This document shows, in pieces, positions 1 through 64,000 of a stretch of DNA of 64,000 nt. Below the pieces are notes generated by a model. It was not told the origin of the DNA, searched no databases, and was given only the letters and a program-made list of their open reading frames with translations. The position numbers and the translations under genes were made by a program. Position 1 is the stretch's first letter. Each line of letters starts with the position of its first letter. The stretch is taken from the NCBI RefSeq assembly GCF_029867415.1, contig NW_026705225.1:62001-126000 (forward strand), in the 5' to 3' direction. Source of the DNA: Vicia villosa. Taxonomy: Eukaryota; Streptophyta; Magnoliopsida; Fabales; Fabaceae.

Positions 1-1
1 A

Positions 2-1167
2 TGCATAGACTTTCGTGACCTTAATGCAGCTACTCCTAAAAACGAGTATCCCATGCCTATAGCAGAAATGCTAGTAGACTCAGCCGCAGGTTTTGAGTAT
101 TTGAGCATGTTGGATGGATATTCGGGATACAATCAAATTTTTATAGCAGAAGATGATGTATCCAAGACAGCATTTCGTTGCCCAGGGGCAATAGGCACTT
201 ACGAATGGGTTGTGATGCCTTTTGGTTTGAAAAACGCTGGGGCAACTTATCAAAGAGCAATGAATTCTATATTTCATGACTTTATAGAAACATTCATGCA
301 AGTGTATATAGATGACATTGTGGTAAAATCTACCTCGGGTATGAGTCATCTCGATCATCTGAGCCAATCATTCGAAAGAATGAGGAAATATGGCTTGAAG
401 ATGAATCCCCTTAAATGTGCTTTCTTTGTGCAGGCAGGTGATTTCTTGGGATTCGTAGTCCACAAAAAAGGCATAGAAATTAACCAGAACAAGACGAAAG
501 CCATTAGGGAAACCAAATCCCCATCCACGAAGAAAGAACTACAATCATTATTGGGCAAAATAAATTTCTTAAGGAGATTTATCTCTAACTTGAGTGGACG
601 CACGCAAGCTTTCTCACCTCTACTTCGGCTTAAACAAGGAAAATTCGAATGGCGTGCTGAACATCAAGAAGCTTTCGATCAGATAAAGCAATACTTGACT
701 TGTCCACCAATTCTATCTCCCCCAAATGGGAAGAAGCACATGCGCCTAAACATTTCAGCATCAGATAAAACAATAGGCAGCATGCTTGCCCAGGAGGATG
801 AGAATGGCATCGAGAGAGCCATTTATTACTTAAGTAGAGTACTCAATGATGCAGAGACTAGATATACTGATATAGAAAAACTCTGCCTTTGTTTGTATTT
901 CTCCTGTATCAAACTTAAGTATTATATAAAGCCAATTGATGTTTACGTTTCATCTCATTGTGATGTTATTAAACATATGTTATCAAAGCCAATACTACAT
1001 AGTCAAATTGGCAAATGGGCTTTGGCCCTTACTGAATATTCATTAATATTTCAGCCTCTCAAGGCAATGAAAGGTCAGATTGTGTCAGACTTCATTGTCG
1101 ACCATGCAGTGGTTGAGGGTCATCAGCATTATGTGGACTTAGAACCTTGGAAGTTATACTTCGATGG
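2..1167 (+). CDS. Ty3-gypsy pol, RT and RNase H part (partial, interrupted)
   Basis: The frame is open from the window edge (base 2) to the insertion at 1167 and encodes the central polyprotein of element A. The reverse transcriptase shows the first catalytic Asp in LDGYSGYNQI (near base 113), the MPFGLKNAGATYQRAMN block, and the catalytic YIDD box at 305-316. The connection domain follows, then a degenerate classical RNase H (ISASDKTIGSML; YYLSRVLNDAETRYTDIEK, roughly 745-900). The last codons, LYFDG, begin the second, archaeal-type RNase H and continue at 12766 beyond the insert. The in-frame extension to 1249 is LTR sequence and not part of the protein. Role: copying element RNA into DNA. 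No stop is seen, so this element may have been intact when it was interrupted. Confidence 0.9.
1163..1167. repeat. Target site duplication GATGG, left copy
   Basis: Five bases directly before the 5' LTR of the inserted element. The same five bases follow the 3' LTR at 12766-12770. Joining the flanks at one copy restores the pol reading frame. Confidence 0.95.
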
Positions 1168-1740
1168 TGTCATACCCCAAAATTTGCCCATACAATTTTT
1201 CCCATTTCAATTCAAATCAAGATGCAAAGCTCCAAGACATCCCTCCTAAACAAAGGCTCAAGAAACTAGGGTGTTGTTGCTCTGAAAAAATCATTTCATA
1301 TGGTCTATGATATCCCACACTACTCCCATACAACAAAATCGGGCGAATTACGAGTGGCACAAGTTGACTGATCTTGAGAAAATTCATAAGGACCAAATTA
1401 AGCAAACTTAAAAATTTGAGCTATTGGGCCTGGTTAATGTCCAAATATGTATATGACCTCATATGGGCCCTCTAAATTCATTCATGCTTCATAATAATTT
1501 TTCTTCTTATTTATTAATTTATTTTTTTATTTATTCAAAGATAAATTAAGTAAATTATGAGATAAATTATTTAAAGCGTATGGGCTTGAATTTAGGTGAC
1601 TTTTGGTGTCCAAAAGGACTGCAAACCGTGTAGAGTTTATTTTCCAATCAAAATCCAAGTCAAGAATAGCAAGTTTGAAGATTGGTTCCAAATCAAATCT
1701 TCATGAGATTTGAACTTTAATTCTTGACCTAAAACTGATG

Positions 1741-1756
1741 CTCTATATATATACAC
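1741..1756 (+). promoter_or_regulatory. Probable LTR TATA box
   Basis: The run ctctatatatatacac lies about 570 bp into the 5' LTR and again at 10053-10068 in the 3' LTR. It is the best TATA candidate for retrotransposon transcription. The long remainder of the LTR would be R/U5 plus leader. No transcript evidence is available. Confidence 0.45.
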
Positions 1757-2432
1757 ACTAATGCTGAAGCCTGGGGGGGAATTTTCATAAGGATTGACGC
1801 CACCAAGAGCTGAGGCGAAGTTGAAGAAACTAAAGAGAAAAACAAATTCGGACGCAAGGCCATGATGCGATTTAAGGCAAATAAGAGACCTTAATCGATT
1901 CCTGGGAATACTCTGAAGCTATTGCAATCACCATCGTCAATCTGAACATCAAGAATCGCGGCACATACGCTAACGGTTTGCCCAACTTTTCTCTATTTTG
2001 AATACCTTCATACACGAATCATAAACCAATTTTGGTTATACCTTTGCATTTATATCGATGTTTATGAGCTTTCTGCACTTTTAATTGCATTTTGGTTGCT
2101 GTTTGAAGAATCTGCCATTGCTAGGGTTCGTGTGTTCCAAAAGAGGGGTTCTGAGTCAGAATCGATTTTAGATCCAATTAACGGGTTCTTTAGACTCGTG
2201 ATGCTTTTTTGAATTGAATTGGATTACTTGTGTGCTTCGATTCACGTTTATTTGCAGGATTTAGGGATGAAGAGCTCTGGCCACGCGTGAAAACCGTGGC
2301 CGAAAGCGTTGCCTATTCTTCATAATATCCACGAAGAAGATGAAGCCAAGGCGCGCCAATTCTGGTTTTTTTTTGAATTTGGCTGTTTACTTATATTATA
2401 ACCATTGATTGATTTCCTTAACAGCATGAACA

Positions 2433-2502
2433 GATGGAGCAATTGGCAAAGGGCGCTATTGGTGAGGGATAAAACCAGGGTTCGAACCCCACTGAGGCCA
2501 AC
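2433..2502 (+). other. tRNA-like segment with a perfect pol III box B inside the LTR
   Basis: The stretch holds a block reading ccagGGTTCGAACCCcact, which matches the RNA polymerase III box B consensus (core 2479-2489). A weak box-A-like stretch (gcaattggcaaagggcg) lies about 35 bp before it. An identical copy is in the 3' LTR (box B at 10791-10801). It may be a fossil tRNA or SINE fragment, or a functional internal signal. Confidence 0.45.
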
Positions 2503-4457
2503 CCTTATTTTTAACCAAAATCATATTATGGTTTGCTAGTTGATCCGGTACACCCTTCTCGCGCGTGACCATGATGAGCCCTCAAGCAACAGCCATCAGA
2601 TCTATCTCAATTCCGATCCAACGCCTAACAAGACACTGGTCCACCATGCATTCCTAGGCTGCATACACACTAGATTTCCAGCTAAGATTTCTTTTCTTCT
2701 TTTTGTTTTATTACCTTTATTTACTCATTTTTATTTTGTTTATTTAATTTAATAATAATTCCTTTTATTTTTTCCTCTTTCTTATATATAAACTCATAGT
2801 AATTTCTTTTTTTTTACAATCATTTTATTTTTAACATCTATTTTATAATTAAATGATTAATTTGATTTAATTATAAATAATAAATCTTATGTGATTAAAT
2901 TAATTTAATTGTTTAAATATTTAATTAGATTAATATTTGTATTAGGTGATCAGATTACCTATTAATTCAGACGATTAAGATTTAATCGAAAAAACTATTT
3001 TTGCCGATTTATTAATTAGGTTGAAAACCAATAATTAATCAGATTAAAGTTATTTATTCTATTAACCTTGGTTAATTCGTACCCTAATCAGGGTTTACGA
3101 AGATCATTCCTACACTGAACAATATTTCTTGTTTCTATGTTTTTTTAGGGCTAGCAACATGATTTCTTCCGACTGCGCACCATGCCCATCAAAAAAGCTA
3201 AGTTCCTAAAACTTTTCTTTTCTTTTATTTTTATTATTTACTTTTGTTTAAATATTATTGGTATTATTTTTGCCTTGAATAGTCAATACACTCACCACTG
3301 CTTTCTTTTTTCTTTGTCAATTCTCCGATGGTCAGGGTCAATGTTTCGTGCTTCAAGGCAGATCTCTGCCCCATCAACCTTCATCACTCAAAGCTAAAGG
3401 TTCGTCAAGTCGCCAAAGCTACGAATGTCGGTAATCCTAAAACCCTAAATATTTTCTTTGTTCATTATTACTTATGTCAAACCCTATCAAGGGATCCGCT
3501 GGTTTCATTGTCCCCTTCCCCTATTATTATGTAACTGTTTATTGGTTGTATTGATTGGCCTTGAAGGCACTTAAACTGTTATATTATTTTTACTGCGTGG
3601 TTAGTAATCTTAGGGAGTGCAAGCTTTGAATCAACATAGATCACTAATTATAAGATAAATATCTGAATATAATCACGTGATTGTTGCACACACGCACGCT
3701 TTTGGGTAACCTCTCTGTTGCCTTGTTGCCTGTTGCCTGTTGCCTTTGTGTTTTTGCAGAATAAGCTATGTCCCTCGAATTTGAGGATACCTCAGCCATG
3801 CTGCCTCGATAGTTAAAGGTCATACGACCCTAAATGATGCTGCCTTCGATACACAATATGACCTCGACCCTCGGAATTTGCCTACGGAAAAAGGCTGAGG
3901 TATCTTCTGGTTGCCTAACGAAAAATGGCTTATTCTGATCCTTGCCTTAGACTACCTGCCCTTCTATGGCATGGGACAGTCTTATGGCAAAGGATGCTTC
4001 GACGACCCTTCAACCTCCAAACGAAAGGCTCCCTGCCCTCTTATGGCAAGGATTGACCCTTTCATTCTGAAAGGCTAAAAAGAGACCTATCATCTGAGTT
4101 TAAGGTAATTGCCCCTAATTGCCTTGCAATGCTCATCTTTAATATTCTTTCTCACAATTCTTCGAAAACTGGCTACGCTCATTTACGAGCTAAAGTCCAC
4201 TTTTTCTTTCATCTACATTTTCTAAACAAACGAGCAAGCAAAGCAATTAAGAGCCCATGGAAAACCATGGATGCAAAGGGTGCCTTACACCTTCCCTTTG
4301 CATAAATTACCCCCCGAACTCAGATTTCTTTAAAAGGTTTTTTTTTCTGTTTCTTTTAGCCTTTCTGATTTAGTTTGGATAAAATAAAAGTCGGTGGCGA
4401 CTCTTGCTTACCGCGACATTTCGATTATAAAAAAGTCAGTTCACCGTATTACAGAAC

Positions 4458-4475
4458 TGGCGACTCTGCTGGGGA
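4458..4475 (+). other. Primer binding site, tRNA-Arg type
   Basis: TGGCGACTCTGCTGGGGA begins four bases after the 5' LTR end. Its complement ends in CGCCA, as expected for the 3' end of a tRNA. Ogre elements of legumes are known to use tRNA-Arg with this kind of site. Confidence 0.85.
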
Positions 4476-5272
4476 AATTCGATTAAAAGAGGGGTTACCT
4501 TAAAAGTTTAGGATTCGCTTAATTGTTTTCTATTGTCTGCTTTGCTTGCTTTATTTTTCAGGGACGTTTTGGGAAAATTGAAGGACGAATCCTATTCCCG
4601 GATTCAAGAACACTTAAGATTAGGAGTGGCATAGTCATGGCGACCTCTTTCACATATGTGGAAGATGAGTCAATATGAAGTTCACGCTTGAGTTAGGACT
4701 CCATAGCATATGCACACCTTTCTCAAATGAGGGGGGTCTATGTATGTGTCTGTGGGTGCGCCGGAGCTCAAGGACCTTTAGTTACCCTTAACCCATCCTG
4801 GCCTTTAGGAACGTAGTGGGGGGACTACTCTTGACAAATGTTAAGAACTAGTCGCTACCCGATGCTACAATTCAGATAGGTCCTTTCTCAAAGTATCATT
4901 GCATGATGCAAATGTATCATGTCCGAGGGTGCTTTAGAAGGGCTGACAATTCTGGATAACTTTTAGAACCTGTTGCAGAAATTTCCTTATCCATAGAAAT
5001 GCCCTTGGGAAGGACACCTGATCAGACTCCATGCAAGCCTTAAGCCAAAAATTGTGTGACTTGTGTGACTTACTTGTGTGTGCTACTAACCCTTCTATTT
5101 CATGGCAGGATTGGCTAATAGGACATTTCGTCCTTATTACCTTATGTCTCGCTTAATGCATTACATTCGCATGACATCATGACATCATAACATCACATGT
5201 TAACTAACCCTTTCAAGGATCTTAGGAATTTAAGGCGCACAAATTCAGATGCCCTTATCAAGGACTAATTTT

Positions 5273-5465
5273 TCATCAGGGGGCAAGAGGATTTATTTTC
5301 CTCTGGCCACATGTCTTCCAATTCAGAGATTCTACACCTATCAAGGGGCAAGAGGATTTATTTTCCTCTGGCCGTATGCCTTCTAGTTCAGAGACATCAT
5401 ACCTATCAAGGGGCAAGAGGATTTATTTTCCTCTAGCCATGTGCCTTCCAATTCAGAGGTATCCC
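5273..5465 (+). repeat. Three tandem copies of a ~66-bp unit
   Basis: Each unit starts ggggcaagaggatttatttt and continues to a gccttccaattcagag-type end. The core AGAGGAtttatttTCCTCT is an inverted repeat, so each unit can form a small hairpin. Confidence 0.85.
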
Positions 5466-5921
5466 GAATCAGAGGCTATGACCCACTGGATATGGTGAGC
5501 TTGATTCCCATAGAAGAACACCCAAGAATCAGAATTTTTCAAACAAAGATGCTACCAAATCATTTCTAATGTTTCTAACTAAATTCCGTAGAGATCCTTG
5601 AAAACATTACATTTGCATTCATCACATTGCATAACAGGTTTCCGCAATAAGTTTCCCATTCTCTCTCGCTGTTTATTTCAGCACAACTGAAATCTCGAGC
5701 AATTATTCAAAAAATCTTCAGGCTCGGAATACCCGATCCCAGACTTTGATTCTGAACTCACCCAAGGGGCAAGAAGAATTGAAGGCACTCCTATTCTTGG
5801 GGTACAATTACAATGCGAGATGCGCTTATTATTCGAACAATCCTGGTTATGATGTAAAGGATGGTAGACCATTGAAGCGTGCGATTAAAGATTTAATCAT
5901 GACACTCAAATCAGAAAAGAC

Positions 5922-6280
5922 CACGATAATGGAATCACGACAACTGAGTCACGACAACAAAGTCACGACAACTGAGTCACGATAATGGAATCACGACAAC
6001 AAAGTCACGACAACTGAGTCACGATAATGGAATCACGACAACTGAGTCACGATAATGGAATCACGACAACTTATTCACGATAATGGAATCACGACAACAA
6101 AGTCACGACAACTGAGTCACGACAACAAAGTCACGACAACTGAGTCACGATAATGGAATCACGACAACTGAGTCATGATAATGGAATCACGACAACAAAG
6201 TCACGACAACTGAGTCACGATGATGGAATCACGACAACAAAGTCACGACAACTGAATCACGACAACTGAGTCACAACAGT
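5922..6280 (+). repeat. Minisatellite of a 14-bp unit (about 25 copies)
   Basis: Three interleaved unit variants of the form TCACGAYAAYNNAR (tcacgataatggaa, tcacgacaactgag, tcacgacaacaaag) alternate without spacing. A 14-bp unit shifts frame every copy, which argues against coding. Confidence 0.93.
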
Positions 6281-8684
6281 CAATTCACTCATATGATCCA
6301 GAGGCTCAGGATAATCGAGCCAATGAATTCTAACACCACCCTTCTGACACCCCTGTGGTGATCACCGCTCCTATGCCTAGTCATGACAAGATTTATGGAC
6401 GTCTCGACGGACAAACTTTTGGATCATTAGATCTACTTTCATTTGCAAGTTCTTTCCTGTTTATGTAAACATTCGACTTATGATAGAAATTATCTGTTTT
6501 AATAATTATCATCAGTGCATTGCATATGTTTGTCCTGAATACATTATGTCGTTATCACTCATTTTAAATTACATACTTTGCATATGTCTTGTGTTTATTC
6601 AACTCCTGCTAAGCTGTAAGCCTTTTGAGGGAGGATGACGAAAACGATACCGCAACCCCATACAATATGCTTTTGAACGGACTATACTGACGATGTACAG
6701 GCATTGTTTCAATTCCTAAACAGTGGAGATATAAGGATGATAATCCCTCGTCAACCCCTTTGAGCCTAAGGAGTAGAAGTTTCTTTTTGTACGAAAAAAC
6801 CGCATTTTTAACCTGGGGCAGGGTAGTTCTCAGTTAATTTGGCTGTGCATTCTATTTTAAGAGAATCATTCAGTACACCTTTCAACAAAGGTTTCAATCA
6901 CAAGCGTTCAACCGCACACATCAAAGAAGTGTTGGAAATGTCAAGACAATGACGGTTCATCAATCATCAAACAAGGCAGTCAATATCTTTCAAAAAGAAA
7001 AAAAATGAAAAAACATAAATACAAAGAAAAGCCTGCTAAGTCAAAAATCAAAAAGAAAACTTAGGCAAAAATCAAGGCATCCCGCTGAATGTAAACTCCA
7101 AAATAGACAGTTCAGGCAAAAGTTAGGGATATCAAAAAGACAAAAAAGAGAAGTCAATAAATTCCTGAACAACACAATGTTGTGACCACCAAAAGGAAGA
7201 AGTGACTGCCACCTCAAAAGTTCTTTTTGCTTGTGAATCGTCATCATTATCAAAGGTGCAAATCCAAAAGTCTCTTGGAACCTGAATGCATAAGTTGAAT
7301 TAACTGAGCTTAGGATTGAAGAACATCACGAAGAAGGGGATGGGTATAAATAAATTTTGAGCCATTATCCTTTGTTTCTTAAACCGTGAACCAAGCCACG
7401 TTACAACCCTCGAAAGTCCTAACTGAAGCATGGTTAGTTCGAAAGCATACTGCCGCCAAAAAGGTATCCTGACTCCTTAAGGTTTACCAAAAATGCTGAG
7501 TTGATATTTCATTTTCTACAAACGTCACGCTGTTACAAATATCATGTTTTTACAAATATCGCACTTTTACACCTCCTGTGTAATGTTTTTCAAAAAACTC
7601 AAGACAGACATATGCACTGCATCTCATGAATTCATTATTAAACATATTCTGCTACATAATTTCAAATGTTAGCATCAGAAAGAACTTGCACAGGTTATAA
7701 CTAATGACTAACAGTTATCCCGACAGACAAGATCACTCTAGAAGCAATGTCTCCTGCGTATACAAGGGGCATGACACGTTTTGCTCAATCAATCTGGGGC
7801 AATCCAGTCAAGATTCCAAGAATCTCTCAAATGCCATACAGTCAAAGGCATACATCTCAAGTGGGTTTCAAAATATTTCCCGATCAATCTGGGGAAATCA
7901 AGTCAAGATTCCGAGAATCTCTCAAAGATGCCAAAAAACAATCAGGGGCATGCATCCAAGTAAATCTTAATCTATTTCCAATCAACATGGGACATTGTCC
8001 TGGACCTGTGATTGCTAGGGGCATGTCGCCCATAATTCATATCTCATAAAGTCCTCGCGAGGCGAATATTTCCAAAGTCCCTACTAGCAGGGGCAAATCT
8101 AGGCAAGTCCAGTTTGACATCTTGATCAATACTTAGTGGTGTGTCCTAATCAAATCCAGGAATGGTAGTTACTATAATACTGGGGGCAACTTTCACCCAT
8201 GTCTCCCCACAGACCCGGGTTCACGAGATCATATCCCCACAGAGTAATCATTAAGAAGATATCTTCAAACGCTCTCGACAAATATATGGTTCCCCAACAA
8301 AGTTTACATGTTCAACACTGCTGGTTCTCCAACACTTTGCTCTTCTCCAACATGGGCTACTAATACTCTTATCCCCAATCAAGGTCCATCTAGTTACTAA
8401 TCATCCCCAAGCAAGAATCATAAATTCCCAGCTGAGCATCTTCAAATAAGATCAGACATCAAAATCACGAAGACATAGAGATTTATTTTCTCAATCAAGA
8501 CAACATAAATCACAAACATATTCATACATTGCATACATTACCTCATAATGAATTCATCCATAACATACAAAGTTTCTCTTTTATTCTGAGGGACTCATTA
8601 CATAATACATGCATCATGACATTGCATAACTATACCTATTGCAGGATACAAGCACAGACAAATGAACGAAATCTCCAACTTTCC

Positions 8685-9290
8685 AAGATCTAATTCAGCT
8701 ACTACGAATAGTACTGACACGGTCAACGCTCGATCTAATTCATTTACCACGAACGGTAATGACACGGTCATTTTCAAAGATCTAATTCAGTTACTACGAA
8801 CGGTACTGACACGGTCAACACTCAGAGATCTAATTCTATCATCACGAACGGTGTAGACACGATCAATGACAAACTAAGTCTAATTCAGCTACTACGAACG
8901 GTACTGACACGACAGAAGATCTAATTCAGATACTACGAACGGTACTGACACGATCAAATTTCAGAGGTCTAAGTCTATCATCACGAACGGTGTGGACACG
9001 ATCACTGACCTTCCCAGTCTAATTCAGTCACTACGAACGGTGCTGACACGACAAGAGAATCTAATTCTATCATCACGAACGATGAAGACACGATTATCTC
9101 CTCAGATCTAATTCTATCATCACGAACGATGAAGACACGATCATCTTTCCAAGATCTAATTTTATCATCACGAACGATGAAGACACGATCATCTTTCCAA
9201 GATCTAATTCAAGTATCACGAACGATACTGACACGATCAATTCCCAAGGATCTAATTCATCTACCACGAACGGTAATGACACGGTCAACG
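8685..9290 (+). repeat. Minisatellite of a ~46-bp unit (about 13 copies)
   Basis: Units begin gatctaattc and contain tatcatcacgaacg followed by a gacacgatca-type tail. Unit length varies from about 40 to 52 bp, and three nearly identical units are near 9100-9215. The position just upstream of the polypurine tract matches the hypervariable 3' untranslated region described for Ogre-type elements, a known source of satellite DNA. Confidence 0.92.
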
Positions 9291-9467
9291 CGCAAACAAC
9301 ATCTTCTCAAAATTCAACTACCAGATGGCATCCACAAGCCCATCTCCGACAAAAGTCCCTACTTCAAATAGGGCAAATTTCTTGGTATTCTTATATTCAA
9401 TCATCTTCCACCTTCAGATACCGACTGGCGCGCAAACCACTCTACATCTTCAGGTCTAAGATAATTG

Positions 9468-9479
9468 AACAGGGGCAGC
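9468..9479 (+). other. Polypurine tract of the LARD element
   Basis: The short purine-rich run aacaggggcagc lies directly before the 3' LTR start at 9480, in the position where plus-strand DNA synthesis is primed. Confidence 0.65.
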
Positions 9480-12400
9480 TGTCATACCCCAAAATTTGCC
9501 CATACAATTTTTCCCATTTCAATTCAAATCAAGATGCAAAGCTCCAAGACATCCCTCCTAAACAAAGGCTCAAGAAACTAGGGTGTTGTTGCTCTGAAAA
9601 AATCATTTCATATGGTCTATGATATCCCACACTACTCCCATACAACAAAATCGGGCGAATTACGAGTGGCACAAGTTGACTGATCTTGAGAAAATTCATA
9701 AGGACCAAATTAAGCAAACTTAAAAATTTGAGCTATTGGGCCTGGTTAATGTCCAAATATGTATATGACCTCATATGGGCCCTCTAAATTCATTCATGCT
9801 TCATAATAATTTTTCTTCTTATTTATTAATTTATTTTTTTATTTATTCAAAGATAAATTAAGTAAATTATGAGATAAATTATTTAAAGCGTATGGGCTTG
9901 AATTTAGGTGACTTTTGGTGTCCAAAAGGACTGCAAACCGTGTAGAGTTTATTTTCCAATCAAAATCCAAGTCAAGAATAGCAAGTTTGAAGATTGGTTC
10001 CAAATCAAATCTTCATGAGATTTGAACTTTAATTCTTGACCTAAAACTGATGCTCTATATATATACACACTAATGCTGAAGCCTGGGGGGGAATTTTCAT
10101 AAGGATTGACGCCACCAAGAGCTGAGGCGAAGTTGAAGAAACTAAAGAGAAAAACAAATTCGGACGCAAGGCCATGATGCGATTTAAGGCAAATAAGAGA
10201 CCTTAATCGATTCCTGGGAATACTCTGAAGCTATTGCAATCACCATCGTCAATCTGAACATCAAGAATCGCGGCACATACGCTAACGGTTTGCCCAACTT
10301 TTCTCTATTTTGAATACCTTCATACACGAATCATAAACCAATTTTGGTTATACCTTTGCATTTATATCGATGTTTATGAGCTTTCTGCACTTTTAATTGC
10401 ATTTTGGTTGCTGTTTGAAGAATCTGCCATTGCTAGGGTTCGTGTGTTCCAAAAGAGGGGTTCTGAGTCAGAATCGATTTTAGATCCAATTAACGGGTTC
10501 TTTAGACTCGTGATGCTTTTTTGAATTGAATTGGATTACTTGTGTGCTTCGATTCACGTTTATTTGCAGGATTTAGGGATGAAGAGCTCTGGCCACGCGT
10601 GAAAACCGTGGCCGAAAGCGTTGCCTATTCTTCATAATATCCACGAAGAAGATGAAGCCAAGGCGCGCCAATTCTGGTTTTTTTTTGAATTTGGCTGTTT
10701 ACTTATATTATAACCATTGATTGATTTCCTTAACAGCATGAACAGATGGAGCAATTGGCAAAGGGCGCTATTGGTGAGGGATAAAACCAGGGTTCGAACC
10801 CCACTGAGGCCAACCCTTATTTTTAACCAAAATCATATTATGGTTTGCTAGTTGATCCGGTACACCCTTCTCGCGCGTGACCATGATGAGCCCTCAAGCA
10901 ACAGCCATCAGATCTATCTCAATTCCGATCCAACGCCTAACAAGACACTGGTCCACCATGCATTCCTAGGCTGCATACACACTAGATTTCCAGCTAAGAT
11001 TTCTTTTCTTCTTTTTGTTTTATTACCTTTATTTACTCATTTTTATTTTGTTTATTTAATTTAATAATAATTCCTTTTATTTTTTCCTCTTTCTTATATA
11101 TAAACTCATAGTAATTTCTTTTTTTTTACAATCATTTTATTTTTAACATCTATTTTATAATTAAATGATTAATTTGATTTAATTATAAATAATAAATCTT
11201 ATGTGATTAAATTAATTTAATTGTTTAAATATTTAATTAGATTAATATTTGTATTAGGTGATCAGATTACCTATTAATTCAGACGATTAAGATTTAATCG
11301 AAAAAACTATTTTTGCCGATTTATTAATTAGGTTGAAAACCAATAATTAATCAGATTAAAGTTATTTATTCTATTAACCTTGGTTAATTCGTACCCTAAT
11401 CAGGGTTTACGAAGATCATTCCTACACTGAACAATATTTCTTGTTTCTATGTTTTTTTAGGGCTAGCAACATGATTTCTTCCGACTGCGCACCATGCCCA
11501 TCAAAAAAGCTAAGTTCCTAAAACTTTTCTTTTCTTTTATTTTTATTATTTACTTTTGTTTAAATATTATTGGTATTATTTTTGCCTTGAATAGTCAATA
11601 CACTCACCACTGCTTTCTTTTTTCTTTGTCAATTCTCCGATGGTCAGGGTCAATGTTTCGTGCTTCAAGGCAGATCTCTGCCCCATCAACCTTCATCACT
11701 CAAAGCTAAAGGTTCGTCAAGTCGCCAAAGCTACGAATGTCGGTAATCCTAAAACCCTAAATATTTTCTTTGTTCATTATTACTTATGTCAAACCCTATC
11801 AAGGGATCCGCTGGTTTCATTGTCCCCTTCCCCTATTATTATGTAACTGTTTATTGGTTGTATTGATTGGCCTTGAAGGCACTTAAACTGTTATATTATT
11901 TTTACTGCGTGGTTAGTAATCTTAGGGAGTGCAAGCTTTGAATCAACATAGATCACTAATTATAAGATAAATATCTGAATATAATCACGTGATTGTTGCA
12001 CACACGCACGCTTTTGGGTAACCTCTCTGTTGCCTTGTTGCCTGTTGCCTGTTGCCTTTGTGTTTTTGCAGAATAAGCTATGTCCCTCGAATTTGAGGAT
12101 ACCTCAGCCATGCTGCCTCGATAGTTAAAGGTCATACGACCCTAAATGATGCTGCCTTCGATACACAATATGACCTCGACCCTCGGAATTTGCCTACGGA
12201 AAAAGGCTGAGGTATCTTCTGGTTGCCTAACGAAAAATGGCTTATTCTGATCCTTGCCTTAGACTACCTGCCCTTCTATGGCATGGGACAGTCTTATGGC
12301 AAAGGATGCTTCGACGACCCTTCAACCTCCAAACGAAAGGCTCCCTGCCCTCTTATGGCAAGGATTGACCCTTTCATTCTGAAAGGCTAAAAAGAGACCT

Positions 12401-12765
12401 ATCATCTGAGTTTAAGGTAATTGCCCCTAATTGCCTTGCAATGCTCATCTTTAATATTCTTTCTCACAATTCTTCGAAAACTGGCTACGCTCATTTACGA
12501 GCTAAAGTCCACTTTTTCTTTCATCTACATTTTCTAAACAAACGAGCAAGCAAAGCAATTAAGAGCCCATGGAAAACCATGGATGCAAAGGGTGCCTTAC
12601 ACCTTCCCTTTGCATAAATTACCCCCCGAACTCAGATTTCTTTAAAAGGTTTTTTTTTCTGTTTCTTTTAGCCTTTCTGATTTAGTTTGGATAAAATAAA
12701 AGTCGGTGGCGACTCTTGCTTACCGCGACATTTCGATTATAAAAAAGTCAGTTCACCGTATTACA
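9480..12765 (+). repeat. 3' LTR of the non-autonomous element (3286 bp)
   Basis: Same length and, in every block compared, the same sequence as 1168-4453. It ends CGTATTACA and is followed by the right target duplication. Confidence 0.95.
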
Positions 12766-12770
12766 GATGG
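12766..12770. repeat. Target site duplication GATGG, right copy
   Basis: Identical to 1163-1167. It also encodes the DG of the second RNase H. Confidence 0.95.
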
Positions 12771-14559
12771 TTCAACGCATAGAGAGGGTACTGGGGTTGG
12801 AATATTGATAATTTCTCCTGATGGAATTCCAACAAAGCTCAAGTTTAAAATCGAAGGTCCATTATGCTCCAACAATGAAGCTGAATACGAAGCATTATTT
12901 GCTGGACTTGAGGCTTTGTTAGAATTGGGGGCAACCAGAGTCGAAATTAAAGGAGACTCCGAATTGGTCATCAAACAATTGACAAAGGAGTACAAGTGTA
13001 TCAAAGAGAATTTGATCATGTATTTTGTCATCGCAAATAGGTTACTCAAGAAATTCGAATATGTGGAATTAAAACACGTATCAAGGGTGAATAATCAGGA
13101 AGCGAACGACTTGGCACAATTAGCTTCAGGATATAAAGTATCAAAAGAAAAGTTGGAAGAATTGATTGAAGTAAGAGGAAGAGCAATGTTTACTAAACTT
13201 TCGCCAAGTGATCTAGAGAACTCACGATTGGGTTATGCCAACAAAGAACAATTCGAAGTACTAAATATAGACTCATTGGCAGACACAGATTGGAGGAGTC
13301 CAATTATTAGCTACCTAAAAGACCCTTCGACGGATACAGATAGGAGAATCAAGTATAGAGCATTGTCATATTTTTTGATGGGAAATGAATTATTCAAGAA
13401 AACTCCTGAAGGGGTATTGCTGAAATGCTTGGGTGAAGCAGAAGCATATTTAGCTCTGTCGAACGTACATAGTGGGGCATGTGGTGCACATCAAGCAGGG
13501 CACAAAATGAAATGGCTCTTGTTTCGTTATGGGATGTATTGGCCTTCGATGTTAAAGGATTGCATAGAGTTTGCGAAAGGGTGCCAAGAGTGCCAAGAAC
13601 ATGCAGGTATCCAACACGCTCCAGCGAACGAATTAAGTACGATAGTAAAACCATGGCCTTTCAGGGGATGGGCATTAGATTTGATTGGAGAAATTCACCC
13701 CAAGTCATCTAAGGGTCAAAGGTACATTTTGGTAGGAATAGACTATTTCACAAAATGGGTCGAAGCAATACCACTGGTAAATGTGGATCAAGAGGCTGTG
13801 ATTGAGTTTATTCAGAAACACATTATATATAGGTTTGGAATCCCAGAAAGTATAACAACTGATCAGGGATCAGTCTTTACTGGACGAAAAATGCAAGATT
13901 TTGCCAGAGAAATAGGTTTCAAGTTATTTACTTCTACACCTTATTACGCCCAAGCAAATGGACAGGTTGAAGCAGCAAACAAAATAATAATTGGCCTTAT
14001 TAAGAAACATGTGGGAAAGAAACCTAAGAATTGGCATAAGACTTTAGATCAAGCGCTCTGGGCTTGTCGAACATCTCCAAAAGAAGCCACAAATACAACT
14101 CCTTTCCAGTTGACGTTTGGACATGATGCAGTACTCCCAATTGAGATATGTTTGCAATCAGTAAGAATACAAAGACAAGCAGACATTCCTCCCAACGTAT
14201 ACTGGGAGTTAATGATGAATGAGTTAGTAGATTTGGACGAAGACAGACTTCGAGCACTGGAAATGATAAAAAGGCAAAAGGAAAGAGTGTCCAGAGCTTA
14301 TAATAAAAAGGTGAAAGGTAAAACTTTTGTTAATAATGATTTAGTCTGGAAAGTTATTTTACCTATAGATCGAAAGAATCAGGCACTTGGTAAATGGTCC
14401 CCACATTGGGAAGGACCCTTTCGAATCTTGAAAGTATTCTCGAACAATGCTTACGAAATTGAAGAATTAGCAGAAGATCATAGGATCTTGAGAGTAAACA
14501 GGAAATATTTGAAGAGATATAAACCAAGTATGTACGAAGTAAGGATTGCAAAGACGTAG
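12766..14559 (+). CDS. Ty3-gypsy pol, second RNase H and integrase part (interrupted continuation)
   Basis: This continues the polyprotein broken at 1167. The apparent start codon at 12706 lies in the inserted LTR and is an artefact, so the true sequence resumes with DGSTH at 12766. An archaeal-type RNase H comes first ([38 protein letters not shown], about 12766-13130). The integrase zinc finger follows (HQAGHKM ... CQECQ, about 13490-13605), then the catalytic core with its first Asp in ALDLIG (about 13673), second Asp in TTDQGSVF (about 13856) and Glu in GQVEAANK (about 13960). The C-terminal part contains a WEGPFRI block. No chromodomain is present. The protein ends at a TAG at 14557-14559, in an otherwise open frame. 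Confidence 0.92.
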
Positions 14560-14809
14560 ATACTCAGGGTACTACGAAAAGCCAAAATGGTCAGGCATGT
14601 GTCAAAAAATATACTTCACATTGATCAAAATGGCTTCACAATCAGAAAGAATTATGGAAAGAAAAATCAAAGAAGACACCAAAATATTCTTTTCATTTCA
14701 AGCATAGAAGTACATTCATTACAAAAAGATCCAAAGAATAGGATCTGAGGTTACAAAAAGAAAGGAAGGCATATATATATAAAAAGATTAAACCTAAGGT
14801 AAAAACTTG

Positions 14810-15544
14810 CTAGTTAATCCTTTGGTCTAAATTGTCCAAAGACAACACAGGAGAAGGTTCAGCCTCGAACATATCCCTGGCTCCAGAATCACGCATCCTT
14901 CTCACTACGCCTTTCCTAAGAAAAATGTAACTAAGGAGTCTCCCGTAGGGAAGACAAGTCACACTCCCTCGACGGTCAACACCGGCAGAGACAGCTTTAA
15001 CAAGTCCTTTGAAGATCATTAAAGGAATGTTAATTTTCCTCCCTCGAAGACCACATAGGATGAACTCCAAGTCTTCAACCATGATGTTGTTTTCGTCGAT
15101 CCGCCGAGGTTGGAAGTTCCCCACGAGCATCTGGTGCCAGATCCTGATGACTTTGGCACTGAAGCGATCATTGTCCATAAGAGTTCTCAACATGAGATGA
15201 GTAGTCATGCTAAAACTGTTGTCATCAAAAGTTTCACCAGAGTTATTGCATTTTATCAGGTTGGCAATAGTGGTGGGAGTAATGCTGAGACGAGCATGTC
15301 GAATTTCAGAATCAATGGTGGTCCTACCTTCAGGATCTATGCGTAAAGACGCATTCATCCAGAATTCTGCCACCATGTTGGGGTAAATAGCACCCTCCAA
15401 GACTTCTTCAAAATAGAAGTCCAGTTCTTGGTTGACAAACAGGGTTTCGATGTTGATGAAATGGCGAGTAAGTTCATCCTCAGAGAGTCTGAACTCGCCT
15501 CTAATGAGGGCTTTGATGTCGTTAAAGAAGAGAGGTTCAGCCAT
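14810..15544 (-). CDS. Antisense gene 2 of element A, 244-aa putative plant transposon protein
   Basis: A single open frame of 244 codons on the strand opposite pol, ending about 250 bp from the integrase stop. It matches the homologue at 59266-59997 along its whole length, with shared blocks FVNQELDFY, YPNM, SLRIDPEGRTTI, ITPTTI.NL, CNNSGETFDDNSF, IMVEDLEFILCG and TCLPYGRLLSYIFL. The pattern resembles the family called putative plant transposon protein in plant genome annotation, recognised from memory of its LPYG-type motif and not by a search. No membrane segment or signal peptide is seen. A TATA-like box lies about 107 bp upstream. Its role is unknown; it may act with the PMD protein encoded next to it. 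Confidence 0.75.
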   Translation of the reverse strand: MAEPLFFNDIKALIRGEFRLSEDELTRHFINIETLFVNQELDFYFEEVLEGAIYPNMVAEFWMNASLRIDPEGRTTIDSEIRHARLSITPTTIANLIKCNNSGETFDDNSFSMTTHLMLRTLMDNDRFSAKVIRIWHQMLVGNFQPRRIDENNIMVEDLEFILCGLRGRKINIPLMIFKGLVKAVSAGVDRRGSVTCLPYGRLLSYIFLRKGVVRRMRDSGARDMFEAEPSPVLSLDNLDQRIN

Positions 15545-16103
15545 TGCAAGACAAGAAAGTTGTTCTAAAAGAGAAGTTGTGTGTTTTCTTTTTCTGTGTT
15601 TGGTTTGGAGAGAAAACGCATGAATGAAGAAATGAAGACAATATTTGACCCTTTATATAGACTGGGAATTCTGAAAGGTGGTTTTTAATTTTTAATGAGT
15701 GATTGGACTGCGGTTGGTTTTCCAAAGAAAGAAGTTATGGCTTCCGCCGTTTCCCGCCCTTGGAAGTTGAAAAGTAATCATGAAACGGATGCACGCACGT
15801 CTTAAACCGACGTTTTGGAGAAAGTGACGTCACTGTTTAATAATGATTATGGCTAGAGAAGGGGAAACGTCAAGTCTAGAGGCAAGGATGCTGCGAAAGA
15901 TGTTCAGGATTCTACACGTTGCATTAAATAAAAAGCGCTGTAGAGAATCTAAAGATATATTTTGGCAGAAATGTTTAGATTCGCTAAAAGTAATGCTGGC
16001 AAACATTATAGATATAAATGGGAGTCAAGCATACAAATATTATGAGTCTACAATAGTTTCGATTACAAAACAAAGGTGCAACAAGTAACAGGACTGAAAG
16101 CAT
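15545..16103 (-). other. Spacer between the two antisense genes
   Basis: Holds the promoter-like sequence of antisense gene 2 and the 3' flank of the PMD gene. Blocks around 15735-15840 (for example gcttccgcc, ttcccgcccttggaagttga, gatgcacgcacgtctta) recur in inverted order in element B at 58990-59080, so this spacer is conserved between copies. Confidence 0.6.
15651..15660 (-). promoter_or_regulatory. TATA box of antisense gene 2 (element A)
   Basis: Minus-strand ctatataaag lies about 107-116 bp before the ATG at 15544. Element B has ctatataagt at the matching position. Confidence 0.6.
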
Positions 16104-19100
16104 CTAGTTAAAATCTTCAGGGAGATCCGTTTTGATCTTCAAGTATTGAGTCTCCCACGAAGACATACGAAGCTCGATTAGTGCCCGTTGTTTCTTCAAA
16201 CTTTCGATTTTTGGCACTAATTTCTGTGCAGTCTCGAAATGTCTAATGCCCGACTGCACCACTTCGAGCAAATCTTGTTGGTTAGATTTTTGTATGGCTG
16301 CCTGACAACGTTCAGCTTCTTTTATCTTGCCCTCGAGTGCCTTTATCTCTTGTTTCCAGGAGTTGATGTTCTTCTCATAATCATCAAAGGCCTTCTGATT
16401 TTATGAATGTTTGAGCTTGAGGGCCTCACCTTGTTTCGTTGCGTCTACAGCAGAGTTCCATGAAGAGTCATGAGAGGCCTTTGTCTCAGATAGCTCTTTT
16501 TCGACATTTTGCCTTCGAAGAATGTTGGCTTGGAGTTGCTCGAGTAGAGAGCCTAACAGAACAATTACCTCTGAAACTTCTGTGGAAACTTGAAGCAAAT
16601 CTACCTTCTTTAGAAGTTGATTTAAGTTGTGACTCTTAATAGGTTCCCGGTTGAGGACGTCTACAAGATTGACCCCAAAGAATCTTTCTTTTATTTGTCG
16701 GAGGAGGCTAGGAATGTCTTCTTTATCACCAGATTCTACAGTTGCAACTGGAGAGACATTAAGCTCCGAAGGCGAAGAAGTATTCGCATCCATGATGGCC
16801 TTTAAGAAACTAAGAGGATCAGTTTGCTTAAGCTGTTCCAGCTCCAAAGGAGTAGGCTTCACAGGGGCAAGCGTCGAAGTTGTCTCAGGAATGGTTTTCG
16901 TCTCAAGAGTCGAAGTCCCTTGAGGATCTTGTTTTTCTGGTTGAGAAATTTCCTCCATAGCATCTCGCTCCGACGCAGTATCTTCACTGTCATGTGTTTG
17001 GGGGTTCACATTGTCGCTGCCTGAGAATGGGTGATCTTCTTCCAAATTTTTGTTTTGATGAATAGGTGGGGATTCGTCAGTGGAGTGACTTTCTTCGACT
17101 GGTTCATTAGGCAATATGGTAGCAATTGGCCTAACGTCTTCAAAGACTGGCGAAAGAACATGAGTTTGATTTTGAGAGGTACCTATGTTAAACAGAGCAA
17201 AGTTAGTCATAAAAATAAACTTTTGAAGAGTTTAGTTAACGAAAGTTAAAGTTTGACAATTACTGTAAAGTTTGTCAACATTAATGGTAAAGCCATGGTC
17301 CTTGAAACCTGAAGTGGCAGTGCCAGCGTCTTCCTGCAATAACAAGGTAAATGTCAGTTTAATTATTTGGTTAAGATCATAAGATAATATGTGGGTTGGA
17401 ACCCAAATACCTTGGTTGGGATATTGTCTGGACTTGAATTATGACTTTCCACAACGAAAGCATTGCTAGCAGCTTTCAAAGGAGACTCTTCAGAGGACGC
17501 TTTATCACCAGGAGAAACAGTTTTAGAAGGGCTTATCCTTTTCCCTTTTCTTGAAGGGGTAACAGCTTTTTGTCTCTTCTTGTGTCCTTGTCTAGTTTGG
17601 GGAGGAGATTTATCTTCACCATCCGAAGCAGCTGTCGAGGAAGCTTTCCGCTTGGAACCTGTTGGGGGTTTCGAGCTCTAGAAAATAGATGATAAATAAG
17701 ATGGATACTACTCACAGATTGTACGAAATCAAGAATATGAGATGAGTATATACCGTGGGCTTCTTGTCAGTAACGATGGAATCACTTTCACTTGGTTTGT
17801 TGCTCTGAGATGTCCCAGAATCTTTTTGGGCAGAAGCTTCCTTGATCTTCCTCCTTCGTGCAACAGCTGTAGTTGAAACTGAAATCAGTATATTAGCAAA
17901 GAAAAGAAAAGTCAGTCGAAAAGATTGTCTTAATCCAAACCTTCAGGTATCGGGGTCAGGACACGAACATGTTTAAGATCTATATGAAGATGTCCTTTGA
18001 AAGTATCCAAGGTGTGCTTAGTCGGAACCACTCGTTCAGCGCGTTTTTTGGTACTCTCTTGAAGAATTTTGAGAGCATTCCCACACACGAACCAGTCTGG
18101 GAAAGGAGGACTTAGAGCCACACCAAAATCAGCACTTGGTAGTGGAGGGAATTTTGGAGGATTAAGTTTGAAAGCCACTTCATAACGTAGTTCTGGTCGA
18201 ACATACGAGGGCAATTTCAACTTATCCAGTTTGGCGGAAAACTTTTCGCGCAAAATGACTGCAGCCTCACGAACGGTCCGACTAAGATCATCAGGCCTGT
18301 AGATAGTTTCAAAGAACTTTTGAAAAGCTTGGATTTCTTTAATATGAGTTGAAGTACCTTTTTGAAAATTCTCCTGCACATCAGTAAAAGCTGCAGTTAG
18401 TGCTTGAGCAAGGCTATCAGCATCAAAGATTTGGGAGCTATAATAATCCGTCCACCATTGATGAAAGTCTGGTGTAGAATAAAAAGCAGGTTCGAAAGAG
18501 ACAGGAGGAAGTTTGGTGGTGCCAACGTATTTGTTGATTTTTGTTTTACATTCTTCTTCAGTCAAGTACAAGGTATGGAAACACATATGGTTTCTTTTCT
18601 CATATAAACACTTGGGTTTTATTTGAACCAACCCAAACTGTCTCGAGACCAAATTTGGTTGGTAGCACATGAGAATGCATTGACCTTTTGATGGTCGAAG
18701 GCGATGGGAAAATAACCTTGGAGTCAGAAAGGCTTCCCAAATTTCCATAGACTCAGTTTGTTGATCCTGAGATGTTGATGGAAATTTTCGAGTAAACCAT
18801 TCAGGACCTATTGTTCTGTGTACAAAGGGAGCCATAGAAGGATCGAACTGGTTACGCCGGGCAAACATCATCGAATACGCCAAGAAGTGTTCACGAAGCT
18901 TTCCAATTTCTTCTTTTGGAGTTAGGTAAGCTAACCTGGTCCCTTCTATAGTTCGATTCTTGATTTTGCTATCCTCCTCATTGACATTTCCTCGAAAGGG
19001 AAGGTGATTTTCGAATGTAGCATTAAGCCACAGTTGTAATAGCCAGAAAGGGCCAGCATAAAGTAAACTACCAGATTTAAAATTCTTGGTGAGGGATGCA

Positions 19101-20029
19101 GCTTCGCTGAGGTTTTCATAAAGAGACCCTAAAAGCAGTTGGCTGAGGTTGAGCTTTTTTCCAGCATGCAACTGATTAGCCATGCAAAGATATCTCTTTG
19201 CAACTTGAATAGATCTTGAACAGAAGGCACATCGTGAAAGCCATAGCGCTAGAAAAGCAATATGTTCTTCATCGGATACTGCCGTTTCGGTGGTAATATG
19301 ATGCTTCTGGATGAATGCAGTATAAGTGACTTGTGAGTCATTAAAACCAATAGTATCATTATCCATTTCGTTAGGATCGAAGGTTTCGCCAGTTGGTCGA
19401 AGTCCTGTAATCGCAGCCACATCAAAAAGAGTAGGGGTAACCATTCCGCAGGGGAGATGGAAAGTGTTGTGAGAAGCATCCCAAAAGTGAACTGCTGCTA
19501 CTAACATGGGTTGGTTGTATTCTAAACCTGTCTTGGACAGTTGAATCAAATCGTATATTCCTAACGATTTCCAGAAGGATTCTTTCTGTTTCTCTACTTT
19601 TTCTAACCAGGCATAGTACAAATCAGGATCCTTGGCCAAAGGGATTGATCTAAACACTTTTACAGAGTTGGTCATATAGTTTACCCTAATTTTCGCTAAA
19701 GCTAAAGGAGTTTCAGTGGGAGTTTTTTCCATGTTAGCAGATTTTCCTGAGGGAGAACAGCCATCTTCATCTATCTTAATTTTGCTAACTAATGGTCTGG
19801 TCTTGTAATAAGCGGGGAAGAATTTATTCAGAGATGGGATATTTTCACCTGGTAATGGACCCATAAAAGCGAGAGATTTTCCAGAAAGTTCAAAGGGAAT
19901 GATTACCTGGGAAGCGTAAATAGCGCGTATTTCTTCGGTGTTAGGGTTTTGAACGTGCTCTTGTTCCCCAGACTGTGTTGTTGATTGGAGCTTCAGAGCA
20001 GGTTGAAGAACATTTGAAGATGAAGCCAT
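16104..20029 (-). pseudogene. Antisense gene 1 of element A, five-exon plant mobile domain protein with one internal stop
   Basis: Exons on the minus strand: 20029-17941, 17878-17754, 17677-17411, 17333-17264 and 17182-16104, with GT-AG introns. Exon 1 encodes a plant mobile domain (PMD), with LYYAWLEKVEKQKESFW and FHLPCGMVTPTLFDVAAITG as landmarks around residues 135-215. Exons 2-3 are basic and Ser/Pro/Lys-rich (ARRRKIK), as in a nuclear linker. Exon 5 is acidic, then forms a long coiled coil ending near DLPEDFN. The spliced frame is about 1210 codons, with one in-frame TAA at 16401-16403 inside the coiled coil, so the last ~100 residues are lost. PMD proteins (MAIN/MAIL family) occur both as host silencing factors and inside transposons. 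The function here is unknown. Confidence 0.82.
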
Positions 20030-20140
20030 AGAGAAATTTCCGATTAAGAGAACGAGATTTTGAAGAGATTAAAGATGTTTGGTCTTTTTTGAAGAAGATG
20101 AAGAAATAGGAATGAAAGGTTGTGTAGAAGTGCAAGACCA

Positions 20141-20150
20141 AGTATTTAAA
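20141..20150 (-). promoter_or_regulatory. TATA-like box of the antisense PMD gene (element A)
   Basis: Minus-strand tttaaatact lies about 115 bp before the ATG at 20029. Element B has ctttaaatac about 110 bp before its ATG. Confidence 0.45.
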
Positions 20151-20468
20151 GGTTTTAACGGAAACCCTTTTTAAATCTTTTGGGTAAAATCCAAAGAACA
20201 CGTGGCGGCTGGTGATTCAATCCAACGGCGGTCGAATAAAGCTAGCTTCACTCCTAGTATGTAGGAGTAATGATCAAGAAGTAAGGTTAAAACGTGGGAA
20301 TGTGAGTTATGAGAAGACATCTTTGAAAATGACAAGACGTTTCGGAAACAGGGTCATCAATGATTATGACGTTAGTTAGCAGTCTTGGAACTCTCAAAGA
20401 TCAATAAAGAACGAAATCTTATAATGACAAGAAACGCCTATTTCTGTTGACTCTCGAAACAGGCATTT
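20151..20468. other. Upstream region of the antisense PMD gene
   Basis: No gene is visible. Parts match element B 54340-54640 in inverted order (for example gaccgccgttgga-type and gacgtcataatcattgat-type blocks), so this upstream region was inherited with the module. Confidence 0.55.
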
Positions 20469-20481
20469 ATTGGGGGCAATT
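20469..20481 (+). other. Polypurine tract of element A
   Basis: attgggggcaatt directly before the 3' LTR. The inverted equivalent is next to the element B LTR at 54326-54338. Confidence 0.8.
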
Positions 20482-21472
20482 TGTTAGCTGAAGATTTCGT
20501 TTCATATTATTTATCCTTCGAAGGAGTAGAAAATCGAAGGAAAGATGGTTACTGATGGCCATCCCTTAAAAATAAAAGAATGACTACTGATGGTCATGCT
20601 TCGAGAGTAAAGGTTTCTAAGTTCACTATGAAGATAATGAATACTAAAAGTTAGCGAAAAGTATGTGTCTTCGGGGACTTAGACAAATTTGTAAATATAT
20701 TCAAGTATTACTACTTAGCGTGTTTTTTCGTAGTGTTTGTTTAATACACTGCCACGCGTCGTAGACAGACTCAGGCGGGAAGATTTGAAATTCGAAGACG
20801 GTTTCATAACTGTCCAAGTAACAGATGGCATCGCTAGGAGTTTTTATGAGAAACGTGGCAGCAGATTAGTATAGGACCGTTAAGGTCGAAACTAGTATAA
20901 ATAGGAGTCTTAATGTTAGGATTCTGTGTGTTCATTTTGTACAAATCACTCACATATTTACTCAAGTATCAAGCGTTAAGAGAAAGAGTTCGCTGAGAAA
21001 ATGTACGTATGACACCACCATTTTAATACATGTGTATTATCCTTTGTTTTTAAATATCTTCCAGAATTACTGCATTTCGTTTACTTCTTGTCATTTACAT
21101 TTCTGTATCTTTACTTTAATGTCATTTACTTTCGAATTACTTTTCATGTTATTTACTTTCAAAGTCTTTTACATTTCTGCAATTTAAGATTCTTTACGTT
21201 TCAATAGTCCTTTTAATTTTCTATGTTATGTTACTTATCTTTTCGTTGAAGTCACATTTATATGTAACAAAGTGATTGTAAAGACTATTTGTTCTTTAAT
21301 CGAACAACTCTTATTGAAGAAGACAAATAATGAATATGGTTCGAATAAACATTGATAACAATCTTCTTGACTATGTGTCCTAGGATCAATCTAGTCGATC
21401 CTGCGAGTAACCAAATCATATTTATTATAGTTTGGAAGACTAGCGGTTGTTTACCGGAAATCACCGTAAACA
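20482..21472 (+). repeat. 3' LTR of element A (991 bp)
   Basis: Begins TGTTAGCTGAAGATTTCG and ends ACCGTAAACA. A TATA box (tataaatag, near 20895-20903) lies about 410 bp in. An inverted, diverged copy is at 53383-54325. Confidence 0.88.
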
Positions 21473-23238
21473 ATTACTACTAAAATATTTTTTTTTTAAA
21501 AAAGTTGCACAAATATATCATCTTAATATATAAAAGAAAAACAAAAAACAAAAATTGTTGTATTTAGATGAGGGTTAAAAGTAAAAAACTATTATGATAC
21601 ATAGTGATTTTATAAAATTATAAAATGTAATTTTTGTTAAAATACTATAACCTTATTATTTTGGCCAGATTATACACCTATTATTCCCAATCTAATTCAT
21701 ATGATCGATTTACTAAGATTTTGTTTGAAAGTTTGAAGGGGGTTTTGAAGAATAGAAGATTGAGCAAATATAAATAAAAGAATTTAAATGGGGAGGAGTT
21801 TGGAGAATTTATCTTTATTTAAAAATCAAAATTCTTTTAATTTGGAAGTTAAAAAAATTATATTGAAGAAGGGTTTTGAAGAGTTATAGACTAATTGTTT
21901 AAATATAACTTTTATTGTTTTGATATTTTAAAAATTAAAAATACATCAGTGATAAGTACTATTTTATATATAAAAAATTCAAAAATATTAAATATTTTTT
22001 TAATATATTTTTAAAAAATCATTTTCTAAAACTCTTCATTTCTCTTCCTTCCAAACTCTAAAACAAAGTTTAAATGTCGTATTCACTAATGACTTATGAA
22101 CCTTCATTTTCGGTCATTGTATAATAGCATGACTTGATTTTCATCTCAAATGTTAATTCACATCTAACATCCTCCGTACTCTACGCCAAATTAATCAAAA
22201 ACAATTCTATTCATTTACATTATATATACTTCACTTTGAATTATGCTCATGTATTATTTTAAATACACTTGCAAAGTTTTATTTCATTTGATTTCACTAC
22301 CAAATACCTCGATTATTTAGTCAATTTCGCATTTTATTCAAACACATTCTTAATATATTTTTTTAAAGCAAGCAGTTGGATTGGTTGAGACACAAGCCAA
22401 ATGAAAGCATTTTGGAACACTTTTTTGCCAATTTCTCTTAGGCATAAGTAATGAGTAGCATTTCATTGTAATCAATTCAACATTATCTAATCAGCATATA
22501 TTGAAGGAAAACCTTCTTAACAGTATTGTAGAAAAATTAGTTAGAGGATTTCCATATTCTTCTACTTTTGCTTTATGTGAGAATTTTATAACGTGGTTAG
22601 GTTAGGTCTATGCATCGTTGAATGTGGGTTTTATGGAATGATTCATGAGACAACAAGTGAGAAAGAGGGGTCCATTAAATTTTCCAAATAAACTCAAGAA
22701 TTCGTTGCAAGTTGCAACAACAATAGAGAGAATTAGGCCATATTAGGTAATTGGTCCTACATTTTAGAATATGCTAAGTCTTCTTCTCATTTTCTTCCAC
22801 CTAGGTTATATGATAGACTAGAGATTAGACAACCTAGAAGACGCAACAACATCTTCATCAAACAATGTTTTTGGATTCAATGAGGTTATGATGATTATAA
22901 GGTATATTCGGTTCTATTCGTTGTGTCACTCAATGGAAAAGAGATAGCCAAAGTTAGTGATATGTTGGTTTTGATTTTAGTTGAAAAAGAACTCAAGGAA
23001 TATCTGTTTGTTTCTTGCTTTTGCTTTATGTCTCCTAGATATCCACCTTATAAAATACGAAATATCAACATATGTTGTTGGTAGGGACGAATCTAGGGAG
23101 GAGGTGTGAGTTTTCTTTTGGCTTCTCTCCTTAAGCTATCATTATGTTATATATTTAATTTAATGACATATACTCTCAATGTAACAAAATATAAAATTGA
23201 CTTTTTTATTATAAAAAAAAAATTGACTTTTTTGAAAT
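21473..23238. other. AT-rich intergenic DNA
   Basis: No gene is recognised. A loose inverted repeat (about 21716-22075, arms with ttgtttgaaagtttgaaggg against ttccttccaaactctaaaac) suggests an old MITE. The remainder is simple AT-rich sequence. Confidence 0.5.
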
Positions 23239-23251
23239 TATATATATATAT
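23239..23251. repeat. Short TA microsatellite
   Basis: Alternating TA directly left of the first MITE-like inverted repeat. Confidence 0.8.
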
Positions 23252-23489
23252 GGGATAGGATCAAATGACATCAAGGTGTCAAAGTTTAATTTGACACCAA
23301 AATCTCAACCGTTAAAAGAATTGATCTAACGGTGATATTAAATGAAATAAAATAATATTAAAAAAATACATAGCATATTTTTCTCCTAAAAAATAGGCTA
23401 TTTAGTATCACCGTTAGATCAATTCTTTTAACGATTGAGATTTGGTGTCAAATTAAACTTTGACACCTTGGTGTCATTTGATCTTATCG

Positions 23490-23490
<1 letters not shown>
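23252..23490. mobile_element. MITE-like inverted repeat 1 in a TA microsatellite
   Basis: 239 bp. The left arm gggataggatcaaatgacat and onward is repeated in inverted order at the right end (ttggtgtcatttgatcttat), with about 85 bp of near-perfect complementarity and a short AT-rich centre. TA repeats flank both sides. No coding capacity. Confidence 0.85.

Positions 23491-23583
<93 letters not shown>
23491..23583. repeat. TA microsatellite, about 46 repeats
   Basis: Pure TA dinucleotides between the two MITE-like elements. The apparent YIYIYI ORF here is meaningless. Confidence 0.97.
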
Positions 23584-23586
<3 letters not shown>

Positions 23587-23795
23587 GAGGGTTATATTTA
23601 CTCCAGGAGTAAGTTATTATAACTTACTCCAAATCTAGACCATTGATTCTTCTCAATCTAATGGTTAAAAATAATAAGTAATAGTTTCTCTCTCCACATT
23701 TAATTACTTATTATTTTTAACCACTAGATTGAAAAGAATCAATGGTCTAGATTTGGAGTAAGTTATAATAATTTACTTCTGGAGTAAATATAACC

Positions 23796-23798
<3 letters not shown>
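23584..23798. mobile_element. MITE-like inverted repeat 2 in a TA microsatellite
   Basis: 215 bp. Arms start gagggttatatttactcc and pair with the right end ggagtaaatataaccctc. The arms are almost fully complementary over about 90 bp around a short loop. TA repeats flank both sides. It is unrelated in sequence to repeat 1. Confidence 0.87.

Positions 23799-23876
<78 letters not shown>
23799..23876. repeat. TA microsatellite
   Basis: Alternating AT/TA to the right of MITE-like repeat 2. Confidence 0.95.
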
Positions 23877-23882
<6 letters not shown>

Positions 23883-24661
23883 TCATAACACATCAATGTT
23901 GTTCGCAGGTGTTGAATCCTCGATGCTTTAAGTAATTCAACTTCTTAGATTCAATTTTCATTGATAGTTTTGTTAATTATTGTTGTTTTTCATTTTTAAA
24001 AATGGCCACTAAAAAAATTATTGGATCGACTAGCGAACTATGTCCCTCTCTTTAAGATGTTTTGCAACACTTCTTAAAATAATACAAGATAAACAATCAA
24101 CTACGATGTCTCCAAGATAAAATAACATTGTTCTATACTATATAATTACTACTTGTTCGATAGATGATTGGTCTAGAAATACACCATCTAATGGCACAAA
24201 AGGCCAATCGATGATGGTATAAATATCAGTTGTAGTATTTTGTGAATAAGGAGAGAAAAATGGTGAGTTGAATAGATCCAACTTATATTTAGCCATTTGA
24301 ATTCTTGGTCAACATGAAACGTGGAAGGCAAGGCGGTTTGCTCCATAATTAGGGTTACCGTTAGGGGACATCAATTTAATAATTAAATTAAATTATTTTT
24401 ACCATTTTGGGTACCCAAAAAATGGATCATCCAAGCCTGAACCGAACCAAATCGAGCTGAGCCTACTGGCCAGACAGTACAGTCGACAAACGCGCGTATG
24501 ATGGTTTTTGGTGGTGCGTCCCCGCCCTTTCAAAAAATGTGTACCTCTTAGGGCACAATCCAAGAGGCCAACCTACCATATATAACCACTACTAAAGTGT
24601 CGTATTTCTTCAATGTGAGACTTTAAGGAACTTTTTTCAAATTCACCTCTTCACACACTAG
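23877..24661. other. Intergenic DNA, possibly an LTR remnant at its right end
   Basis: No gene is recognised. The stretch around 24530-24660 (ccatatataaccactac, then aatgtgagactttaagg) looks like the transcribed end of an old LTR, but I cannot define boundaries. Confidence 0.35.
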
Positions 24662-24666
24662 CTCAT
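24662..24666. repeat. Target site duplication CTCAT, left copy
   Basis: Matches 28980-28984 on the far side of the Athila-type element. Confidence 0.9.
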
Positions 24667-25925
24667 TGATGAGTGCTAAATTGTTGTAAATTTGAGTGTG
24701 AATAATTAGCACTCATCGGCTTAATTCATTTGTTTTACATCAATAAACCTCAACTTTAGTCAATATTTGGTATAGTTTACGTTATAGTCTATATATTGCG
24801 TTATCGTGTAAATATCATTGAGTTTAATTGTTTTCATCTCATTTTTGTAGGTATTCAAGCATTGATATTTATTCATAGTTAGATATAGCATTGAATAAGC
24901 TTTCCATCGCTTCGAACCGGACGCAAATCGGAGTTACGGTTCTCAACTTATGGCTGAAACAGTGCAGAATTTTTGTTGTTTCTGGTGTGTTCTGCCGGGC
25001 GAATTTTGGGCTCGCCGGGCGAGCCTGACTGACCAAAAAATGTGAAAAGTTGCTATGTTGAGCCGCCGGGCGAAGCGGTGCTGACAGAAACACGTTTTAA
25101 GGGCCAAAAACACAATTTTTAGGTTATGTTTTGGGTATTTTTGAACCCCAACTCATCAACCTTCCATTTTTGGTAGATTTAGCTTGGAAACAACATTTGG
25201 GACTTGAAAATGGATGATTCGGGAGTTGATTTCTCATCAATCGGCGATGATAAACCGTGAGATGTTTGGTTTTCTTCTTTTCTTTTCTTTGTATTTCTCT
25301 TTTGTTGAGTTTGTGTGTAAATTACTCTAAACACATGGATGTTTGTTACTCTTTCTACTAGTTGTATAAAGTTTTCTTTACAAATCTTAATCGGTGTTTT
25401 TCTGATCTTTTTGCTTAATCGCTTCGGATTTATGTTGTATTAGAAATATGCTTCGTGAATCTTGATTAGGAGAATACCTGTTAGTTCTAGATTCTAGACA
25501 TAGGATTTGGGGTTAACATTCACATGATATCGGAGTTTAATGCTTCTGTGTTGTTCGATCGGTTGAGACATCGTCGAAAGAGCAATATAGTTGAACTTTC
25601 GTCGGTGTTGCAGAAATGGACATTGATGTGAGAGGTATGTGGTGATTCTGAAGAGTATTGTAGATTGAGTTCAACGGAGTGATAAATCTAAATTTGTGAG
25701 GATTAGTTTAGATTCAAACCAGATAAGCTATTCTCTATCAAGAATGTATTTATTTTATGTTCATATGTTATATTTTCCATTTTTACTTAAAACCCATTTA
25801 ATCTAAACTCATAACTGCAGAAACTATTGAAAGGCAGTTTGATATCACTAATCTCTGTGGACACGATAAATTCCCGGATAAATATTTCCAAAACTTTTGT
25901 TGCTTGCCGCTTTACCGCTTCAACA
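24667..25925 (+). repeat. 5' LTR of the Athila-type element
   Basis: Begins TGATGAGTGCTAAATTG and ends CGCTTCAACA. The first ~50 bp form an inverted repeat (gatgagtgctaa against ttagcactcatc). A GC-rich island with three GCCGGGCGA-type motifs lies near 25011-25075. Confidence 0.92.
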
Positions 25926-25928
25926 AAA

Positions 25929-25946
25929 TGGTGCCGTTGCTGGGGA
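25929..25946 (+). other. Primer binding site, tRNA-Asp type
   Basis: tggtgccgttgctgggga starts three bases after the 5' LTR and differs from the usual Athila site TGGCGCCGTTGCCGGGGA at two positions. Confidence 0.75.
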
Positions 25947-27685
25947 TTGGTGTTTTATTGAACTTGCATCGCAATAGTTTCTTTTGTTTTGAGTTTTGTA
26001 TATATCGCACATATTGTATAGTTTTACTTGTTTATATTTATACTTATAGTTGTGAATTTGTTATATCATTGTTTGTTCTTTTCACGTTTGCTTGTGTGTG
26101 GTTAGGAATAGTCGGACGGAAGTAACTTGAAGGAACTTTCTTTAATAACAGGCGTCGAGCTTACGACGTAAAACAAGCATGTGTATTCTTTTTAGTTTTT
26201 GTTTAGTTTAGGTAGTGTGATGCAATTGTCTAAACAAATTTAGATTAGACCGGTTCTTAAATTTCAAATATTCACTTTTAAATTTGTTTAGACAATTTCA
26301 TATGGTCTTTTAGTTTGTGTATATTAATAGTTGTGTGTTTTTCTTTGAGCTTGTTTTGAGTAGCTTGAGGAATTTGAGGTGATTTTCCAAGTTTGATCGT
26401 TTTGACTTGCGAGTGTATGGTAATGATTTTGTTTAAGTTTTGTACACATTCAAGGTATGTTTTTATCTCTTTCTAGACTTTAGCATATTCTTGATACTTA
26501 GGCTTTTTACAACTTTTATGCCATTCATTCTTTTGTATACTTATTCGTTTGTGGATCACTTTAGTTCCTACCCTTTTTGTGAGGTAGCTTTCCATTGTTC
26601 ACATATGCTGGAGACCACAAGTCTTGTTCTAACTTGATTTTATTATGCTTAATCTTTTTTTGTGTTGACTATTTAAATGCAAGAAAGTGATCAAGGCATT
26701 TTTGTTCCATTTTGAGCACAACTACCTTGGCCAAATAATCAATTCACCTTGTGAGTGTGTGATCATTAGTATCCCTTTTGAGCCTTTTTGTCAATGTCCA
26801 TGTTTTTTTGCTAAATGCTTGTCTACGAGTGTTTGGTTCTCACTTTTTGTATGGACATTGATTCTTTGTTTTCTTGAACCCTCAACCATGATTTTTTGTT
26901 TGAATTTTTGCCTTGCCTTAGAAAGTAAGGTGTATTCACACTTTGATAATATGGTTGATTTCAAGTGGGGGAGAGAATGTTTACTTGCTTTTTGGTTGAT
27001 TGATTATGAGGTTGTGAAAAGAAAAGAGAAAAGAAAAAAAATGTGAAAAAGAAGTGAAAAGAAAAAGAAAGAAAAAAAGAGAAAAGTTTTGAAAGGAAAA
27101 AAAAACAAAAAGAGTATGGAATAATGTTGTGTTAATAAGTAGGTGATTGGTTTGAGAAATTTGGGATTATGAAGAAGTTTGATTGAAATTTTGTGTTTGA
27201 ACTTTTGTGAGTTGATCACTCCCTTAGGTTTGGGCAAGTTTTTGTTTTGATTAGCCTTAGGAATTATCCCTTGTTTGTTCACCCGACCACATTACAACCT
27301 TGAAAAGTCCTTGTGATTCTTGTTTTTATGTTTTCAACATGATTTTTGGATGGTTGCATAATTTAGTTTTTTGTTTGCTAGATTGTTGGATGAGTGAAAA
27401 TACCCCACTTTTAGGTTTTTCATCTATTGATGATTGTGTGCTAGGTGTGATTCATTTTTGAACTAGTGTTGTTTTAGAATGTTTGGTATATTCTTTGTAT
27501 TTAGCATTTGTGTCATGTTTATGTTATCGTTGTAGTTTAGTGGTAAGTATTTACTTTGTGTGTACCGTTTTGCATTTGAGCCATACATTTGTTTCTATTT
27601 TTCAAAACTTGTTGAATTGTGATATTTGGATTTTTGCATTTGTTTCCTTGAGTTAGTTGATTCATGTTTAGGGACAAACAAGTTT
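25947..27685 (+). other. Non-coding internal region of the Athila-type element
   Basis: T-rich sequence without recognisable retroviral motifs. It contains a purine-rich A/G tract (27017-27115) and, about 170 bp later, the motif CCACATTACAACCTTGAAAA (27287 onward). Both have counterparts in the LARD at 1168-12765. ORFs at 25904, 26440, 26687 and 27004 look like chance frames. Confidence 0.7.
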
Positions 27686-27700
27686 AAGTTGGGGAGAGTT

Positions 27701-28979
27701 TGATGAGTGCTAAATTGTTGTAAATTTGAGTGTGAATAACTAGCACTCATCGGCTTAATTCATTTGTTTTACATCAATAAACCTCAACTTTAGTCAATAT
27801 TTGGTATAGTTTACGTTATAGTGTATATATTGCGTTATCGTGTAAATATCATTGAGTTTAATTATTTTCATCTCATTTTTGTAGGTATTCGAGCATTGAT
27901 ATTTATTCATAGTTAGATAGAGCATTGAATAAGCTTTCCATCGCTTCGAACCGGGCTCAAATCGGAGTTACGGTTCTCAACTTATGGCCGAAACAGTGCA
28001 GAATTTTTGCTGTTTCTGGTGTGTTCCGCCGGGCGAATTTTGGGCTCGCCGGGCGAGCCTGACTGACCAAAAAATGTAAAAAGTTGCTGTGTTGAGCCGC
28101 CGGGCGAAGCCATTTTGCCGTCGGGCAAAGCGGTGCTGACAGAAACACGTTTTAAGGGCCAAAAACACAATTTTTAGGTTATGTTTTGGGTATTTTTGAA
28201 CCCCAACTCATCTACCTTCCATTTTTGGTAGATTTAGCTGGAAACAACATTTGGGACTTGCAAATGGATGATTCGGGAGTTGATTTCTCATCAATCGGCG
28301 ATGATAAACCGTGAGATGTTTGGTTTTCTTCTTTTCTTTTCTTTGTATTTCTCTTTTGTTGAGTTTGTATGTAAATTACTCTAAACACATGGATGTTTGT
28401 TACTCTTTCTACTAGTTGTATAAAGTTTGCTTTACAAATCTTAATCGGTGTTTTTCTGATCTTTTTGCTTAATCGCTTCGGATTTATGTTGTATTAGAAA
28501 TATGCTTCGTGAATCTTGATTAGGAGAATACCTGTTAGTTCTAGATTCTAGACATAGGATTTGGGGTTAACATCCACATGATATCGGAGTTTAATGCTTC
28601 TGTGTTGTTTGATCGGTTGAGACATCATCGAAAAAGCAATATAGTTGAACTCTCGTCGGTGTTGCAGAAATGGACATTGATGTGAGAGGTATGTGGTGAT
28701 TCTGATGAGTATTGTAGATTGAGTTCAACAGAGTGATAAATCAAAATTTGTGAGGATTAGTTTAGATTCAAACCAGATAAGATATTCTCTATCAAGAATG
28801 TATTTATTTTATGTTCATATGTTATATTTTCCATTTTTACTTAAAACCCATTTAATCTAAACTCATAACTGCGGAAACTATTGAAAGGCAATTTGATATC
28901 ACTAATCTCTATGGACACGATAAATTCCCGGATAAATATTTCCAAAACTTTTGTTGCTGGCCGCTTTAGCGCTTCAACA
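27701..28979 (+). repeat. 3' LTR of the Athila-type element
   Basis: Near-identical to 24667-25925, with one additional ~21-bp GCCGTCGGGCAAAGC-type unit near 28105-28130 and scattered substitutions. Followed by CTCAT at 28980-28984. Confidence 0.92.
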
Positions 28980-28984
28980 CTCAT

Positions 28985-29401
28985 GCTTGTGCTTAATTAT
29001 TTCTTACCAATAATTCCTTCTAATTTTCCAGTAATCATTTTATTTCCATCAACCCCCCACTTGAATTTATAAAATAGACTTCTAACTTAGAAGTAACGTC
29101 AAACATTTTTAAGATTGTGCATAAACAGAGATGTATATGACTTGAACCTTTGCATAATAATTAGGATTGCAATTCAACAAGAGTGACTCATTATCTTGAA
29201 ATCTATCTCAGACACCAAACCTACACCTAACCTTTTCTTAGGGTGTATTTTAAAAGCCTGTGCTTTAAGGACCCTACACGTTTATCTCAATTTTATGAAG
29301 GCTCTAGGAATTCTACCTTACAACTCCATAGGAACCGACTAAGGTCCACAATCACACATGTTAGTCGATCAAGAGTAATCATGTAGCTAGGTACTTTACT
29401 C
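28985..29401. other. Intergenic DNA left of the CACTA-type end
   Basis: No gene or repeat boundary is recognised. Confidence 0.4.
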
Positions 29402-29469
29402 CACTACTACAAAATAGACCTTTCGTAACACCATATTACAACGACCTTCCTATTAATCGTGATAATAAT

Positions 29470-30933
29470 TGTAAGAACAAGATTGGTTCTACATCTGGCC
29501 TTGAGTTTTTATGATAACTTTATATGGTATCTTGGAGAATAATTGTGTACTCTAATGATTTTTGTATAGTGTGTAGCTTTTTCTAAACAGGTTTGAACTA
29601 TGGTAAGAAAGCGTGTAACGTCATCAGATTTTGAACTCAACACTCTAGAAGAACACCTTTGATGTGTTACTAACTTAAGTCAAGATTCTAGAATGCTTCT
29701 TATGCAACGGTTCTAAGAAACGTTGGTACAAGAGCTTCTGATTGTGGCTTTGCAAGGAAGCTTGGGAGGCCTTATAAAGTGTTGCTTCAGTTGGCCCAAT
29801 TTCTGAAGATGCTGAAGACAAGGTTATGCTGAACGAGTTCTGAAGATCTGGAGACGTTACTTCTGAGGACCAAGTGTTGAAGACTTCGAAGACAAGGTTC
29901 TGCTAAAGAGGTTCTTAAGACTCCAAAGACTTAGGTTAAAAAGACTCAAGTTTGATCCTTCTACAACATGATTCAATCAACATACATCAGAAGCCTCTCA
30001 AGAAATAGCAGATAAAGATCAAGATTGGCTTGCGTAAGATGGTGAGTATAAAAGAAAAAAAATATATTGTGACCTCTACTCTAATAGGGTGGCGTAACCA
30101 CCGTCCCTTTTTGTACTTTTTGTCTACCATTCCTACCATGACCGTTGCGGATAAATTAACTGGTTTATGTTTCCTATTCTACCCTCCAACGGGTCTATTT
30201 CTCAGCTATAAAAGGAGAACTTGGAGAAATTTGAAATCAACGAATCAATTTTACAAAACTACGCTAAAGCGCTGCACAAACTCTTTTGAGATATTCTTTG
30301 TATAGTTTTGTATTTTTAGCAAGGAGATTTTGTTCATATCTTGCTATCAACACTTTTGTGTTGTTGTACTTAAACATTGTGTAATCTTCTTGTTCGAAGC
30401 ATATATGTATACACATCTTTGTAATCAACAGTTGTGGATAGGTTCCTTGAGAGACTAGGTTTAGTTAGGATTCTCAAGAAGAATTTGGTTGCGGTCATAG
30501 TGGATTGGCAATAAGGATCGACTGACTTGTTGGGGTTGACTACAAGGTTGATCAAACTTATTGTGGTTGTCTGCATATTGACAATAAAGATCAACGTACT
30601 TGTTGAGGTGTTCAACAAGGTTGATCAAATTTATTATGGTTGTCTGTGGCTTGATAATAAGGATCTACATGCTTGTTAGGCTTGTCAACAAGGTTGATCA
30701 GACTTATTGTGGTTGTCTGTAATCGGTTGATTATAGTGGATTAAGTCCTTGTGGATAAGGAAAATCACCTTGCGAGATAGACTGGAGTAACTTAGTTAAT
30801 AGTGAATCAGAATAAAAATAATTGTGTTGATTTATTTTTATTCACTTGTTAGCTTTGTGTTTGAGTTACGGAAAAATTATATTTGGTGCAACCCAATTTA
30901 AACTCCCCCTTTCTTGTGTTTCTCACACCTTCA
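29470..30933 (+). repeat. Solo LTR of a SIRE/Maximus-like Ty1-copia element
   Basis: 1464 bp, beginning TGTAAGAACAAGATTGG and ending GTTTCTCACACCTTCA, matching the ends of the copia LTR at 59999-61258 in inverted orientation (TGTTAGAACAAGATTTG ... TTCTATCCTTCA). Flanks ATAAT (29465-29469) and ATAAC (30934-30938) are a one-mismatch target duplication. A TATA box (ctataaaagg) is near 30207. A threefold repeat (about 30485-30725, core aggttgatcaaacttattgt) lies toward the 3' end. Confidence 0.8.
30485..30725 (+). repeat. Threefold ~75-bp repeat within the solo LTR
   Basis: Three diverged copies of a unit with aaggttgatcaaacttattg, tggttgtctg and a caataaggatc-type end. Confidence 0.8.
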
Positions 30934-31200
30934 ATAACTATTTTTTGGGCGTTTTTTTTTTTTTGCATTTACTAAAAGATATTTTACTACGGTCATAGTT
31001 AACAACCATAGAAAAATGTACCTGGAGAGAAAGGGTTTGAATCCCAGCACCAATAACTTTCCATTTATCTTGACAAAATGGGTTTGACCTTGTATATCAC
31101 CATGGTTTATATAATCAACCGTTGTGTAAAGTGAAATCATTTCATCACGGTTCATATTATCAATTGTGGTGAAAGGTGTTACATATTTATATATAAGCTA

Positions 31201-32434
31201 AATTATTTCTCGCTTCAGTACATAACAACTGTCTTTCTCAAAAGAAAAATCTAACATCTCTTTTAGTCGTCTCTCTGAAAACAAAACCCTAACATCTCTG
31301 TCATTCGTCTCTCACATATGGAAACCCCAAATTTATGCAGCAAGCTCGTCTTCTTTGAAGGGTTACATTTGTTGCATCAAATCTTAGAAAATGGCTACCT
31401 TACAGGTTCATCTTCCCAACAGTTTATGGTTTATAATCTTTTAATGTATTAATGTTTAGATTTCAATAGCTTGTTTCATAATGTTTGAACTTTATGCTTG
31501 TTTTGACTTGTAGGTAAGGATGACGAATGAAAAAAATTAACGAGGATGAAGCTAAAGTGAGCGCTGCAAACTTGTGTGAAAGACCATAATGACTTCCATT
31601 CAAAATTAACACAAGTTCGCTACTCTCACCTCAGCTTCATCCTCCTTTCATTTTGGATGTAATTATGAGACATGTACGTTTCTGAAACATTTTATGACTT
31701 GATATGTTGTAGTTGTTATTAATAAAAAAATTATGCTGTATGTAGTTTATGCTATGTTTTGATGATTTTGTTGTTTTTAATCACAGTTTTTGTTGTATCT
31801 CATATGTTGTTTGAGGTTTGTTGTTGATGAATGTTGTTGTTAATGTTTGTTTAAAAGATGTGTTTATTATATCTTATGTGGTTTAAGTTTTTTACCAACA
31901 TGTTACCAAATATATAACTTTTTGAATTGCATTAGAAAATTATAATATGATAGATAAACTTATATAAGAATACAAGTTACACGTTCAATTCTAGACAAGA
32001 ATTCTTCAGCCCGTTATCTGCATTTCACTCTTTAATCGTTAGAATTTGGTTTAACGCTTCTAGTTCTTCAACCGCCGCTTCCTTCACCTCTAGTTCATTT
32101 TGCAACATATCATTTTGCAAGAATTCTGAATGTCCCCTTTATTCTGAGTTTCGCTGGATATTGTTTGTCATTCTGACACATCTCCAGAACATATCTTGCT
32201 TTTTTCCAGAAATTCCATTCACCTAACCTCATCCATTAAAATTTCCATTACGAGTCATTTTCATAATCTCCACAGAGCCTATTTCTCATATCATGTCAAA
32301 GGAAAAAAGAGTCCATAACATTGCATCTAAGGGACAAAAATTGACTACTTAATATTTAACTATCTTTCACTGCATTTATATGAAGAATTGTCTTCTTCAT
32401 ATATTTAAGTTGAAGATATTTAAATATGAGCCGC
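31201..32434. other. Unassigned region with a fold-back near 31543-31653
   Basis: Sequence near 31200-31400 (repeated gtctctc and aaccctaacatctct) resembles a transcribed leader, with a short frame from 31318 that soon ends. I cannot assign a gene. An imperfect stem-loop is listed separately. Confidence 0.3.
31543..31653 (+). ncRNA. Imperfect fold-back, pre-miRNA-like hairpin candidate
   Basis: Two 35-nt arms (31543-31577 and about 31619-31653) are complementary at about 29 of 35 positions, separated by a ~41-nt loop. Arm core: aggatgaagct against agcttcatcct. Size and imperfect pairing resemble a plant microRNA precursor, but I recognise no known microRNA and it may be a small inverted-repeat transposon. 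Confidence 0.3.
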
Positions 32435-33034
32435 TGTTATACCCCATTTTTATCATTTACTCATCGCATACATTCATTTGATGCATAATTTCATTTTTGA
32501 AAAGTCAAAATAAAAAGTCAACTATTTCATTGTGGTCCTCATCCTTTTCTTTTTTTTTCATTTTTCTCATTCATGTGCATTCTTTCATTTTAATCCAATT
32601 CATTTTAAAAAATCAAAAAAGTCAATGCAACGTCAAAAAGTCAAAGCTAACCTCATTTTGAATCCATGGTCAATATGACTCCAATTATTGATTTCTTGGT
32701 CAACTTTTTTTTTCATTCAATGTTCATTTTCAAGATTTTGTTTTTTGTTTTAATTCATTTTCATGTCATTTGTCAAGCCACATTTAATTCCAATTCAAGC
32801 CATTTTCAAACTATCATGTGAGCCATTTCCATGTTGCTTTTCAAGCCAATTTTATTCAAGCTTTTAAAGCCATTTCACATGGAACCACCTTACACTCCAA
32901 GTTCACGTTTTGCAGCATGAGCATTTCAAATTACAAATTTCATTTGACAGTAAATACATAACAACCAAAGTTGAAATTCAAATTAACACTAAAATGCAAA
33001 TTCACGATTTCAACAACATTCCCAAAACATTTAA

Positions 33035-33218
33035 GGTAAATTCTTAGGTACCCATGACAAGTAGTTGGGTACCGGTATCTTTAGTGTAAATTAATTTAAA
33101 ATTTTAATTTATTTTAAAATAAAAATAATTTAGAAGATGATATGACAATGAATAACTTTGTTTGATTGGATGAGGGTACCGGTACCCGATAAAACTAAAG
33201 GGTACCGGAGTGTTCACC
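33035..33218. mobile_element. Mutator-type MITE (184 bp, 9-bp TSD)
   Basis: Flanked by perfect 9-bp repeats AACATTTAA at 33026-33034 and 33219-33227. Ends ggtaaattcttaggtaccc and, inverted, ggtgaacactccggtaccc form diverged terminal repeats. Nine-base duplications are typical of Mutator-like elements. AT-rich centre, no coding. Confidence 0.8.
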
Positions 33219-34754
33219 AACATTTAATTACAATTTAAAATTTCATTACAATTGCATTTCAAACAAAACCATAATTTAACTTACATTTGATACTAACCTC
33301 TCTTTCAAACTTAATCAATGGCCATCAAGGGATCTTTACAAGGATCACAACATTTTCACCACACAGATTCACTTCAATTCCCTCCCATCCTAACTGTTTT
33401 CCCTTTTAATTTTTCATTTTCATCACTCTTTCTCTCTCGATTCACTCATTGAAATTTCACCATCCCTTAGTTATGGGTCTAACTCCTTTTCTTTTTTAAA
33501 ACCTACTAACTCCAGCACACCCCCACCCCTTTGAGTCAGCTTGACTCTCAATTGGACTTTGTAGATTCGCCTTCTCAATTCTATTGGCATCCTTCATTTC
33601 ATTTAACACCCCTTTTCTATTTCCAATTTCTTTAGTTTCAATAATTCAAAAAAATCATTTTCATTAGTAAAAATTAATTGATTAATTTTAATTTTGTTGG
33701 TAAGTTTTCTAATTAATCTTAATTATTTTGATTAATCAATTGAATTAATTTTTAATTGATTATTCTTGATAATTAATTCAAATTAATTTATTTAATTGAT
33801 TTAATCAATTTTAATCGGTCAATTTTTGCTAAAATATTTGCCATTCATTTTGATTAATTCAATTGATTCAATTAAGCGACTTGGCCATTCTAAAAAATCA
33901 ACTTCTTTCAAAATAAAAATGCTTGATCCAACGTCAAGCTATTTTCTGATCATCAATCAAACGAAACACAAACGCTTGATCCAACTTCAAACGTCCTTTC
34001 TCTATTCATTCAACTCTCTTCATAATTCGTTAAACACTTGATCCAACGTCAAGTTTGTTTTAATGCTTTCAAATCTTTTTCGCAATAAAATTGAAAGACA
34101 TGGCACCGAAGGATGCACATCCTTTTGAAACCCTAATAGTCGAGCGCTTGGTGCACACCTTGTTCAAACATTTACTAATATTCCGCAAAGAAGAACTTTC
34201 ATAAACATGAACGACAAGGGACAATTGGATGCACATCCATGTGAAACCTTGAGTAAACAAGCACTTGGTGCATACTTGCTTAAACGTTTACTCAACTCCA
34301 TATAAAATCAATTTCAACACATTGAAACCTTTTTCCTTTTGCCTTTCAATTCAAAATATTTTCATAAAACGAAAGACACTTCGTCTATTCCGCGACGATG
34401 CAAACATTGCTTCCACGTGAGAATCTCAAACGTTTTCCGCTCAAATGTGATGATGGCATAAATTTGTGTTGATTTAGATTAAGTTATTGATTCTTGAAGC
34501 GACGCAAATGTTAAATTATCCATATTTTGGGCAACAATGTTTTATGTTCAAATGCAACTTGAGAATATTTCGATAAAATTGACCAACCCACAAACATTTG
34601 CTTTCCATAACTACGTAGCCTTGAGTTCTCCATCGCACTTGAAGATACGTAGAAGTAGGATTTTGAAATCTTGTCAGGCACAATAATAAAAAATCCAAAA
34701 ACATTTTCTTTCCTTTTTCTCGCATAATAAGTAGAAGATCGCAAGTAGCATAAG

Positions 34755-35273
34755 TAGGGATGGAAACGGGTAGGGTCGGGAGCGATTTCCACACTACCCA
34801 AACCCGCATCCGAAATCACCGCCCGAACCCAAACCCAAAGGCTATTTGGGTGGTAAAATAACACCCGCGCCCACACCCGTTGGGTTCGGATTTTTTCACC
34901 CGAACCTACAATAAAATACATAAAATATAACAACAACATTGAAATTTTCCATCAATTTTCCTACAACTTTCCAACAACAACATTACAATTTTCCATCAAT
35001 TTTACTACAACTTTCCAATATCAACATTACAATTTTCCATCAACATTGAAATTTAAATTAAAGTCTAAAAGTTTCCATCATGTTTGTTACACTTATATAT
35101 ATTTAGGGACACTAATGTAATTTTAGGTTTAAGCGGGTGTGGTTTCAGATTTTGGGTACGAGTTTCACACTACCCAAACCCGCACCCGAACCCATTCAAC
35201 TCGGGTTTTCACCTGTTGACTCAGATTTGGGTCTGGGTGTGTCCTGCGGGTTTGGGTCTGTCTGCCATCCCTA
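34755..35273. mobile_element. hAT-type MITE (519 bp, 8-bp TSD)
   Basis: Ends TAGGGATGG and CCATCCCTA are inverted repeats. The flanks AGCATAAG (34747-34754) and AACATAAG (35274-35281) are an 8-bp duplication with one mismatch. Near both ends are gggtttgggt-rich subterminal repeats. The ORFs at 34511-34939 and 35084-35305 are formed by this sequence and are not genes. Confidence 0.82.
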
Positions 35274-35522
35274 AACATAAGCTAACATTCTTTTGCAAAA
35301 ACTAACTAAATGGTCATGTTGAGTACAACAGATGTGAGAGGTGCTAATACCTTCTCATTAAATAACTGACTCCCGAACCCGTTATTGGTTGCGGCGACTA
35401 TTTTTCTTTTCTTTCGTGGGATTTATCGACATGTTCGCTTTCCTTTTGGATTAAATAAAATTATGTGACGAGTGTTGTATTTCGAGCGTGCGACACGCTT
35501 GAGTATTTTTCGCGCCTTGACA

Positions 35523-35829
35523 GTTATATTTCAAAATTGGAGCTTGTGCACAGTAGAAATTTGTGGGAAAATATAGGAAAGTCAGATAGAGTTGACATGT
35601 TAGGGTATAATAGGGTAGTGTTGTAAAGTTGAAAATTGGATATAGATAAAAAATGAATATCAATGTCACAAAAAACTGAACCTTGTGTTGTCAAATGGTT
35701 AGAAATGAACCAAAAAGTGATTTGGTTGCAAAAAAATAATTTTTAGACATTAAATGTCCTCATTTTTTACACTGACAAACACATAGATGAGGGAAAAAAT
35801 AGGTTTTTCAGAACAATGAACTTTTTTAT
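35523..35829. other. Short unassigned stretch
   Basis: Between the Ogre-like LTR and the copia gag relic. No gene is seen; possibly further decayed copia sequence. Confidence 0.35.
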
Positions 35830-37289
35830 ATTATAGATAAAGCATTTTAACCTTGACTCGCCAAATCTCCTGGAGTTGGATATCCTTATACGCCCACTTC
35901 TTCCTCATAAGGCACTCAAGTCTTCACCATTATTGTCAATCTTTACATCTTTCACCTTTTAAAATTCTTTGGGTCTTTGTTTACCTTTGGATTTGGTAAA
36001 CTTCGCTAGTCTCTTCTTAAAGGTTGCTTGCGAAATCGACCAGAGAATCTCAGAACAGTGCTTTAATTTTCAAGAGTTTTTTGTGAGAAGTCCTTTGATT
36101 CTATGATGGTGTCGACACGGTGTCTGACACGTTCAAGATTTAATAGAGATATTCTCACCAGCGTATTTGGTGAAAATCAAACCAACAAAATAAACAAGGG
36201 TGTTCGACACGGCGTCCAACACGCTTGATCAGCAAGGAAAAGTTTTGTAAAAAATGCTTGGTGAACATCAAACGAACAATGAAGAAAGAAAACGACTAGA
36301 ATTCAAAGTGAATGACATAACATTAAAGTTTGCATAAAAGTAGATGGTTCAAACATACATAGCCCTTGCTTGACTCATTTCTCTCTTTCGCTTGGGTACT
36401 CTGAGTGTGTTGCGTGTAGGCGTTTGTAAATTGTGAACCCTTTAAACTATGTACAAAGTTCTTTATTTATAGTGCATAAAAATAATTGTTTCATGGAAGT
36501 TGTCGACTCCACGTTCTTCCATGTATCCTTCAACCCACGACTTCACATTCTCCACTCAGTCGTTTTCCCTCCAAAATGCTCTCTTGCATGATACAAGTTG
36601 TTTTATTTGAATCTTATGGGCTTTCACTCATGTTTTGGGCCTTTTAGTCTTTCTTAGGCCCAATAAGCAATTTTAAACTAATTAGCTTTTAGTCGACCAA
36701 ACAAGGTTCGACTTAAGATTTTGTCTTCAAAACTTATTCTTTTCCAATTCCATCTTTTGGCTGGATTTTCCATGTGGTCGAAAATCCTTGCCAACAGTAT
36801 CACAGTCGTTTAAACTTCATTTAAAATAATATTACATTTCTTACCGTAAAGAAGAGCATCCTTAAAATTCTCAAAAGATCCGGATAATGAGCTTTATAAG
36901 AGTATAATATTATCCTCATATTCAATGTTGTCAAATTTTGTCAACTTCTCCACTATGAATTTGTTCTTTACCATTCTGAATGACCAGAGTTATTGTTTTA
37001 GACATAACGTGTGAGGCAAAAACTTTGTCATATACAATGATTCAAGTTTTTTTCATATTGAAACTTATGTCTTCTCTTTGGCGATATTTCTTATAAATAG
37101 AGCACAAGATAATGACAGTCTTGTCCTTATCCGTCGTCCCAGTCTGCTTATGTAAGCGACAAGCATCGATGCCCCATCTTTCAGTGTTTTAATACACTTT
37201 TTGTGTATTAAACGTGCTTGTATCTTTATTTTCCACAACTCAAAATTATCATCTCTGAAAAACTTTTCAATATCCTATTTAGTTCCCAT
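35830..37289 (-). pseudogene. Decayed Ty1-copia gag, interrupted by an LTR-like insert
   Basis: On the minus strand from an ATG at 37289 the frame, broken by several stops and shifts, matches copia gag: FELWKIKIQARL (usual pattern FxLWKxKMQA), SLYMTKFLPH, LKQ, then SFENFKDALLYGK near 36840. After an insert at about 36060-36796 the gag tail continues near 35840-36010 with a KCFI-type start of the nucleocapsid zinc finger. It cannot encode a working protein. Assignment rests on motif order, not on a search. Confidence 0.65.
36060..36796 (-). repeat. Probable LTR inserted in the copia gag relic
   Basis: On the minus strand it starts TGTTGGCAAGGATTTTCG at 36796 and has a TATA-like ctataaata near 36465. 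The left boundary is approximate and I did not find a matching target duplication. Confidence 0.4.
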
Positions 37290-37601
37290 AATGTTCACTT
37301 GAAAACAAAACCCCTTTTCCTTACTGTGGGCGACAATCTTATCCTTATCAGGTTTTGTTATTATCATTGAAAAGTTTCCACAAACAAGTAGGTCAAGTAA
37401 TTTATAATATAGATATTAGAGATTACTTGTCAAAGATCTCCAATTTGTATGGCTATATCTTTGTCCAAAAATTAGTGCATGTCCTATAAGAAAGTAGAAT
37501 AAGCCAAGACATGACATAAAGCTAACCATTTCCTTTACATTATTGTGATCATTTGTTCCATTATTATACATAAGATAAACAACTTCAACATCAGTCAACA
37601 C
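37290..37601. other. 3' flank of the methyltransferase gene
   Basis: No gene is seen. It would hold the 3' untranslated region and polyadenylation signals of the gene at 37602-41118. Confidence 0.4.
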
Positions 37602-40600
37602 TTATATTGATTTTCCATGAGGTTTTTCAGATATTGCCTCAGCTATGCCTCTAATTGTTTTGGGAGTGGTTCTACAGCAGCCACCAAAAAGTGAAGCCCC
37701 AGCATAACGCCACTTCCCTATGTAAGGCACAAAGTCTTCCTCAGCTTCCACACTTGATTTCTGCAAACATAAAAAACTCGCATCAGTCAATCTCCACCAA
37801 CTATATAAGGTCGGACGACACACAAGTCGTATGAAAATTTCAAAAGTCTCGTAAGTTAGTCATGATTTAACTGTAGTAAAACAAATAGGTATCAATGTCA
37901 AAGTTTAACTGTGAAAAATATTTTATAAGGTCCTTTGTAACCGCAGTCTAACAGTAATACAATTTTAGATTCTTTACGGTAATCTCTCTTGCACGCCTTC
38001 AAAGACAGCCTGAATATTCATTGATTTCATGAACATAGAGAAAAAGAGGAACTCACCTCCCATTGATTGTTATCAGGATTATAAGTCTCTCCACTATTAG
38101 GATACGCAAGTATTGGTTTACTTGTTACCTGACATTTAAGAATTCAAGGAACAAGTATTAAGTTATAATAACTAAGTTGAAAATTGTTCATATTAAACAA
38201 AAATATTGATACTATATAATAAAATTCATACCTTTTTAATAGATGAAATCAAGCCATGAATAAATCTAGGAGCAGTGCAGTTAACTCCAACGGCAACAAC
38301 TTGTCGACACGAATCAGCAATCGAAGCACAATCTAAAATAGAATCCCCACTAGCCACGTTGTTTTCATCCTTGCAAGAAAAAGAAAACCATGCAGGAGTT
38401 TCTATTCCTTCTTCCTCCATAAGTTCAACATAAGCCTGTGCATCAAGCTTGTTTGGAATTGTTTCAAAAGCAATTAAATCAGCGCCCGCGTCAACGAGAA
38501 TCTTTACCCTTTCCCTGTGAAAATCTTTGAGTGTCTGGACAGTGACGGAATCGCCATAGTCCCCTCTGTCGAAAAAGACATAATCATAACATCACCATCG
38601 TTAACTTCATCGAACTCAAACTCTAAGGCAAATGCGGTTTAAATTGATGATGAATTTGCATGATATGTTTAATTGACTCACGTATATTCCGAGCCATCGG
38701 CTAAATAGGCGCCGTAGCTTCCAACAGAAGCTGCGACTAAAATCGGACGGCTTCTTCCGTATCTCTCATCTCTGATAAAATCGAAGGAATCTTTTGTGCA
38801 CCTATCGTTATAAATATTGCGTGCCTCGATTGCAAGCTCCACACTTCTTCTAAGGAGAGTTTTACCTTCTTCCTTGGAGAATCCTTTAGCTTCAAAACCT
38901 TGAATTGTAGCCTGAAAATAATTATTACGATTATTTGCATGTAAATTAATGATGGCTACTAAATCATATTATTCCCATCGGGAGGGGGCTGAAACCACCT
39001 GATCCCAAAACTTACCCTCAAGCCGGATTATACCGGTGGTGAAAAAAAAAATCATATTATGATTAAAGATATATATAGGGAGGGGAATTAATAGTTTAGA
39101 TGAATTATTTACCTGATAAGAAGATGTTAATATTATGTTTGCTCCTGCATCAAGGTAATCAAGGTGAACCTGTTACACATTAAGTTAATTAATTAGATAT
39201 TGGTAACCAAGAAAATTATTACCAATTTATCTTGTAATTTATCATATTTCACTAGTGAACCATAAACAACTTCAAATAATTGTATAACTTATTTAGTAAT
39301 AATATGAATAAATTATGCCAAACAAATTAAGCTTGTATGAGAAGTGTCTTCTCTTTTAAGTTTTAAAGCTGCAAAATGCATTTGTACATTATTTAATTCT
39401 CTATTATAAATAAAAATGATTTATTGAATAATTGACGCATCTGAATTATAATTCAAGAAATTTAAAAATTAAAATTTTGCTTATATTAAAAAAAGGATGG
39501 AGTAGATATGCAATTCCTTTTCTTGTACAAGTACCAAACAAACATTGCTTGTATAAGGAGTTCCGTTTGCTTTAAGTTGTTTTCCTAGTCAATAAATAAG
39601 TGCAAATTTAGTTGTATACATCCAAATACGTCAATCCCATCTAAAGATAAGTTTTTCCTTTTTCATTTCAAAAAGTATGTTAAAGTTTAAAGAATTGTTT
39701 GAAATAATAATATAATATTAAATAATTATAAGTTTATACTAAAAAATTAAATAATTAAAGGTTGAATACAATTAATTAAATAATTCGTCGGTCGCAAGGA
39801 TACCAAAAATTTCAAAAAAAAAACATTAAGTTAAATAATTAAAAATTTATACTAAATAAATAAATAATTAAAGGTTGGGTACAATTAAGAGTGAGAATAA
39901 ATAAGGTCGATCAAATTTAAACAGAAATTGAATATAATATCATATTTGGTAATAAAAATTAAAATAAAATTCAATTTCATAATATAATAACTCATTATAT
40001 ATATTTAAATAAATATTATATTACTTATTTAAATATATTTATATAAAATATTTTCTTTTAACCCAATTTATAAAATGTTATTTACTTTTAAATATATAAA
40101 ATAATTAATGTATTTGGAAAATATATAAATCAGATAAATATGTTATTTAATAAATCTAAAAAATAATTTTTATATTTTTAAATAAAAAATAGAAAATATG
40201 TTTTTAACATATATCATAGACAATTGTGGATCCACAACCCTGTCCATAAGTGTATAAAATAAATTCAATATTTTGAAGTTAGTAAGATTCAAAATACAAA
40301 ATATATAAAGTTGTATTTGCATTTTTTTAAGTTCAATCCCTATCAAAAATATGTTAAAAATATGTTATGCTAAATAGAACCTAGATTCTCTTTACCAACA
40401 AATCATAAAAGATTTTTGAAAATATTGAATTAATTTAATCTTAAACCTTGAATCCTAACTCATCAGTATTCTCAATGACATATCCAACAAAAATTCAAAG
40501 TTATGTCACGAGGCACCATTGGGAAGAGCCAGAAAGACATTACTCTTAGCTCCAGAGTCCATTAGCTACTGGCACCTCGCAAACATCAAGTGCCACGTGT

Positions 40601-41118
40601 ACTTTTGTTTTTTACTTAAATTATATCGCTTTTTTCAATTTGAACTTAACTAAGACAAATCACAAAGTTGTGTTTGTGTTGTCCGTTGTCATTTCACAAC
40701 GTAATACTATATTTTGCTACCTTGCTACCTGAACCTAATATTTTTGTTCCTAAAAACCTATAAGTGGAAGAACTTAAATAATTTTTATTCTTAGTCATCT
40801 GTATAATACAAAGATTAAAACATTTTAAGTCATGATAAACGATAATATTTTTTTTTTTAAGACAACTTAGTTGATAAATATATAAAAATACTAGATGCAG
40901 AGACACGGTTCGATCTCAATCCATAACCAGGAAATATAAGAAGTAAAGAAAAAAAGGTATACCCTTCGAACGAGGTGAGGAGAAGTAAAGAGGCATTTGG
41001 CACTCCAAAGTGGATCATTGAGGTCTACTCCATGGCGTTCAAGCTCAGTTGCAAAACCACCGTCTATCACGGCGGCGCCACCACACTTGTTCAGAAAATC
41101 TCTCATTCCTAACTCCAT
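37602..41118 (-). CDS. HMT: Homocysteine S-methyltransferase, six coding exons
   Basis: Exons on the minus strand: 41118-40963, 39169-39113, 38911 to about 38682, 38565-38232, 38128-38057 and 37760-37602. All introns are GT-AG and the joined frame gives 335 aa, the usual length for plant HMTs (about 326-347). The enzyme moves a methyl group from S-methylmethionine (or AdoMet) to homocysteine, making methionine in the cytosol. Motifs: VIDGGFATELERHG near the N-terminus, NDPLWSAK, SSYQAT, SVGSYGAYLADGSEY, AFETIPNK, GVNCTAP and GGCCRTTP; the last two hold the zinc-binding cysteines. Start chosen at ATG 41118; the preceding in-frame GTG is not a plant start. Intron 1 is long (1793 bp) and AT-rich. 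It resembles the HMT-2/HMT-3 type, but the paralogue number is uncertain. Confidence 0.95.
39170..40962 (-). other. Long first intron of the HMT gene
   Basis: 1793 bp, very AT-rich. I see no transposon boundaries. A short GC-richer patch near 40505-40600 contains ggcacc and its inverse, possibly a small relic. Confidence 0.6.
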
Positions 41119-41942
41119 CACGGGACACTTTTTTCACCTCTCAGATAAACTTGTTTGTTTGGCCTAATGTTTTGTTGTGCTATTCTGCCATCATGCTGTA
41201 TTAACGTATTTATAGCATTGATTCTATGTCGTGTCGTGAACATGGGATTTCGTGAACTTACCATTTTGACCCTACAGTGCTGCGATTTGATTTTTCGTCG
41301 TTTAAGAAACTAACTTTATGTATCGAATACTATCCAAATTCCAGCCTGATTCATCTTTGTTTGTGTTTATATTTTTAAGGAAATAAAAAAGTAAACATAT
41401 TAAATTAATATAGAAAAATTTTATATAAGAGGTTTACGACTTATAAAAGTTATTAAAGTAAGAATACTCATTAAGAAAATTTCGAATACTAATATATTAA
41501 ATGGATAAAAATATTTGGTCAAATAGTTAAATTTCAATAAAGAATATGAATCTACTCTTAAATCTATAACATATTCTAAAATTTTTTTTAATAAATAAAC
41601 TATTAAAAAATAAAAGTAAATCATAAATATATATAAAAAATTAATTATATAAAATAAAAATACATTTTAAAATATATATTTATTAATTATATAATACTGG
41701 AAAAAATTTAAAATTGAATTTAAAATCTTAAAAATTAAAATCATTCTAGAAATATCATGTGTGCGCACGCCTATGTGTGTGTGAGAGGAAGTGTTATGGA
41801 GTTGTCTCGGATCGTCTTGTTATCTTGGGTGATTGCAATGATAGAGGTCAGTAGAACTTTTGATCGAGGAGCGTGAAGAAACTCTAATTCAAAACCTTTC
41901 AACTTTGTTGGATGCTAAGGAGTTTGTTGAACATGCTCTAAG
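41119..41942 (-). promoter_or_regulatory. Upstream region of the HMT gene
   Basis: A TATA box reading ctataaatac on the minus strand lies at 41206-41215, about 90-97 bp before the ATG. The rest is AT-rich with no recognised gene. Confidence 0.55.
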
Positions 41943-43335
41943 TGTTGGAGAAATGACTTCAAGCACAAAAATGGGGGTGAATTGTGATATTCAAAATTTA
42001 CGACTAAATTTACTTAAAAGGAAAATTACGCTAGTATTAAGATTAGAGTGAAAAGTAGTAGAAAGTAAAGGGAGCAAAATAAATTACAGAAGATAAAAAA
42101 ATAAGGGGTAGAGAGATGGCACCATTGATTTATCCATGTTCGGCCAAACGTTTTCCTACTCGTGTCTCCAAGATATCTTCTTGAGATTTTGACTATAAAA
42201 TTGATCTTTTACAAGTTATGCCCACGAACCTTTCGTACAAGCCAATCTAGAAATTTTACAATGCTTATTCCCATACAAATGAAAGCTTTTTCACATACTA
42301 AGCTAACAAACCGATTAGATATTTTTCATGATAATCTCAATAACCAAACAGAACTTTTTCATGCTAAGTTCTGGAACTAAACAGAGATTATAAGACTAGT
42401 TAATTTTAAGAACCAAACTTGATTTCTCAAGAATATCACACTTTTGAGAGTAATAATAATGGCACGACAACAATACAAATTATTCCTCACAAGCCATTTT
42501 CACTCACGGTGATCTAAGACAACTTTGGTGAAAGAAAATATTTAGAGATGGAGAGAAGATAGATAAATTCAAAAGAATTAGAGAAATTCGGAATTTTAGT
42601 GTAAAATGAAAGGGAGGGGCGCCTCCTTTATATAGGAGAAAAATTGGCTCAAAAAGGAAATAACTCATCGGCTAATTAACTCATCTAATCGATTAAATCC
42701 TAAGCCTAATCGAGTAGATACCTCAAATAGTTGATTATTTGAGTCTATTTTGGAAAGTTTGGATGTTATCAATCATTAAGACACTATCATAATCGATTTT
42801 ATAATTGATTTTTCTTCTTATAATTGATTAGCCTTGGGATCTAATTGATTATACAATTCAATAAATTTCTTTTAACGAAGCTGGTAGTTTCCTAATCAAG
42901 TGGCTAGAACTTAAAAATATTTTTAGATTTTTTGCTAGGTAAAAAGAGGTTTCAAAAGAATTTTAAGAGTGTGTGTATGTGTGCGCGTGCACGCGTGAGT
43001 TGTCTTAGTATCTTAGGAGTTACTCTATTACTTTCACAAGACTCTGGTCATTCAAACGAACACGACCATAGAGTTTTCACACTTCCTCTCTTTCACAATT
43101 CTGAAGTTTTCAAGATTCTTTTCCAGACACATCGATCATATAAGTGCTTAAATGGAACCTTGAGCCTTTGTATTGATTAGGCTTAATGTGTCTTCAAGTT
43201 AATAACCATCATCAAGGAGTTAGAAATATGTTACACTAACTTCAACAATTATTAGTATTGTCGTCAACAAAGTACTTTTAAGGTTGTCAGCAGGATCATC
43301 AAATTCATATATGCAAGCACGTAGATAAATATTTT
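41943..43335 (-). repeat. 3' LTR of a decayed Ty1-copia element
   Basis: On the minus strand the LTR runs from about 43335 to 41943 and ends CATTTCTCCAACA. A TATA box (cctatataaagg, about 42629-42640) is present. A copia-type polypurine tract (gtcatcattaaaaagaggga, minus strand, near 43340-43360) lies just before it, followed upstream by the RNase H relic. The start is approximate. Confidence 0.65.
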
Positions 43336-43599
43336 CCCTCTTTTTAATGATGACAACACGTCTCTCGGGGAGGTGGTAAAAGAAAAATAGATAAATAATA
43401 ATTTGAGTGTCTAAAGTCCCCCTCACATGAGTAGAGAGTATACTCTACTCACCCTAAGAGTATACTTCTTCCTCTTTGTCATGATCAAAAAGGCCAAAAA
43501 TAATCAAAGCACATAGATAATAAAACATCACGTAAAGAAATGGAAGAAGAAGTAGGAGAAGATACAAGCATACTAATCCATGCATGAAATATTTAAGTA

Positions 43600-44140
43600 C
43601 CCTAGTTCAATTCTTAATGAAAGGAAGCTTTTTTTAGGAAGGGGTTTTGTAAAAATATCTGCGAGTTGATTAGATAAGGCCATAATTTCAAGTGTGCATT
43701 CCCCCTTTTCAACATGATTTTTAATAAAATAGTGCCTAATTCAATGTGTTTAACCCGAGAGTAAAGAATCGGATTTTTAGTGAGGTTTATGGCGCTAGTG
43801 TTGGTTGTTGCGTCATATCAAGGAAGCTCCAATATTGACACCATAATTATTGAGTTTTTGTTTCATTGTGATCATTTGAGAGTAATAGCTACTTGCAACA
43901 ATGTATTTTTCCTCACATGTGGATAGCGTGACACTTGCTTATAAACTCTATGTTGTGTTCTAGCGAGATATCTCGTGATACATTTAATCGCACTAAGATG
44001 TGATTCTTTCATGGATGCTTGAAAGCAAGTACAAAGGCATAAAAACACATGATATCTTGACGGGATGTTATGAGATAGAGAAGAGAGCTTATCATACCTC
44101 CATATCTGCTTTATTTCATTGGTTTCACATTTTCATCCTT
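43600..44140 (-). pseudogene. Decayed Ty1-copia RT/RNase H
   Basis: Minus-strand frames, broken by stops and small indels, match the end of copia pol: GGMISSLLYLI near 44090 (usual RGMIGSLLYLT), KESHLSA-type block, then HYFIKNHVEKG and NQLADIFTKPL near 43640-43700. A homologous intact frame is at 63235-63999. It belongs with the tract and LTR at 41943-43360. Confidence 0.75.
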
Positions 44141-45869
44141 GTCGAGGTTGCATGACGTAGACATTGGGGTTGATAAAAGTTCATTCCATAGTTTAATGGA
44201 TTTGAACTCCAAAGAATTATCGAAGCTCTCCCGTCATTGATATTTCAAATTCATTCTTGTTGTTCCTTTTGGATTGGCTACATTGTGAAAAACAACATGG
44301 AGTGTTTAAGCTATTTTAGTGTAGAAGGGACACATGTGGGACACGATATTCCAACATGCGTGCAACATCTGACCCTTGTTCAGCAGGCCAATGTTATTGA
44401 ATTTTTGGAGCAACATTCTAGTTGGGATTCAATTAGATTTGTTGTTATTATTTAGCAATGTGTTTGTGTGGTTTGTTTGACAACTGCTTGTGAAGATGTA
44501 TATCCCTAGGTGAAGGTTGCATGTCCTTAACACATTCTGGGGGAGTTCCCTCAATACGGCTATTTTGTTACTTGTCTTATCGCTTTCGTTTAATATCGTT
44601 TATTGAGATTTTGCGTGTTTGATTCTAATCAAGAAAATCAAGCACGCATTATTATTCAAATCAAATTGGACAGATGTAAACCAGATATTTTCTAAGACTT
44701 TTATTCGAATCATAATTTACACCTGATTAGAATCAAGCTTCTTTTGGTCACCTCTGTTTGATTTGATTTGAATTAGACTTTAAACCTGATTCGAATAAGA
44801 CCATTTTTTAGCATTTTTCATTTGGCTCTGTTGTAGTCGATTTGAATCAGGATTTTCACTTGACGACCCATTCGTGATGCCCTTTAAAGACGCTAACGGG
44901 TGTCAACTATCTGAAGGGGAGACCATCATGGTCTTAAGGCAAGCGTTTTGTCTTGTCGGTCGTCAAAGGGATGACGTTCTGGGAAAAGAGGGATGACGGG
45001 CGTCTCCCAGGTGATGGACTGCCCGTTATCATTTTAGTGGACGCGTTTTGAGGTTCTGGTTTGGATTTTCTGTATCATTTGGTCGTCCGTTTGATGTTTA
45101 CTGATGTTTGGGTATATTTTGGCAAATTGAATTGATTATAAGAATGATTAAATTGAGCGAGTTGATGAAGAAATTGTGTTGTTGTGTGATAATTATGTGA
45201 TGTTCATATAGTTGGGATTGTGGTGTGTAGTTCATATGTGAGGGCCACTTTACTCTTGTTGTGTAGGATTAATTTACAGTTAGATGTGGAACTGTAAATT
45301 CGTTGTTGAGTTGTTGTTTTGAATTATATTATACATGCATCATATGTTGTTGTTATTGTGAAATAGGCGAGTCACATGTTCATTTGAGGGGACTAGTGAC
45401 TTGTTCAGAGCTCAATTGAAGGGGCTCGTGGTTCAGATGTTTGGACCTGGTTCGTATGAATAACCTTTGTTGAGTTGATACACATGCATGAGTTGAGTTA
45501 TTTGCTAAATTGCATTATATTAAGGTTGTGTGAATGAGTGTTAGGTGTTGATGTGTAAATGAGTTATTTTGCCTAATAAAAATGGGTTATCCTAATTATG
45601 GTGAAAGTAAATTGTGATGTTTTAGTGCAAACGTGTTGTTTTAAGATACTTGATTGAAATGCCTGAAAGTTGACTAAATTATTTTAGGCTACCCTTGATT
45701 TTCTTTTGCTTCATTATATATTTTTAGCGTATTCTCAACCATTTATTCTTTGTGGTGTTTTGTGCTCCTTCTTGGAGTACAGACGGGCACGTAAATGAGT
45801 AGTTGCTTAAGAGCTAAAGGATGACGTTGAGGCTATTCTTCCTGAAATTCTGGCACTTACAAACAGAAG
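44141..45869. other. Repeat-like region, probable gypsy LTR relic
   Basis: No gene is recognised. Sequence at about 45110-45790 (gataattatgtgatgttcat, gagggccactttactcttgt, gtgctccttcttggagtaca) has the look of a Ty3-gypsy chromovirus LTR, but I cannot set ends. The ORF at 44237-44455 has no recognised match. Confidence 0.35.
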
Positions 45870-46800
45870 TCAAGACAGATGTCCTAACAGCACACAATGT
45901 CAAGACAGATGTTATAACATCTGTTGACTGATAGCACAAATATCAAAACAGAAATAAACTACAGAATGATAAATAACACAACTAATTGTTAACCCAGTTC
46001 AGTGTAGCAACACCTAATTTGGGGGCTACAAGGTCAGAAAGGAAATAAACTATTAGTAGTACTAGTTCAAATTCTAAACAGTCCCAGTTTACAACTTCTC
46101 TCCTGATCCCTATCCAATGCAACTTCTACCTAGAAATTAACATCTAGATATGAGAATTCAACATCCCACTTCCAATCACCGCAGTGATAGACACAGTCAC
46201 AGAACTCGTGACCACAGGAACCAAATAGAAAGATTACACTTTCAAATAAACAATACTTAGTTAAGAACCTTAACTAAGAACAATATTTGATCTTGCTTAA
46301 AAGCTTTGAGCAAGAACAATACTCAAATCTTTTGCTTAAAAGCTTTAAGAGTGAGAACACACGTCCACCTCAATGTATCAAAAGATACATGAGTAACACA
46401 AAGAACGGAACACACGAAGAAATTAAAGAACTTGCAAAGCACAAACCCTTATTTTGCACACATGGTTTCTATTTTGTGAATGCTTACAAAACTAGATTTA
46501 CCAAGTCCTTATTTATAGACTCTTGAATTATGGGCTTGGACTCTGAAATAAATCCAATCTTCTCCATTATGAAAACAGCTGCAATATTTTCACACAAAAT
46601 AGGAACAAATCAAATCAAATCTAAGTTTTCTAAAAAAATCTCTTAGGAGGTGTTACTCTTGATTTAGTCAATAAGATAAAAGGCCTATTCAGTAAGACTG
46701 TAACTTTTGCTTTCCTAATTGATCAGAAATGTTTTTTAGTTGTTTAAGTACTTACCTTGATTGGTTTTAAGAAGTTTTAAGAAAAATATGAAGATTTTGA
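45870..46800 (-). repeat. Probable Ty1-copia LTR remnant
   Basis: A minus-strand TATA (tataaataa, about 46505-46515) and a downstream block with ttgctacactgaactggg-type sequence are typical of transcribed copia LTR ends in legumes. Two near copies of agacagatgtcctaaca lie at its left end. Boundaries are approximate. Confidence 0.4.
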
Positions 46801-46809
46801 AATAGTTTT

Positions 46810-46829
46810 GGTGTGTGTGTGTGTGTGTG
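46810..46829. repeat. GT microsatellite
   Basis: About ten GT repeats. Confidence 0.9.
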
Positions 46830-47108
46830 CATCTCGTTAGTACTTCAAGACCTACTCTTACTTAAATTATATTCAACTGATCAATTACAAGATAAAACAC
46901 TAAGCACATAATCATACGAGCTGTTATAACTTTGTAACACCAGTTCCTTTCAACTACTTGACTTAAATTTGTTTAGGTCTTTAAACTATAACTTAAACAC
47001 ATGATCTTTCTTCTTGACTAATATTGTTTTTGATTTATTCTTCTTTTTTTAATTTTCATCAACAAAACCTTTAGAAAACTTTAATCTGCAAAGCACATAG
47101 AACCACAA

Positions 47109-47500
47109 TGGATTGAAGCAGAATCCTTGGTGAAGATCACCATAACCAATATTCATAAATTCTTTATACGGAGTATCCTCACGAGATACAACATTCCCCA
47201 ATTTGTTATCTTTGATAACAAATTTAATTCACATACAGGAACCTGAAGAAACTTTTCAAGAATATGGGGATCAAACATCTTTCTATATCAATAGAGCACC
47301 CATAGACGAATTGACAAGCTAAAGTCGCCAAGTATTATTGAAGGGACTGGAGAGAAGACTCGAAGGGTCCATGTAAATTCGGATCGAGGAACAGCCACAT
47401 GTCCTCTAGGAACATCAAACTACGAATCATTCAACAACCGTGAAACTCCATTTAGAATCACATATGGGACTCGGTCGTTATTAAAGCCGAAGTTAGAGAA
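47109..47500 (+). pseudogene. Decayed Ty3-gypsy integrase core
   Basis: From 47109 the plus strand reads WIEAESLVKIT, then IPQFVI.DN (position of the second catalytic Asp), then a stop. After shifts it reads VLLKGLERRLEG, HVL and, in another frame, RETPFRITYGT near 47450, the usual order for a Tat/Athila-type integrase core and the block after it. Several stops and frameshifts make it non-functional. Zinc finger, RT and LTRs are not seen nearby. Confidence 0.75.
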
Positions 47501-50500
47501 TTATCTAGAGAACAGTGTATGCGTTACAAAAAGAAGAAATGTGCAACCCATCATAACTACTCTCATAAATTTACATTTAACTGATCACTTAGACATAGGA
47601 CCAGACATGCTTTCACACTTCCTCTCTTTACATAAACTTGAAGCTTCAATATCCCTTATTTGATTCATCGTTGATTCAGCACTTCATATGGGATTTGATT
47701 ATTCTAACTTATGAGGTTTGATGTAACTCCTTTGATAGATGCCATCATCAGAGTTTACTGGGCAAGAGATCATTAAGGACTTCACCAAACGTTGTTTGAC
47801 CTTAGGTGTTGTCATCATTGAATTTGACTTTATATATTAATCTCAAAAATAGCATTTAGAATATTGATTTCTCTTGAATGATGAAGACTTCACATTATGT
47901 CGTTTAACATAGAGGGTTGTCATCATCCAAACCATCATGATCATCTAACGGTTGAAACAAATTTGTACCTACAAGCACATAGATCATCAAAGTACATGTG
48001 GGATAAAATGGAAAAAAAGTTTGGGTTAAGTCTCTATCACCCACTAACAATAGGCAGGGGCACAAGTTACAAGAGGCTCTATTGGGTGAAAATTATATAA
48101 CACGCAAGTAAACACGGTCCATAGTAGTAAGTGATAAAAAGTAAGAATACCATTCACATAGGGAGTGTAATAGATAGATTTACAAAATTATCCTTTGTGG
48201 ATGGGCATAAGCAAAGATAACAGTAATTTATTGTTGTAACAAGTTTAATTTTTAAGAAAACAATAGTATGCTCAAAGTTGAGTTAATAAGTGAAATTGGT
48301 ATGAAATATATGTTAGGAAATGGTCAGTTGATATAACTTATCTAATGTGTGTAAATGATGTGATATGTCGTGTCACATGAGGTCAGAACATGATCTTATG
48401 GTGTGTCCCTACAACATCATAAAAATATGCAAGAAATCAAGGGGACACATTCCTAAGCCTCACATTTAACCTTAATGCATGTCTAGTATATTTCCAAATT
48501 TCCTCTGTGATTGTAGCTCTTTATGCCCAGATTAGCTAATCTAGTGAATATGCTTACCCTACTATTTTCAATCACATTTATCATGAATTCCATCAGTTGA
48601 TGGATTCCTCACATCAACAAGCTTTTATCCTTTCCTAATATGATCATCCAAATAAATATATTTATAACTATATAATGCATGATAAAATCATCCACTAACA
48701 TCACATCAAAGGACACAAGAGATTAATTCATATTAACTTTGCATTTCTCAACATAAAAGAGTTTAGCTCATGATGAGCTAAGTACGTACATGAACATTGG
48801 TTCTTAAGTTAAACATTCTTAAACACGTGATGAAAAAAATGAAAACCTAAGAGCAACTTCTTTGTCTTCTTGCAATCTTTAATTAGAAAGAGACAGGTTC
48901 TGTGATGCTAGATTTTGGGTACCTTATACTTGAGAAGAAGAGAAGAGAAATTCTCCAAACTTGATTCGACTTACTTTCACACAAGTTTCTACTAAGTGTT
49001 ACTCTCTGAGACTAAACATCCTTTCTTTTCTTCCAAGGGATCCTTTTATAGACAACCTCGTCTAGAGTTTCGTGAGGTATTGGATCATGGGCTTCTTGAT
49101 TATCCATCACTTTTGGGTCCATGAGAATCAGCATATTCCCTTCATTCCTTCTACTTCGTACCAATTCTAGGAGAGGTGCACAACGCATGCAAGGGACAAA
49201 GCGTCTAATTGTAGACCTCTGTGTAAGGGGAACGGGCCACACTTTGCAACGGCTATACTATTTTGCAATCTTTTGTCTTTTCTTTGCATCTCCTCTTTGT
49301 GCTTTCCTACCAATCTTCTCTCGTCTTTGCCTTACTCTTGGTTTTCTCTATTTCTTTTACCATCTTTTCGCCCTAGCGCCTGCTGAACATGAGGTGCCTA
49401 CCTGACGCGACATAACTCGTTGCCAGAGTGACTCTTGCACAGAAAAACACATAAAATTCACAAGACCATGCATCTTGTGTGCTCTTTACTTATTTAGCTA
49501 AAAAAAACAAAACTAAATTAAAATCAAATAAATTAAAGCAGATAAATTCAAATGTTAATGGCTTAAACATCTCACAACTATGAGTTATCAGGCTCTTACT
49601 CGATGTTAGGACTTCCTAATAAATTCCTAAGTAAAATATGTGGCATATATGGTGTGTGTGTGTGTCCTTGGACTCTTCGTCGAAATGACTATCTATATTC
49701 TCTCAATTCGATCCCCTTGAAGGTCAAAAAAATAATTTTTGTTCAAAGGAAATGATTGCACATGAATTATAAGGAATATGGAAACAAAGCCATAGCTCAT
49801 CTTAGTGGGCTAAGGCTTGGGGGACAACTTTTTTCGTACACAGCCAAGGTCGTATCCGCTTGGGAATAGACGACCTAAATTCTAGAAGAATGAGTAGTCT
49901 AGAGATTGGACGTGTCCTAGAGGCGCAAATGATCTTAGTTGGGCGAATCTTTACCGATCATTAGATGAGAGAATCACACAATCCCAAAATATTTACATAT
50001 GATAAAATTGTCATAAGAAAGGTTTTAAGGCTTCTAAATCTCAACAAAAGTCTCAAACTATAAGCCTAGCGAAACAGTGAAACTGAGGTACAAAATTATA
50101 AACCCATAATATATGAATGTCATTTTCAGAGAGTTCGGCATCATCTCCATCATCATAGTCAATCGAAGATCAAAATCAATCTAGATCAAATTTATCATAT
50201 TTATAGAATATGTCTCTAAAACATATTTTAATTATTTTCAAATATTATTGTTTTATTTTTCATAGGTTCCTCGCCCAAACATATTTTTATTTGAGATCTC
50301 TACTAAATATGGATACCTTTTAAATTGAATTCCGAAGATTGATTTATCACATTGTCTAGCTTCTTTTGCTATACTCAACCTGTCTCGATAATTACCTGTC
50401 TCGATAATTAAATTAAATTTTAAAAAATAATCTTGTGGAATAAGTTTTGATGAAGAATAACTTGAAAAATATATTACTTTTTAGTTTCAATATATTACTT

Positions 50501-51263
50501 TTTAGTTTAGTTATAATTTTGATCTCCTTATTATCTGTTCATTAGATTTGTCCTATATTTTTAAATAATTAAGTGTGACATTTTTCTTGTATTTTTTTTT
50601 TTAAAATAGGGTCGTGGCATATTTTTAAGATTTCATAAGATTTTTTTTGCAATTTTGTTAATGTTAAAACCTCTACACATTGTAATAAGAGGAATGAACT
50701 AAAATCGTGTGATTTTAATACACTTGATTAATTCCATGATTATTAGGTGAAAATAGGGATTAAAATTTTAATTAAATCTTAATTTTTATAATTTCAAAAG
50801 TAAATAAATTTTATTAGTTAAAAAAGTTACTTTTTACACAAAAATGGAAAGATTAGTTTGTTTAATTTTCTCTAAGAATATGAGATATCTTTTCTTATAT
50901 ACATGGGAGTTCAAAAGAAATGAAGATCATTTGTTCAAAAAAAAAGAAAAAGAAATGAAGATCAACAACAACTCATCGTCTACCCTACTTTAGTAAATTA
51001 AAAAGAAATGTAAAGAAGCATGATTATCTTGTAAGAGGGTATGAAAGTAAATGGATAAGGCCCTTTGTTTATACAAGCATGTATCTGGTCACACTAACGT
51101 CCCATTGAGAGAAAGACATTTAGACAAGCAAGCAACCATGCATATCTTGTTGGAGAATTTTCTATATCAAGTCTTTGAGATAAGACAACCACGGAGGCAA
51201 ACTTGTGTTGCTTTTCTCCATCAAAAAAGTTAATGAACCTCTCCACTAAAGTAGTCTACATCA
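47501..51263. other. Unassigned repeat-like intergenic DNA
   Basis: No intact gene. A possible minus-strand LTR with ctataaaag near 49045-49053 and a GT microsatellite near 49652-49663 are present. The ORFs at 47897, 49012-49242 and 49121-49405 show no recognised domain. The region 50200-51000 is simple AT-rich sequence. Confidence 0.4.
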
Positions 51264-51268
51264 CTTTC
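51264..51268. repeat. Target site duplication CTTTC, left copy
   Basis: Same five bases at 51929-51933. Confidence 0.9.
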
Positions 51269-51928
51269 TGTTGGTGATTTTAGTATCATCAATGCAATTT
51301 TGGTAGTAATGTGATTTACTGAAGGCCGATGCAATTATGCGTTAAGCTTGAAACGAGTTAGGGTAGTGCGGAGTGCACGCTCGTAGAGCCAAACGTACAA
51401 TTGAATATGAATAATAGAAACGGGGTTCCAAGGGGCGGAGCCCCTGGCGGGGTCCAAGGGGCAGCGCCCCGTCGGGGTCCAAGGGGCGGAGCCCCTGGCG
51501 GGGTCCAAGGGGCAGCGCCCCTGGCTGGGGTCCCGCTGCCAGGTCAGCGGGCGGGGTGCGGGGCAGCGCCCCGAGCAAAAATTTCGTTTGAATAAGTTGC
51601 ACCCTTTCCCAACGGACTTAACCGTTTTACCGAACAGATGCTTCGTTTCCAACCAACATAACTGTTTTTACCGAACAGGTGTGTCTGTTCGTTGCTATTA
51701 TTGGTCTCCTATATAAGGAGTCTTTCGGTCTCGATTTGAAATACGAAATCATACACTTCCTCTACATTCTGATCTGTTCTCCATTGTCAGAAACAGATTG
51801 ATTCTTCAAGAATTATCCCCGCAAAGATTTCGTGAACCCAGACAAGTATAGGGTCGAAATACTTTGTTCGGAAAGTGAACGAACACGATTCTTGAAGATA
51901 TCCAGGATTATCATACCATTTTCTAACA
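51269..51928 (+). repeat. Solo LTR with GC-rich tandem repeats (660 bp)
   Basis: Begins TGTTGGTGATTTTAGTATC and ends CATTTTCTAACA, with perfect CTTTC duplications on both sides and no internal region, so it is a solo LTR. A TATA box (cctatataagga) lies near 51709. A strongly GC-rich stretch (51420-51580) stands out from the AT-rich surroundings. Copia-like by its size and ends. Confidence 0.88.
51420..51580. repeat. GC-rich tandem repeat (ggggtccaaggggc units)
   Basis: Four to five units of about 24 bp, alternating cggagcccctggc and cagcgccccgtc-type ends. Each unit carries the palindrome GGGGC.....GCCCC. ORFs on either strand here are repeat artefacts. Confidence 0.9.
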
Positions 51929-51933
51929 CTTTC

Positions 51934-52910
51934 ATTATGTTAATGCTTAAGGACGATGATTTAATTTGTCGAGGATATTATAAATGTATACCATGAAATG
52001 AAATGGAGTGTGACGATTTTGATAATTTTGATAAACACTCATTTTCACCTTTAAGTGAACTCACGATATGCTGTTGTTATATTTGACCAAAAACTTTTTT
52101 TTTTTTAGTTTTAATATTCAAATGCTAGAACACGGCCTCCTCCCTCGTCTCAACTGATGATTACATCTAATATTTGTCAATATTTCACGATGGATAAGGC
52201 AAGAATGATTATGACCATCTCATCTAAATAATTGTGACGCTGCGTCATATTTAGTTATTCTTTTCATTCACATTTGTAATAATATCTTCTTTACTTAGAG
52301 TTTAAGATTGTTAGTCTTACAGGTACTCTCTGATCACCTCGTAACCACTGTATTGTAAGCTTCATCACGGTGTTCATTTTCAACATGTCATTTATTTACA
52401 TTCCTATACAGATTAAAGATTTTGTCTTTGATAATCATCTTTTAATTCTTGTGAATTCTCCATCGAATTTCTTCAATATCCACTGTTGTGCCCCCGTAGC
52501 TGTTTTGTGTTACCGTTCTAACAAGGGTAATCGTTTCATATGCACCTTTTATATGCTACCTTCTCTGATGGTCAGTTCAAAAGCAACTCGCAACCACATG
52601 GTCGTAACTAATGTCAAATCAATGACTCGCATCCTTTAAGACAATGTTTCATCGATTCTCACTCTAGTCAACCAAGAACCTTTTAAACCCCAAAATCTAC
52701 AAGTTTTGTTCACAATTCCTTAATTGATCGTCGTTCCTAGATGTCACAATTCCTTAATTGATCGTAATTCCTCAATTTGTCGCAATTCATTAATTTATCA
52801 TAATTTGTCAACTGAGTGTTCAAGATTCCCAACCAATTCATATGTTTCGGCATCATCTTCCTCCTCCTTATTCTTCAGGTTCACCAAATGCAAACGAACT
52901 ATGTAGTGTT
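51934..52910. other. Intergenic DNA
   Basis: No gene is recognised. Short repeated ttccttaattgatcgt units lie near 52716-52770. Confidence 0.45.
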
Positions 52911-52914
52911 ATAT

Positions 52915-53370
52915 TTGTAAAAGGACTCGCCTACGGTAACATGTTGCCCCATAAAAGGTATTGTCTCGCCCCAAGGTTTTCCTAGCACCCAGTCCTGGGA
53001 AACGTGAGATAAGACATTTCTTAGACAGAGAGGAGTCATGGTCATTAATTGACCCACATTGCCCTTGGAAATAAGGATTCAACGGTCCACAATTGACTAG
53101 GCCCAGGAGGCTTTATAAATATCTCTCCCCCAAAGGGAGAGGGAACATATATTAAGCCATATAGATCACACTCCTCATACGTTATACCTAAGCATGTCAC
53201 TCAATAACAGAGTCTCTCATCTCAGGTGAACAGGACCTCTAAAAACACCACCATGCAGAACTTTTCGCTATCGTGAAACCCACCATATAGTGTAATATAC
53301 CTAATAAGGTCTTGGAGTCTCCTTGCTCTTGCAGAAGGAACACGCACATCTATACTTTTTTACCAGTACA
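52915..53370 (+). repeat. Probable Tat/Athila-type LTR 3' end and primer-site remnant
   Basis: A TATA-like tttataaatat near 53113 and an end region with cttgctcttgcaga and gtacaatgacatccacc, resembling a diverged attggcgcccacc primer site, suggest the end of an LTR into which element B inserted. Confidence 0.35.
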
Positions 53371-53382
53371 ATGACATCCACC

Positions 53383-54325
53383 TGTTTACGGTGGTTTCCG
53401 GTAAACAACCGCTAGTCTTCCAAACTATAATAAATATGATTTGGTTACTCGCAGGATCGACTAGATTGATCCTAGGACATAGTCAAAAAGATTGTTATTC
53501 GATCCATGTTTATAATTTGTCTTGAAAATAAGAATTACTCAATCGAAATAATAAAGGTTAGCAATCACTTAGTTATACGCGTAAATATAACTCCAGCGAA
53601 AGGTAAGTCAAGATAAAACATAGAACAAAAACTGTAAAAGTGCAAGAATCTTAAAATGCAGAAATGTTAAATACTTCAAAGATAAATAACATGAAAATAA
53701 AGAATGCAGGAATGTAAATGACAAGAAGTAAAACGAAATGCAATAATATCGAAAGATAGTTGAAAATAAAGGAAAATACACATGTATTAAAATGGTGGTG
53801 GTGTCATACGTACATTTCTCAGCGAACTCTTTCTCTTAACACTTGATACTTGAGTAATATGTGAGTGATTTGTACAAAATGAACACACTGAATCCTAACA
53901 TTAGAACCCTTATTTATACTAGTTTCGACCTTAACGGTCCTACGCTAATCTAATGCCACGTTTCTCATGAGAATCCTCGGAAAGCCACCTGTCTCTGGAC
54001 AGTTATGAAAACTTCTTCGAATTTCAAATCCTCCCGCCTGAATCCTCCTTCGACGCGTGGCAATATAACTTAACATTAAAATACCACAGAAATACACTAA
54101 GCATCAGTACTTAACATATTTCGTAAAATTTGTCTAAGTCTCGAAGATATACACTCCTACTAGCTTCAGCATTCACTATCTCCGTTATGACTTAAAAATT
54201 CTTCATCCTCGAAACATGGCCATCAGGAGCCATTTTATCTTCAAAGACGGTCATCAGGAACCATCCTCCTTCGAGTCTTCACCCTTCGAAGGATCATATT
54301 TGCAAAACAAAATCTTCAGCTAACA
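53383..54325 (-). repeat. 3' LTR of element B (943 bp)
   Basis: Reads, on the minus strand, TGTTAGCTGAAGATTTTG to ACCGTAAACA, as in element A. The TATA box tataaataag (minus) lies near 53909-53918. Shorter and visibly diverged from the 991-bp LTR of A. Confidence 0.85.
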
Positions 54326-54338
54326 AATTGCCCCCAAT
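54326..54338 (-). other. Polypurine tract of element B
   Basis: Minus-strand ttgggggcaattt next to the LTR, as in element A. Confidence 0.75.
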
Positions 54339-54642
54339 AAATGCCTGTTTCGAAAAACAAGAGAAATAGGCATTTCTTGTTGTAATAAGATTTCGTTTTT
54401 AGAGTTCCAAGATCATTGACTGACGTCATAATCATTGATGACCCTATTTCCAAAACGTCTTGTCATTTTCAAAGATGTCTACTCATAACTTACATTCCCA
54501 CGTTCTGGTCTTACTTTCTGATCATTACTCCTATATACTAGGAGTAAAGCTAATAACTATTCGACCGCCGTTGGATGAAATCAACGCCTGCCGCGTGTCT
54601 CTTGGCTTTTACCCAAAAGATTTGAAAGGGTTTCCGTTAGGC

Positions 54643-54652
54643 CTTTAAATAC
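54643..54652 (+). promoter_or_regulatory. TATA-like box of the antisense PMD gene (element B)
   Basis: ctttaaatac, about 110 bp before the ATG at 54761, in the same place as the candidate in element A. Confidence 0.45.
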
Positions 54653-54760
54653 CGAAACTTTAACCTTCACATAACTTTCACCTCTTATTCCCTTATTTCT
54701 CCACAGAAAAGAACACTCCTGATTATATTCAAAACCCATTCCAAAAAATCAAACTTACTC

Positions 54761-57700
54761 ATGGCGTCTTCCTCAAATGTTCTTCAACCAGCTCTGAAAC
54801 TTCAACAATCTACACAGATGGGGGATCAAGAGTGTGTACCAAACCCAAATTCTGCGGAAGTGCGTGCCATTTACGCTTCTCAGGTAATCATTCCTTTTGA
54901 ACTTTCTGGGAAAACTCATGCTTTCATGGGTCCGTTACCAGGAGAAACTAACCCTTCTCTGAATAAATTCTTTCCTGCTTATTATAAAACTAGGCCGTTA
55001 GTTAGTAAGAACAAAATAGATGAAGATGGCCGTCCTATTTCAGCAAAGCTTGATGATACGGAAAAATCTTCGACCGAAAACCCTTCAGCCCTAGAGAAAA
55101 TTAGGTTAGACTATGTAACCAATTTTGTGAAAGTTTTTAGGTCAATTCCCTTAGCAAAAGACCCTGAACTATACTATGCCTGGTTGGCAAGAGTAGAGAA
55201 ACACAAGGCTTCTTTCTGGAAAGAACTGGGCATTTATGATTTAATCCAACTGTCCAAGACTGGTTTAGAATACAACCAAACCATGTTAGTTGTGTCAGTT
55301 TATTTTTGGGATGCTTCCCACAACACTTTCCATCTTCCATGTGGAATGGTCACCCCCACGCTTTTCGACATAGCTGCCATTACGGGGCTTCGACCAACTG
55401 GAGAACCCTTCGACCCCAACGTCATGGACACTGATACTATTAACTTCAATGAAGCAACTGTTACTTATACTGCATTCATTCAACAGTATCATGACGAAAA
55501 TAATGAGGTAGTCTCAGACGAAGAGCACATTGCTTTCTTAGCCTTATGGCTTTCGAGGTGCGTCTTCTGTTCTAGGTCCATACAAGTAGCAAAAAGATAT
55601 CTCTGTATGGCTAATCAACTCCATGCCGGAACAAAACTAAACCTGAGCCAGTTAATTCTAGGGTTTCTCTATGAGAACCTAGGTGAAGCAACAGACCTTG
55701 TAAAGAATTATAAAACAGGTTCTTTGCTTTTCGCTGGCCCCTTCTGGCTGCTACAACTATGGCTCAATGCTACTTTCGAGACTCAGCTCCCATTTCGAGG
55801 TGTTGTGAATGAAGAAGATCCAGATATTAAAAATCGAACTGTAGAAGGAACCAGGTTGGCTTCGCTAACTCAAAAAGAAGAGACTGGTAAACTTCGCGAG
55901 CATTTTCTAGCATATATCATGATGTTTGCTCGGTGTCATCACTTCAGCCCTTCGATGGCTCCGTTCGTAAACAGGACAGTGGGTCCCGAATGGTTCACTC
56001 GAAAGTTTCCACCAACATCTCAAGATCAAGAGACTGAATTCATGACTATTTGGGGAGCTTTCCTTACCCCAAGATTATTCTATCACCGTCTTCGCCCCTC
56101 CAAAAACCAATATGTTCTCCTCTGCTACCAACCAAATCTGGTTTCGAGACAATTTGGACTGGTTCAAATAAAACCCTAGTGTCTATACGAGAAAAGGAAC
56201 CACATGTGTTTGCACACTTTATATCTGACTAAAGAAGAATGTGAGTCAAAATTGCTAGATATGCTGATGTGACCAATCTTTCGCCTATCCCTTTCAATCC
56301 CGTATTTTACTCTACTCCAGATTTTCAACAATGGTAGACGGATTATTACACCATGCAAATCTTTGACGCCGAGAGCCTTACTCGTGAACTAACTGAAGCT
56401 TTTGCTGATGTGCAGGAAAATTTTCAAAAAGGTACTTCGACTCATATTAAAGAAATACAAGCCTTTCAAAAGTTCTTTGAAACCATTTACAGGCCTGATG
56501 ACCTTAGTCGGACCGTTCGTGAAGCTGCAGTCACTTTGCGCGAAAAGTTTTCTGCTAAAATGGATAAGTTGAAACTGCCCTCGTCTGTTCGACCAGAACT
56601 GCGTTATGAAGTGGCTTTCAAACTTAATCCTCCAAAATTCCCTCCACTGCCAAGCGCTGATTTTGGTGTGGCTTTAAGCCCTCCTTTCCCAGACTGGTTC
56701 GTGTGTGGGAATGCTTTTAAAATTCTTCAGGAAAGTACTAAAAAACGCGCTGAACGAGTGGTCCCGACTAAGCATACCCTGGATACTTTCAAAGGACATC
56801 TCCATATAGATCTTGAACATGTTCGTGTCTTGACTCCAATACCTGAAGGTTTGGGTTCAGACAAAATTCTTTGACTAACGTTCCTTTTCTGCTGAAATAC
56901 TAATTCCAGTTCCAACTACAGCTGTCGCTCGAAGGAGAAAGATTAAACAGCTCCCTGCGCAGAAAGCTTTTGAAGTTTCGCAGAGCAACAAGCCCAGTGA
57001 GAGTGACTCTTTCACTGCTGACAAGAAAACCACGGTATATACATACTTTATCTTTCATTTGTATGTTATATGAATCATCCTTACCTTACCCAATTTATAT
57101 TTTCAGAGTTCGAAACCTCCACCACATTCGAAGCGAAAAACCTCTCCAGTAGTTGTCTCAGATGAGGATGACAAATCTCCACCTCGAACCAGACAAGCCC
57201 AAAAGAAAAAGCAGAAGGCCGCTACTCCTTCAAGAAAAGAAAAGGGATCTGGGTCTTCGAAACTTACTTCACCGGGTGACAAGGTATCTTCTGAAGAATC
57301 ACCTTTGAAAGGTGGTAGTAACGCTTTTGTTGTCGAGAGCCACAATTCGAGCCCAGATAACGTCCTAACTAAGGTATTTGGATTTCCCAACCTGCTCATC
57401 TTTATAAATTTTTAACTTAAAATAATTAAGTTAACGTTTTACCTTATGATTGTAGGATGATGTTGGCACAGCCACTTTCGACCTCAAATCCTTCACTCTT
57501 AATATTGATCTTGATAAACTCCAAGGTAAATGCATATTCTTTTTACAGCGAAGAAATTTCTTGCAACTTTCCTTACCATGACATGTTCTAATTATTCCAT
57601 GCAGGTAAATCTCATGTGCTTTCACCAGTGATCGAAGACGCTCAACCTCTTGCGACTATCATTCCTAGTACAGCAGTCGAAGGGAGCCATTCAACTGATG

Positions 57701-58665
57701 ATTTTCCACCTACCCACAAGAGCGAAAAAGCAGACCAACAATGTTCAGGTAGCAACAATGCTGCTGGTCATCCAACTGGTAGTGAGGACACTTTATCTGA
57801 ACAAGATGTCATGGAAGAAACCTCCAAATTAACCACAGTAGTTCCTCACGAAACCACAACTTTTGGGACCATAGTTTCTCCTGAAACTACATCGACTACT
57901 GCCCCAACAAAGCCTACTCCTTCAGAATTGGAGCAGCTTAAACAAATCGATCCTCTCAGCTTCCTCAAGGCTATGATGGATATTGATAATACTTCACCTT
58001 CTGAGCTCGAAACTTCTCCAGCTGTACAGCCAGAATCTGGTAATAAAGAGGATACTTGTATCCTTCTTCATCAGATAAAGGAAAAGTTCTTCGAAACCAA
58101 CCTCGTCGAAACTCTTAGCAAGGATCCTATCAAAAGTCACAGCTTGAATCAACTTCTGAAAAAGGTGGATCTACTCCTAGTTTCGAAAGAAGTCTCAGAG
58201 GTGATTGTTTTGCTGGGCTCCCTGATCGAGCAACTCCAGGCCAATATTCTTCGAAAACACAATGTCGACGAACAACTGACTGCGAAAATGGCCTCTCATA
58301 ATTCTTCATGGAAATCTGCTATTGATGCAACCAAACAGTGTGAAGCCCTTAAGCTTAAATATTTGAAGAACCAGGAAGCATATGACGAATGTGAGAAGAG
58401 CATCAACTCCTGGAAGCAAGAGATAAAACTGCTCGAAGAGAAGATAAAGGAGGCTGAATCTCGTAAGGCAAACCTTCAACAATCCAGTGAGCAGGAATTG
58501 ACTGAAGTTGCACGTTTAGGAATCCAACATTTCGAGGCTGCACGAAAACTAGTTCCTGAAATTGACGAACTGAAGAAACAAAGGGCCCTGATTGAACTTC
58601 GCATGTCTTCCTGGGAGATTCAATATTCGAAGATAAAAGATAGTCTCCCTAAAGATTTTAATTAG
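54761..58665 (+). pseudogene. Antisense gene 1 of element B, five-exon plant mobile domain protein (broken)
   Basis: Exons: 54761-56848, 56910-57034, 57107-57373, 57456-57525 and 57605-58665, all with GT-AG borders at the positions used in element A. Exons 2-4 have exactly the same lengths as in A (125, 267 and 70 bp). Exon 1 holds the plant mobile domain (LYYAWLARVEKHKASFW, FHLPCGMVTPTLFDIAAITG); exon 5 the acidic segment and coiled coil. Exon 1 is broken: an in-frame TAG at 56177-56179, a frameshift near 56250-56265, and a second TAG about 56335 at a Trp position in A. Exon 1 is 2088 bp against 2089 in A, agreeing with a one-base loss. Exons 2-5 are still open. It most likely encodes no full protein today. 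Confidence 0.85.
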
Positions 58666-59130
58666 TTATCTCAAACCTTGTACTTCATTATCATGTTGTA
58701 CTTTTGCTTTGTAATCAAACTCTTCGTAGAATATATATGTATGCTCAACTTTTATCTGCTTAGCTTTTATCTTCCACTTTGTTCATATTTTTGCAATCCT
58801 CGCAAACAGTAATTTTAGCAAATCTTCCAGATTTCGCCAAAATCTATTTCCTGATTTGCCACAGTAATTTATGTAAAACACGTGATCTGACCATCCTTCG
58901 CACCTTTTAACTTATACTTGACGTTTCCACTCCCTTAGCCGTAATCATTATTAAGTGATGACATCACTTTCTCCAAAACATCTCTTTAAGACGTGCGTGC
59001 ATCAGTTTTTCATGATTGCATCTCAACTTCCAAGGGCGGGAAATGGCGGAAGCCATAACTCCTCTTTGGAATACCAAACGTAGTCTAATCACACATTAAA
59101 AATTAAACCGTTCCACTCCTGCCCCCAAGT
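58666..59130 (+). other. Spacer between the antisense genes of element B
   Basis: Contains the 3' flank of the PMD gene (aat-rich, gtaatcaaactcttcg) and conserved blocks before gene 2 shared with element A (acgtgcgtgcatc, cttccaagggcgggaaatgg). Confidence 0.6.
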
Positions 59131-59140
59131 CTATATAAGT
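59131..59140 (+). promoter_or_regulatory. TATA box of antisense gene 2 (element B)
   Basis: ctatataagt about 130 bp before the ATG at 59266, equivalent to 15651-15660 in element A. Confidence 0.6.
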
Positions 59141-59265
59141 GGTTAACATCACACTTCTTTTCTTCACCCTTATTCCACAGAACCTTATCTTGAACCTTCG
59201 TTGCATCCTTTTGCATTTTCTTCAACACAAAACCAGAAAAACATTTCCAAATTTTTTTCTACAAA

Positions 59266-59997
59266 ATGGCAGTACCCCTCACTTATAACAATATCAGAGC
59301 ATGCATCAAAAAAGAGTTCAAGGTTTCTGAAGAAGACTTTGAAAACAACTCCATAAGCATTAGTGCTTTCTTTGTCAACCAAGAGCTTGATTTCTATTAT
59401 GAAATCTTGGAGGGACCAGTTTATCCCAACATGCTGGCTGATTTCTGGATGTTTGCGTCTTTACGCATAGATCCAGAAGGTAGAACCACCATAATCTCTG
59501 AGGTTCGAGGTGCCCACATTAGGATCACTCCCACCACTATCTCTAACCTTATGAGATGCAACAACTCTGGGGAGACCTTTGATGATAACAGCTTCAACAT
59601 GACCACTCATCTTCTGTTGAGGACTCTCATGGACAATGACCCTTTCAGCGCCAAGGTCATCAGAATTTGGCACCAACTCCTTGTGGGTAATTTTCGTCCA
59701 CGAAACCATGATCAAAATAGCATCATGGTGGAAGATTTAGAGTTTATACTCTGTGGCTTTCGTGGGAAGAAAATCAACTTTCCTTTGATGATCTTCAAAG
59801 GGCTTGTTGAGGCAGTCTCTATGGCTGCTGCTCGTCAAGGGGTTGTGACATGTCTTCCATATGGGAGACTCCTATCTTACATATTCCTCAAAAAGGGTAT
59901 AGTGAGAAGGATGCGCAGCTCTGGGTCCATGGATATGTTCGAAGCGGAGAGCTTGCCCCTGCTGGCTTTGGAAGGTTTAGACCAGAGGATCAACTAG
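59266..59997 (+). CDS. Antisense gene 2 of element B, 243-aa putative plant transposon protein
   Basis: An intact single-exon frame homologous end to end with 15544-14810. Shared blocks include FVNQELDFY, YPNM, SLRIDPEGRTTI, CNNSGETFDDNSF, MTTHL.LRTLMDND, IMVEDLEFILCG and TCLPYGRLLSYIFL. It starts at the ATG at the same place as in A and ends at TAG 59995-59997, one base before the copia insertion. The reading frame is open in both elements while the neighbouring PMD gene is broken in both. No membrane or signal segment. Probably a member of the putative plant transposon protein family; role unknown. Confidence 0.78.
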   Translation: MAVPLTYNNIRACIKKEFKVSEEDFENNSISISAFFVNQELDFYYEILEGPVYPNMLADFWMFASLRIDPEGRTTIISEVRGAHIRITPTTISNLMRCNNSGETFDDNSFNMTTHLLLRTLMDNDPFSAKVIRIWHQLLVGNFRPRNHDQNSIMVEDLEFILCGFRGKKINFPLMIFKGLVEAVSMAAARQGVVTCLPYGRLLSYIFLKKGIVRRMRSSGSMDMFEAESLPLLALEGLDQRIN

Positions 59998-59998
59998 G
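59994..59998. repeat. Presumed target site duplication CTAGG of the copia element
   Basis: Directly left of the copia LTR. The partner copy would be beyond the window. Confidence 0.5.
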
Positions 59999-61258
59999 TG
60001 AAGGATAGAAAAACACTTAGAAAGGGGGGGATTGAATAAGTGTGACTTTAAATCTTGGACGATAAAAATAAATTGCACAATTATTTTTATCCTGGTTCGC
60101 TGTTAACGAAGCTACTCCAGTCCACCCCCGCAGAGATGATTTACCTCAACTGAGGATTTAATCCACTAATCGCACGGATTACAATGGTTTTCCACTTAGT
60201 CCGCAACTAAGTCTTCCAGAGTCTTCTGATCACACACTGATCACTCCAGGAACAACTGCTTAGATACCCTCTAAGACTTTTCTAGAGTCTACTGATCAAC
60301 ACGATCACTCTAGGCTTAGTTCACTCCTAAGACTTCCTCTAGAGTCTACTGATCAACCTGATCACTCTAGTTACAAACTGCTCAGCCAACTGCCAAGACT
60401 TCCTAGAGTATACTGATCACACGATCACTCTAGTTCCTTACAACTTAATGTAATCTATTCAAGAGTTTACAAATGCTTCTTAAAAGCTATAATCACAACT
60501 GTGATATTTCTCTTAACGTTTAAGCTTAATCTCACTAAGATATTACAACAGCAATGTAGTGAGTTGATGAAGATGAAGATTCTGAGTTTTGATTTGAACA
60601 GCGTTTCAGCAAGTTATTTTGAATTGTCTTTGTTCAGGATCGTTAACCTTGCTTCTCATCAGAACTTCATATTTATAGGCGTTGAGAAGATGACCGTTGA
60701 ATGCATTTAATGCTTTGCGTGTTCCGTACAGCATCGCATTTAATGTTATACGCTTTTGTCAACTACCTCGAGCCTTGTTCACGCTGTGTCTACTGACGTA
60801 GCCTTTAGTAGCTTTAACGTTCCTTTTGTCAGTCAGCGTAGTCTGCCACGTGTACTTCCTTCTGATCTGATGTTTGTGAATACGACGTTTGAATATCATC
60901 AGAGTCAAACAGCTTGGTGCATAGCATCTTCTGATCTTCTGATCTTGAAGTGCTTCTGTTGCGTGATACCATCTTTTGAGCTTCAGTGCTTCTGATCTCT
61001 TGTTCTTCTGATGCTTCCATAGACCCATGTTCTGATTCTGCTTCGACCATCTTCTGATGTCTTGCCAGACCATGTTCTGATGTTGCATGCTGAACCATTT
61101 GAGACACAACTTCTGAGCGCTGAATTATGCGTACTCTTTATATATTTCCTGAAAGGGAAATTGCATTGGATTAGAGTACCATATTATCTTAAGCAAAATT
61201 CATATTATTGTTATCATCAAAACTAAGATAATTGATAAGAACAAATCTTGTTCTAACA
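59999..61258 (-). repeat. 3' LTR of the copia element (1260 bp)
   Basis: On the minus strand it begins TGTTAGAACAAGATTTG at 61258 and ends TTTTTCTATCCTTCA at 59999. TATA box (ctataaatat, minus) near 60668-60680. A tandem repeat (60215-60435) lies toward the 3' end, as in the solo LTR at 29470-30933. Confidence 0.9.
60215..60435. repeat. Tandem ~70-bp repeat within the copia LTR
   Basis: Three to four diverged units with agagtctactgatca and gatcactctag. Confidence 0.85.
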
Positions 61259-61280
61259 ATCTCCCCCTTTTTGATGATGA
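61259..61280 (-). other. Polypurine tract of the copia element
   Basis: Minus-strand tcatcatcaaaaagggggag directly before the LTR, the usual SIRE/Maximus form. Confidence 0.88.
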
Positions 61281-63234
61281 CAAAAACATATATAAATGAT
61301 ATGAATTTGCGATCAGAAAGAGTAGACGGCAAAAGACAAATTACACAGCTATAGCATAAGCATATGAATATGTCTCCCCCTGAGATTAACAATCTCCCCC
61401 TGAGATAAATAATCTCCCCCTGAAATAAATACTCGAAGAACTTTAATAAAAGACTTCCCTGATTATTTCGGTAGAGACGATCATATAAGCTTCTGCCTTC
61501 AGAGAATTCATAGCTTCTGACTTCTGCTTCCATTGGACAGCTTCAGAACTTGAATTTCTTTAGATCCTTAGAACACTCACAGCTTCTGATTCCTGCTTCC
61601 ATCGTGGACAGCTTCAGAACTTGAATTTCTTTGATCTTCAGAACATTCACAGCTTCTGACTTCTGCTTCCATTCAGGACAGCTTCAGAACTTGAATTTCT
61701 TTGATCTTCAGAACATTCACAGCTTCTGATTTCTGCTTCCATTCAGGACAGCTTCAGAACTTGAGTTTTCTGGATCTTTTAGAACATTCACATCTTCTGA
61801 TTTCTGCTTCCCTCGGATAGCTTCAGAACTTTGAATGTCTATCAACATCACTTCATGCTAGATTTGTATCAGAACATTGTTGAATGTACCAGAGCATCAT
61901 CTGAGCATCTCTACATCCTGAAATGTTACAGAACAAAAACTAAACGACAAAAGTCAGCATGAACGAGTTAGAACATAAAATGTATGTTTGAACACATTAT
62001 ATGTATCAGAGCCATATAGGCTGAAATAATGTATTAGAGCAAATAATGTATCACAGCCATAACATTATATGTATCAGAGCAAATAGAATTTTGTCAGAAC
62101 ATGATAGACAATGATATTCAAATTCTATTATCAGTGCTTCTGATTCATTCTTCTTTCTTGCTTCTGATCTCTGAAGCTTGACAGCACTCAGCTTGCTTCA
62201 GTTTCCATGGTTTTGCTTCTTGTGTTTGCTTTTGAAGATTCACTTCACTTCTCTGTACCTGCAAAACACTTAAACCATATAGAACTTGCAGTTCTTTGTT
62301 AGTGAATGTGTGGGAGCTTTACCCAGCAACTGATAGATTTAATCAAATCATTTATCATTTATCTTCTCCCCCTTTTTGTCATAACATCAAAAAGAATATT
62401 TTAAAAAGATTCAGATGTAAAAAAAACGACAAAAGAAAACATTTACTGGAATGTAAAACACAAAGAAACTTTTCATTGATAATCAAAAGATATTACAAAA
62501 GGTTCCTATGTTTAACAAGATGAGAAACATTCCTAGCAAATACAAAGTAGAATTTCCAAAGAGGAAATGACTACAAAAATTAAAAAAAAACAACATTCGG
62601 TCAAGAAACTCAACATAGAAGTTGAGCATATCTTCCCACAACTCAAGAAAGTCTTCTGTCTTTGGATGAAAGTTGATAACAACATCAAAGAAGGATCTGA
62701 CTTGAGAGGTATTAGAAGAGCCATCCCGAGATGCACAGAGATATGTCGCCTTTGAGTCATAGAACTTCAACAGACTTAGGGTGAACGCTAGGTTTTGAGA
62801 GAAGAAATAAAAAACGAGAGAGAGAGAGAGAGAAAAAAAACTTTAAGAGGAAAACAGAGAGATAGGAAACCAAAAACCATTTTGAAGAGTATTTAAAAGA
62901 AAATGAAATGAAACGAATGATGAAAAACATTTAATGTTACGTGACGTGAAGAGAGATAATAAAGACGAATGAGGTGACTAGCACAGTTACCTATGGTCGG
63001 CGTCCCTTCAACTGCACGCGCGCTTATCCATGAATAGTAACGACAGGTTTACCATCCCGAGATAAAACGTAACAGCTGTTTTGCTTTAAAAGAGGTTCTG
63101 AATCAACTTAGACAATGAAATGTTAGTAATAACCGAATCATACTTTCTAAAAGAATTCAATCAGAACTTCTGATTAAAAGAAATGTTCCACATTCATTTC
63201 AGAAGATACTCATACATGAGAACTTCTCATCTTC
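61281..63234 (-). other. Region between copia pol and its 3' LTR
   Basis: Nearly 2 kb without a convincing gene. It contains three short ctccccctgagataaat repeats (61370-61430), a ~70-bp minisatellite (61505-61830) and a minus-strand ORF of 95 codons (62770-62483) with no recognised domain. An env-like or other extra ORF may once have been here. Confidence 0.6.
61505..61830. repeat. Minisatellite of a ~70-bp unit (about 4.5 copies)
   Basis: Units start cagcttcagaacttgaattt and contain cttcagaacattcacagctt and ctgcttccattcagga. Two adjacent copies are nearly identical. Confidence 0.92.
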
Positions 63235-63999
63235 TCATTCTGGGCATAAATCCACACTGATGTTCTTCAGAATGAACTTAAACCTATCTTCAGCTAGGGG
63301 TTTTGTAAAGATATCAGCCCATTGATGGTCTGTATCAACAAAGTTTAAAGAAATAACACCCTTCTGAACATAGTCCCTTATGAAATGATGTTTAATCTCA
63401 ATATGTTTAGCTTTTGAATGAAGAATAGGATTCTTAGATAAACATATAGCAGAAGTATTATCACAGAATATAGGAGTGTTACTCTCAAATATCTGATAAT
63501 CTTCTAACTGACTCTTCATCCAGAGCATCTGTGTACTACAACCAGCAGCAGCGACATATTCTGCTTCTGTGGTTGATAGAGCAATAGTTGCTTGCTTCTT
63601 GCTGTACCAGGAGATCAAATGACTTCCAAGAAATTGGCAACTTCCTGAAGTACTTTTTCTTTCAATTCTGTCTCCAGCATAATCAGCATCGCAGAATCCT
63701 ACTAAGTTGTATTCTTTAGATTTTCTGTAAACTAAACCAACATTAGTAGTACCTTTCAGATACCTTAGAATTCTCTTAACAGCAGTTAAATGAGATTCTC
63801 TAGGATCTGATTGGAATCTAGCACACAAACAAACACTGAACAGAATGTCAGGTCTAGAAGCAGTCAAATATAGAAGAGATCCAATCATACCTCTGTATAA
63901 CTTCTGATCTACCTTCTTACTTACCTCATCCTTACCTAGGATGCATGTTGGATGCATAGGAGTTTTGGCTTCTTTGCAGTCTAGAAGATTAAACTTCTT
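63235..63999 (-). CDS. Ty1-copia pol, C-terminal RT and RNase H (partial)
   Basis: A minus-strand frame open from the window edge (the apparent ATG at 63957 is internal) to the stop at 63235. It begins in the RT C-terminal segment (KTPM, YRGMIGSLLYLTASRPDI, HLTAVKRILRYLKGT) and continues with RNase H: GFCDADYAGD (first Asp), STTEAEYVA (catalytic Glu), CDNTSAICLSKNP, HIEIKHHFIRD and ADIFTKPL. These are hallmark copia motifs, and no stop is seen in 255 codons. Its role is minus-strand RNA removal during reverse transcription. The intact frame, compared with the decayed copia at 43600-44140, points to a younger element. Confidence 0.93.
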   Translation of the reverse strand, partial: KKFNLLDCKEAKTPMHPTCILGKDEVSKKVDQKLYRGMIGSLLYLTASRPDILFSVCLCARFQSDPRESHLTAVKRILRYLKGTTNVGLVYRKSKEYNLVGFCDADYAGDRIERKSTSGSCQFLGSHLISWYSKKQATIALSTTEAEYVAAAGCSTQMLWMKSQLEDYQIFESNTPIFCDNTSAICLSKNPILHSKAKHIEIKHHFIRDYVQKGVISLNFVDTDHQWADIFTKPLAEDRFKFILKNISVDLCPE

Positions 64000-64000
64000 C

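Follow-up and report, generated by a model that had tools for sequence, protein, structure and literature searches.

A plant mobile domain gene with four predicted introns on the antisense strand of a Tat/Ogre-type LTR retrotransposon of Vicia villosa

The stretch of DNA analyzed here (the window) comprises 64,000 nucleotides of Vicia villosa contig NW_026705225.1 and contains part of an LTR retrotransposon, element A. The whole element occupies C302:56147-83472 of the 2.03-Gb assembly and is 27.3 kb long, including a nested element of about 11.6 kb. It consists, in order, of the 5' LTR (C302:56147-57137, outside the window), gag-protease, reverse transcriptase, RNase H, the nested insertion, an additional RNase H, integrase, an antisense Transposase_32-like gene, an antisense plant mobile domain (PMD) gene and the 3' LTR. 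The gag-protease and pol reading frames (locus L009, 5204-9355 and from 9231, respectively) overlap when taken stop to stop, and the protease match scores under its cut-off. The reverse transcriptase and RNase H are found at 1..1162 on the plus strand (Pfam RVT_1, 2.9e-28; RT_RNaseH, 1.2e-18), in a frame that extends upstream of the window. The additional RNase H and integrase follow at 12771..14556 on the same strand (RVT_3, 1.7e-19; rve, 6.7e-15). The order RT_RNaseH, RVT_3, rve is that expected of Ogre/Tat elements. According to the available part of the source, the additional RNase H is common to Ogre and Retand (PMC6317226).

The 3' LTR (20482..21472, plus strand) is 991 bp long and identical to the 5' LTR at 986 of 991 positions; five sites differ, corresponding to a K2P distance of 0.005. 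The element is flanked by GTTAC and ATTAC. The insertion of A is recent, with an age of about 0.2-0.4 My at the rates assumed. The nested LTR element that splits A (1168..12765, plus strand, exact ends set by eye) has identical repeats of 3288 bp, a GATGG target duplication and internal tandem repeats; its single internal reading frame that was scanned (9086-9619) has no Pfam match. A search of 12768-21500 against Rfam gave no match.

The first antisense gene of A, situated between integrase and the PMD gene (14813..15544, minus strand), encodes 244 amino acids resembling Transposase_32 (PF20167, E 1.1e-9, 38.8 bits). Its counterpart in a second element, B, lies at 59266..59997 on the plus strand (1.6e-10, 41.6 bits). 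Both copies fall short of the curated cut-off of 45, and a precomputed Transposase_32 domain is present on 8 of 12 database relatives. The three antisense reading frames of A that were scanned gave no match to Transposase_28 (PF04195), the domain of Retand TRP28, at E up to 0.1. A structure model of the Transposase_32-like protein (pLDDT 38) was of no use.

The PMD gene of A runs on the minus strand from 20029 to 16104 and is divided into five exons by four introns, all of which have GT..AG ends. Exon 1 (17941..20029) carries the plant mobile domain (PF10536, 4.4e-36). It is followed by intron 1 (17879..17940, 62 nt), exon 2 (17754..17878, 125 nt), intron 2 (17678..17753, 76 nt), exon 3 (17411..17677, 267 nt), intron 3 (17334..17410, 77 nt), exon 4 (17264..17333, 70 nt), intron 4 (17183..17263, 81 nt) and exon 5 (16104..17182). 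The exons sum to 3630 nt, or 1210 codons including the final stop, and there is one earlier in-frame stop, at codon 1111 in exon 5. The T content is 38-47% in the introns and 19-29% in the exons. The PF10536 score is 125.2 bits in A and 109.8 in B, well above the cut-off of 34.9. Together with the exon borders, this confirms the description in the earlier note of an antisense PMD gene with four GT-AG introns between integrase and the 3' LTR. In A as in B, each antisense gene has a TATA-like box 113-134 bases before its start codon, which would fit promoters of their own.

Element B is in the opposite orientation. Its 3' LTR (53383..54325, minus strand) was delimited by the end of the A-B similarity and by inspection of the ends by eye. 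Its PMD gene (54761..58665, plus strand) also has five exons, at 54761-56848, 56910-57034, 57107-57373, 57456-57525 and 57605-58665. Alignment of the exons bears out the earlier report of a second copy in which exons 2-4 measure 125, 267 and 70 bp, as they do in A. Two stop codons and a change in length by one base break exon 1 of B, and neither of the two PMD copies is intact. The window contains no pol of B. A related pol in locus L011, about 9.7 kb beyond the Transposase_32-like gene and on the expected strand, is taken to be that of B because of its place, strand and similarity. The two are parted by the sequence at 59998-64000 and L011:1-5714.

The PMD genes of A and B have diverged under purifying selection, with a dN/dS of 0.13 over 1195 codons. 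In exon 1 the ratio is 0.11 (dS 0.98). In exons 2-5, read in the spliced frame, it is 0.14 (95% bootstrap 0.09-0.20). When exons 2, 3 and 5 are read in the two shifted frames, the values are 1.42 and 1.10; exon 4 is too small for a judgement by itself (0.33, 0.13-1.33). There are no gaps between A and B in exons 2-4, gaps of 6 and 12 in exon 5 and one single-base gap in exon 1, compared with gaps of 1-3 in each of the four introns. Judged by selection in the spliced frame, and by ungapped exons 2-4 beside gapped introns, the predicted gene structure is beyond chance. For the Transposase_32-like gene dS is 1.42 and dN/dS 0.12, and for the pol of A compared with that in L011 dS is 0.73-0.84 and dN/dS 0.04-0.05. 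If the L011 pol is that of B, then the divergence of the PMD gene, of the Transposase_32-like gene and of pol covers comparable periods, and the antisense genes would have accompanied the element for roughly the time that pol has, with faster protein change.

The end of PMD exon 1 (17925-18517 in A, 56272-56864 in B) is less diverged than the remainder, dS being 0.375 in the last 193 codons compared and 1.82 in the middle. This suggests an exchange between lineages.

A search of the genome produced 7,264 preliminary candidates, to be distinguished from confirmed copies. The best-scoring 64, a selected set that includes A, all cover exon 1 from end to end with 98-100% identity, and 54 of them have no stops. 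The 12 best-scoring copies after A (rows 2-13 of the scored list) were examined for introns and exon lengths. All 12 retain the four introns, with GT..AG in 48 of 48 introns, and exons of 125, 267 and 70; being 95.5-99.2% identical to A, they are not independent of it. A chance find, copy C (loci L030 and L032), belongs to the lineage of B, to which its LTR is 97% identical. In C the LTR, PMD gene, Transposase_32-like gene and oppositely oriented integrase occur in the same order, with an exon spacing resembling that of B. A sample of 20 loci from the PMD list was poor, only one (L030) having a copy of the A/B family. The integrase, its strand being read in A and C, is opposite to the PMD gene in these two. 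The PMD module is retained by other members of the family, namely B, C and the 12 further copies.

Taken together, the PMD gene has probably long been an accessory gene in a family of Tat/Ogre-type LTR retrotransposons. It lies opposite to gag-pol and would be expressed by splicing of an antisense transcript of its own. Genes that move through RNA are expected to lose their introns. In the genomic RNA, however, the GT..AG introns of an antisense gene would appear as their complements, CT..AC, and so would not be removed. The retained introns would then be copied into each new insertion, while the antisense mRNA would begin at its own TATA-like promoter. The idea that antisense orientation protects the introns fits the transmission of this gene with its introns, the protection itself being something that we infer. 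The earlier note described the gene as transmitted cargo. It does belong to the element and is carried with its introns in A, B, C and all 12 further copies, but "cargo" is an understatement because the gene is under purifying selection, which suggests that it is a functioning accessory gene. A multi-intron gene long kept in a retrotransposon would represent a simple way round intron loss, and would offer a test bed for antisense accessory genes.

The earlier note also proposed that a host PMD gene had been captured, introns included, which would require an event at the DNA level. The multi-intron structure does resemble that of a host gene, and other PMD loci are present in the genome. However, the one other PMD protein compared, that of L008, which may or may not be a host gene, shows 26% identity over part of the sequence. 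The A-B divergence is old, related proteins occur in other legumes (among the best 120 of 166 matches), and a review, in the part available, gives the opposite direction, PMD genes presumably being derived from Ty3/gypsy elements (PMC8616336). Capture is therefore unsupported and appears unlikely, although the sequences compared do not fix the direction of transfer.

It is quite improbable that the four "introns" are not spliced, with exon 1 alone forming the protein and exons 2-5 representing a separate or decayed frame. An in-frame stop is met in intron 1 of A, where the predicted database proteins P0001 and P0002 also end; a third prediction, P0005, reads through intron 1, and all three could reflect an unspliced form. 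Nevertheless, purifying selection acts on exons 2-5 only in the spliced frame, and the junction of exons 2 and 3 in P0005 falls on the same border, as judged by eye. Moreover, in proteins of pea, soybean and clover the PMD continues into a similar C-terminal part (by eye, from a global alignment without a score). There is virtually no chance that these are host PMD genes near which retrotransposons happen to have inserted, since the LTR pair and near-matching 5-bp flanks enclose the gene in A, and the shared order of LTR, PMD and Transposase_32-like genes, which recurs in B and C (in C with integrase), already contradicts this.

As an accessory gene of the element, the PMD gene might encode a DNA-binding regulator, possibly an anti-silencing factor, a function that we infer. 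One form of this idea, put forward tentatively and open to considerable doubt, is that the protein is a putative VANC-like anti-silencing factor, which would share the DNA-binding fold of VANC21 and recognize TTCGA sites across its own element. The motif was noticed by eye, and the sequences in which it was noticed also served to test it. An initial scan had dealt with 6- to 8-mers, not pentamers, against a higher-order background. Against a first-order background, TTCGA ranks first of 511 pentamers in A (108 found, 31.5 expected) and first of 507 in B (55 and 15.0). In the non-coding parts of A it ranks ninth of 443 (16 and 6.8). It is also in excess in copy C (27 and 8.7, 40 and 8.9; flank, 9 and 10.5) and in L011, which holds the related pol (39 and 15.1). 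As A, B and C are relatives, these counts are not independent. The nested element (17 and 18.5), the tested remainder of the window (33 and 50.9) and, of the 20 loci, 19 taken together (249 and 318.3) show no excess.

Compared with shuffled sequences, the excess is found in gag-protease (33 against 17.2), the additional RNase H and integrase (16 against 6.0) and the LTRs of A (13 against 3.25) and B (12 against 3.25). It is absent from the Transposase_32-like gene, the reverse transcriptase-RNase H part, the region upstream of the PMD gene, the intergenic stretch and the 5' leader. In the PMD exons it is marginal, the count being reached in 31 and 29 of 500 shuffles. Of 41 TTCGA sites, 23 are kept between A and B, as are 96 of 323 other CG pentamers. 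VANC21 (PDB 9lnj) differs in belonging to a DNA transposon, VANDAL21, and the identity is 6%; its motif, as far as the available part of the report goes, occurs mainly in non-coding tandem repeats (PMC5735166). Sequence searches of the PDB gave nothing, or matches without VANC21, the alignments of the two best being of low complexity. A viral structure library gave no match at E up to 0.001, and a scan of viral contigs no relative. Were the VANC reading true, a retrotransposon would keep, antisense and with introns, a self-defence of the kind found in VANDAL DNA transposons, and the PMD, a domain of unknown function also present in host silencing proteins, would be tied to DNA binding.

The PMD gene of A and B varies on a published theme, that of antisense extra ORFs; its introns and its possible likeness to VANC merit follow-up. 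An antisense, spliced gene near the 3' LTR is also known in HTLV-1 (HBZ), where protein and host are unrelated. The Ogre elements (Tat Ty3/gypsy) share the additional RNase H between RNase H and integrase and have PMD as an extra ORF, reported in 57% of elements (Neumann et al. 2019, PMC6317226); a multi-intron antisense gene is not described for them in the available part of that paper. Their LTRs, given as 1.9-6.5 kb in the available text of another report (PMC6431247), are longer than those of A. The accessible part of PMC9289625 likewise describes PMD as an extra domain, in the consensus sequences of Ty3/gypsy elements from ten species as well as in MULEs, and does not state orientation or introns. 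Antisense extra ORFs are reported for Grande (gene23), RIRE2 and Retand (TRP28) in the portions available of PMC7264820 and PMC11963269. As in A, the antisense gene lies between pol and the 3' LTR; gene23 is driven by a promoter of its own and encodes a nuclear protein. TRP28 contains a different domain, Transposase_28, and these portions do not describe introns in the antisense genes. The 2020 review asks authors to search for antisense and spliced transcripts (PMC7264820, part available). A PMD gene that is both antisense and multi-intron is not reported in the portions of the literature searched.

Other PMD loci (L012, L015 and L022) belong to a different PMD-carrying transposon group. MuDR transposase matches lie beside PMD in all three, that in L012 being below the cut-off, and none was found in the L031 reading frame (five frames scanned at four loci). 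Elsewhere in the window, a long inverted repeat with TA-repeat arms is situated at 23465-23899, and 24666-25925 and 27700-28979 form a direct repeat (about 1.3 kb, 96% identity), possibly a small LTR element.
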